Source: Ehretia macrophylla (lineage: Eukaryota; Streptophyta; Magnoliopsida; Boraginales; Ehretiaceae). From it: 64,000 nucleotides of DNA. Under the pieces are notes generated by a model. It was not told the origin of the DNA. It was given only the letters and a program-made list of their open reading frames with translations, and did not search any database. The stretch is taken from assembly GCA_037974665.1 (NCBI GenBank), contig CM075771.1, positions 18,077,425 to 18,141,424 of the forward strand, written 5' to 3'. This document shows positions 1-64,000 of the stretch, one piece after another; within the stretch, counting starts at the first letter, position 1, and every line of letters begins with the position of its first letter. The position numbers were made by a program, and so were the translations under genes.

Positions 1-2400
1 TGGAGAGCTTTCCAACGGTATGTTGTGCGCCACGTAACTCTTTATGGATCAAAAGTTATAGGCACCGGAACGACGGAGACCTGGTCCTAAGCCCCATGCC
101 CTCGGTTTACGGGCCCAGCCTCTATGTGAAGCAAAGTTGTCTTGCCCAAGGTGCCGTTCGGCAATAGAAATGTGATGGATCAGGTTATCGTCCTTTTCGC
201 GGCTCACGACATACGATCCGGGACGAAAAATAGCTAAAAAGAAGAAAAGTGTCTAGAAACTGATGAAATCATTCGATTTTGGACTCCGAAAACAGGCGTA
301 GCTGAGCAGGCTTGCTGCCCCCGTCTTAGTGCACTTGGAAAGCTTTCCAACGGTATGCTCTGTGCCGCGTAACTCTTTACGGATCAAAAGTTATGGGCAC
401 CGGAGCGACGAAGACCTGGTCCTAAACCCCACGCCCTCGGTTTGCGGGCCCAGCCTCTACGTGAAGAAAAGTTGTCTTGCCCAAGGTGCCATGGGATTCG
501 GTAATAGAAATGTGATGGATTAGGTTGTCGTCCTTTTCGTGGCTCACGACGTACGATCCAGGACGGAAAAACAGCGCAAAAGAAGAAAAGTGTCCCGAAA
601 CTGATAAAAATGTACGATTTTAGGCTCAAAAAACAGGCGCAGCCTAAGCCCTACGCCCTCGGTTTGTGGGCCCACCCTCTATGTGAAAAGAAGTTGTCTT
701 GCCCAAGGTGCCGTTCGGTAATAGAAATGTGATGGATTAGGTTTTCGTCCTTTTCGCTGCTCACAACGTACGATCCGGGATCGAAAAACAGCTCAGAAGA
801 AGAAAAGTGTCCAAAAACTGATTAAAACGTTCGATTTTAGGCTCCAAAAATAGGCATAGCCAAGCAGGCTGGCTGCCCCCGTCGTAGAGCTCTCAGAGAG
901 CTTTCCAACAGTATGCTGTGCGTATCGTAACTCTTTGCAGAATAAAAGTGCTGGGCACCAGAGCGACGGGGACCTGGTCCTAAGCCCCACGCCCTCGGTT
1001 TGCGGGCCCTCCCTCAACGTTAAGCGAAGTTATCTTGCCCAAGGTGGCGTGGGATTCGATAATATAAATGTCATGGATTAGGTTGTCGTCCTTTTCCCGG
1101 CTTAGGACGTACGATCCGGGATGAAAAAACAGCATAAAAAGAAGAAAAGTTGCCCGAAATTGATGAAAATGTTAGAGTTTGGGCTCCGAAAACAGGCGTA
1201 GCCGAGCAGGCTGGTTGTCCCCGTCATAGAGCTCTTGGAGAGCTTTCCAACGGTATGCTGTGCACCGCGTAACTCTTTACGGATCAAAAGTTATGGGCAC
1301 CGGAGCGACGGAGACCTGGTCCCAAGCCCCACGCACTTGGTTTGCGGGCCCAGCCTCTACGTGAGGAGAAGTTGTCTTATCCAAGGTGCCGTTTGGTAAT
1401 AGAAATGTGATGGATTAGGTTGTTGCCCTTTTCGCTGCTCACGACGTACGATCCGGGACGAAAAAACAGCTCAAAAGAAGAAAAGTGTCTAGAAAGTGAT
1501 GAAAACATTCGATTTTGCACTCCAAAAATAGGCGTAGCCGAGTAGGCTGGCTACCCCCATCGTAGAGCTCTCGGAGAGCTTTCAAAAGGTATGCTGTGTG
1601 CTGCGTAACTCTTTACGGATCAAAAGTTTTGGGCACCGGAACGACAAAGACCTGGTCTTAAGCCCCACGCCCTCGGTTTGCCGGCCCATCATCTACGTGA
1701 AGCGAAGTTGTCTTGCCCAAGGTGCCGTGGGATTCGATAATAGAAATGTGATGGATTAGGTTGTCATCCTTTTCTAGGCTCACGACGTACGATCCGGGAA
1801 GGAAAAACAGCACAAAATAAGAAAAGTGTCCTAAAACTGATGAAAACGTTCGATTTTGGGTTCCGAAAGTAGTCATAGCCGAGCAGGCTTGCTGCCCACG
1901 TCGTAGAGCTGTCGTAGAGCTTTCCAACAGTATGCGGTGCGCCGCGTAACTCTTTATGGATCAAAAGTTATGGGCACCAGAGCGACGGAGACCTGGTCCT
2001 AAGCCCTATGCCCTCCGTTTGCGGGTCCACCCTCTACCTGAAAAGAAGTTGTCTAGCCCAAGGTGCCGTTCGGTAATAGAAATGGGGTGGATTAGGTTGT
2101 CGTCCTTCTCGCGGCTCACGACGTACGATCCGGGACGGAAAAACAGCGCAAAAGAAGAAAAGTGTCCAGAAAGTGATGAAAACGTTCAATTTTGGGCTCT
2201 AAAAATTGGCGCAGCCAAGCTAGTTTGCTACCCCCATCGTAGAGCTCTCGGAAAGCTTTCCAACAGTATGTTGTGCGCCGCGTAACTCCTTATGGATCAA
2301 AAGTTATGGGCACCGGAGCGACGAAGACCTAGTCCTAAGCCCTACTCCGTCGGTTTGCGGGCCCAGCCTCTACATGAAATGAAGTTGTCTTGCCCAAGGT
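1..2400 (+). repeat. Dimeric higher-order repeat within S1 (about 678 bp)
   Basis: A 6-bp shorter variant of the TGGGATTCGG site, reading GCCGTTCGG or GCCGTTTGG, occurs at 153, 710, 1388 and 2065. The monomers in between carry the full form. The spacings 678 and 677 equal one long plus one short monomer, and the first spacing of 557 fits once the 126-bp deletion near 640 is counted. The alternation stops after about 2.4 kb, so this is a local two-monomer unit repeated about 3.5 times. Confidence 0.75.
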
Positions 2401-5400
2401 GGCGTGGGATTCGGTAATAGAAATGTGATGGATTAGGTTGTCATCCTTTTCGCGGCTCACGATGTACGATCCGGGACGGAAAAACAGCACAAAAGAAGAA
2501 AAGTATCCTGAAACTGATTAAAACATTCGATTATGGGCTCCAAAAACAGGCGCAGCCGAGCAAGCTAGCTGCCCCAGTTGTAGAGCTCTCGGAGAGCTTT
2601 CCAACGGAATGCTGTGCGTCGCCTAACTCCTTACGGATCAAAAGTTATGGGCACCGGAGCGACGGAGACCTGGTCTTAAACCCCACGCCCTAGGTTTGCG
2701 GGCCCAGCCTCTACATGAATTGAAGTTGTCTTGCCCAAGGTGCCATGGGATTTGGTAATAGAAATGTGATGGATTTGGTTGTCGTCCTTTTCGCGGCTCA
2801 CGACAAATGATCCGGGACAGAAAAACAACGCAAAAGAAGAAAAGTGTCCAGAAAATGATGAAAACGTTTGATTTTGGGCTCCGAAAATAGGCGCAGTCGA
2901 GGGGCTTGCTATTCTGGTCGTAGAGCTCTCCGAGAGCTTTCTAACGGTATGCTGTGCGCCGCGTAACTCCTTACAAATCAAAAGTTATGGGCATCGGAGC
3001 GACAGAGACCTGGTCCAAAGCCCCATGCCCTCGGTTTGCGGGCCTAACCTCTACGTGATGCGAAGTTGTGTTGACCAAGGAGCCGTGGGATTCAGTAATA
3101 GAAATGTGATGGATTAGGTTGTCATCCTTTTCGCGGCTCACGACGTACGATTCGGGACTGAAAAACATCGCAATAGAAGAAAAGTGTCCAGAAACTGATG
3201 CAAACGTTCGATTTTAGGGTCAAAAATAGGCGCAGCCGAGCAGGCTTTGTGCCCCTGTCGTTGAGCTCTCGGATAGCTTTCCAACGGTATGCTGTGAGCC
3301 GCGTAACTCCTTACGGATCAAAAGTTATGGGCACCGGATCGACGGAGACTTGGTCCTAAGCCCCACGCCCTCAGTTTGCAAGCCCAGCCTCTACATGAAG
3401 CGAAGTTGTCTTGCCCAAGGTGACGTAGGATTCAATAATAGAAATGTGATGGATTAGGTTGTCGTCATTTTTGCTGCTCACGACGTACGATCTGGGACGA
3501 AAAAACAGAGCAAAAGTAGAAAAGTGTCCAGATTTTGGGCTCCAAAAACAGGTGCAGCCGAGGAGGCTCACTACTATGGTCGTAGAGCTCTCAGAGAGCT
3601 TTCCAACAGTATGCTGTGCGCCGTGTAACTCCTTACGGATCATAAGTCATGGGCACTAGAGCTACAGAGACCTGGTCCTAAGCCCCATGCCCTCGGTTTG
3701 CGAGCCCAGCCTCTACATGAAGTGAAGTTGTCTTGCCCAAGGTACCGTAGGAGTCAGTAATAGAAATGTGATGGATTAGGTTGTCGTCCTTTTCGCGGCT
3801 CACGACGTACGATCCGAGAAGAAAAAACAGCGCAAAAGAAGAAAAGTGTCCAGAAACTGAAGAAAATGTTCGATTTTGGGCTCCGAAAATAGGCGCAGCC
3901 GAGGAGGCTTGCTATCCCCGTCGTAGAGCTGTCGGAAAACTTTCCAACGGTTTGCTGCGCGCCGCATAACTCTTTACGGATCAAATGTTATGGGCACAGG
4001 AGCGACGGATACCTAGTCTTAAGCCCCACGCCATCGAATTACCGGCCCAGTCTTTACGTGAAGCGAAGGTGTCTTGCCCAAGGTGCCGTGGGATTCGGTA
4101 ATAAAAATGTGATGGATTAGGTTGTCGTCCTTTTCGTGGCTCATGACGTACAATCCGGGACGGAAAAATAGCACAAAGGAAGAAAAGTGTCCTGAAACTG
4201 ATGAAAATATTCGATTTTGGGCTCTAAAAACAGGCGAAGCCGTACATGTTTGCTCCCCCCGTCGTAGAGCTCTTAGGGAGCTTTCCAACGGTATGTTGTG
4301 TGCCGCGTAACTCCTTACGGGCCAAAAGTTATGGTCACCGGAGCGACGGAGACCTTGTCCCAAGCCCCACGCCCTCGGTTTGCGGGACCAGCCTCTACGT
4401 GAAGCGAAGTTGTCTTGCCTAAGGTGGCATGGGATTCGGTAATAGAAATGTGATGGATTAGGTTGTCGTCCTTTTCCGGCTCACGACGTACGATCCGGGA
4501 CGGAAAAACAGCGCAAAAGAAGAAAAGTATCCCGAAACTGATGAAAATGTTCGATTTTGGGCTCTGAAAATAGGCGCAGCCGAGCAGGCTTTCTGCCCCC
4601 GTCGTAGAGCTCTCGGAGAGCTTTCCAACGGTATACTGTTCGCCGTGTAACTCCTTACGGATCAAAAGTTATGGGCAACAGAGCGACGGAGACCTGGTCT
4701 TAAGCCCCACGCCCTCGGTTTGCGGGCCCAGCCTCTACTTGAAATGAAGTTGTCTTGCCCAAGGTGGACTGGGATTCGGTAATAGAAATGTGATGGATTA
4801 GGTTGTCATCCTTTTCATGGCTCACGATGTACGATTCCGGACCGAAAAACAGTGCAAAAGAAGAAAAGTGTCCAGAAACTGATGAAAACGTTCGATTTTG
4901 GGCTCCAAAAATAGGAACAGCCGAGCAGGCTTTCTTCCCACGTCGTAGATCTCTTGGAGAGCTTTCTAACGGTATGTTGTGCGCCGCGTAACTCCTTACG
5001 GATCAAAAGTTATGGGCATTGGAGTGACGAAAACCTGGTCCCAAGCCCCAATCCCTCGGTTTGCGGGCCCAGCCTCTACGTGAAGTAAAGTTGTCTTGAC
5101 CAAGGTGCCATGGGATTCAGTAATAGAAATTTGATGGATTAGGTTGTCGTCCATTTCGCGGCTTAGACGTACGATTCGGGATGAAAAAATAGTGCAAAAT
5201 AATAAAAGTGTCTCGAAATTGATGAAAACATTCGATTTTGGGTTCCAAAAATAGGCACAGCCAAGCCGGCTTGGTGCCCCGTCGTAGAGCTCTCGGAGAG
5301 CTTTCTAACGGTATGCTGTGCGCCGCATAACTACATACTGATCAAAAGTTATGGGCACCAGAGCGACGGATACCTAGTCACAAGCCCTACGCCCTCGGTT

Positions 5401-6993
5401 TGCTGGCCCAGCTTCTACGTGAAGAGAAGTTGTCTTGCCTAACGTGTCGTGGGATTCGGTAATAGAAATGTGATGGATTAGGTTGTCGTTCTTTTCGCTG
5501 CTCATGACGTACGATTCGGGATGGAAAAACAACGCAAAAGAAGAAAAGTATCCCAAAACTAATGAAAACATTTGATTTTGGGATCCAAAAAGAGGCGCAG
5601 TTGAGCAGGCTTGCTACCCACGTCGTAGAGCTCTCGTAGAGCTTTCCAATGGTTTGCTGTGCGCCGCATAACTCCTTACGGATCAAAAGTTATAGGCACC
5701 GGAGCGACGGAGACCTGGTCCTAACCCCCCGCGCCCTCGATTTGCGGGCCCAACCTCTACGTGAAGCGTAGTTGTCTTGCCTAAGGTGCCATGGGATTCG
5801 ATAATAGGAATGTGGTGCATTAGGTTGTCCTCTTTTTCATGACTCACGACGTACGATCCGGGATGAAAAAACAGCGCAAAAGAATAAAAGTGTCCCGAAA
5901 CTGATGAAAACATTAGATTTTGGGCTCCGAAAACAGGCGCAGCCGAGTGGGCTTGTTGCTCTTGTCGTAGAGCTCTCGAAGAGCTTTCCAACGGTATGCT
6001 GTGCGCCACGTAACTCCTTACGGATCAAAAGTTATGGGCACCGGAGCGACGAAGACCTGGTCCTAAGCCCCACGCCCTCGGTTTGCGGGCCCAGCCTCTA
6101 CGTGAAGAGAAGTTGTCTTGCCCAAGGTGGCGTGGGATTCGGTAATAGAAATGTGATGAATTAGGTTGTCGTCCTTTTCGCGGCTCACGACGTACGATCC
6201 AGGACCAAAAAACAACGCAAAAGAAGAAAAGTGTCCAGAAACTGATGAAAACATTCGATTTTGTGCTCTGTAAATAGGCGCAGCCGAGGAGGCTGGGTGC
6301 CCCTGTCGGAGGGCTCTCAGAAAGCTTTCCAGCGGTATGTTGTGCGCCGCGTAACTCTTTACGGATCAAAAGTTATGAGCACCGGAGTGAGGGATACCTG
6401 GCCACAAGCCCCACGCCCTCGGTTTGCAAGCCCAGCCTCTACGTGAAGTGAAGTTGTCTTGCCCAAGGTGCCGTGGGATTCGGTAATAGAAATTTGATGG
6501 ATTACGTTGTCATCCTTTTCGCGGCTCACGAAATACGATCTGGGTCGAAAAAACAACGTAAAAGAAAAATGTATCCCGAAACTGATGAAAACGTTCGATT
6601 TTGGGTTCCGAAAATAGGATAAGCCGAGCAGGCTTGTTGTCACCATCGTAGAACTCTCGGAGAGTTTTCCAACGGTATGCTGTGCGCCGCGTAACTCTTT
6701 ACGGAGCAAAAGTTATGGGCACCGGAGCGACGGAGACCTGGTCCTAAGCCCCATGCCCTCGGTTTGCGGGCCCAGCCTTTACTTGTAGCGAAGTTGTCTT
6801 GCCCAAGGTGGCATGGGATTCGATAATAGAAATGTGATGGATTAGGTTGTCGGCCTTTTCGCGGATCACGACATACGATCTGCGACGGAAAAACAGCGCA
6901 AAAGATGAAAAGTGTCCAGAAATTGATGAAAACGTTCAATTTTGGGATCCGAAAACAGGCACAGCCGAGGAGGCTTGCTACTTTGGTCGTAGA
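1..6993 (+). repeat. 342-bp satellite array, block S1 (about 20 monomers)
   Basis: Head-to-tail tandem repeat. The landmark GATCAAAAGTTATGGGC recurs at about 47, 382, 1282, 1618, 1959, 2295 and 2637 and on to the end of the block, with steps of 335-342 bp. Other monomer landmarks in order are AGCTCTCGGAGAGCT, TTTCCAACGGTATG, TGGGATTCGGTAATAG and CGACGTACGATCCGGGAC. By eye, monomers differ at roughly one base in ten. One monomer near 640 lacks about 126 bp, and the monomer near 3530 lacks about 19 bp. Short minus- and plus-strand reading frames of 60-120 codons are by-products of the repeat and are not genes. The array is interrupted, not ended, at 6993 by an LTR insertion, because the next block resumes in register. 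The centromeric or pericentromeric assignment is an inference from monomer size, higher-order structure and the type of insertion. Confidence 0.97.
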
Positions 6994-7210
6994 TGTGAGG
7001 CCCAACCTCGATTTGCGTGCGATACCTCATTTCGTGTGTCCTAATCTAGATTTGCGCGCCTTGACCTAGGTTTAAGAATTGTGTTCGTTTTGTGTGCCAT
7101 GCATTGAATTATGTGCATTCGTTTAGGGTTGTATGCATTTACTAGAAAAATATGCATTCGTCTCGTAATTCGTGTCCTAGACCTAGGAAAGCATGCCCTC
7201 ACGTTAATCA
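6994..7210 (+). repeat. Short, eroded minisatellite of LTR-A copy 1
   Basis: About nine degenerate units of 20-22 bp with CGTGCC/CCTAGATTT-like words, less than half the array length of copy 4. I see no exact ACGTG here, unlike the other copies. Confidence 0.7.
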
Positions 7211-7688
7211 AGAAAACATCTTACACGAAGCACTAGGTCATTAATTAATCCTACAAAATCCTCTAACTATTATTAAATTACTAATTCAACCCACTAGAAG
7301 ACAAAATCTCACAAAAAGCTAGACATTCCTTATTCTTTATTTCTTATTCTTTTTGCACCTTCAACACAAAATAAAATAATGCTTAAAAGATGACACAAAA
7401 TCAGATTTTTTTTATAGCCTTGGCCGACCACCACATGAGTTTTGTGCTTGCTTGCTCAATTCAATTTAATTCTAGACAACTTATGACAACTCTATGACAC
7501 AAATGCATAAAAAATTAGCTCAAAAACCTTTGCAAAAGCTTCCAATTCTCGACCAACTACTCCTTGCCCATGCTAGGAATTTCAAAATACATTTTGAAGA
7601 CACAAAAAAGCTGAATTTTTGCTGCCCAAGGCCGAATATGCTTCATCAATTGCAAGGCTTCTATTTTTTTTTTCATTTCTCTCATTTT

Positions 7689-10183
7689 TGTAACGCCCCG
7701 ATCCCTCACGAGACCGGAGGCTCTAATAATCAAGCTATTCTCAACCCAATTCCAACCCAGTCTCAAAATTTTAGGGAAAACCGGACAGAGTTTCCCCTGT
7801 ACTATGGACATTCTGAAAACCTGTAAACTCTCAAATAAGGTAACTACAAGGTAAACAAACTTTTCATGGCTAAATATTTAAAGATTCAAGGCCATCCGAG
7901 CCTTGAAGCAAACAACAGTTCCAAAACCACACAAGCATGCAAGTAACTTGTTTACAATATAGTCTAATAGCCATGCCATTCTAGGATAACATTAAAACAT
8001 ACTTAGAAATAAAACATTCTACACTAAGCCATTCACTCCCAAGCATGCAAAGCAACTAGAAATAGAAATATAAGTTATTACAAGCCATAGAATTACCACT
8101 GCTACTACATTATCAGACTTCCAGCTTACATATTACTCAAATACATACATGAGCTTTAAGGCCCCAAAATAGATTATACATGGAACAACAAATTCTTCAC
8201 ATAGCAACCGGAAAGCACATCTGCCTCAGACAAATATCACACAGCAGCTAAGGCAACTCCACCAACTGTGCCACCTGAAACATGTTAGCGAGGTATGAGC
8301 AACCACCGTTGCCCAGTGAGGGATATAGTCCTGGGGCGTGCAATGCAACAGATAATACAGTTATACAACAACATCACTTAGGCAATTTAAGAAACAATGA
8401 TAACTTAAGTAACCACACATTTAAAAGGATACATTTCACACAATCCCCTATACACCAATCTTCACTGGTCTTCATTCACGATCCACGAACCACGAGCACG
8501 ATCACGATAAGCCGGCATAATCCCCAAACACTCCAGTGGGTGTACTCTGGATGTACCCCGATAATCCTACGACCCAACATCCCCTGGCAATCTCCGGACC
8601 AGGCGAATGAGGGACTAGGGCACAGAGTTTGAATATCCACCGGCAAGCCCTCTGCCGCCCAGCCGATATTCAACACATCCGCCCCTGACACTATGGTTGC
8701 GCAACCACTATGCAATGCACTTAACGATGGCAAGTTAATAGCAATAATATAAGCATTAACACATATGAGGATCAACAAAGTAGGTTGACCTCGAGGGAAT
8801 TAAAATAGAAACAATTATATAAGCTAATAAGCAGTTTTACAAAGGGACATTTACAAAATAAGCATAGAATTATACCAAAAGCTCCAAATCAACTTAATAT
8901 CACATATAAACACTCAAGAAGTCATGCCATGGGTTTAGAAGTGTGAGACAACCGAAATTACACCTAAACCCCTTTATTTTACAAACTATTTCTCTTCCAA
9001 ACCAAAGTTAATGATTTCATTTTTTATGGAAACTCTCCCAACCTTCTAACTAACCCTCAAGGTACCCTCTCAACCCTCTAACTCATTCAAACGCCCACAA
9101 TTACCCCGAAAGCCCCATATTCCCTCTTATGGCTTTAAACTACACGTACCTTATTCGGGCTTCGAACAAAGGTTATCAAAGCTTCTATAGCACCTAGGTA
9201 GCCTAAGAATACTAGAAGCGAAGCTCGAATCCACCCGGATTCGAATTAACCCGGAAAGCCCTTTGTTAAGGTCGACTATTTTACGTTTTAAGCGATTCTA
9301 AAGCAATGTAAGTGCACGGGGCTATTAGACTACCTTCACTAGCACCTAAGGCTTCTATTAGGAGTGTTGAATCAAGCTAATTCGAGCAATTACACAAAAC
9401 CCTAGAAAAAACGTCACTATTCACCTCATGAATTAAACTAACGATTCCAACCTTTTAAATTGTGAAACGATGGCTCAAATATGTTCTCTAGCATTCATAT
9501 ACATGGTATAATAGCATAGATAATTAATACAATAGCATTTGATCACATTTTCAACAAATCAAGAAATTGACAACTATTTAGAAATGCGAAAATAGGTCGT
9601 GAAATCCCTCACCAATGCGCGTAGGAGCACCTAGGAAGCTTGCAAACACCCTACACTAGTTGCTCAAGGCTTGGCTTGGCTTGGATTGATGATTTGATGA
9701 AGCAAAAATCTCCAAATGCACAAGGGAAGGGCTGTCGGGTTTGGCACTGTTCACAGGCTGAAATTGTTTTGTTTTTGTGTTAAAATGTGCTTGTTTTATG
9801 TTTTATTAAGTAGGGCTTGAGGTGGGGTCATGTTGGGTGCTTAAGTGGCTTCTAAAATGCGCGTTGCTAGCTCCAAAACGAGTCTAATGTGTGAAACATA
9901 GGCTAGTTAATTAAATCTCTAAAGTTATTACGTAACACTATTCACTTAACTACTAAAATCATTTTCTAAACGAGCTCTCCTATCGCCTCTAGCTCAATTG
10001 CACATTTTTCCCACTACTTTAACAATTAATATGATTTAATAAAAATGCTAATTAACTAATAGAATGCAATTTGAAAATGAAGTGAATAGTAGCTAAAGAA
10101 AGCAGTTAGCAAAGCACAAAAGGGAATGCGCAGACAAGGGATGCAACAGTAATTGAATGCATGGCTAAAACTCGGGCGTCACA
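7689..10183 (-). mobile_element. LTR-B: solo LTR nested in LTR-A copy 1
   Basis: The element runs from TGTAACGCCCCG to GGGCGTCACA and is flanked by ATTTT at 7684-7688 and 10184-10188, a perfect 5-bp target duplication. Length is 2495 bp with no coding domain or second LTR, so it reads as a solo LTR. It landed in the CT-rich tract of copy 1. A block at about 8530-8710 resembles the GC-rich block of LTR-A (GTGTACTCTGGATGTACCCC, then a palindrome TGGTTGCGCAACCA at 8694-8707). That gives the relative orientation and suggests a related Ty3/gypsy family. It also holds a short TTGGC-type run near 9665-9685. It is younger than copy 1, because it interrupts it. Confidence 0.9.
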
Positions 10184-10188
10184 ATTTT

Positions 10189-10239
10189 CCTCTCACATTT
10201 CTTTCTCTCCCTCTCTTTCTTCTCTCTCTCTCTCTCTCG
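10189..10239 (+). repeat. CT-rich tract with (TC)n run in LTR-A copy 1
   Basis: A pyrimidine-rich stretch ends in an uninterrupted TC run near 10224-10239. Equivalent tracts lie near 49120-49185, 54365-54430 and 60580-60645. On the opposite strand they are GA-rich, near 23695-23750, 28149-28215 and 59140-59200. In every copy the tract lies between the AT-rich region and the 209-bp duplication. Its place resembles the CT-rich leader common downstream of plant transcription starts, but no start site can be shown. Confidence 0.7.
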
Positions 10240-11889
10240 GCCTTGGCTGAGTTCCTTCACCTCATAGCTCATCTTCATCACACCATAGTTAATCAAGACA
10301 AGCAACAAGCAAAGAAACTCGCCCAAGCTAGCTAGGATGCAAGAATCACACATGCAAGCTTTTTGAACAACCATTTCGGCCTTGGTGAGTTTGCTAGCTT
10401 CCATTTCTTTTCTTCTTGTTCTAACCACATGCATCTACTAAGAACTTGATCACTAAGCTAGGAAAAATAGAGATAAATCGGGTGGTGTCTTGGCTAAGAA
10501 CGGAAGAAGAAGAAATGTGTGCTTCATCAAGTTTTGTGCATCTTCTTGTTGATTTGCTAAGGTGAGGGCTAAAACTTCTTGAAAATCCTTCAAAAATCCA
10601 CATGCATGCTCTTAAATGTATGTCTTTGCTTCTGTACTTGAGTTATATGTGTGTTCATAAGCTTTTACAACCATGCATGGCAAGATTTTGGCTTGAAGAT
10701 GATGATAGATGAAATCGGGTTTGGTGACAGCTCTCTGTCTTGTTGTTGCGAGGTGATTTTGGCTTGGCAAATGATGTTGAAAATGTATGAAAATTGGTAG
10801 GAAACTAGTTTTTCCAGTTTTGAACATTTTTCTAAGAAATAGGCCAAAGCTAATTTTGACTCTAAGGTCCTCAAAATGGCAAATCATTAAAATGTGTCCA
10901 AATCTGGAAGTCTGGAAAAATGAAGCAGGTTTTGGCAGATGCACTGACCTTGTGGAACGAACCAGTTTTTACTTAGTAAATGATGTCCAAAATGCATGAA
11001 ATTTGGTATGCTGCTAGGTTTTTCAGTTCTAGACATTTTTGTCAGAAATGGACTAAGGCTAAATCTGACCCTAAGGACCTAAAAATGACAATTATCGAAA
11101 TGTGTGCAAATCTGGACAGTTTTGTGCAATCCCACTGTTTTGGCTATAACTATTGACCTCGAACTTAAAATGATGCAAGGTTTGTTTTTGATTTTAGTTA
11201 ACTTCTTATTTTTTAATTTGACATCTTATTCACTGGAATTGGAGATTGTTTTCTTGTCTTAATGATTGTGAGAAAAAAGTCTATTGCAGTAAGGGTTTCA
11301 CTTAGTGTTATGCTTAGAAAAATTGTTGTAACTTCTCTTGTTGAATTAATGCTTGGGATTGTGGCTTTGGGATGTTGTGTGGACTGTTTTGAATACTTGG
11401 GGATGTTTGAATTAATTGATGTATGGCTTGAGATTGACTTTGAGTGGAATTGGGGCTTAATCGCACGGGTAAGCACGAAATGGAAACCCTAGTGACTAGG
11501 CAAACTTGCTAAGTGTTGATCCTTTGAATATTGAGTGTAATTATATGTTTAGTAGGCTGCCCGTAGTTGCCTTATAGCCCTAAATGTGATTTTGATTCGT
11601 TGCATGTTGACAAATAGGCCTTTCTTGCATCTGAACCACGTAGATTGTTGTTGCATGTTGAATAACCTTATTATTTGATTTCGTGGATGTTGAAATGAGT
11701 TATATGACCTGATTTACGTGCATTACATGTGGTTGCCCGTTTAATGTTCATATAACTTCATATGCTTTTCAAGTGAAATTACTTGTCTATTCGTGCCTCG
11801 CTTGTTTACTTGTCAATGTGCAATCTTATGACTGTCCGGAGGCAACCTACTTTGTTGTCCTCCTAATTTTATATATTAAATGTGCATTG

Positions 11890-11979
11890 CATACAAGGTT
11901 GCAACCTTTCATTCTGGCATGGTAGCGTTCACGCACACTGGGGGGCATCGGGCTTGCCGGTGCAACCGTGACTACCATG
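11890..11979 (+). other. Palindrome plus 62-bp stem-loop, LTR-A copy 1
   Basis: The 14-bp palindrome AAGGTTGCAACCTT is followed by a segment at 11918-11979. Its ends, CATGGTAG and CTACCATG, are exact inverted complements, with further pairing inside (CACG/CGTG and a GC-rich core). The inner arms are imperfect. The function is unknown. A folded RNA or a protein-binding dyad in the LTR are both possible. Confidence 0.7.
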
Positions 11980-13023
11980 GTCCAATTCCTTCTCTCGCTT
12001 GGGGGCTAGACTTCCTCGGAGAGTTGGGTCGTAGGATTTCGGGGTACATCCGGAGTACACCCACTTGGCGTGTTAAGGCGTAACAACTGAGAGCAAAAGT
12101 TCACCGTATCCTTTTTCTATATGTATAAGTACTCTCGCTTGGTTCCTAGAAAACCTCGGGGAGGAAAGACTAGTAATTCTGTTCCTTTACATTATATTAT
12201 TGTTATGTACTCAATTGTGTTATATTTATGCTTGCAAAAGGATTTTCATAAGTTGAACCGGAAAATAAGTTTCAAAACCTATTTCTCATTCCCCCTCGCT
12301 GAGTTCATAAGGACTCACCTTCTTTTATCATCTCAGGTGAAGAAGATCAAGAATAGGTACCTGAGGACAATGTGCCTAACGATGATTCCTTGGAGTGATT
12401 GCCTGTCCTATGTGCTTTGCGTTATTATGGCTATTTGTGAACTACGCTACTTGAAGACTATTTCTTTTCATGTTGCACAATGTTTGTAATGTAAAAGACC
12501 CTCGTTGTAATTTGGGGTCTAATTTTGGTTTGTACTGATATTAACTAGACATACACTAGACACTACTATGATCGTTTTGCTATTATTACTACTAGTATCT
12601 ATCATAGGATTATGACGTAACAGGTAAGGACTAAGTAAATGAACCTATCCAATCTTAAGCAGGTACTCGCTATTAAGCTAAGATCAACAAATACTTTATA
12701 AAGAGGATTAACAAACAAACGAGACATAGTATCATGCTAGGTTATTAATCAAACGTGACATATAGTTAGTAGGCGTTTCAATTGATGGTAAATAATAATC
12801 CTAGTTGGAAATGAAATTGAGATTGGAAATTTTGAGGCGTTTAGAGTTTTAGGTCGAACCAAGAGCCCAATTACAGCCGTTATGCTTCCGGTTTTCCGGA
12901 AAATTTTGGAGTTTAGGCTAAACATTAAGTGTTAAATTTTCATGAACGATTAAGTACGAGACAAGACTTGAATGTTTAGATAACACCCTAGTCTAACCTT
13001 ATAGGCCGAATTGGGGCATAACA

Positions 13024-16000
13024 GTAGAGCTCTCGGAGAGCTTTCCAACGGTATGCTGTACGCCACGTAACTCCATACGGATCAAAAGTTTTGGGCACCG
13101 GAGCGACGGAGGCTTGGTTCTAAGCCCCACGCCCTCGGTTTGCGAGCCCAGCCTCTACTTGAAGAGAAGTTGTCTTGCCCAAGGTGCCGTGGGATTCAGT
13201 AATAGAAATGTGATGGATTAGGTGGTCGTCTTTTTTGCGGCTCACGACGTACGATCTGGGACGAAAAAATAGCGCAAAAGAGGAAAATTGTCCAGAAACT
13301 GAAGAAAACGTTCGATTTTGGGCACCAAAAACAGGTGCAGCCAAATAGAATTGCTGCCCCCGTCGTAGAACTCTCAGAGAGCTTTCCAACGGTATGCTGT
13401 GCGCCGCGTAACTCCTTACGGATGAAAAGTTATGGGCATCGGAGCGACGGAGACTTGGTCCAAGCCCTACGCCCTCGGTTTGCAGGCCCAGCCTCGACGT
13501 GAAGCGAAGTTGTCTTGCCTAAGGTGCCGTGGGATTCGGTAATAGAAATGTGATGGATTAGGTTGTCTTCCTTTTCGCGGCTGACGACGTACGATTCGGG
13601 ACAGAAAAACAGCGCAAAAGAAGAAAAGTGTCCCGAAACTGATGAAATCGTTCGATTTTGGGCTTCAAAAATAGGCACAGCCGAGCAGGTTTACTGCCCC
13701 CTTTGTAGAGCTCTCGAAGAGCTTTCCAACGGTATGCTATGCACCGCGTAACTCCTTACAGATCAAAAGTTATGGGCACCGGAGTGACGGAGACATGGTC
13801 CTAAGCCCAACGCCCTCGGTTTGTGGGCCCAACCTCTATGTGAAGCGAAGTTGCCTTGCCCAAGGTGGCGTGGGATTCGGTAATAGAAATGTGATGGATT
13901 TGATTGTCGTCCTTTTCGCGGCTCACGACATAAAATTCGGGACGGAAAAACAGCGCATAGGAAGAAAAGTGTCAAGAAACTGATGAAAACGTTCGATTTT
14001 GGGCTCTGAAAACAGGTGCAGCCAAGAAGGCTTGTTTCACCCGTCATAGATCTCTCGGAGAGCTTTCCAACGGTATGTTGTGCGCCGCGTAATGCCTTAC
14101 GGATCAAAAGTTATGGGCACCGGAGCGACGGATACCAGGTCTCTAGCCCCATGCCCTCGGTTTGCATGCCCAGCCTCTACGTGAAGTGAAGTTGTCTTGC
14201 CCAAGTTTCTGTGGGATTCGGTAATAGAAATGGGATGGATTAGGTTGTCGTCCTTTTTGCGGCTCACGACGTACTATCCGGGACGGAAAAACAGCGCAAA
14301 ATGAGAAAAATGTCCAGAAACTGATGAAAACATTCGAGTTTGGGCTTCGAAAAAATGCACAGCCGAGGAGGCTTGCTACCCCCGTCGTCGATCTCTCGGA
14401 GAGCTTTCCAACGGTATGCTGTGCGCCGCGTAACTCCATACGGATCAAAAGTTATGGGCAACGGAGCGACGGAGACCTAGTCCCAAGCCCCACGCCCTCG
14501 GTTTTTGGGCCCAGCCTCTACGTGAAGCGAAGTTGTCATGCACAAGGTGCTGTGGGATTCAGCAATAGAAATGTGATGGATTATGCTGTCGTCCTTTTTG
14601 CGACTCACAACGTACGATCTGGGAAAGAAAAATAGCGGATTAGAAGAAAAGTGTCCCGAAACTGATGAAAACATTCGATTTTGGGCTCCGAAAATAGGCG
14701 CAACCCAGCAAGCTTGTTGCCCACGTCGTAGAGCTCGCGGAAAGCTTTCCAACGGTATGCTGTGCGCCGCGTAACTCTTTACGGATCGAAAGTTATATGC
14801 ACTGGAGAGACGGAGACTTGGTTCTAAGCCCATGCCCTCAGTTTGCAGGCCCAGCCTCTACGTGAAGCGAAGTTGTCTTGCCGAAGGTGATGTGGGATTC
14901 AATAATAGAAATGTTATGGATTAGGTTGTCGTCCTTTTTGCGGCTCACGACCTACGATCCGGGACAGAAAGACAGCGCAAAAGAAGAAAAGTGTTCCGAA
15001 ATAATTGAAAACATTCAATTTCGTGCTCCAAAAATAGGCGCAGCCGAGCAGGCTTGCTGCCCACGTCGTAGAGTTCTCGGAGAGCTTTCCAATGGTATAT
15101 TGTGCACCGCATAACTCCTTACGGATCAAAAGTTATGGGCATCGGAGCGATGGATACCAAGTCACAAGCCCTACGCCCTCTGTTTGCGGGCCCAGCCTCT
15201 ACGTGAAGCGAAGTTGTCTTGCCTAAGGTGGCGTGGGATTCCATAATAGAAATCGAATGGATTAGGTTGTCGTCCTTTTCGCGGCTCACGACGTACGATC
15301 CGGGATGGAAAAACAGTGCTAAAGAAGAAAAGTGTCCAAAAATTGATGAAAACATTCGATTTTGGACTCTGAAAATAGGCACAGGCGAGGAGGCTTGCTA
15401 CCTGGTCGTAGAGCTCTCAGAGTGATTTCCAACGGTATGTTGTGCGCCGTGTAACTCCTTACGGATCAAAAGTTTTGGGCACCGGAGCGACGGAGACTTG
15501 TATCTAAGCCCCACGCCCTCGGTTTGCGAGCCCAGCCTCTGGGTGAAGTGAAGTTTTCTTGCCCAAGGTGGCATGGGATTCGGTAATAGAAATCTGATGG
15601 ATTTGGTTGACGTCCTTTTCGCGGCTCACGACGTACGATCCGGGACGGAAAAACAAATCAAAAGAAGAAAAGTGTCCAAAAATTAATGAAAACGTTCGAT
15701 TTTGGACTCCGAAAACAGTAGCAGCAAAGCAAGTTTGCTGCCTCCATCGTAGAGCTCTCGGAAAGCTTTCCAACGGTATGTTGTGCGCCGCGTAACTCCT
15801 TACGGATCAAAAGTTATGGGCACCGGAGCGATGGAGACCTGGTCCTAAGCCCCACACCCTCGGTTTGCTGGCCCAGCCTCTACGTGAAGTGAACTTGTCT
15901 TGCCCAATGTGGCATAGGATTCGGTAATAGAAATGTGATAGATTAGGTTGTCGTCCTATTCGCGGCTCACGACGTACGATCTGAGACAGAAAAATAGCGT

Positions 16001-18200
16001 AAAAGAATAAAAGTGTACCGAAATTGATGAAAACGTTCGATTTTGGACTTTAAAAATAGGTGCAGCCAAGCAAGCTAGTTGCTCCCATCGTAGAGCTCTC
16101 GGAGAGCTTTCCAACGGTATGTTGTACGCCGCGTAACTCCATACGGATCAAAAGTTATGGGCACCGGAGCGACGGAGACCTGGTCCCATGCCCCACGCCC
16201 TTGGTTTGCGGGCCTACCCTCTACGTGAGGCAAAGTTGTCTAGCACAAGGTACCGTGGGATTCAGTAATAGAAATGTGATGGATTAGGTTGTCGTCCTTT
16301 TCGCAGCTCACGACGCACGATCCGGGACAAAAAAATAGCGCAAAAGAAGAAAAATGTCCAGAAACTGATGAAAACGTTCAATATTGGGCTCCATAAACAG
16401 GTGCAACTCAGAATGCTGGCTGCCCCCGTCGTAGAGCTCTCGGAGAGCTTTCCAACGGTATGCTGTGTGCCGCGTAACTCCTTACGGATCAAAAGTTATG
16501 GGCACCGGAGCGACGGAGACATGGTCCTAAGCCCCACGCCCTCGGTTTGCGTGCCAAGCCTCTACGTGAAGCGAAGTTGTCTTGCCCAAGTTGCTGTGGA
16601 ATTTTGTAATAAAAATGTGATGGATTAGGTTGTCGTCCTTTTCGCGGCTTACAACATACGATCCGAGATGGTAAAACAACGCAAAGGAAGAAAAGTGTCC
16701 CAAAATTGATGAAAAAGTTCAATTTTGGGCTCTGAAAACAGGCTCAGCCGAGCAGGCTTGCTGCCCCAGTCTTAGAGCTCTTGGAGAGCTTTTCAACGGT
16801 ATGTTGTGCGCCGTAAAACTCTTTACGGATCAAAAGTTATGGGCACTAGAGCGACGGAGACTTTGTCCTAAGCCCTATGCCCTCGGTTTGCAGGCCCAGC
16901 CTCTACGTGAAGCGAAGTTGTCTTGCCCAAGGTGGCATGGGATTCGGTAACAGAAATCTGATGGATTAGGTTGTCGTCCTTTTTGCGGCTCACAACGTAC
17001 GATCTGGGATGGAAAAATAGTGCAAAAGAAGAAAAGTGTCCAAAAATTGATGAAAACGTTCGATTTTGGGCTGCGAAAACAGGCACAACCGAGGAGGCTT
17101 GTTACTCTGGTCGTAGAGCTCTCAGAGTGATTTCCAACGGTATGCTGTGCACCGTGTAACTTCTTACGGATTAAAAGTTTTGGGCACCGGAGCGACGGAG
17201 ACTTGGTTCTAAGCCCCACGCCCTCGGTTTGCTAGCCCAGGCTCTGGGTGAAGCGAAGTTGTCTTGCCCAAGGTGGAGTGGGATTCGGTAAGAGAAGTGT
17301 GATGGATTAGGTTTTCGTCCTTTTCTCGCCTCACGACGTACAATCAGGGATGAAAAAATAGCACAAAAGAAGAAAAGTGTCCAAAACTGATGAAAACATT
17401 TGATTTTGGGCTCCAAAAATAGGTACAGCCAAGCCGGCTTGCTGCCCCCATCGTAGAGCTCTCGAAGAGCTTTCCAACGGTTTGTTGTGCGCCGCGTAAC
17501 TCCTTACCGATCAAAAGTTATGGGCACCGGAGCGACGGAGACCTGGTCCTCAGCCCCACGCCCTCAGTTTGCGGGCCTAGCCTCTACTTGAAGCGAAGTT
17601 GTGTTGTCGAAGGTGCCATGGGAGTCAGTAATAGAAATGTGATGGATTAGGTTGTCGTCCTTTTCGCGGCTCACGACGTACGATCGGGACGGAAAAACAG
17701 CGCAAAAGAAGAAAAGTGTCCAGAAACTGATGAAAACGTTCTATTTTGGGCTTCGAAAAAAGGTGCAACCGAGCAGGCTTGCTGCCCCCGTCGTAAAGCT
17801 CTCGGAGAGCTTTCCAACGGTATGCTGTGCGCCGCGTAACTCCATACGGATCAAAAGTTATGGGCACCGGAGCGACGAAGACTTGGTCCTAAGCCCCATG
17901 ACCTCGGTTTGCGGGCCTGGCCTTTACGTGAAGCGAAGTTGTCTTGCCCAATGTGCCGTGGGATTCAGCAATAGAAATGTGATGGATTAGGTTGTCGTCC
18001 TTTTCGCAACTCACGACGTACGATCCGGGACAGAAAAACAGCGCATTAGAAGAAAAGTGTCCAGAAACTGATGAAAATATTCAATTTTGGGCTCCAAAAA
18101 TAGGCGCAACCCAGCAAGCTGGTTGCCCCCGTCGTAGAGCTCTCGAAAAGCTTTCCAACGGTATGCTGTGCGCTGCGTAACTCTTTATGGATCGAAAGTT
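13024..18200 (+). repeat. Pentameric higher-order repeat in S2 (1703-1705 bp)
   Basis: Rare variants recur at five-monomer steps. CTCCATACGG occurs at 14436, 16139 and 17842 (1703 each). The word AGTGATTT, replacing AGAGCTTT, occurs at 15421 and 17126 (1705), followed in both copies by the rare TCTGGGTGAAG. ACCCAGCAAGCT occurs at 14703 and 18109 (2 x 1703), with a diverged version near 16402. GATTCAGCAATAG occurs at 14556 and 17962 (2 x 1703). This supports at least two to three unit copies. Confidence 0.8.
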
Positions 18201-18780
18201 ATAGGCATTGGAGCGACGGAGACCTGGTCATAAGCCCCACGCCCTCGGTTTGCGGGCCCACCCTCTACGTGAAGCGAAGTTGTCTTGCCCAAGATGGCAT
18301 GGGATACAGTAATAGAAATGAGATGGATTAGCTTGTCGTCCTTTTCGCGGCTCACGACGTACGATCCGGGACTGAAAAATAGCGCAAAAGAAGAAAAGTG
18401 TCTAGAAATTGATGAAAAAGTTTGAGTTTTGGCTCCGAAAATAAGCGCAGCCGAGCAGGGTTGCTACCCCCGTCGTATAGCTCTCGGAGAGCTTTCCAAA
18501 GTTATGTTGTACGCCGCGTAACTCCTTACGGATCAAAAATTATGGGCACCGGAGCGACGGAAACCTAGGCCTAAGCCCAACGCCCTCGGTTTGCGTGCCC
18601 AGCCTCTACGTGAAGCGAAGTTGTCTTGCCGAAGGTGCCTTGGGATTCGGTATTAGAAATTTGATGGATTAGGTTATCATCCTTTTCGCGGCTCACGACG
18701 TACGATCCAGGACGGAAAAACAACGCAAAAGAAGAAAAGTGAATCGAAACTGATGAAAATATTTGATTTAGGGCACCGAA

Positions 18781-20170
18781 AATAGGCGCACCCAAGCAGG
18801 CTTGCTGACCCCGCCTAGAGCTCTCGGAGAGCTTTTCAACGGTATGCTATGCGCCGTAAAACTCTTTACGGATCAAAAGTTATGGGCACTAGAGTGACGG
18901 AGACTTTGTCCTAAGCCCTATGCCCTCGGTTTGGGGGCCCAGCCTCTACTTGAAGCGAAGTTGTCTTGCCCAAGGTGGCATGGGATTCGATAGTAGAAAT
19001 GTGTTGGATTAGGTTGTCGTCCTTTTCGCGGCTCACGACGTACGGTCTGGGACGAAAAAATAGCGCAGATGAATAAAAGTGTCCAGAAACTGCTGAAAAC
19101 ATTCAATTTTGGGTTCCGAAAACTGGCACAGCCGAGGATCCTTGCTTCCCCCGTCATAGAACTCTCATAGAGCTTTCAACCGGTATGCTGTGCGTCGCGT
19201 AACTCGTTACGGATCAAAAGTTATGGGCACCGGAGCGACGGAGACTTGGTCCTAAGCCCCACGCCCTCTGTTTGCGGGCCCAGCCTCTACGTGAAGCAAA
19301 GTTATCTTGCCCAAGGTGCCTTGGTGTTCGGTAATAGAAATGTGATGGATTAGGTTGTCGTCCTTTTCGCGGCTCACTACGTACAATCTGGGACGAAAAA
19401 ACAGTGCAAAAGAAGAAAAGTGTCCAGAAACTGATGAAAACGTTCGATTTTGGGCTCTGAAAACAGGCGCAGCCGAGGAGGCTTGCTACCCCTGTCGTAG
19501 AGCTCTCGGAGAGCTTTCCAACGCTATGCCATGCACCGCGTAACTCCTTACGGATCAAAAGTTTTGCGCACCGGAGCGACGGAGACTTGGTCTTAAGCCC
19601 TACGCCCTCGGTTTGCGGGCCCAGCCTCTACGTGAAGTGAAGTTGTCTTGCAAAAGGTGGCGTGGGAATCGGTAATAGAAACGTGATGGATTAGGGTATC
19701 GTCCTTTTCGCAGCTCACGACGTACGATCAGGGATGAAAAAACAGCACAAAAGAAAAAAAGTGTCCAGAAACTGATGAAAACATTTGATTTTGGGCACCC
19801 AAAATAGGCGCACCCAAGCAAGCTTGCTGACCCCGCCTAGAGCTCTCGGAGAGCTTTTCAACGGTATGTTGTGCGCCGTAAAACTCTTTACGGATCAAAA
19901 GTTATGGGTACCAGAGCGACGGAGACTTTGTCCTAAGCCCTATGCCCTCGGTTTGCGGGCCCAGCCTCTACTTGAAGCGAAGTTGTCTTGCCCAAGGTGG
20001 CATGGGATTCGATAGTAGAAATGTGTTGGATTAGGTTGTCGTCCTTTTCGCGGCTCACGACGTACGGTCTGGGACGAAAAAATAGCGCAGATGAATAAAA
20101 GTGTCCAGAAACTGCTGAAAACATTCAATTTTGGGTTTCGAAAACTGGCACAGCCAAGGATCCTTGCTAC
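18781..20170 (+). repeat. 1022-bp trimer duplication at the end of S2
   Basis: The segment at about 18781-19145 recurs at 19803-20167 with only a few differences, an offset of 1022 bp (three monomers). Shared rare words include CCGTAAAACTC (18854, 19876), CGATAGTAGAAATG and GCGCAGATGAATAAAAG. The same CCGTAAAACTC variant is also at 16811, six monomers before 18854. The high identity marks this as one of the more recent exchanges in the array. Confidence 0.85.
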
Positions 20171-21928
20171 CCCGGTCATAGAGCTCTCGGAGAGCTTTCC
20201 AACAGTATGCTGTGCACCGCGTAACTCATTACGGATAAAAAGTTATGGGCGCTGGAGCGACGGAGACTTGGTCCTAAGCCCCACTCCCTCGGTTTGCAGG
20301 CTCTGCCTCTACGTGAACAAAAGTTGTCTTGTCCAAGGTGCCACAGGATTCGGTAATAGAAATATGATGGATTAGATTGTCGTCCTTTTCGCGGCTCACG
20401 ACGTACGATCCGGGACGAAAAAACAGTGCAAAAGAAGAAAAGTGACCCAAAATGGGTAAAATTATTTGATTTTGGGCTTCGAAAATAGGTGCAGCCCAGC
20501 AGGCTTGCTGCCCCCGTCGTCGAGCTCTCGGAGAGCTTTCCAACATTATGCTGTGCGCCGCGTAACTCCTTACGGATCGAATGTTATGGGCATCGGAGCG
20601 ACGGAGACCTGGCCATAAGCCCCACGCCTTCGGCTTGCGGGCCCAGCCTCTACATGAAGCGAAGTTGTTTTGCCCAAGGTGCCGTGGGATTCAGTAATAG
20701 AAATTTGATGGATTAGGTTGTCGTCCTTTTCGCGGCTCACGACGTACGATCCGGGACGAAAAAACAGAGCAAAAGAAGAAAAGTGTCCCAAAACTGATGA
20801 AAACCTTCAATTTTGCGCTTTGAAAATAGGCACAGACGAGTAGGCTTGCTGCCCCCGTCGTAGAGCTCTCGGAGAGCTTTCCAACTGTCACGCCCCAACC
20901 CGGCCTATAAGGTTAGACTAGGGTGTGAACTAAACGTTCAGGACATGTCAAATACTTAACTGTTTATGAAGATTTAACACCTAATGATTTAGTCTAAACT
21001 CCAAGTTTTTCCGGAAAACCGGCAGCATAACGGCTGTAATTGGGCTCTTTGGTTTGACCTAATTCTCTAAACACCTCAATTATTCCAATCATTAATCCAA
21101 TTTCATTAAGGACTCCTATTTGTCACCAACCGATTTGCCTATTAGTTTATCTTGAAAGTCTCGTTTGGTTAATAAGCCTAACATGATAACTATGCCCCGT
21201 TTATTTGTCAATTTCCTATCATGCAAGTACCTATTATCCTCTAGTTTGCAAATGAGCACCTAAGTGAAATTAGATAGAATTAACTTAGTTGATTGTTCAT
21301 TTAGTGGTTTGAATGCCTACGATAACTACTAATTAAAAAAATGAAAGCAAACAACCAAATAAAAGTTCATCCGGTTATAGATAGTACAATCCCAGAATTA
21401 GACCCAAATTACAACGGGGTCATTTACATCAATAAAATGAATAGTTTGCAATCAAACACAACATCCATATAGCAACCACTTTCAGGCAAAGCAAAAAAGC
21501 ACGTAGGGACAGGCAATCACTCCAACGAATCATCGTTAGGCACATCGTCCTCGGGTACCTGTTCGTGATCTTCTTCACCTGAGATGATAAAAGAGGGTGA
21601 GTCCTTATGAACTCAGCGAGGGAGAACAAGAAATAAGTTTTGAAACTCATTTTCCGGTTCAATTTATGAAAACTCTTTTTGAAAACATGTCACGTATTAC
21701 AAATAATAAGGTACGCAAATATATGAAACAAATCGAGTAACAGATACATTTACCAATCATTTCAAGGATACGGTGAGCATTTGCTCTCAATATCAATTTC
21801 GATTCATTTGGTGCGGCCGACTTCAATAATCCACTTATCGCTCCCAATTGGGTGTACTCCGGATGTACCCCGAAACCTATGACCCGACTCTCAAAGGGTA
21901 GAATGCCAAGCGAGAGAGGGAATTGGAC

Positions 21929-21991
21929 CATGGTAGTCACGGGAGCACTGGTAAGCCCTATGCAGCCCGGCGTTCGTGAAACACTACCATG
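21929..21991 (-). other. Stem-loop block of LTR-A copy 2
   Basis: The outer arms CATGGTAGT and ACTACCATG are kept, and the GC-rich interior is diverged compared with other copies. The adjacent palindrome is slightly altered. Confidence 0.6.
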
Positions 21992-22813
21992 CCACACTGA
22001 AAGGTTGCAACCTCGTATGCAATGCCCATTTATAACATTTAACATATCACATTAGGAGGACAACAAAGTAGGTCGCCTCCGAGCAACTTTAAGATCGCAC
22101 GTTGTCAAGTAATCAAACGAGGCACGATAAGACAAGTAATTTCACTTGAAAGGCATATAGAGCCATATGAACATTAAACGGGCAGCCATGTAACACATGC
22201 AAGTCAAGTCATATAACTCATTTTGAAGTCCACGTAATCAAGTGATACGATTATTCAACATGCAACAACATCTACGTGGGTCTGGTTGCAAGAAAAGCTT
22301 ATTTGACAACATGCAATGGTCAAAATCACATTTGAAGTTATAAGACATTTACGGGCAGCCCACTAAGCATATAATTTCCACACAACATCCAAATGATCAA
22401 CACTTAGCAAAACTACCTAGTCATTAGGGTTTCCATTTCGTGTATATTCATGCAATTTGAGCCTCAACCCAACTCAAAGTCAATCTCAAAATCATTCTCA
22501 AGTCATGCATCATTCAATTCAAACATCCTCAAGTACTCAAAACAGTCCACACAACATCCCAACATCACATTTCCACACAATTAGTACCACAAGAGAGGTT
22601 ACAACAATTTTCCAAGCATGTAGCTAAGTGAAACCTTTTCTGCAATAGGCTGTTTTCCCACAATCAATAGGATAATCAAACAATCTCCAAATTCAGTGAA
22701 TAAGATGTAAAATTAAATCTTAAGAAGTTAACTAAAATCAGAAACAAACCTTGCATCAATTGGAGTTCGGAATCATTAGTTATAGCCGAAACAGTGAGAT
22801 AGCACAAAACTGT

Positions 22814-23180
22814 CCAGATTTGCACACTTTTCAGAAATTGACGTTTTTGAGGTCCTTAGGGTCCGTTTTAGCCTTCGTCCATTTCTGACAAAATTGTCCA
22901 GAACTGAAAAGTATAGCGCCACACCAAATTTCATACATTTTTGAAATCATTTACTAAGTAAAATATGGTTCGTTCCACAAGGTCAGTGCATCTGCCAAAA
23001 CCTGCTTCATTTTTCCAGATTTCCAGATTTGGTCACATTTTAAAGATTTGCCATTTTGAGGACCTTAGAGTCAAAATTAGCTTTGGCCTATTTCTGTGAA
23101 AAATGTTCAAACCTGTCCAAACTAGTTATCTACCGATACTCAAGCAATTTAAACATCATTTTCCTAGCTAAACTTACCTC
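22814..23180 (-). repeat. 209-bp internal tandem duplication, LTR-A copy 2
   Basis: Two diverged units begin with CCAGATTTGCACAC at 22814 and CCAGATTTGGTCAC at 23023, 209 bp apart. Each continues with a GAGG(T/A)CCTTAG-like word, a TTTCTG word and a TTTCAT-CATTT region. By eye they match at about two bases in three. The duplication is in all seven copies, so it predates the spread of the family. Confidence 0.75.
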
Positions 23181-24230
23181 GAAACAGACTGGTCAGAGAG
23201 CTGTCAACAATTTCGACTTCACCTAGCATCATTTTCAAGCCAAGATCTTGCCATGCATGGTTGTTTAAGCTTATGAACGACCATATAACTCAAGTACAGA
23301 AGCCAATACATACATTTATGAGCATGCATGTGAATTTTTGAAGAGTTTTCAAAAGGTTTTAGCCCTCACCTTAGCAATCAACCAAAAGATGCTCAAAAAC
23401 CTTGTGGAAGCTCAAATCTTCTCTTTTCCTTTGCCTAGCCGAAATCCCAACTAGCTTTTCTCTATTTTTCCTAGCTTAGTGATCAATCTCTTAGCACATG
23501 CATGAGGTTAGAACATGAAGAAAAGAAATGGATGCCAAGAAGCTTACCTAGGCCGAATAGAGTCTTCAATGCACATGCATGTGTGATTTTCACTTCCTAG
23601 CTAGCTCGGTTGAGGTTCTTTGCTTGTGGCTTGCTTGGTTTAGCTATGGTGTGAAGAAGAGAAGCTATGGAGGTAGAGAACTCAGCCAAAACCGAAATGG
23701 AGAGAGAAAATGAGAGGGAAGTGAGAGAAAAGAAAGAGAAATGAAAGAATATGACAAAGAGTGATGTTTTGCATTGATTCAAGCATATGGTTGGCTTTGG
23801 GCAGCCCATTTTCAGTCTTTTTGTGTCTTCAAGGAGTATTTTGAAATGGCTAGCATGGGCATGAAGTGTTTGGTCGAAAATGGTGTGCATTGGGTAGGAT
23901 TTTAGGGCTATTTTATGCCTAGTGTCTTGTGTGTGTGTCATAGTTTGTCTATGACTAATTTTTTATGCATTTGTGTCATTAGAATTGTCATGGGAATGTT
24001 GGGAAATTAGGGAATCTAGGTAGAATAAAATATAGGAATGTTTGTTGATGAGTTGAATTATAAATAGAATAATAGATAGTGGGAAATGTAAGAATAGTTT
24101 AGTATTATTTTATTGTTAATGGAGTTTGTAGAGAATTTGAATTAGTAATATAATATTGGTTAGTGGATTGTGTAGGATTATTTTAGTGTCTAGTGCTTTG
24201 TGTAGGATTCTTTCTTGATTAACGTGGTGG

Positions 24231-24646
24231 CACGAATTCCTAGGTCTAGGGCACGAATTACGAGGTAGACACGAACTACTAGGCTAATGCACGTACTTCA
24301 AGACTAATGCACGCAATCCTAGGTGAATGCACGTAAACCAATGCAAGGCACGTAATTCAATGCAATGCACGCAAATCAAGGCACGACTCTATATCTAGGT
24401 TAAGGTATACAGTTCAAGGTTAGGATACATGAAATGAGGTAACGCACGTACATCGAGGTCAGGGCACGTATATCTAGGTATCGCACGTCAGTCAGGGATT
24501 AGGGCACACTATTCTAGGTCAAGGCACGTATGACGAGGTATGCACGAAAACCAAGATAGGACACGTAATCCAAGGTCGATCATATAATTAGGGGTCTATG
24601 GCACACAAATCAAGGAAAGGCACGTTATTCGGGGTCGGGCCTCACA
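24231..24646 (-). repeat. ACGTG-rich minisatellite of LTR-A copy 2
   Basis: Degenerate units of about 20-22 bp with nine exact CACGT words on the plus strand (ACGTG in element orientation). Units read like GCACGTAATTCAATGCAAG. The array reaches the element terminus. Confidence 0.85.
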
Positions 24647-25334
24647 CCAACGGTATGCTGTGGGCCGCGTAACTCCTTACGAATCAAAAGTTATGGGCTC
24701 TGGAGCGACGGAGACCTGGTCCCAAGCCCTACGACCTCGGATTACGGGCCCAACCTTTACGTGAAGTGAATTTGTCTTGCCCAAGGTACCGTGGGATTCG
24801 GTAATAGAAATGTGATAGATTAGGTTGTCGTTCTTTTCGCGGCTCACGACGTACGATCCGGGACGGAAAAATAGCGCAAAAGTAGAAAAGTGTCTCGAAA
24901 CGTTCGATTTTGGGCTCCAAAAATAGGCGCAGCCGAGCAGCCTTGCTGCCCCCGTTGTAGAGCTCTCGGAGAGCTTTCCAACGGCATGCTGTGCGTCGCG
25001 TAACTCCTTACGGATCAAAATTTATAGGCACCGGAGCGACGGAGACCTGGTCCCATGCCCCACGCCCTCAGTTTGTGGGCCCAGCCTCTACGTGAGGTGA
25101 AGTTGTCTTGCCCAAGGTACTGTGGGAATCGATAATAGAAATGTGATGGATTAGGTTGTCGTCCTTTTCGCAGCTCACGACGAACAATCCGGGACGGAAA
25201 AACAACGCAAAAGAAGAAATGTATCCCAAAACTAATGAAATCGTTCGAATTTGGGCTCCGAAAACAGGCGCAGCCGAGTAGGCTTGCTGCCCACGTCGTA
25301 GAGCTCTCGGAGAGCTTTCCAACGGCATGCTGTG
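24647..25334 (+). repeat. Satellite island S3 (two monomers) between LTR copies 2 and 3
   Basis: Two satellite monomers flanked by the CCAAC duplication of copy 2 and the CTGTG site of copy 3. One monomer lacks about 10 bp near 24900. The reading register matches S2 and S4 once the LTRs are removed, so the block is a remnant of one original array and not a separate array. Confidence 0.95.
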
Positions 25335-26392
25335 TGTCACGCCCCAACCCGACCTATGGAGGCTAGACTAGGGTGTGACCTAAATCATTATCATTATTTC
25401 ATACACTTAGCTATTTGTTATGATTTAATGCTTAACGTTGGATTAGAACTCCAAAAGATTTTCGAAAAATCGGCAGCATAACGGCTGTAATTAGGACCTT
25501 TTAGTTTGACCTAATTTCTAAACGCCTCAATTATTCCAATCATTAATCCAATTCTATTAAGGACTCCTATTTTGTCATCAACTGATATGCCTACTAGTCT
25601 ATCTTGAAAGTCTCGTTTGGTTAATAAGCCTAACATGATAACTATGTCCCATTTATTTGTCAATTTCCTATCATGCAAGTACCTATTATCTTTTAGTTTA
25701 CAAATGAGCACCTAAGTGAAATTAGATAGAATTAACTTAGTTGATTGTTCATCTAGTGGTTTAATTGCCTACGGTAACTACAAATTAAGAAAACGAAAGC
25801 AAACGACCAAATAAAGAGTTTGTCCGGTTATAGATAGTACAATCCAAAAGTAGACCCAAATTACAACGGGGTCATTTACATCAATAAAATGAACAGTTTG
25901 CAATCAAACACAATATCCATATAGCAACCACTTTCAGGCAAAGCACAAAGCACGTAGTCACTCCAAGGAATCATCAACAAGCACATTTACTTCGGGTACT
26001 AGTTCCAAAACTGCTGTACCTGTGACAAAAAAAGAGGGTGAGTCCTTATGAACTCAGCGAGGGGGAACGAGAAATAGGTTTTGAAACTCATTTTCCGGTT
26101 CAACTTATGAAAATCCTTTTGCAAGCATGAATATAACACAATTAAGTACATAACAATAATGTAAAGTAAAGGAACACAATTACCAGTCTTTCCTCCCGAG
26201 GTTCTCTAGGAACCAAGCGAGAGTACTTATACATATAGAAAAGGATACGGTGAGCTTTTGCTCTCAGTTGTTGCGGCCGACTTCAAATCATCCCCTTAAC
26301 ACGCCAAGTGGGTGCACTCTGGATGTACCCCGAAATCCTACGACCCAACTCTCCGAGGAAGTCTAGCCCCCAAGCGAGGGAGGGAATTGGAC

Positions 26393-26454
26393 CATGGTAG
26401 TCACGGTTGCACCGGCAAGCCCGATGCCGCCCGGTGTGCGTGAATGCTACCATG
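26393..26454 (-). other. Stem-loop block of LTR-A copy 3
   Basis: CATGGTAG and CTACCATG bound the 62-bp block. The interior contains CACCGG / CCGGTG as an inner pair, so the stem is better preserved than in copy 2. Confidence 0.65.
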
Positions 26455-27265
26455 CCAGAATGAAAGATTGCAACCTTATATGCAATGCACATTTATGACA
26501 TTTAATATAACACATTAGGAGGACAACAAAGTAGGTTGCCTTCGGACAGTCATAAGATTGCACATTGACAAGTAAACAAGCGAGGCACGAATAGACAAGT
26601 AATTTCACTTGAAAAGAATATGGAGTTATATGAACATTAAACGGGCAGCCACATGTAATGCACGTCAATCAGGTCATATAACTCATTTCAACTTCCACGT
26701 AATCAAATAATAAGGTTACTCAACATGCAACAATAATCTACGTGGTTCGGATGCAAGAAATGCTTATTTGTCAACATGCAACGAATCAAAATCACATTTA
26801 GGGCTATAAGGCAACTACGGGCAGCCTACTAAACATATAATTACACTCAGTATTCAAAGGATCAACACTTAGCAAGTTTGCCTAGTCACTAGGGTTTCCA
26901 TTTCGTGCTTACCCGTGCAATTAAGCCCCAAGTCAACTCAAAATCAATCTCAAGCCAAGCATCAATTAATCCAAACATCCCCAAGTACTCAAAACAGTCC
27001 ACACAAGATCCCAATGCCACAATCCAAAGCAATTAATACCACAAGAGAAGTTACAACAAATTTCTAAGCATATAACTAAGTGAAACCCTCACTGCAATAG
27101 GCTGTTTTCTCACAATTATTGAGTCAAGCAAAAAATCTCCAATTCCAGTAAATAAGATTTCAAATTACAGCTTAATAAGTGAACTAAAATCAGAAACAAA
27201 CCTTGCATCATTTGGAGTTCGAGATCAATAGTTATAGCCAAAACAGTGGGATTGCACAAAACTGT

Positions 27266-27630
27266 CCAGATTTGCACACATTTCGATAATTGTCGTTTGT
27301 GAGGTCTTTAGGTTCAGATTTAGCCTTAGTCCATTTCTGACAAAAATTTCCAGAACTGAAAAATCTATCAGAACACCAAATTTCATGAATTTTGGACATC
27401 ATTTACTAATTTAAAACTGGTTCGTTCCACAAGGTCAGTGCATCTGCCAAAACCTGCTTCATTTTTCCCAGATTTCCAGATTTGGACACATTTTAATGAT
27501 TTGCCATTTTGAGGACCTTAGACTCAAAATTAGCTTTGGCCTATTTCTACGAAAAATGTTCAAAACTGGCAAAAATAGTCACCTACCAATTTTCATGCAT
27601 TTTCAACATCATTTTCCTAGCCAAACTCAC
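27266..27630 (-). repeat. 209-bp internal tandem duplication, LTR-A copy 3
   Basis: Unit starts with CCAGATTTG are at 27266 and 27476, 210 bp apart, matching the spacing in copies 2 and 6. Confidence 0.7.
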
Positions 27631-28632
27631 CTCGCAACAACAAGTCAGAGAGCTGTCAACAAACCCGATTTCATCTATCATCATCTTCAAGCCAAAATCT
27701 TGCCATGCATGGTTGTAAAAGCTTATGAACACACAAATAACTCAAGTACAGAAGCAAAGACATACATTTAAGAGCATGCATGTGGATTTTTGAAGGATTT
27801 TCAAAAGGTTTTAGCCCTCACCTTAGCAAATCAACAAGAAGATGCACAAAACTTGATGAAGCACAATTTTCTTCTTCTTCCTTGCTTAGCCAAGACACCA
27901 CCCGATTTCTCTCTATTTTTCCTAGCTTAGTGGCCAAGTTCTTAGTACATGCATGTGGTTAGAACAAGAAGAAAAGAAATGGAACCTAGTAAACTCACCA
28001 AGGCCGAAAATGGTGACTCAAAAAGCTTGCATGTGTGATTCTTGCATCCTAGCTAGCTTGCCCAAGTTTCTTTGCTTGTTGTTTGTCTTGATGCACCATG
28101 GATTGATGAAGATGAGCAAAGGCAAGATAAAACTCAGCCAAAACCGAGATTGAGAGAGAAGAATGAGCGGGAGAGAGAGAAATGTGAGGAGAGTGAGAGA
28201 AATGAGAGAAAATAGAAGCTTTTGCAATTGTTGATGCAAATGTTGGCCTTGGGCATGAAAAAATCAGATTTGTATCTCCAAGAAGCATAGTTTTTGAATT
28301 AACTAGTATGGGCAAGGAGCCTTTGTCGAGTTTGGTGGCTTTGGGGAGGTATTTGAGCTAATTTTTTTTATGCATTTGTGTCATAGAATTGTCATAGGAA
28401 TGTTGGAAATTAGGGAATCTAGGTAGAATAAAATATAGGAATGTTTGTTGATGAGTTGAATTATGAATAGAATAATAGATAGTGGGAAATGTAGGAATAG
28501 TTTAGTGTCATTTTATTGTTAGTGGAGTTTGTAGAGAATTTGAATTAGGAATATAATATTGGTTAGTGGATTGTGTAGGATTATTTTAGTGTCTAGTGCT
28601 TTGTGTAGGATTCTTTCTTGATTAACGTGGTG

Positions 28633-29029
28633 GCACGGATTCCTAGGTCTAGGACACAAATTACGAGGTAGACACGAACTACGAGGTAAGACACGAACTT
28701 CAAGACTAATGCACGCAATCCTAGGTGAATACATGTAATTCAATGCAATGCACGCAAATCAAGGCACGACTCTATATCTAGGTTAAGGTAAGCAGTTCAA
28801 AGTTGGGGCACACGAAATGAGGTAACGCACGTATATCAAGGTCAGGGCACGTATATTTAGGTATCGCACATCAGTCGGGGATTAGGGCATACTATTCTAG
28901 GTCAAGGCACATATGACGAGGCATGCATGAAAACCAAGATAGGGCACGTAATCCAAGGTTGATCATATAATTCTAGGTCTATGGCACGCAAATCGAGGTA
29001 TAACACGTTATTCGGGGTTGGGCCTCACA
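28633..29029 (-). repeat. Minisatellite of LTR-A copy 3, CG-depleted
   Basis: The same unit type as copy 2 but with only about four exact CACGT words left. Several positions that read CACGT in copy 2 read CACAT or CATGT here. Confidence 0.8.
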
Positions 29030-29799
29030 CTGTGCGCCGCGTAACTTCTTACGGATCAAAAGTTATAGGCATCGGAGCGATGGAAACCTGGTCCTAAGGC
29101 CCATGCTCTCGGTTTGCGGGCCCAGCCTCTGCGTGAAGCGAAGTTGTCTTGCCCAAGGTGCCGTGGGATTCAGTAATAAAAATGTGATGTATTAGGTTGT
29201 CATCATTTTCACGGCTCACGACGCACGATCCGGGATGGCAAAACAGCGCAAAAGAAGAAATGTGTCCCGAAACTGATGATAAAGTTTGATTTTGGGCTCC
29301 AAAAATAGGCGCAGTTGAGTAGGCTTGCTACCCCTATCGTAGACCTCTCGGAGTGCTTTCCAACGGTATGTTGTGTGCAGCGTAACTCCTTACGGATCAA
29401 AGGTTATGGGCACCGGAGCGACGGATACCTGGTCACAAGCCCCACGCCCTCAGTTTGCGGGCCCAGCCTCTACGTTAAGTGAAGTTGTCTTGCCTAAGGT
29501 GGTGTGGGATTCAGTAATAAAAATGTGATGGATTAGGTTGTCTTCCTTTTCGCGGCTCACGAAGTACGATCCGGGACGGAAAAACAGTGCAAAAGAAGAA
29601 AAGTATCCAGAAACTAATGAAAATGTTCGATTTTGGGTTCCAAAAATAGGCGCAGCTGAGTAGGCTTGCTGCCCCTATCGTAGAGATCTTGGAGAGCTTT
29701 CCAACGGTAGGCTGTGCTCCGTGTAACTAATTACGGATCAAAAGTTATGGGCACCGGAGCGATAGTGACCTGGTCCTAAGCCCCACGCCCTCGGTTTGC

Positions 29800-32700
29800 G
29801 GGCCCAACCTCTACGTGAAGTGAAGCTGTCTTGCCCAAGGTAGTGTGGGATTCGTTAATAGAAATGTGAAGGATATCGTTGTCGTTCTTTTTGCGGCTCA
29901 CGACGTACGATCCGGGACGGAAAAATAGCGTAAAAGAAGAAAAGTGCCGAGAAATTGATAAAAAAGTCCAATTTTGGTGTCCGAAAATAGGTGCAGCCTA
30001 GCAGGATTGCTGCCCCCGACGTAGAGCTCTCGGAGAGCCTTCTAACGGTATGTTGTGCGCCGTGTAACTCCTTACGGATCAAAAGTTATGGGCAACGGAG
30101 CAACAGAGACCTGGTCCTAAGCCCCACGCCCTCGGTTTGCGGGCCCAGCCTCTACGTGAAATGAAGTTGTCTTGCCCAAGGTGTCGTGTTATTCGATAAT
30201 ACAAATGTGATGGATTAGGTTGCCGTCCTTTTTGCGGCTCACGACGAACGATCCGGGACCCAAAAACAGTGCAAAAGATGAAAGGGGTCCCGAAACTGAT
30301 GAAAGCGTTCGATTTTGGGCTTCGAAAATAGGCGCAGCCGAGTAAACATGCCTCCCTTGTCGTAGAGCTCTCGGAGAGCTTTCCAACGGTATGTGGTGTG
30401 CTGCGTAACTCCTTATGGATCAAAAGTTATGGCCACCGGAGCGAGGGAGACCTGGTCCTAAGCCCCACGCCCTCGGTTTGCAGGCCTAGCCTCTACGTGA
30501 AGTGAAGTTGTCTTTCCCACAGTACCGTGGGATTCGGGAATAGAAATGTGATGGATTAGGTTGTTGTCCTTTTCACGGCTCACGAAGTACGATTTGGGAC
30601 GGAAAAAATGAGCAAAAGAAGAAAAGTATCCCAAAACTTATAAAAACTTTCGATTTTGGGGTCCGAAAATAGGCGAAGTCAAGCAAGCTTGCTACCCCCA
30701 TCTTAGAGTTCTCGGAGAGCTTTCTAACGATATGTTTTGCGTCGCATAACTCCTTATGTATCAAAAGTTATAGGCACCGGAGCGACGGAGACCTGGTCCT
30801 AAGCCCCACGCTCTCGGCTTGCGGGCCCATCCTCTACGTGAAGTGAAGTTGACTTACCCAAGGTGCCATGGGATTCGTTAATAGAAATGTGATGGATTAG
30901 GTAGTCGTCCTTTTTGTGGCTCACGACGTTCGATACGGGACGAAAAAACAGCATAAAAGAAGAAAAGTGTCATGAAACTGATGAAAAAGTTCGATTTTGG
31001 GCTCCGAAAGTAGACGCAGGCGAGCAGGATTGCTACCCCTGTCGTAGAGCTCTCAGAGAGCTTTCCAACGGTATTTTGTGCGCCACGTAACTCCTTACAG
31101 ATCAAAAGTTATGGGCACCAGAGTGACGTAGACCTGGTCCCAAGCCCCACGCCCTCAGTTTGCTGGCCCAGCCTCTACGTAAAGCGAAGTTGTCTTGCCC
31201 AAGGTGCCATGGGATTCGGTAATAGAAATGTGATGGATTAGGTTGTCGTCCTTTTTACAGCTCACGACGTATAATCCGGGACAAAAAAACAGCGGAAAAG
31301 AAGAAAAGTGTCCCGAATCTGATAAAAACATTTGATTTTGGGCTCTGAAAATAGGCGCAAATGAGGAGCGTTGCTACCCCCGTCGTAGACCAGTCGGAGA
31401 GCTTTCCAACGGTATGCTGCGTGCCGCGTAACTCTTTACGTATCAAAAGTTATTGGCACCGGAGCGACGGAGACCTAGTCCTAAGCCCCACGACCTCGGT
31501 TTGTGGGCCCAGCCTCTACGTGAAGTGAAGCTGTCTTGCCCAAGGTGTCTCGGGATTTGGTAATAGAAATGTAAAGGATTAAGTTGTCGTTCTTTTTGCG
31601 GCTCACGACGTACGATCCGGGATGAAAAAACACCGTAGAAGAAGAAAAGTGTCCCAAAACTGATGAAAATGTTCGATTTTGGGCTCAGAAAACAGGCGCA
31701 GCCGAGCAGGCTTGCTGCCCTTGTCATAAAGCTCTCGGAGAGCTTTTCCAACGATATGCTGTGCGCCGCGTAACTCCTTACGGATCAAAAGTTATGGGCA
31801 CTGGAACGACGGAGACCTGGTACCAAGCCCCACGCCCTCGGTTTACGGGCCCAGCCTCTATGTGAACCGAAGTTGTCTTGCCCAAGGTGCCATGGGATTC
31901 GATAATAGAAATGTGATGGTTTAGGATGTCGCCATTTATGCGGCTGACAACGTACGATCCGGGACGGAAAAACAGCGCAATGAAGAATAGTGTCCCGAAA
32001 ATAATGAAAACGTTCGATTTTGGGCTTCGAAAATAGGCACAGCTAGGTAGGATTGCTGACCCCGTCGTAGAGCTCTCGAAGAACATTCCAACGGTATACT
32101 GTTCACCGCGTAACTCCTTACAGATCAAAAGTGATGGGTACCAGAGCGACGGAGACCTGGTCCCATGCCCCACGACCTTGGTTTGTGGGCCCAACCTCTA
32201 CGTGAGGCTAACTTGCCTTGCCCAAGGTGCCATGGGATTCGGTAATAGAAATGTGATGGATTAGATTGTTGTCCTTTTCGCGGCTCACGACGTACGATTC
32301 AGGACGGAAAAACTGCGCAAAAGAAAAAATATGTCCCGATACTGATGAAAATGTTTGATTTTGGGCGCCGAAAACAGGCACAGCCGAGCAGGCTTGCTGC
32401 CCCTATCGTAGAGCTCTCGAAGAGATTTCTAACGGTATGCTGTGCGCTGCGTAACTCCTTACGGATCAAAAGTTATGGGCACCGGAGCGACGGAGACCTG
32501 GTCCTAAGCACCACGCCCTCGGTTTACGGGCCCAGCCTCTACGTGAAGTAAAGTTGTCTTGCACAAGGTGCCATGGGAGTCGGTAATAGAAATGTGATGG
32601 ATTAGGTTGTCGTCCTTTTCGCGGCTCACGACGTACGATCTGGGATGGAAAAACCTCGCAAAAGAAGAAAAATGTCCAGAAACTAATGAAAACGTTCGAT

Positions 32701-33500
32701 TTTGGGCTCCGAAAACAAGCGCAGCAGAGCATGCTTGTTAACCCTGTCGTAGAGCTCTCAAAGAGCTTTCCAACGGTATGCTGTGTGCCGCGTAACTCCT
32801 TATGGATCAAAAGTTATGGGCACCGGAGCGACGGAGACCTGGTCCCAAGCCCCAAGCCCTAGGCTTACGGGCCCAGCCTCTACGTGAAGCGAAGTTGTCT
32901 TGCCTAAGGTGCCATGGGATTCGGTAATGGAAATGTGATGGATTAGATTGTCGTCCTTTTCGCAGCTCACGATGTACGATCCGGGATGGAAAGACAGCGC
33001 AAAAGAATAAAAGTGTCACGAAAGTGATAAAAATGTTTGATTTTGGGCTCCGAAAATAGGCACAGCCGAGCAGGCTTGCTTTCACCATCGTAGAGCTCTC
33101 AGATAGCATTCCAACGGTATTCTGTGCATCGCGTAACTCTTTACTGATCAAAAGTTATGGGCACCGGAGCGACAAAGACCTGGTCCTAAGCCCCACGCCC
33201 TTTGTTTGCGGGCCCAACCTCTACTTGAAGCTAAGTTGTCTTGCCCAAAGTGGCGTGGGATTTGATAATAGAAATGTGATGGATTAGGTTGTCGTTCTTT
33301 TTGCCACTCACGACGTACTATATAGGACGGAAAAACATCGTAAATGAAGAAAAGTGTCACGAAATTGATGAAAACATTCAATTTTGGTCTCCGAAAATAG
33401 GCGCAGCCGAGTAGGCTTGCTGCCCCCATCGTAGAGCTCTCGGAGAGCTTCCAACGATATGCTGTGCGCCGCGTAACTCCTTACGGATCAAAAGTTATGA
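29800..33500 (+). repeat. Five-monomer periodicity in 5' part of S4 (1705 bp)
   Basis: The variant GTCGTTCTTTTTG occurs at 29881, 31586 and 33291, exactly 1705 bp apart each time. GAAGCTGTCTTG occurs at 29822 and 31527, also 1705 apart. The three monomers share other small variants, such as a CGTA word after the run of A. The evidence rests on fewer markers than in S2, so a five-monomer unit is likely but not certain. Confidence 0.65.
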
Positions 33501-36500
33501 GCACCGGAGCGACGGAGACTTGGTTGTAGGCCCCACGCCCTCGGTTTGCGGGCGCACCCTCTGGGTGAAGCGAAGTTGTCTTGCCCAAGGTGGCGTGGGA
33601 TTTGGTAATAGAAATGTGATGGATTATGTTGTCGTCTTTTTCACGGCTCACGACTTACGATCTGGGATGAAAAAATAGCGCAAAAGAAGAAAAGTGTAGC
33701 AAAACTTATGAAAACGTTCAATTTTGGGCTCCAAAAACTGGCACAGCTGAGCAGGCTTTATGGCACCATCGTAGAGCTCTCGGAGAGCTTTCCAACGGTA
33801 TGCTGTGCGCCGCGTAACTCCTTATGGATCAAAAGTTATGGGCACCGGAGCGACGGAGACCTGGTCCTAAACCCTACGCCCTCAGTTTGCCGGCCCAGCC
33901 TCTACGTGAAGCGAAGTTGTCTTGTCCAAGGTGGCAAAGGATTCGGTAATAGAAATGTGATGGATTAGGTTGTCGTCCTTTTCGTGGCTCACGACGTACG
34001 ATCCGGGACGGAAAACTAGCGCAAAAGAAGAAAAGTGTCCCGAAACTGATGAAATTGTTCGATTTTGGGCCCCAAAAATAGGCACAACCGAGCAGATTTG
34101 GTGTCCCCTTTGTAGAGCTCTCGGAGAGCTTTCCAACGGTATGTTGTGCGCCGCGTAACTCTTTACGGATCAAAAGTTATGGGCACCGGAGCGACGGAGA
34201 CCTGGTCCTAAGCCCCACGCCCTTGGTTTGTAGGCCCAGCCTCTACGGGAAGCGAAGTAGTCTTGCCTAAGGTGTCGTGGGATTTGGTATTAGAAATGTG
34301 ATGGATTAGGTCGTTGTTCTTTTCGCAGCTCACGGCGTACGATCCGGGACAGAAAAATAGCACAAAAGAAAAAAAGTGTCCAGAAACTGATGAAAATGTT
34401 CGATTTTAGGCTCCGAAAAAAGGCACAGCCTAGCAGGCCGTCGTAGAGCTCTTGGAGAGCTTTCCAACGGTATGCTGTGTCTGCGTAACTCCTTACGGAT
34501 CAAAAGTTATAGAGACCGGAGCGACAGAGACCTGGTTCTAAGCCCCACGCCCTCGGTTTGCAGGCCCAGCCTCTACGTGAAGCGAAGTTGTCTTGCCCAA
34601 GGTAGCTTGGGATTCGGTAATAGAAATGTGATTGATTAGTTTGTCGTCCTTTTCGCGGCTCACGACGTATAATCCGAGATGAAAAAACAGCGCAAAAGAA
34701 GAAAAGTGTTCAGAAATTGATGAAAATGTTCGATTTTGGGCTCTGAAAACAGGCGCAGCCAAGCAGGCTTGTTACCTATGTCATAGAGCTCTCGGAGAGC
34801 TTGCCAACGGTATGCTGTACGCTGCGTAACTCTTTACGGATCAAAAGTTATGGGCACCAGAGCGACGGAGACCCGGTCCAAAGCCCCACGCCCTCGGTTT
34901 GAGGGCCCAGCCTCTACGTGAAGCGAAGTTGTCTTGCCCAAGGTGGCATGGGATTTGGTAATAGAAATGTGATGGATTAGGTTGTCGCAATTTTTGCGGC
35001 TTACGACGTACGATCCGAGATGAAAAAATAGCGCAGAAGAAGAAAAGTGACCAGAAATTGATAAAAACGTTCGATTTTTGGCTCAGAAAATAGGTGCGGC
35101 CGAGCAGGCTGGTTGCCCCCGTTGTAGAGCTCTCGGAAAGCTTTCCAAGGTATGCTGTACATCGCGTAACTCCTTACGGATCAAAAGTTATGGGCACCGG
35201 AACGACGAAAACCTGGTCACAAGCCCCACGCCCTCGGTTTACAGGCCCAACCTCTACGTGAAGCGAATTTGTCTTGCCCATGGTGCCGTGGGATTCGGTA
35301 ATAGAAATATGATGGATTAGGTTGTCGTCCTTTTTGTGGCTCACGACATATAATCCGGGACGGAAAAACATCGCAAAAGATGAAAAGTGTCCCGAAACTG
35401 ATGAACATGTTTGATTTTGGGCTTCGTAAACAGGTGCATCCGAGCAGGCTTGCTACCTCTGTCGTATAGCTCTCGGAGAGCTTTTTAACGGTTTGCTGTG
35501 TGCCGTGTAACTCCTTACGAATCAAAAGTTATGGGCACCGGAGCGACGGAGACTTGGTCCTAAGCCCCCACGCCCTTGGTTTGCGTGCCCAGCCTCTACA
35601 TGAAGCCAAGTTGTCTAGCCTAAGGTGGCATGGGATTCGGTAATATAAATGTGATGGATTAGGTTGTCGTCCTTTTCGCAGCTCACGACGTACGATTCGG
35701 GACGAAAAAACAGCGGAAAAGCAGAAAAGTGGCCAGAAACTGATGAAAATGATCAATTTTGGGCTCCAAAAATAGGCCCAGCCGTGCAGGCTTGCTGCCT
35801 CTGTCGTAGAGCTCTCGGAGAGCTTTCCAACGGTATTCTGTGCGCCGCGTAACTCCTTACGGATCAAAAGTTATGGGCACCGGAGCGACAGAGACCAAAT
35901 CCTAAGCACCACGCCCTCGGTTTGCGGGCCCAGCCACTACGTGAAGTGAAGTTGTCTTGCCCAAGGTTCCATGGGTTCGGTAATAGAAATGTGATGGATT
36001 GGGTTGTCGTCCTTTTCGCGGCTCACGATGTACTATCCGGGACGGAAAAATATCGCAAAAGAAGAAAAGTATCTAGAAACTGATGAAAATGTTCGATTTT
36101 GGTCACTGAAAACAGGCGCAGCTGGGCAGGCTTGCTGCCCCAGTCGTACAGCTCTCGGAGAGCTTTCCAACAGTATGTTGTGCGCCGCATAACTCCTTAC
36201 GGATCAAAAGTTATGGGCACCGGAGTGATGGAGACCTACTCCCAAGCCCCACGCCCTCGGCTCGCGAGCCCAGCTTCTACGTGAAGTGAAGTTCTCTTGC
36301 CCAAGGTGCCATGGGATTCGGTAATAGAAATGTGATGGATTAGGTTGTCGTCCTTTTCGCGGCTCACGACGTACGATCCGGGACGAAAAAACAGCGCAAA
36401 AGAAGAAAAGTTTCCAGAAACTGTTGAAAACATCAATTTTGGGCTCCGAAAATAGGCGCAGCTGAGCAAGCTTGCTGCCCGCGTTGTAGAGCTCTCGGAG

Positions 36501-37734
36501 AGCTTTCCAACGGTATGCTGTGCGCCGCGTAACTCCTTACGGATCAAAAGTTATGGGCACCGTAGCGACGGACACCTGGTCCTAAGCCCCACTACCTCGG
36601 TTTGCAGGCCTAGACTCTACGTGAAGCGAAATTGTCTTGCCCAAGGTGGTGTGGGATTCGGTAATAAAGATGTGATGCATTAGGTTGTCGTCCATTTCAC
36701 GGCTCACGGCGTACGATCTGGGACGAAAAAACAGCGTAAAAGAAGAAAAGTGTCCAGAAACTGATGAAAACGTTCAATTTCAAGTTCCAAAAATAGGTAC
36801 AGCCGAGCAGGCTTACTGCCCCCGTCGTAGAGCTCTCGGAGAGCTTTCGAACGGCATGCTGTGCACCGCCTAACTCCTTACGGATCAAAAGTTATGGGCG
36901 CCGGAGCGACGGAGACCTGGTCCCAAGCCCTACGCCCTCGGTTTACGGGGCCCAGCCTCTACGTGAAGCGAAGTTATCTTGCCCAAGGTACCGTCGGATT
37001 CGGTAATAGAAATGTGATGAATTAGATTGTCGTCCTTTTCGCGGCTCATGACGTACGATATAAGACGGAAAAACAGCGCAAAAGAAGAAAAGCGTCCGGA
37101 AACTGAAGAAAACGTTCGATTTTGGGCTCCAAAAATAGGCGCAACCGAGCAGGATTGCTGCCCTCGTCGTAGAGCTCTCGGAGAGCTTTCCAACGGTATG
37201 CTATGCGCCGCGTAACTCCTTTCAGATCAAAAGTTATGTCCACCGGAGCGACGGAGACCTGGTCCTAAGCCCCACGCCCTCGGTTTGTGGGCCCAGCCTC
37301 TACGTGAAGCGAAGTTGCCTTGCCCAAGGTGGTGTGGGATTCGGTAAGAGAACTATGATTGATTAGGTTATCGTCCTTTTTGCGGCTCACGACGTACGAT
37401 TCGGGAAGAAAAAATAGCGCAAAAGAAGAAAAGTAGCTTGAAACTGATGAAAACGTTCAATTGTGGGCTCTAAAAACTGGTGCAGCCAAGCAGGCTTGCT
37501 ACCCCCGTCGTAGAGCTCTCGGAGAGCTTTCCATCGTTATGTTGTGCGCCGTGTAACTCCTTGCGGATCAATAGTTATGGGCACTTGAGCGACAGAGACC
37601 TGGTCCTATGCCCCACGCCCTCGGTTTGCGGCCCCAGCCTCTACGGGAAGCGAAGTTGTCTTACCCAAGGGGGCGTGGGATTCGATAATAGAAATGTGAT
37701 GGATTAGCTTATCGTCCTTTTCGCGGCTCATGAC

Positions 37735-40700
37735 GTATGATCCGGGATGAAAAAACAACGCAAAAGAAGAAAAGTATCACGAAACTAATGAAAATATTGA
37801 ATTTTGGGCTCCGAAAAAAGGAACAGCTGAGCAGGCTTGCTGCCCGCGTCGTAGAGCTCTCGGAGAGCTTACCAACGGTATGCTTTGCGTTGCGTAACTC
37901 CTTACGGATCAAAAGCTATGAGCATCGGAGCGACGGAGACCTGGTCTCAAGCCCCACGCCCTCGGTTTACGGCCCCAGCGTCTACTCTAAGCGAAGTTGT
38001 CTTGCCTAAGGTAGCATGAGATTTAGTAATAGAAATGTGATGGATTAGGTTGTCGTCCTATTGGCTGCTATCGGCGTACGATCCGGGATAGAAAAATAGC
38101 GCAAAAGAAGAAAAGTATACCGAAATTGATGAAAACATTCGATTTTGGGCTCCAAAATTAGGCGCAGCCGAGCAGGATTGCTGTGCCCATTGTAGAGCTC
38201 TCAGAGAGCTTTACAACGGTATGCTGTGCACCGCATAACTCCTTACGAATCAAAAGTTATGGGCACCGGAGCGACGGAGACCTTGTCCCAAGCCCCACGC
38301 CCTCGGTTTGTGGGCCCAGCCTCTACGTGAAGTGAAGTAGTCTTGCCCAAGGTGGCATGGCATTCGGTAATAAAAATGTGATGGATTAGATTTTCGTCCG
38401 TTTCCCAGCTCACGACGTACAATCCGAGACGGAAAAATAGCTCAAAACACGAAAATTATCCCAAAACTGAAGAAAACGTTCGAATTTGGGATCCAAAAAA
38501 AGGCGCAACCGAGCAAGCTTGTTGTCCCCGTTGTAGAGCTCTTGGAGAGCTTTCCAACGGTATGTTGTGCACCGCGTAACTCCTTACGGATAAAAAGTTA
38601 TGGTCTTCGGAGCGACGGAGACCTAGTCCCAAGCCCCACGCCCTCGGTTTACGGGCATAGCCTCTATGTGAAGCGAAGTTGTCATGCCTAAGGTGCCGTG
38701 GGATTCGGTAATAGAAATGTGATGGATTAGGTTGTCGTCCTTTTCGTGGCTTACGACGTACGATCCGGGACGGAAAGATAGCGCAAAAGAAGAAAAGAAT
38801 CCCAAAATTGATGAAAACGTTCGATTTTGGGCTCCGAAAATAGACGCAGCTGAGCAGGCTTGCTGCCCCCATCGTAAAGCTTTCGAAGAACTTTCCAACG
38901 GTATGCTTTGCACCTCGTAACACCTTACGGATCAAAAGTTATGGGCACCGGAGCGACGGAGACCTGTACCTAAGCTCCACGCCCTCGGTTTACGGGCCCA
39001 GCCTCTACGTGAAGCAAAGTTGTCTTGCCCAACTTGCCATGGGATTCGGTAATAGAAATGTGATGGATTAGGTTGTCGTTCTTTTCGTGGCTCACGACGT
39101 ACGATCCGGGACGGAAAAACATCTAAAAAGAAGAAAAGTATCCCAAGAGTGATGAAAACGTTCGATTTTGGGCTCCGAAAATAGGCGCAGCTAAGTAGGA
39201 TTGCTGCCCACGTCGTAGAGCTCTTGGAGAGCTTTCCAACGATATGCTGTGCGCCGCGTAACTCCTTACGGATCAAAAGTTATGGGCACCGGAGCGACGA
39301 AGACCTTGTCCCAAGCCCCACGCCCTAGGTTTATGGGCCCATCCTTTACGTGAGGCAAAGTTTTCTTGCCCAAAGTGACGTTGGATTCGGTAATAGAAAT
39401 GTGATGGATTAGGTTGTCGTCCTTTTCGCGGCTCACGACGTACGATCCGGGATGGAAAAACAGCGCAAAAGAAGAAAAATGTCTCGAAATTGATGAAAAT
39501 GTTCAATTTTGGTGTTCGAAAATAGGCGCAGCCAGGTAGGCTTGTTGCCCCTGTCGTAGACCTCTCGTAGATCTTTCAAATGGTAAGTTGTGCGCCGCGT
39601 AACTCTTTACGGATCAAAAGTTATGGGCACTGGAGCGACGGAGACCTGGTCCAAAGCCCCATGCCCTTAGTTTGCGTGCCCAGCCTCAACGTGAAGCGAA
39701 GATGTCTTGCCCAAGGTGCCATGGGATTCGGTAATAGAAATAAGATGGATTAGGTTGTCGTCCTTTTCGAGGCTCACGACGTACGATCCGGGACGAAAAA
39801 ATAGCTCAAAAGAAAAAATATATTCCGAAAGTGTTGAAAACATTCGATTTTGGGCTTCGAAAATAGGCTCAGCCAAGAAGACTTACTACCTTCATCATAG
39901 AGCTATCAGAGAGCTTTCCAACGGTATGCAGTGCGCCGCAAAACTCCTTACGGATCAAAAGTTATGGGCACCGGAGCGACGTAGACCTTGTCCTAAGCCC
40001 CACGCCCTAGGTTTGGGGGCCTAGCCTCTACGTGAAGCGAAGTTATCTTGCCCAAGGTGTCGTGGGATTCGGTAATAGAAATGTGATTGATTAGGTTGTC
40101 GTCCTTTTCGCGGCACACGACGTACGATCAGGAACGGAAAAACAGTTCAAAAGAATAAAAGTGTCACGAAAGTGATGAAAATATTCGATTTTGGGCTCCG
40201 AAAATAGGCGCAACAGAGCAGGCTTGCTACCCTCATCGTAGACCTCTCGGAGAGCTTTCCAATGGTATACTGTGCGCCGCATAACTCCGTGCGGATCAAA
40301 AGTTATGGGCATCGGAGCGACGGAGACCTGGTCCTAAGCCCCACGCCCTCGATTTGCAGGCCCAACCTCTAAGTGAAGCGAAGTTGTCTTGCCCAAGGTG
40401 GCATGGGATTCGATAATAAAAATGTGATAGATTAGGTTGTTGTCCTTTTCGCGGCTCACGAAGTACTATCCGGGAAGGAAAAACAGCGTAAAAGAAGAAA
40501 AGTATCACAAAATTGATGAAAATGTTCGTTTTTGGGCTCTGAAAATAAGCGCAGCCGAGTAGGCTTGCTGCCCCCATCATAGAGCTCTCGGAGAGCTTTC
40601 CAACCGTATGTTGTGCGCCACGTAACTCCTTGCAGATCAAAACTTATGGGCACTGGAGCAACGGCAACCTGGTCACAAGCCCCACGCACTCGGTTTATGG

Positions 40701-43700
40701 GCTTAGCCTCTACGTGAATTGAAGTTTTCTTTCCCAAGGTGCCGCGGGATTCGGTAATTGAAATGTGATGTATTAGGGTGTCGTCCTTTTGGTTGCTATC
40801 GACGTACGATCTGGGACAGAAAAATAGCGCAAAAGAAGAAAAGTATACCGAAATTGATGAAAAAGCTCCATTTTAGGATCTGAAAATATGCACAGCTGAG
40901 CAGGATTGCTGCCCCCTTTGTAGAGCTCTCGGAGAGCTTTTCAACGGTATGCTGTGCGCCACGTAGCTCCTTACCAATCAAAGGTTATGGGCACCGGAGC
41001 GACGGAGATTTGGTCCTAAGCCCTACGCCCTTGGTTTGCAGGCCCAGCCTCTACGTGAAGTGAAGTTGTCTTGCCCAAGGTGCGATGGGATTCGGTAATA
41101 GAAATGTGATAGATTAGGTTGTCGACCTTTTCGTGGCTTACGACGTACGATTCGGGACGGAAAAACAGTGCAAAAGAAGAAAAATGTCCAAAAATTGACG
41201 AAAACGGTCATTTTTGGGCTCCGAAAATAGGCACAGCAGGGTAGGCTTGTTGCTACCCCGTCGTAGAGCTCTCAGAGAGCTTTCCAACGGTATGTTGTGC
41301 GCTGCGTAACTCCTTACAGATCAAAAGTTATAGGCACCGGAGCGACGGAGACCTAGTCACAAGCCCCAAGAACTCGGTTTGTGGGCCCAGCCTCTATGTG
41401 AAACAAAGTTGTCTTGCCCAAGGTACCGTGGGATTTGGTAACAGAAATGGGATGGATTAGGTTGTCATCCTTTTCGAGGGACACGACGTATGATCCGAGA
41501 CGGAAAAACAGCGCAAAAGAAGAAAAATGTCCCAAAATTGAAGAAAACAGTCATTTTTGGGCTCCGAAAATGGGCACAGTAGAGTAGGCTTGCTGCCCCC
41601 GTCGTAGAGCTCACGGAGAGCATTCCAATGGTATGATGTATGCCGCGTAACTCCTTACGGATGAAAAGTTATGGCCACCGGAGCGACGGAGACCTGGTCA
41701 CAAGCTCCACGCACTCGGTTTGCGGGCCCAGCCTCTATGTGAATCGAAGTTTTCTTGCCCAAGGTGCCGTTGGATTCGGTAATAGAAATATGATAGATTA
41801 GGTTTTCGTCCTTTTCGCGCCTCAAGACGTACGATCTGGGACAGAAAAATAGCTCAAAAGAAGAAAAGTATCCCGAAACTGATGAAAGTGTTTGATTTTG
41901 GGCTCTGAAAATAGGCGCAACTGAGCGGCCTTCCTGCCCATGTCATAGAGCTCTCGAAGAGCTTTCCAACGGTATGCTGTGCGCCGTGTAACTCCTTACG
42001 GATCAAAAGTTATGGGTACCATAGCGACGGATACCTGGTCCTAAGCCCCACGCCCTCGGTTTGTTGGCCCAGCCTCTACGTGAAGCGAAGTTGTCTTGCC
42101 CAAGGTGCTGTGGGATTCGGTAATAGAAATGTGATGGATCAAGTTGTCGTCCTTTTCTCAACTCACGACGTACGGTCCAGGACGGAAAAACAGCGCAAAA
42201 GTAGAAAAGTATCCCAAAACTGATGAAAATATTCGATTTTGGGCTCCGAAAACAGGCGTAGCTGAGCAGCCTTGCTGCCGATGTCGTACAGCTCTCGGAG
42301 ATCTTTCCAACGGTATGCTGGCCGAGGCGTACCTCCTTACGGATCAAAAGTTATGGGCACCAGAGCAACGGAGACCTAGTCCCAAGCTCCATGCCCTCGG
42401 TTAGCTGGCCCAGCCTCTACGTGAAGCGAAGTTTTCTTGCCCAAGGTGCCGTGGGATTTAGTAATAGAAATGTGATGGATTAAGTTGTCGTTCTTTTCAC
42501 GGCTAACGACGTACGATCCAGGACGAAAAAACATAGCAAAAGAAGAAAAGTATCCAAAAACTGATGAAAATGTTCAATTTTGGGCTCCAAAAATAGGTAC
42601 AGCCGAGCAGGCTTGCTGCCGTCGTCGTAGAGCTCTCGGAGAACTTTCCAACGGAATGTTGTGCGCCACGTAACTCCTCACGAATCAAAAGTTATGGCCA
42701 CCGGTACGATGGAGACTTGGTCATAAGCCCCACGCCCTCTGTTTGCGTGCCCAGCTTTTACGTGAAGCGAAGTTGTCTTGCCCAAGGTGCCGTGGGATTC
42801 GGTAATATAAATGTGATGGATTAGGTTGTCATCCTTTTCGCGGCTCAGGACGTACGATCCGGGACGGAAAAATATCTAAAAAGAAGAAAAGTATCCCAAA
42901 AGTGATGAAAACGTTTATTTTTGGGCTCCGAAAATAGGCGCAGCCAAGTAGGATTGTTGCCCCCGTCATAGAGCTCTTGGAGGGCTTTCCAACGGTATAC
43001 TGTGCGCTGCGTAACTCCTTACGCATCAAAAGTTATGGGCACCGGAGTGACGAAGACCTTGTCCTAAGCCCCACGCCCTAGGTTTCCGGGCCCAGCCTTT
43101 ACGTGAAGCGAAGTTATCTTGCCCAAGGTGCCATGGGATTCGGTAATAAGAATGTGAGGGATTAGGTTGGAGTCCTTTTCGGGGCGCACGACATACGATC
43201 TGGGATGGAAAAACAGCTCAAAACAAGAAAAGTGTCTCGAAAGTGAAGAAAACGTTCGATTTTGGTGTCCGAAAATAGGCACAGCTCAGTAGGCTTGTTG
43301 CCCCCGTCATAGACCTCTCGTAGAGCTTTCCAACGGTATGCTGTGCGCCGCGTAACTCTTTACGGATCAAAAGTTATGGGCATTGGAGCGACAAAGACCT
43401 GGTCCAAAGCCCCACGCCCTCGGTTTGTGTGCCCAGCCTCTACGTGAAACGAAGATGTCTTGCCCAAGGTACCATGGGATTCGGTAATTGAAATAAGATG
43501 GATTAGGTTGTCGTCCTGTTCGCGGCTCATGAAGTACGATCCAGGACGGAAAAATAGCTCAAAAGAATAAAAGTATTCCGAAAGTGTTGATAACGTTCCA
43601 TTTTGGGCTATGAAAATAGGCGCAGCCGAGTAGGCTTGCTGCCCTCGTCGTTGAGCTCTCGGAGAGCTTTCCAATGGTATGTTGTGCGCCACGTAACTCC

Positions 43701-46700
43701 TTACGGATAAAAAGTTATGGGCACCGAAGCGACGGAGACCTTGTCCTAAGCCCTATGCCCTCAGTTTGTGGGCCCAGCCTCTACATGAAGTGAAGTTGTC
43801 TTGCACAAGGTGCCACGGGATTCGATAATAGAAATGTGATGGATTAGGTTGTTGTCCTTTTCGCGGCACACCACGTACGATCAGGGACGGAAAAATAGCT
43901 TAAAAGAAGAAAAGTGTCCCGAAATTGATTAAAACATTCGATTTTGGGCTCCGAAAATAGGCACAGCCAAGCAGCCTTGCTAACCCCATCGTAGAGCTCT
44001 CGGAGAGCTTTCCAACGGTATACTGTGCGCCGCATAACTCCTTACGGATCAAAAGTTATGGGCACCGGAGCGACGGAGACCTGGTCATAAGCCCCACGCC
44101 CTCGATTTGCGGGCCCAACCTCTACGTGAAGCGAAGTTGTCTTGCCCAAGGTGTCGTGGGATTCGATAATAAAAATGTGATGGATTAGTTTGCCGTCATT
44201 TTTGTGGCTCACGACGTACGATCCAGGACGGAAAAACAGCGTAAAATAAGAAAAGCGTCCCAAAACTGATGAAAACATTCATTTTTGGGCTCTGAAAATA
44301 GGCACAGCCGAGTAGGCTTACGGCCCCCTTCGTAGAGCTCTCGGAGAGCTTTCCAACAGGATGTTGTGCGCCGCTTAACTCCTTACAGATCAAAACTTAT
44401 GGGCACCGGAGCGACGGCGACTTGGTCACAAGCCCCACGCACTCAGTTTACGGGCCTAGCCTCTACGTGAATCGAAGTTTTTTTGCCCAAGGTGTCGTGG
44501 GATTCGGTAATTGAAAAGTGATGGATTAGGGTGTCGTCCTTTTGGTTGCTATCGACGTACGATCTGGGACAGAAAAACAGCACAAAAGAAGAAAAGTGTA
44601 CCGAAATTGATGAAAACGCTCGATTTTAGCATCCGAAAATATGCGCAGCCGAGCAGGATTGCTTCCCCCATTGTAGAGCTCTCGGAGAGCTTTTCAACGG
44701 TATGCTGTGCGCTGCGTGGCTCCTTACGAATCAAAGGTAATGGGCACCGGAGCGACAGAGACCTGGTCCTAAGCCCCACGCCCTCGGTTTACGGGCCTAG
44801 CCTCTACGTGAAGATAAGTTGTCTTGCCCAAGGTGCTGTGGGATTCGGTAATAGAAATGTGAAGGATTAGGTTGTCGTTCTTTTCGTGGCTCACGACGTA
44901 CGATCCGGGACGGAAAAACAGCTCAAAAGAAGAAAAGTGTCCTAAAGTGATGAAAACGTTCAATTTTGGGATCCGAAAATAGGCACAGCTGAGCAGGCTT
45001 GCTGTCCCCGTCCTAGAGCTCTCAGAGAGCTTTCCAACGGTATAATGTACACTGTGTAACTCCTTACGGATCAAAAGTTATGGGCACCGGAGTGACGGAG
45101 AACTGGTCCAAAGCCCTACGCCCTCGGTTTGCTAGCCTAGCCTCTACGTGAAGCGAAGTTGTCTTGTCCAAGGTATCGTGGGATCGATAATAGAAAGGTG
45201 ATGGATTAGGTTGTTGTCCTTTTCGCAGCTCACGACGTACGATCCGGGATGAAAAAAGAGATCAAAAGAAGAAAAGTATCCCGAAACTGATGAAAACGTT
45301 CGATTTTGGGCTCTGAAAATTGGCGCAGCCAAGCAGGCTAGTTGCCCTCGTCGTAGAGCTCTCGGAGAGCTTTCCAACAGTATGATGTGCGCCGCGTAAC
45401 TCCTTACGGATCAAAAGTTATGGGCACTAGAGCGACGGAGACCTGGTCCCAAGCCCCACGCCCTCACTTTGCGGGCCTAGCCTCTACGTGAAGCGAAGGT
45501 GTCTTGCCTAAGGTGGCATGGGATTCGGTAATAGAAATGTGATGGATTAGGTTGTTGTCCATTCGGTTGCTATCGACGTACGATCCAGGACAGAAAAATA
45601 TCACAAAAGAAGAAAAGTGTCCCGATATTGATGAAAACATTCGATTTTGGGCTCTAAAAATAGGCGCATCCGAGCAGTATTGCTGCCCCCATTGTAGAGA
45701 TCTCGGAGAGCTTTTCAACGGTATGCTGTGTACCGCATAACTCCATACGAATCAAAAGTTATGGGCACCGGAGCGACGGAGACCTAGTCCCAAGCCCCAC
45801 GCCATCGGTTTGCGGGCCCACCCTCTACGTGAAGCCAAGTTGGCTTGCCTAAGGTGGCATGGCATTCGGTAATAGAAATGTGATGGATTAGGTTTTCGTC
45901 CATTTCGCGGCTCGCGACGTACGATCCGAGATGAAAAAATAGCTCAAAAGATGAAAACTGTCCCGAAACTGATGAAAACGTTCGATTTTGGGATCCGAAA
46001 ACAGGCGCAGCTGAGCAGGCTTACTACCCCCGTTGTAGAGCTCTCGGAGAGCTTTCCAACGGTATGCTGTGCGCCGCGTAATTCCTTACGGATCAAAAGG
46101 CACCGGAGTGACGGAGACCTGGTCCTATGCCCCACGCCCTTGGCTTGCTGGCCCAGCCTCTACGTGAAGCGAAGCTGTCTTGCCCAAAGTCCTGTGGGAT
46201 TCGGTAATATAAATGTGATGGATTAGGTTTTCGTCCTTTTCGCGGCTCACGACGTACGATCCGGGATGAAAAAATAGCACAAAAGAAGAAAAGTGACCCA
46301 AAACTGATGAAAACGTTCAATTTTTGGCTCTGAAAATAGGTACAGCTGAGCAAGCTCGGTGCCTCCGTCGTAGAGCTCTCGGAGAGCTTTCCAACGGTAT
46401 GTTGTGCGTCGCGTAACTTCTCACAAATCAAAAGTTATGGGCACTGGACCGACGACGACCTGGTCCCAAGCCCCACGCCCTCGGTTTGCAGGCCCAGCCT
46501 CTCTGTGAGGCGAAGTTGTTTTTCCAAAGGTGCCATGGGATTCGGTAATAGAAATGTGATGGATTAGGTTGTCGTCCTTTTTGCGGCTCACGACGTGTGA
46601 TCTGGGATGGAAAAACAGCACAAAAGAATTAAAGTGTCCCAAAACTGATGAAAACGTTCGATTTTGGGCTCCGAAAATAGGCGCCCTCGTCGTAGAGCTC

Positions 46701-48141
46701 TCGGAGAGCTTTCCAACGGTATGCTATGCGCCGTGTAACTCCTTACGGATCAAAAGTTATGATCACCGGAGTGAAGGAGACCAAGTCCTAAACCCCAAGC
46801 CCTCGGCTTGCGGGCCCAGCCTTTACGTGTAGCAAAGTTGTCTTGGCTAAGGTACCGTGGGATTCGGTAATAGAAATGTGATGGATTAGGTTGTCGTCCT
46901 TTTTGCGGCTCACGACGTGTGATCTGGGATGGAAAAACAGCGTAAAAGAAGAAAATGTCCCGAAAATGATGAAAATGTTCGATTTTGGGCCCCAAAAATT
47001 GGCGCAGCAAAGCAAGCTTGCTGCCCCCGTCGTAGAGCACTAGGAGAACTTTCCAATGGTATACTGTGCACTGCGTAACTCATTGCAGATCAAAAGTTAT
47101 GGGCACCGGAGCGACAGAGACTTGGTTCAAAGCCCCACGCCCTCGGTTTGCGGGCCTAGCCTCTACGTGAAGCGAAGATGTCTTGCCCAAGGTGCCATGG
47201 GATTTGGCAATAGAAATAAGATGGATTAGGTTGTAGTCTTTTTCACGGCTCACGACGTACAATTCGGGACGGAAAAACAGCTCAAAAGAAGAAAAGTATT
47301 CTGAAAGTGTTGAAAACATTCGATTTTGTGCTCCGAAAATAGACACAGCCGACAAGGCTTGTTGCCCTCGTCGTAGAGCTCTCGGAGAACTTTCCAACGG
47401 TATGGTGTACGCCGCGTAACTCTTCACGGATCAAAAGTTATGGGCATCGGAGCGACATAGTCGTGTTCCTAAGCCCCACGCCCTAGGTTTGCGGGCCTAG
47501 CCTCTACGTGAAGTGAAGTTATATTGCCTAAGGTGCCATGGGATTCGGTAATAGAAATCTAATGGATTAGGTTTTCATCCTTTTTGCGGCACACGACGTA
47601 CGATCCGGGATGAAAAAATAGTGCAAAAGTAGAAAAGTGTCCTGAAAGTGATGAAAATGTTCGATTTTGGGCTCCGAAAATAGGCACAGTCGAGCAGGTT
47701 TCCTACCCCTGTCGTAAAGCTCTCAGAGAACTTTCCAACGGTATGCTGTGCACCGCTTAACTCCTTACGGATTAAAAGTTATGGGCACCGAAGCGACGGA
47801 GACCTGGTCCCAAGCCCCACGCACTTGATTTGCGGGCCCAACCTCTACGTGAAGTGAAGTTGTCTTGCCCAAGGTGCCGTGGGATTCGGTAATAGAAATA
47901 TGATGGATTAGGTTGTCGTCCTTTTGGCTACTATCGACGTACGATCCGAGACCGAAAAATAGCGCAAAAGAAGAAAAGTGTCCCAAAACTGATGAAAACG
48001 TTCGATTTTGGGCTCCGAAAATAGGCACCACCGAGCAGCCTTGGTACCCTCGTCGTACAGCTCTTGGCGAACTTTCCAACGGTATGCTGTGCACCGCGTA
48101 ACTCCTTACATATCAAAAGTTATGGGCACCGGAGCGACGGA
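37735..48141 (+). repeat. Eleven-monomer higher-order repeat in S4 (3753 bp)
   Basis: Independent rare variants recur at exactly 3753 bp: GTATGATCC at 37735/41488, ATCTAAAAAGAAG at 39121/42874, AAGATGGATTAGG at 39742/43495, GCGGCACA at 40110/43863, and GCTATCGACG with the preceding TTAGGGTGTCG at 40795/44548. A third copy follows at +3723 (47218 and 47586), the 30-bp shortfall being explained by small deletions near 46093 and 46676. Pairs at twice the period also exist: 38067/45569 and 38351/45853, both 7502 bp. Eleven monomers of 341 bp give 3751. About 2.8 copies are present. The next copy is split by LTR-A copy 4: GCACTCAG with GAATTGAAG at 52240-52270 fits the expected register. Confidence 0.9.
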
Positions 48142-48640
48142 TGTGAGGCCCGACCCCGAATAACGTGTCCTACCTCGATTTGCGCGCCTTAGACCTAAAA
48201 TTATATGACCGACCTAGAATTACGTGTCCTGTCTTGGTTTTCGTGCATGCCGCGTTATACGTGCCTTAACCTAGAATTGTGTGCCCTAATCCTCGATATA
48301 CGTGCGATACCTAGATAAACATGCCATGACCTTAATTTACGTGCGAGACCTTGATTTGCGTGTGTCTCTTCGTTTCGTGTGCATTAAACTTGAACTGCGT
48401 GCCTTAACCTAGATTTAAGAGTCGTGTCTTGAATTACGTGCATTGCATTGAATTACGTGCCTTATTTTGGTCTACGTTCATTCACATAGGGTTGCGTGTG
48501 TTAGCATTAGAATCCGTGCACTTATCTTGAAGTATGTGCCTTAGTCTTGAAATACGTGTTGTACCTCGTAGTTCGTGTCTTACCTCGTAGTTCGTGTCTA
48601 CCTCGTAATTCGTGTCCTAGACCTAGGAATCCGTGCCACC
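48142..48640 (+). repeat. ACGTG-rich minisatellite of LTR-A copy 4
   Basis: About 24 degenerate units of 20-22 bp, the longest version in the window, with eight exact ACGTG words on the plus strand. Typical unit words are ACGTGCCTTAACCTAGAATT. ACGTG is the core of G-box and ABA-response sites bound by plant bZIP and bHLH factors. Whether these are bound is unknown. Confidence 0.85.
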
Positions 48641-50724
48641 ACGTTAATCAAGAAAGAATCCTACACAAAGCACTAGACAATAAAATAATCCTACACAATC
48701 CACTAACCAATATTATATTCCTAATTCAAATTCTCTACAAACTCCACTAACAATAAAATAATACTAAACTATTCCTACATTTCCCACTAACTATTATTCT
48801 ATTCATAATTCAACTCATCAACAAACATTCCTATATTTTATTCTACCTAGATTCCCTCATTCCCCAACATTCCTATGACAATTCTAATGACACAAATGCA
48901 TAAAAAATTAGTCCTAGACAAACTATGACAAAACACTTAACACAATGCATAAAAAATTGCTCAAATTCTCCTCAAATCTCCACCATTTTCGACCAAGTGC
49001 TCCATGCCCATGCTAGCCATTTCAAAATACTCCTTGAAGACACAAAAAGTCTGAATTTGTATGCCCAAGGCTGACCATATGCTCAAAAAAAATTGCAAAG
49101 CCATTACTTTTGTCATATTCTCTCATTTCCTCTCAATTTCTCTCACTTCCCTCTCATTTTCTCTCTCCATTTCAGTTTTGGCTCAGTTCTCTCCACCTCT
49201 TAGCTCAGCTTACATCATCCTAAGGTGCATCAAGACAAACCACAAGCAAAGAAACTCACCCAAGCAAGCTAGGATGCAAGAAACACACATGCTAGCATTT
49301 TGAGTCACCATTTTCGGCCTAGGTAAGTTTTCTTGGCTTCCATTTCTTTTCTTCTTGTTCTAACCTCATGCATGTGCTAAGAGATTGATCACTAGGCTAG
49401 GGAAAATAGAGAAACCAAGTTGGAATCTCGGCTAAGCATGAAGAAGAAGAGATTTGAAGCTTCAACAAGTTTTTTGTGCATCTTGTGGTTGATTGCTAAG
49501 GTGAGGATTAAAACCTTTTGAAAACTCTTCAAAAATACACATGCATGTTCATAAATGTGTGTATTTGCTTCTGTACTTGAGCTATATGGTCGTTCATAAG
49601 CTTAAACAACCATGCATGGCAAGATCTTGGCTTGAAAATGATGCTAGGTGAAGTCGAAATTGTTGTCAGCTCTCTGACCTGTCTGTTCGAGGTAAGTTTA
49701 GCTAGGCAAATGATGTTGAAAATGTATGAAAATTGGCAGGTGACTAGTTTGGACAGTTTTGAACATTTTTCCCATAAATAGGACGAAGCTAATTTTGACT
49801 TTAAGGTCCTCAAAATGGCAAATCTTTAAAATGTGACCAAATCTGGAAGTCTGGAAAAATGAAGCAGGTTTTGGCAGATGCACTGACCTTGTGGAGCGAA
49901 CCATATTTGACTTAGTTACTGATGTCCAAAATGTATAAAAATTGGTGTTCTGTTAAAATTTTCAGTTCTAGACAATTTTGTCAGAAATGGACCAAGGCTA
50001 AAAGTGACCTTAAGGACCTCAAAAACGTCAATTTCTGAAAAGTGTGCAAATCTGGACAGTTTTGTGCTATTCCACTATTTCGGCTATATCTAATGATCCC
50101 GAACTCCAATTGATGCAAGGTTTGTTTCTGATTTTATTTAATTTCTTAAGATTTAATTTGACATCTTATTCACTGGATTTGGAGATTGTTTGGTTATCCT
50201 ATTGATTGTGAGAAAACAGCCTATTGCAGTAAAGGTTTCACTTAGCTATATGCTTGGAAAATTGATGTAACCTCTCTTGTGGTACTAATTGCTTGGAATT
50301 GTGGTGTTGGAATGTTGTGTGGACTGTTTTGGGTACTTGAGAATGTTTGAATTGAATGATGCATGACTTGAGAATGATTTTGAGTTGACTTAGGGTTTAA
50401 TCACGCGGTTAAGCATGAAACGGAAACCCTAATGACTAGGTAGTCTTGCTAAGTGTTGATCATTTGGATATTGTGTGGAAATTATATGCTTAGTGGGCTG
50501 CCCGTAAATGTCTTATGACTTCAAATGTGATTTTGACCATTGCATGTTGACAAATAAGCTTTTCTTGCACCCGAACCCATGATTGATGTCATTGCATGTT
50601 GAATAATCTTATCACTTGATCACGTGGGCTTCTTAATGAGTTATATGGCCTGTTTTACATGTGTTACATGGCTGCCTGTTTAATTTTCATATAACTCTAT
50701 ATGCCTTTCAAGTGAAATTACCTA

Positions 50725-50918
50725 TCTTATCGTGCCCTGCTTGTTTACCTGCCAATGTGCAATCTTATGACTGTCCGGAGGCAACCTACTTTGTTGTCCT
50801 CCTACTGTGATATATTTCCTGTCTTATCGTGCCCTGCTTGTTTACCTGCCAATGTGCAATCTTATGACTGTCCGGAGGCAACCTACTTTGTTGTCCTCCT
50901 ACTGTGAGATATTACCTG
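50725..50918 (+). repeat. 97-bp unit, two tandem copies, LTR-A copy 4
   Basis: Unit starts TCTTATCGTGCCC are at 50725 and 50822. Copies 1, 2, 3, 5 and 6 have a single unit and copy 7 has three, so the unit number varies between insertions. Confidence 0.9.
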
Positions 50919-50962
50919 TCATGAATGTGCATTGCATACAAGGTTGCAACCTTTCCTGTAGG

Positions 50963-51024
50963 CATGGTAGCGATCACGCACACCGGGTGGCATCGGGCTT
51001 GCTAGTGCACCTGTGACTACCATG
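50963..51024 (+). other. Stem-loop block of LTR-A copy 4
   Basis: CATGGTAG ... CTACCATG over 62 bp, preceded by AAGGTTGCAACCTT. The inner GCAC / GTGC pairing is retained although the GC-rich core differs from copy 1. Confidence 0.7.
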
Positions 51025-51208
51025 GTCCCATTCCCTCTCTCGCTTGGGGGCTAGACTTCTTCGGAGAGTTTGGTCGTAGGATTTCGGGATACATCCGGAG
51101 TACACCCACCTGGTATGTTTTGGGGGATGATTTGAAGTCGGCCGCAACTTCTGATTCTGAAACTGACCTGAGAGCAAAAGCTCACTGTATCCTTTTTACT
51201 ATCTGTAT

Positions 51209-51352
51209 AAGTACTCTCTCTTGGTTCCTAGAGAACCTCGGGGAGGAAAGACTGGTATTCTTGTTCCTGTATTTATATGTAAGTACTCTCGCTTGGTTCC
51301 TAGAGAACCTCGGGGAGGAAAGACTGGTATTTCTGTTCCCTTACTTTGTATC
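51209..51352 (+). repeat. 72-bp tandem duplication, LTR-A copy 4 only
   Basis: AAGTACTCTC starts at 51209 and again at 51281, each followed by TTGGTTCCTAGAGAACCTCG. Copies 1 and 7 show a single unit, so this duplication is specific to this copy. Confidence 0.88.
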
Positions 51353-52210
51353 CGTTACTCGATTTGTTTCTTATAATTGCGTACCTTATTATTTGTAATA
51401 CGTGACATATTCTCAAAAAGAGTTTTCATAAATTGAACCGGAAAATGAGTTTCAAAACATATTTCTCGTTCCCTCTCGCTGAGTTCATAAGGACTCACCC
51501 TCTTTTATCATCTCAGGTGAAGAAGATCAAGAACAGGTACCCAAGGACGATGTGCCTAACGATGATTCCTTGGAGTGATTGCCTGTCCCTACGTGCTTTT
51601 GTGCTTTGCCTGAAAGTGGTTGCTATATGGATGTTGTGTTTGATTGCAAACTATTCATTTTATTGATGTAAATGACCCCGTTGTAATTTGGGTTTAATTC
51701 TGGGATTGTACTATCTATAACCGGACGAACTTTTATTTGGTTGTTTGCTTTCGTTTTCTTAATTAGTAGTTATCGTAGGCATTCAAACCACTAGATGAAC
51801 AATCAACTAAGTTAATTCTATCTAATTTCACTTAGGTGCTCATGTGCAAACTAAAGTATAATAGGTACTTGCATAAGAGGAAATTGACAAATAAACGGGA
51901 CATACTTATCATGTTAGGCTAATTAACCAAACGAGCCTTTCAAGATCAAGATGTAGGGAAATTGGCTGGTGACAAATAGGAGAACTTAATGAAATTGGCT
52001 TAATGATTGGAATAATTGAGGCGTTTAGAGAATTAGGTCAAACCAAATAGCCCAATTACAGCCGTTATGCTGCCAATTTTTCGAAAAAACTTTGGAATTT
52101 AGACTAAATCATTAGGTGTTAAATCTTCATAAACAGCTAAGCATGTGATATTACCTGAATGTTTAGTTCACACCCTAGTCTAATTTTATAGGCCGGGTTG
52201 GGGCGTGACA

Positions 52211-53529
52211 ACGGAGACATGGTCACAAGCCCCATGCACTCAGTTTGCGGGCCAAGCCTCTACATGAATTGAAGTTATCTTGTCCAAGGTGTCGTGGGAT
52301 TCGGTAATAGAAAGGTGATGGATTAGGTTGTTGTCCTTCTTGCGGCTCACGACGTTCGATCTGGTACAGAAAAACAACGCAAAAGAAGAAAAGTGTGCCG
52401 AAAGTGATGAAAATGTTAGATTTTGGGCTCCAAAAATAGGTGCTGCTAACCAGGCATACTGCCTCCCTCGTAGAGCTCTCGGAGGGCTTTCCAACGGTAT
52501 GCTGTGCCCCGTGTAACTCCTTACGGATCAAAAGTTATGGGCACTGGAGCGACGGAGACCTGGTCCCAAGCCCCACGCCCTCGGTTTGCAGGCCTATCCT
52601 CTACGTGAAGCGAAGTTGTCTTGCCCATGGTGCCGTAGGATTCGGTAATAGAAATGTGATGGATTAGGTTGTCGTCCTTTTGGCTGCTATCAGCGTATGA
52701 TCCGGGACAGAAAAATAGCGCAAAAGAAGAAAAGTGTCCCGAAATTAATGAAAACATTCGATTTTGTGCTCCGAAAATTGGCGCAGCTTAGCAGTATTGC
52801 TACCCCCATTGTAGAGCTCTCGGAGAGCTTTCCAATGGTATGATGTGCACCGCGTAACTCCTTAAAGATCAAAAGTTATGGCCTCCAGAGCGACGGAGAC
52901 CTGGTCCCAAGCCCCATGCCCTCGGTTTGCGGACCCAGCCTCTACGTGAAGCGAAGTTATCTTGCCCAAGGTGCCATGGGATTTGGTAATAGAAATATGA
53001 TGGATTAGGTTGTCGTCTTTTTCGCGGCTCACGACGTACGATCTGGGACAAAAAAACAATGCAAAAGAAGAAAAGTGTCGCAAAACTAATGAAAATGTTC
53101 GATTTTGGGCTCGGAAACTAGGTGCTGCCAAGTAGGCTTGTTGTCCCCGTCGTAGAACTCTCGTAGAGCTTTCCAACGGTATATTGTGCGCCACGTAATT
53201 CCTTACGGGTCAAAAGTTATGGGCTCCGGAGCGACGGAGACCTGGTCACAAGCCCCACGCCCTCGGTTTGCAGGCCCAGCCTCTACGTGAAGTGAAGTTG
53301 TCTTGCCCAAGGATCCATGGGATTCAGTAATAGAAATGTGATGCATTAGGTTGTCGTCCTTTTCGCGGCTCACGACGTACGATCCGGGACGGAAAAACAG
53401 TGCAAAAGAAGAAAAGTGTCCAAAAACTGATTAAAACATTCGATTTTGGGCTCCAAAAACAGGCGCAGCCGAGGAGGCTTGCTACCCCCGTCGTAGAGCT
53501 ATCAGAGAGCTTTCCAACGGTACGCTGCG
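52211..53529 (+). repeat. Satellite island S5 (about 4 monomers) between LTR copies 4 and 5
   Basis: Satellite in the same orientation, resuming at the duplicated ACGGA. It ends at CTGCG (53525-53529), the target site of copy 5. The first monomer carries the same variants as the monomers at 40.7 and 44.5 kb, which continues the 11-monomer register of S4. A GCTATC variant at 52686 is one monomer later than the register predicts, so some exchange has occurred. Confidence 0.95.
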
Positions 53530-53915
53530 TGTGAGGCCCGACCCTGAATAACGTGTGTTACCTCGATTTGTGTGCCTTAGACCTAGAATTATATGACTGA
53601 CCTTGGATTATGTGTCATGTCTTGGTTTTCGCGCATGCCTCGTCATTTGTGCATTGACCTAGAATTATGTGCCCTAATCCTCAACTTACGTGCCTTGACC
53701 TCAATTTACGTGTGATACTTCATTTCGTGTGTCCTAACCTAGATTTGCGTGCCTTGACCTAGATTTAAGAACTGTGTTCCTTTTTGTGTGCCTTGCATTG
53801 AATTACGTGCATTCATTTAGGGTTGCGTGCATTTACTTGGAAAACATGCATTCGTCTCGTAGTTCGTGCCCTACCTCGTAGTGCATGCCCAAAACCTAAG
53901 AAAGCGTGCTCTCAC
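53530..53915 (+). repeat. ACGTG-type minisatellite of LTR-A copy 5
   Basis: About 17 degenerate units with four exact ACGTG words. Intermediate in length between copies 1 and 4. Confidence 0.8.
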
Positions 53916-56109
53916 GCTAATCAAGAAAGCATCTTACACGAAGCACTAGATCATTAATTAATCCTACAAATTCCACTAACTAATATTAAATTATTAATTC
54001 AACCCACTAGAAGACGAAATTGCAACAAAAGCTAGATATTCTTTATTCTTTGCATATCCCAAACACACAATTAAATAATACTCCAATAGATGACAAAAAA
54101 TTCAGATCCTAGCACTACCCTTGGTCGACCACTTGGACCCTTGTGCATGCACTTCAATTTCAAAATTAATTCCTCAAACATTCTTAGACAAGTTATGACA
54201 CAAATACATAAAAAAAAATAACCCAAAACCCTACTCAATGCACCCATATTCTCGACCCATTCCCTTGCCATGCTAGGTGATTCAAATGATGCTTCTTGAA
54301 GACACAAAATCAGATTTTTACATGCCCTAGGCCGACAAGCTCCTTTGCCCAACAAAAGCTTTTATTTTTCTTTCATTTCTCTCATTTCCTCACATTTTTC
54401 TCTCTCCCTCCCATTCTTCTCTCTTTCTCTCTCGGCTTTGGATGAGTTTCTACACTCCATAGCTTATCTTCATCACTCCATGGTTTATCAAGGCAAGCAA
54501 GAAGCTAGGGAGCTCAACTAAGCAAGCTAAGTTGCAAGAAACACACATGCAAGCTCTTTGAATCTCTATTTCGGCTTAGGTGAGTTTGCTAGCTTCCATT
54601 TCTTTTCTTCTTGTTCTAACCACATGCACCTACTAAGAACTTGGTCACTAAGCTAGGAAAAATAGAGAAAATCAAGTGGTGTCTTGGCTAAGCAAGGAAG
54701 AAGATCAACTTTGTGCTTCACCAAGAGTCTTGTGCAGCTTCTTGTTGTTTTGCTAAGTTGAGGGCTAAATCTTCTTGAAAATCTTTCAAAAAACCACATG
54801 TCTATCTTTACTTCTGTACTTGAGATATATGTGTGTTCATAAGCTTTTATAACCATGCATGACAAGATTTTGGGCTCGAATGTGTTGATAGATGAGCTCG
54901 TGCATGTCACAGCTTTCTGTGTTGTTGGTGCGAGGTAATTTTGGCTAGGTAAATGATGTTGAAAATACGTGAAAATTGGTAGGTAACTATTTTTTCCAGT
55001 TCTGAACATTTTTCATAGAAATAGGCCAAAGCTAATTTTGATTCTAAGGTCCTCAAAATGGAAAATAATTAAAATGTGTCCAAATCTGGAAAGTCTGGAA
55101 AAATGAAGTAAGTTTTGGCAGATTCACTGACCTTGTAGAACGAACCAGTTTTGACTTAATAAATTATATCCAAAATGCATGAAATTTGGTGTACTGATAG
55201 ATTTTTCAGTTCTGGACATTTTTGTCAGAAATGAACTAAGGCTAAATCTGACCCTAAGGCTCTCAAAAACGACAAGTATTGAAATGTGTGCAAATCTGGA
55301 CAGTTTTGTGCAGTCTCACTGTTTTTGGTATAACTATTGAACCCGAACTCCAAATGATGCGAGGTTGGTTTCTGAATTTATTTCACTTCTTAAGCTTTAA
55401 TTTGACATCTTATTCACTGGAATTGGAGATTGTTTGCTTGTCTTAACGATTGTGAGAAAACAGCCCATTGCAGTGAGGGTTTCACTTAGTGATATGCTTA
55501 GAAAAATTATTGTAGCTTCTCTTGTTGTATTAAATGCTTGGGATTGTGGCATTGAGATGTTGTGTGGACTGTTTTGAATACTTGAGGGTGTATGAACTAA
55601 TCAATGCACGGCTTGAGATTGATTTTGAGTTGACTTGGGGCTTAATCGCACGGGTAAGCACGAAATGGAAACCCTAGTGACTAGGTAAATTCACTAAGTG
55701 TTGATCCTATGAATATCGTGTTTAATTATATGTTTAGTAGGCTGCCCGTAGTTGCCATTGTAGCCCTAAATGCGATCTTGATGATTACATGTTGACAAGT
55801 AGGCCTTTCTTGCACCCGGTCCCACGTAGATGCCGTTGCATGATGAATAATCTTATTAATTGATTACGTGAGCTTTGAAATGAGTTATATGATTTGATTT
55901 ACGTGTGTTACATGGCTTCCCGTTTAATGTTCATATAACTCCATGTGCCTTTCAAGTGAAATTACTTGTCTTATCGTGCCTCGCTTGTTTACTTGTCAAT
56001 GTACAATCTTATGACTGCTCGGAGGCAACCTACTTTGTTGTCCTCCTAATGTGATATATTAAATGTCATAAATGTGCATTGCATACAAGGTTGCAACCTT
56101 TCATTCTGG

Positions 56110-56172
56110 CGTGGTAGCGTTCACGCACACCGGGCGGCATCGGGCTTGCCGGTGCAACCGTGACTACCATTG
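56110..56172 (+). other. Stem-loop block of LTR-A copy 5
   Basis: The outer left arm has one change from the usual CATGGTAG. The inner pairing CACCGGG / GCCGGTG is kept. Confidence 0.6.
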
Positions 56173-57387
56173 TCCAATTCCCTCTCTCGCTTGGGGGCTA
56201 GACTTCCTTGGAGAGTTGGGTCGTAGGATTTCGGGGTACATCCGGAGTACACCCATTTGGCGTGATAAGAGGATGATTTGAAGTCGGCCGCAACAACTGA
56301 TACTGGAAATGAACTGAGAGCAAAAGCTGTCACGCCCCAACCGGCCTATAAAGGTTAGACTAGGGTGTGATCTAAACATTCAAGTCATTTCGCGTACTTA
56401 ACCGTTTATGAAGATTTAACACTTAACGTTTTGGCCTAAACTCCAAAATTTTCCAGAAACCGGCAGCATAACGGCTGTAATTGGACTCTTTGGTTTGGCC
56501 TAATTCTCTAAACACCTCAAAATTTTCTAATCTCAAGTTCATTTCCAACTAAGATTGCTATTTATCATCAATTGAAACGCCTATTGGTTATCTCGATGTC
56601 TCGTTTGATTTATAACCTAGCATGATACTATGTCTCGTTCGTTTGTTTATCCTCGTTACAAAGTACCTGTTTTAGCTTAATAGCGAGTACCTGTTTAAGA
56701 TTGGATAAGTTCATTTACTTAGTCCTTAACTAATACGTCATGACCTATGATAGATACTAGCGGTAATAATAGCAAAACAATCACAGTAGTGTCTAGTGTC
56801 TGTCTAGCAATATCAGTACAAACCAAAATTAGACCCCAAATTACAACGGGGGTCTTTTACATTACAAATAGCAAGCAGCATAAAGAAATAGTTTTCAGGT
56901 AGCATTGAGTTCACAAGTAGCCACAATCACGCAAAGCACACAAGACAAGCAATCACTCCAAGGATTCATCGTTAGGCACACCGTTCTCGGGTACCTGTTC
57001 TGGATCTTCTTCACCTGAGATGATAAAAGAGGGTGAGTCCTTATGAACTCAGCGAGGGGGAACGAGAAATTGGTTTTGAAACTCATTTTCCTGTTCAACT
57101 TATGAAATCCTTTTGCAAGCGTGAATATAACACTAATATCAGTACAGGAATAGAAATACCAGTCTTTCCTCCCCGAGGTTCTCTAGGAACCAAGCAAGAG
57201 TACTTATACACATAGTAAAAAGGATACAGTGAGCTTTTGCTCTCAGATCAGATTCAGAATCAGTTGTTGCGGCCGACTTCAAATCATCCCCAAAACACAC
57301 CAGGTGGGTGTACTCCGGATGTACCCCGAAATCCTACGACCCAACTCTCTGAGGAAGTCTAGCCCCCAAGCGAGAGAGGGAATGGAA

Positions 57388-57450
57388 CAGTGGTAGTCAC
57401 GGGTACACCGGCAAGCCCGATGCCTCCCGGTGTGTGTGATCGCTTCCACG
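57388..57450 (-). other. Stem-loop block of LTR-A copy 6
   Basis: The weakest version of the structure: the outer arms are imperfect while the CACCGG / CCGGTG pair is intact. The neighbouring AAGGTTGCAACCTT palindrome is intact. Confidence 0.5.
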
Positions 57451-58258
57451 CCGACAGGAAAGGTTGCAACCTTGTATGCAGTGCACATTTATGACATTAA
57501 CATATCACGTTAGCAGGACAACAAAGTAGGTTACCTCCAGACAGTCATAAGATTGCACATTGACAAGTAAACAGGCAGGGCACGATAAGACAAGTAATTT
57601 CACTTGAAAGGCATATAGAGTTATATGAACATTAAACGGGCAGCCATGTAACACATGTAAATCAAGCCATATAACTCATTACGAAGCCCACGTGATCAAG
57701 TAATAAGATTATTCAACATGCAATAACATCTATGTGGGTTCGGGTGCAAGAAAAGCCTATTTGTCAACATGCAATGATCAAAATCATATTTAGGACTATA
57801 AAGGCATTTACGGGCAGCCTACTAAACATATAATTCCACACAATATCCAAATGATCAACACTTAGCAAAACTACCTAGTCATTAGGGTTTCCATTTCGTG
57901 CATATTCGTGCAATTTGAGCCTCAAACCAACTCAAAGTCAATCTCAAGCCATGCATCATTTAATTCAACATCCTCAAACATTCAAAACAGTCCACACAAC
58001 ATCCCGAAGCTACAATCCCAAGCATTTAATTCAACAAGAGGAGTTACCACAATTTTTCTAAGCACAACATTAAGTGAACCCTTACTGCAATAGGCTGTTT
58101 TCTCACAATCAATAGGATAAGCAAACAATCTCCAAATCCAGTGAATAAGATGTCAAATTAAATCTTAAGAAGTTAACTAAATTCGGAAACAAACCTTGCA
58201 TCAATTGGAGTTCGGGATCATTAGATATAGCCGAAACAGTGGGATAGCACAAAACTGT

Positions 58259-58640
58259 CCAGATTTACACACTTTTCAGTAATTGACGTTTTTGAGGTCC
58301 TTAGGCTTAGATTTAGCCTTAGTCCATTTCTGACAAAAATGTCCAGAACTGAAAAATATATCAGTATACCAAATTTCATGCATTTTGGACATCATTTAAT
58401 AAGTCAAATCTGGTTCGTTCTACAAGGTCAGTGCATCTGCCAAAACCTGCTTCATTTTTCCAGATTTCCAGATTTGGACACATTTTAAAGATTTGACATT
58501 TTTCGGACCTTAGAATCAAAATTAGCTTTGGCCTATTTCTGCGAAAAATGTTCAAAACTGTTCAAAATAGTCACCTACCAATTTTCATGCATTTTAAACA
58601 TCATTTGCCTAGCAAAACTTACCTCGAAACAAACTGGTCA
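58259..58640 (-). repeat. 209-bp internal tandem duplication, LTR-A copy 6
   Basis: Units start with CCAGATTT at 58259 and 58468, 209 bp apart. The parallel words CCATTTCTGACAAAAATG and CCTATTTCTGCGAAAAATG show the relationship of the two units clearly. Confidence 0.78.
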
Positions 58641-59691
58641 GAGAGCTGTGAACAATCCGACTTCACCTATCATCACTTTCAAGCCAAGATCTTGCCATGC
58701 ATGGTTGCAAAAGCTTATGAACGAACATATAACTCAAGTACAGAAGCAAATACATACTTTTATGAGCATGCATGTGGATTTTTGAAGGATTTTCAAAAGG
58801 TTTTAGCCCTCACCTTAGCAAGCAACCAAGAGATGCACAAAAACTTGTTGAAGCACAATCTTCTTCTTCTCCTTTGCCTAGCCGAGGTTCCAACTAGATT
58901 TTATCTATTTTTCCTAACTTAGTGACCAAGCTCTTAGTACATGCATGTGATTAGAACAAGAAGAAAAGAAATGGAAGCTTAAAACTCACCTAGGGCCGAA
59001 ATGAAGACTCAAGGAGCATGCATGAGTGATTTTCACATCCTAGCTAGTTTGGTCGAGCCTCTTGCTTGTTGCTTGCCTTGATCAACTATGGTGTGAAGAA
59101 GATGAGCTATGGAAGGTGAGAAGCTCAGCCAAGGCCGAGAGAGAGAGAAAAATGAGAGGGAGAGAGAGAAGTTGAGAGGAAAATGAGAGAATGTGACAAA
59201 GAATAAAGCTTTTGCAAGTTTAATGCACATGGTCGGCCTTGGGCAGCAAAATTTCAGCATTTTGTGTCTTCAAGGTGAAATTTTAAAATGCTAGCATGGG
59301 CAATGGTTGTTTGGTCGAGTAAGGTGAGAAAATTGAGGTGGTTTTGAGCAATTTTTATGCATTTGTGTCATAGTTTGTCTAAGCATGCATGATTAATTGA
59401 ATAATTGTTCAAGCCTTGTGCAACAACCTTGGTCTGGCCGGCCAAAGCATGTGCCAAATCTGAATTTTTGTCAAATTTTGATCATTATTTAATTGTGTCT
59501 TGAAAGTGCAAAAAGAATAAGGAATAAAGAATAAGGAATGTCTAGCTTTTTGTGTTATTTTGTCTTTTAGTGAGTTGAATTAGGATTATAATATTGATAG
59601 TGGATTTTGTGGGATTGTTTAATAGTCCAGTGCTTTGTGTAAGATGCTTTCTTGATTAGCGTGAGAGCACGCTTTTCTAGGTCTAGGGCAC

Positions 59692-60100
59692 TGTGAGGCC
59701 CGACCCCGAATAACGTGTCCTACCTCGATTCGCGCGCCTTAGACCTAAAATTAAATGACCGACCTTGGATTACGTGTCCTGTCTTGGTTTTCGTGCATAC
59801 CTCGTCATACGTGCCTTGACCTAGAATAGTGTGCCCTAATCCCCGACTCACGTGCGGTACCTAGAAATACGTGCCCTGACCTCGATGTACGTGCGTTACC
59901 TCGTTTCGTGTGCCCTAACCTTGAACTGCGTACCTTAACCTAGATATAGAGTCATGCCTTGATTTGCGTGCATTTGCATTAGAATCCGTGCATTTATCTT
60001 GAAGTACGTGCGTTAGTCTTGAAGTTTGTGTCTTATCTCGTAGTTCGTGTCTACCTCGTAATTCGTTCCCTAGACCTAGGAATCCGTGCCACCACGTTGA
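59692..60100 (+). repeat. ACGTG-rich minisatellite of LTR-A copy 7
   Basis: About 19 units with seven exact ACGTG words. One is a full CACGTG palindrome at 59849-59854. Confidence 0.85.
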
Positions 60101-62177
60101 TCAAGAAAGAATCCTACACAAAGCACTAGACACTAAAATAATCCTACACAATCCACTAACCAATATTATATTCCTAATTCAAATTCTCTACAAACTCCAC
60201 TAGCAATAAAATAATACTAAACTATTCCTACATTTCCCACTAACTATTATTCTATTCATAATTCAACTCATCAACAAACATTCCTATATTTTTTTCTTCC
60301 TAGATTCCCTCATTCCCCAACATCCCTATGACAATTCTAATGACACAAACGCAAAAAAAATTAGTCCTAGACAAACTATGACAAAACACTTAACACAATG
60401 CATAAAAAATTGCTCAAATTCTCCTCAAATCTCCACCATTTTCGACCAAGTGCTCCATGCCCATGCTAGCCATTTCAAAATACTCCTTGAAGACACAAAA
60501 AGTCTGAATTTGTATGCCCAAGGCTGACCATATGCTCAAAAAAAATTGCAAAGCCATTACTTTTGTCATATTCTCTCATTTCCTCTCAATTTCTCTCACT
60601 TCCCTCTCATTTTCTCTCTCCATTTCGGTTTTGGCTGAGTTCTCTCCACCTCTTAGCTCATCTTCATCATCATAAGGTGCATCAAGACAAACCACAAGCA
60701 AAGAAACTCACCCAAGCAAGCTAGGATGCAAGAAACACACATGCAAGCATTTTGAGTCACCATTTTCGGCCTAGGTAAGTTTTCTTGGCTTCCATTTCTT
60801 TTCTTCTTGTTCTAACCTCATGCATGTGCTAAGAGATTGATCACTAGGCTAGGAAAAATAGAGAAACCAAGTTGGAATCTCGGCTAAGCAAGAAGAAGAA
60901 GAGATTTGAAGCTTCAACAAGTTTTTGTGCATCTTTGTGGTTGATTGCTTAGGTGAGGGCTAAAACCTTTTGAAAACTCTTCAAAAATTCACATGCATGC
61001 TCATAAATGTGTGTATTTGCTTCTGTACTTGAGCTATATGGTCGTTCATAAGCTTAAACAACCATGCATGGCAAGATCTTGGCTTGAAAATGATGCTAGG
61101 TGAAGTCGAAATTGTTGACAGCTCTCTGACCAGTCTGTTCGAGGTAAGTTTAGCTAGGAAAATGATGTTGAAAATGCTTGAAAATTGGTAGGTGACTAGT
61201 TTGGACAGTTTTGAACATTTTTCCCAGAAATAGGAAGAAGCTAATTGTGACTCTAAGGTCCTCAAAATGGCAAATCTTTAAAATGTGACCAAATCTGGAA
61301 ATCTGGAAAAATGAAGCAGGTTTTGGCAGATGCACTGACTTTGTAGAACGAACCAGATTTGACTTAGTTAATGATGTCCAAAATGTATGAAAATTGGTGT
61401 ACTGCTAAATTTTTCAGTTATGGACAATTTTTTCAGAAATGGACCAAAGCTAAAACTGACCCTAAGGACCTCAAAAACGTCAATTTCTGAAAAGTGTGCA
61501 AACCTGGACAGTTTTGTGCTACCTCACTGTTTCGGCTATAACTAATGATTCTGAACTCCAATTGATGCAAGGTTTGTTTCTGATTTTATTTAACTTCTTA
61601 AGCTTTAATTTGACATCTTATTCTCTGAATTTGGAGATTTTTTTTATTATCCTATTGATTGTGGGAAAACAGCCTATTGCAGTAAATGTTTCATTTAGCT
61701 ACGTGCTTGGAAAATTGTTGTAACTTCTCTTGTGGTTCTAATTGTGTGGAAATGTGGTGTTGGGATGTTATGTGGACTGTTTTGAGTACTTGAGGATGCT
61801 TGAATTGAATGATGCATGACTTGAGAATGATTTTGAGTTGACTTAGGGTTTTAATCACACGATTAAGCATGAAATGGAAACCCTAATGACTAGGTAGTTT
61901 TGCTAAGTGTTGATCTTTTGGTTATTGTGTGGAAATTATATGCTTAGTGGGCTGCCCGTAAATGTTTTATAACTTCAAATGTGAATTTGACCATGGCATG
62001 TTGTCAAATAAGCTTTTCTTGCTACCGAACCCATGTTAATTTCATTGCATGTTGAATAATCTTATCACTTGATCACGTGAGCTTCTTAATGAGTTATATG
62101 GCCTGTTTTACATGTGTTACATGGCTGCCCGTTTAATTTTCATATAACTCTATATGCCTTTCCAGTGAAATTTTCTG

Positions 62178-62468
62178 TCTTATCGTGCCCTGCTTGTTTA
62201 CCTGTCAATGTGCAATCTAATGACTGTTCGGAGGCAGCCTACTTTGTTGTCCTCCTACTGTGATATATTTCCTGCCTTATCGTGCCCTGCTTGTTTACCT
62301 GTCAATGTGCAATCTTATGACTGTCCGGAGGCAACCTACTTTGTTGTCCTCCTACTGTGATATATTTCCTGTCTTATCGTGCCCTGCTTGTTTACCTGTC
62401 AATGTGCAATCTTATGACTGTCCGGAGGCAACCTACTTTTTTGTCCTCCTACTGTGATATATTACCTG
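62178..62468 (+). repeat. 97-bp unit, three tandem copies, LTR-A copy 7
   Basis: Unit starts are at 62178, 62275 and 62372, exactly 97 bp apart. Each contains CTGTTCGGAGGC or CTGTCCGGAGGC and TTGTCCTCCTACTGTGATAT. Overlapping short reading frames here only reflect the repeat. Confidence 0.92.
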
Positions 62469-62512
62469 TCATGAATGTGCATTGCATACAAGGTTGCAAC
62501 CTTTCCTGTCGA

Positions 62513-62574
62513 CATGGTAGCGATCATGCACACCGGGTGGCATCGGGCTTGCCGGTGCACCCGTGACTACCATG
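62513..62574 (+). other. Stem-loop block of LTR-A copy 7
   Basis: CATGGTAG ... CTACCATG over 62 bp with inner GCACACCGG / CCGGTGC pairing, among the best preserved in the window. Confidence 0.7.
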
Positions 62575-63645
62575 GTCCCATTCCCTCTCTCGCTTAGGGG
62601 CTAGACTTCCTCAGAGAGTTGGGTCGTAGGATTCGGGGTACATCCGGAGTACACCCACCTGGCATGTTTGGGGGATGATTTGAAGTCGGCCGCAACTTCT
62701 AATTCTGAAACTGATCTGAGAGCAAAAGCTCACCATATCCTTTTACTGTGTGTATAAGTACTCTCACTTGGTTCCTAGAGAACCTCGGGGAGGAAAGACT
62801 GGTATTTATGTTCCTTACTTGATTTTACTGTTATATTCATGTTTGAAAAAGGGATTTTCATATATTGAACCGGAAAATGAGTTTCAAAATGTATTTCTCG
62901 TTCCCCCTCGCTGAGTTCATAAGGACTCACCCTCTTTTTATCACAGGTGAAGAAGAACAGGTACAGGTACTCGAGGACAACGTGCCTATCGATGATTCCT
63001 TGGAGTGATTGTCTGTCCCTACGTGCTTTTGTGCTTTGCCTGAAAGTGGTTGCTATATGGATGTTGTGTTTGATTGCAAACTACTCATTTCATTGATGTA
63101 AATGACCCCGTTGTAATTTGGATCTAATTATGGAATTGTACTATCTATAACCGGACGAACTTTTATTTGGTTGTTTGCTTTCGTTTTCTTAATTAGTAGT
63201 TATCATAGGCATTCAAACCACTAGATGAACAATCAACTAAGTTAATTCTATCTAATTTCACTTAGGTGCTCATTTGCAAACTAAAGGATAATAGGTACTC
63301 GCCTGATAGGAAATTGACAAATAAACTGGACATAGTTATCATGTTAGGCTTATTAACCAAACGAGACTTTCAAGATAAACTAGTAGGCAAATCGGTTGGT
63401 GACAAATAAGAGTCCTTAATGAAATTAGATTAATGATTGGAATAATTGAGTTGTTTAGAGAATTAGGTCAAACCAAAGAGTCTACTTACAGCCGTTATGC
63501 TGCCGGTTTTTCAGAAAACTTTGGAGTTTAGGCTAAAAACAATAAGTGTTAAATCTTCATAAACAGTTAAGTACGAGACGTGACTTGAATGTTTAGTTCA
63601 CACCCTAGTATAACCTTATAGGCTGGGTTGGGGCGTGACAGGCAC

Positions 63646-63999
63646 GCACTACGAGGTAGGAAACGAACTACGAGACGAACATACATTTTTCAAGTAAATG
63701 CACGCTACCCTAAATGAATGCACGTAATTCAATGCATGGCACACAAAACGAACACAATTCTTAAACCTAAGTCAAGGCACGCAAATCTAGATTAGGGTAC
63801 ACGAAATGAGGTATCGCACGCAAATTGAGGTCGGGGCACGTAAGTCGAGGATTAGGGCACATAATTCTAGGTCATGGCACGAATGACGAGGCATGCACTA
63901 AAACCAAAATAGGGCACGTAATCCAAAGTCAGTCATATCATTCTTGGTCTATGGTACGCAAATCAAGAAAACACACGTTATTCGGGGTCAGGCCTCACA
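63646..63999 (-). repeat. Distal minisatellite of LTR-A copy 6
   Basis: Continues copy 6 after the copy 7 insertion. Degenerate 20-22 bp units with about four exact CACGT words on the plus strand (near 63721, 63837, 63915 and 63974) run up to the element terminus. Confidence 0.82.
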
Positions 64000-64000
64000 A

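Follow-up and report, generated by a model that had tools for sequence, protein, structure and literature searches.

The 3753-bp recurrence in a 341-bp satellite of Ehretia macrophylla is best read as a decayed block duplication and not as a regular 11-monomer higher-order repeat

A 341-bp satellite on C8 of Ehretia macrophylla carries variant words that recur at 3753 bp, and the first-pass annotation of this DNA took them as the sign of a higher-order repeat (HOR) of 11 monomers, which raises the question of whether the array is organised in such units at all. The window, by which we mean the whole stretch of 64,000 nucleotides that was analysed, covers C8:18077425-18141424, and the assembly searched is a 1.58-Gb genome of 20 contigs. 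With 35 matches to chlorophyll a/b-binding genes and many telomere repeats of the type TTTAGGG, this genome is that of a green plant. According to TRF, the satellite occupies four stretches of the window, and a parse with an nhmmer profile gave five (the fifth, beyond those of TRF, is 24647-25341). The parse yields 110 monomer pieces in all, and 101 of these are longer than 300 bases. These stretches are separated by inserts, which are largely related LTR sequences. As plain ungapped autocorrelation is misled by indels between the monomers, the monomer parse was used instead. The following two stretches hold the proposed repeat:

29029-48141, plus strand: 341-bp satellite array of 57 monomer pieces with a mean pairwise identity of 0.836 (nhmmer parse, pairwise identity)
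52211-53531, plus strand: the array resumed past an insert (LTR-A copy 4), four monomers (TRF start 52211; parsed monomers 52227-53531)

The array at 29029-48141 is old and non-homogenised. In the genome search, the best matches of the satellite were spread over many places and many contigs. A literature search on 341-bp plant satellites yielded no paper that could be tied to this sequence, and the 341-bp repeat given in PMC4053949 is that of the pika.

The recurrence itself is real. All five word pairs quoted for the 3753-bp spacing do recur, and for every pair the longest exact word is found at no third place in the window. Among the 20-mers present exactly twice in 29029-48141, the commonest distance is 3753 bp (66), followed by 2728 bp (52). 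A peak of identity at a distance of 11 monomers, which the proposal of an 11-monomer unit calls for, is also present, with a mean of 0.845 at lag 11 vs 0.836 at lags 10 and 12 and ~0.835 at other lags (z 4.7), and lag 22 reaches 0.8415 (z 3.0; full monomers of 29029-48141 in both cases). When the order of the monomers was permuted, the lag-11 value was matched in none of 2000 permutations, or in one of 500 if any lag from 1 to 30 was allowed.

The excess at lag 11 comes from 7 of the 45 scored pairs. These seven form one unbroken run (38971/42724 to 41017/44770) and have identities of 0.874-0.915, and the remaining 38 pairs average 0.8366, which is background. The peak is thus carried by a single pair of blocks, and the features behind it are as follows:

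38971-41357, plus strand: tract U1, seven monomers duplicated at +3753 bp (lag-11 identities 0.912, 0.877, 0.874, 0.886, 0.889, 0.915 and 0.879)
42724-45107, plus strand: tract U2, the partner of U1, recognised by lag-11 identities and shared rare variants
37607-38627, plus strand: three monomers of the claimed unit without a match at +3753 bp (background identity)

U1 and U2 are ~89% alike (0.891), and the first 2110 bp of their alignment are gapless. Over the seven consecutive pairs, the tracts share 53 rare variants vs a permuted maximum of 38 (n=1000); with the best pair set to background, the sum is 35, which equals the permuted maximum of 35 and was reached in 1 of 1000 permutations. For the seven-monomer run, a permutation test on runs of identity in a 260-kb region gave a borderline result (10.4 vs a permuted maximum of 10.39, n=100), and these permutations may be inflated by single very similar pairs elsewhere; the test on rare variants is the cleaner of the two. 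The proposal that blocks of several monomers were copied, and not single monomers alone, is borne out.

The block is nevertheless shorter than the proposed unit. The four pairs that precede the run (37607 to 38630 vs +3753; the fourth monomer is 38630-38966) have identities of 0.812, 0.804, 0.824 and 0.836, and one of the quoted word pairs, 37735/41488, is a 13-bp match inside this non-matching four-monomer part. A third copy had also been proposed, and it is found in a weak and partial form:

45450-48141, plus strand: tract U3, the third copy, weak and incomplete (matching best at 37948/45450, 38289/45791 and 39653/47129)

It is seen best between U1 and U3 at lag 22, where 28 rare variants are shared over eight monomers (rank 10th of 1224 overlapping segments), but U2 and U3 match poorly, with 15 shared rare variants at lag 11; at lags other than 11 and 22, at most 19 are shared. 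A continuation of the register into the satellite beyond LTR-A copy 4, as was also suggested, finds no support: the four lag-11 pairs across this insert have background identities (0.836, 0.844, 0.847 and 0.834), although the first of them shares four rare variants.

A second copy of the array lies on the same chromosome, ~291 kb to the left. Three diagnostic words of the tract were found again near C8:17.826 Mb in the genome search, two of them with one mismatch, and they are spaced by 616 and 1650 bp there vs 616 and 1651 bp in the window. The satellite portion of the corresponding block in the window is:

38258-53531, plus strand: satellite belonging to a larger duplication, without LTR-A copy 4 at 48142-52210 (the paralogue, in the same orientation, is C8:17824645-17837851)

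Between 38290 and 53531 the window holds 33 monomers, all of which can be chained in order with 33 of the 39 forward paralogue pieces (17824677-17837851), with a chain score of 54.6 vs at most 19.0 in 50 permutations. Identities along the chain are 0.808-0.938, two of the chained monomers (52227, 0.808; 52568, 0.831) being at background. A second anchor lies outside the window, ~50 kb further, where nine monomers of locus L033 match window-relative 89564 onward with identities of 0.846-0.928 and agree with the first anchor in order and orientation. An alignment of the L033 satellite with window-relative 89099-92503, which has 1369 gap columns, was left out. The offset between the blocks, 291.0 kb at 38290, grows to 293.1 kb at 53531 and is nearly the same as at the start, 291.6 kb, at the second anchor. 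The same monomer order is therefore found at two separate places beyond chance (the 33-monomer chain and the nine-monomer anchor), as is expected of a segmental duplication, and from this order we conclude that the array was probably duplicated as a large block, with ~54 kb between its outer satellite anchors (38258 to 92503), read at two anchors. At C8:17824645 (L032), the left edge of the paralogous block, the satellite switches orientation head to head, and this switch is likely a breakpoint.

The equivalents of U1 and U2 are both present in the paralogue, but there they lie 13 monomers apart, with a mean identity of 0.850 at lag 13 and 0.837 at lag 11. Because the spacing is 11 in one block and 13 in the other, 11 is not the length of a unit, and the spacing instead follows local gains and losses; two monomers were either gained in the paralogue or lost in the window. 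What stands of the proposed 11-monomer, 3753-bp unit is therefore its recurrence, which belongs to a pair of seven-monomer blocks.

A true 11-monomer HOR, once regular with three or more units and decayed until seven positions remained visible, would account for the match of U1 and U2 at 3753 bp and for the weak in-register signal between U1 and U3 at lag 22. However, uniform decay does not explain why 4 of the 11 positions are at background beside neighbours of 0.87-0.92, and neither the spacing of 13 in the paralogue nor the background identity of the lag-11 pairs past LTR-A copy 4 fits such a repeat. The program TRASH, which describes HORs in Arabidopsis CEN178, uses defaults of LM=3 consecutive monomer pairs and at most five variants per pair, as set out in PMC10199239. 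Similar to those HORs, equal-sized monomer blocks match in order here (seven same-order pairs at 3753 bp); in contrast, the U1/U2 pairs differ by 29-43 variants, gaps counted, and no pair with five or fewer variants was found among the 440 full monomers compared. If the threshold is scaled to the longer monomer (~10), two pairs pass (six and eight variants), neither of them in U1/U2. As in the tandem multimer HORs of primates and plants, multi-monomer blocks were copied, but according to the description in PMC4053949 those are tandem units whose multimers are far more alike than their monomers, while here one pair and a weak third copy are present and the difference is clear but modest (0.891 in the seven-monomer run vs 0.835 at other lags, or 0.89 vs 0.84); nor do all positions recur, as a tandem multimer would have it. 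We regard the decayed HOR as unlikely. The 3753-bp recurrence is best read as one decayed block duplication and not as a regular 11-monomer HOR, and we see no function in this spacing.

Since the two tracts are found in each of the blocks, the simplest order places the local duplication before the block duplication. The site patterns of the four tracts agree weakly with this order, for 32 sites join the tract pairs across the blocks vs 19 and 19 for the two other groupings, and the quartet is nearly a star, with an identity of 0.892 within the window pair vs 0.884 and 0.907 across the blocks. The presence of both tracts in both blocks is thus the main support for the order of local duplication first and block duplication second.

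Two inserts of the array are relevant to the comparison of the blocks:

48142-52210, no strand assigned: LTR-A copy 4, an LTR-length insert with termini and a 5-bp target duplication (ACGGA), missing from the paralogue
53532-59691, no strand assigned: nested LTR DNA that sits at matching satellite and nest bases in the window and in the paralogue

The array of the paralogue is uninterrupted where the window holds LTR-A copy 4; being present in the window block only, this element was most simply inserted after the duplication. Beyond it, the blocks align from the satellite into the nested LTR DNA (17836532-17844045 vs window 52211-59691) over 7.5 kb at 93.4% identity, with both junctions spanned and with 95.7% identity in the transposable element (TE) part, and L033 aligns with window-relative 89099-96734 over 7.6 kb at 91.7%, also through a junction.

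The shared junctions of satellite and TE were considered as proof that the transposons were duplicated together with the array, and this was dropped because the junction recurs elsewhere and the TE copies are not closer to the paralogue. A 300-bp junction query matches near full length at 40 listed places (39 and the window) on 12 contigs; this list is a selection, as it holds the top-ranking matches out of 8772 candidates. For the outer LTR piece, the identity with the paralogue (0.958) hardly differs from that with an unrelated copy (0.957), the third comparison giving 0.956 and the shared sites being 63, 59 and 56, and the inner LTR piece shows a star pattern as well (0.958, 0.959 and 0.962). 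The two LTRs of the window-side element at the second junction have an identity of 0.973 vs 0.962 for LTRs across the blocks, and they are grouped by 52 sites vs 24 and 42. As the window-side LTRs are closest to each other, this argues against descent of the second-junction insert unless its LTRs were converted. Descent is favoured by the position of the inserts, since at two places paired monomers are interrupted at the same base, and one nest base is also common. The matching inserts may have arisen by independent insertion at preferred bases, or by inheritance followed by LTR conversion.

Satellite and TE DNA have diverged to different degrees since the blocks are compared pair by pair: in 33 paired monomers the satellite shows a difference of 11.6% (bootstrap identity 0.874-0.894), compared with 4.2% in the TE DNA (10,380 sites), so that the divergence of the satellite is ~2.7x higher, and transversions per site are 0.043 in the satellite vs 0.012-0.017 in the TE DNA. 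If the inserts came after the duplication, the contrast of 11.6% and 4.2% means merely that they are younger. A more speculative and rather doubtful suggestion is that, if the inserts were co-duplicated, the satellite would have had a faster point-mutation process, with the nested TEs as an internal clock, and that, if they were not, the paired bases would have been hit independently by very precise insertion.

Patchy gene conversion, or exchange of variants between monomers, might produce recurring words without any block duplication. Some variant monomers do recur at several lags (3, 8, 9, 11, 12, 14, 19 and 22), and the satellite differences between the blocks are clumped, with 0 of 300 column-preserving permutations reaching the observed values. 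However, the differences in the TE DNA are as clumped as those of the satellite, so that clumping does not decide on gene conversion. Local gene conversion as a source of the satellite divergence was not found in 640 diverged 60-column windows: the nearest other monomer came from the same locus in 210 of them and, no less often, from the other locus in 222, the remaining 208 being ties. Moreover, seven neighbours in the same order, with one spacing and a gapless first part, speak for one event and not for seven, and we consider this explanation very improbable.

The divergence also bears on an error of assembly, in which a false duplicate or a divergent haplotype piece would have been placed 291 kb away. 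The evidence does come from a single assembly, without reads, but the blocks differ by the percentages given above in both satellite and TE DNA, by six monomers and by the presence of LTR-A copy 4; moreover, the orientation switch near 17824645 forms a boundary of the other block. We consider such an error extremely unlikely.

The reading that we find probable is an old local multi-monomer duplication, followed by a larger duplication of the array and then by separate insertions, gain and loss of monomers, and decay. Firstly, seven to eight monomers with a weaker third partner would have been copied nearby; the homology of the tracts is observed directly, and the mechanism may have been unequal exchange or break repair. 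Secondly, as the monomer order at the two anchors indicates, the array was probably duplicated as a larger block (~54 kb between the anchors) to a place ~291 kb off on the same chromosome. Thirdly, the copies gained or lost monomers, so that the tracts are 11 apart in the window and 13 apart in the other copy; LTR-A copy 4 entered the window copy only. Finally, later homogenisation was presumably absent, and the copies would have decayed to ~88-90% identity.

Multi-monomer units had been called less often described in plants, which is overstated, as multi-monomer repeats are reported from Arabidopsis (PMC10199239), Papaver (PMC11406182), Populus (PMC12046899), Sorghum and switchgrass (PMC4053949), and maize. 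The closest likeness is with maize CEN10, for which PMC4806543 reports adjacent CentC duplications, including one of 10 monomers later split by a retrotransposon, as well as a 22.7-kb segmental duplication of nested retrotransposons. The same report describes insertions that came after such a large local copy of nested retrotransposons had arisen, and the loss of a single monomer. However, the CentC duplications are dated there to 98-498 thousand years, while the copies here are only 88-89% identical; the monomer here is 341 bp, and the large copy lies ~291 kb away and is not adjacent. By this analogy, the block duplication, although real, is not of a new kind and seems to be an older case of the processes in maize CEN10. 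As for the rate of change, the maize CEN10 paper raises a possible faster change in tandem repeats (PMC4806543), and a mutation rate raised 1.1- to 4.1-fold in the flanking regions is reported for human centromeres (PMC11062924). A period read from one locus, such as 11 monomers, can be accidental and due to monomers gained or lost later, given that the paralogous copy shows 13. In our judgement, a collinear partner block allows matched monomers to be tracked singly once they have been duplicated, an opportunity that satellite DNA seldom offers.

Several minor observations were made on the inserts and on other arrays. From window-relative -67423 to 180123, insert junctions were seen at 18 gaps, one of only 216 bp (e.g. 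53531/64944 and 25341/29029), and in the columns of the 341-bp monomer four of the gaps lie at 217-223, four at 276-288 and three at 339/24-26, a clustering that is descriptive. A precise insertion preference for a few monomer columns is plausible. A truncated monomer at 424-645 stops at profile column 223, the column of several insert junctions, and is followed directly by a new monomer; this is perhaps an insertion scar. The stretches 48142-52210 and ~59595-63663 are related LTR stretches, 11453 bp apart, and each holds an internal tandem repeat of 97 bp (2.1 and 3.1 copies). The 11.4-kb insert at 53532-64943 seemingly consists mostly of LTR pieces that are related to one another and nested in either orientation, and two of the pieces are seemingly interrupted at one common LTR position. 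In the second array of the window, 18572-20272 shows a second small local duplication, at lag 3 (identity 0.95 for 18912/19934 and 0.90 for 18572/19594). Finally, C8:18222442-18242755 (window-relative 145018-165331; L021, L022 and L029) carries composite monomers of ~437 bp with a 99-bp internal duplication, which alternate with monomers of ~335-341 bp and partly form a 1210-bp long-long-short unit, with an identity of 0.84-0.91 at that offset over 1.6 kb.
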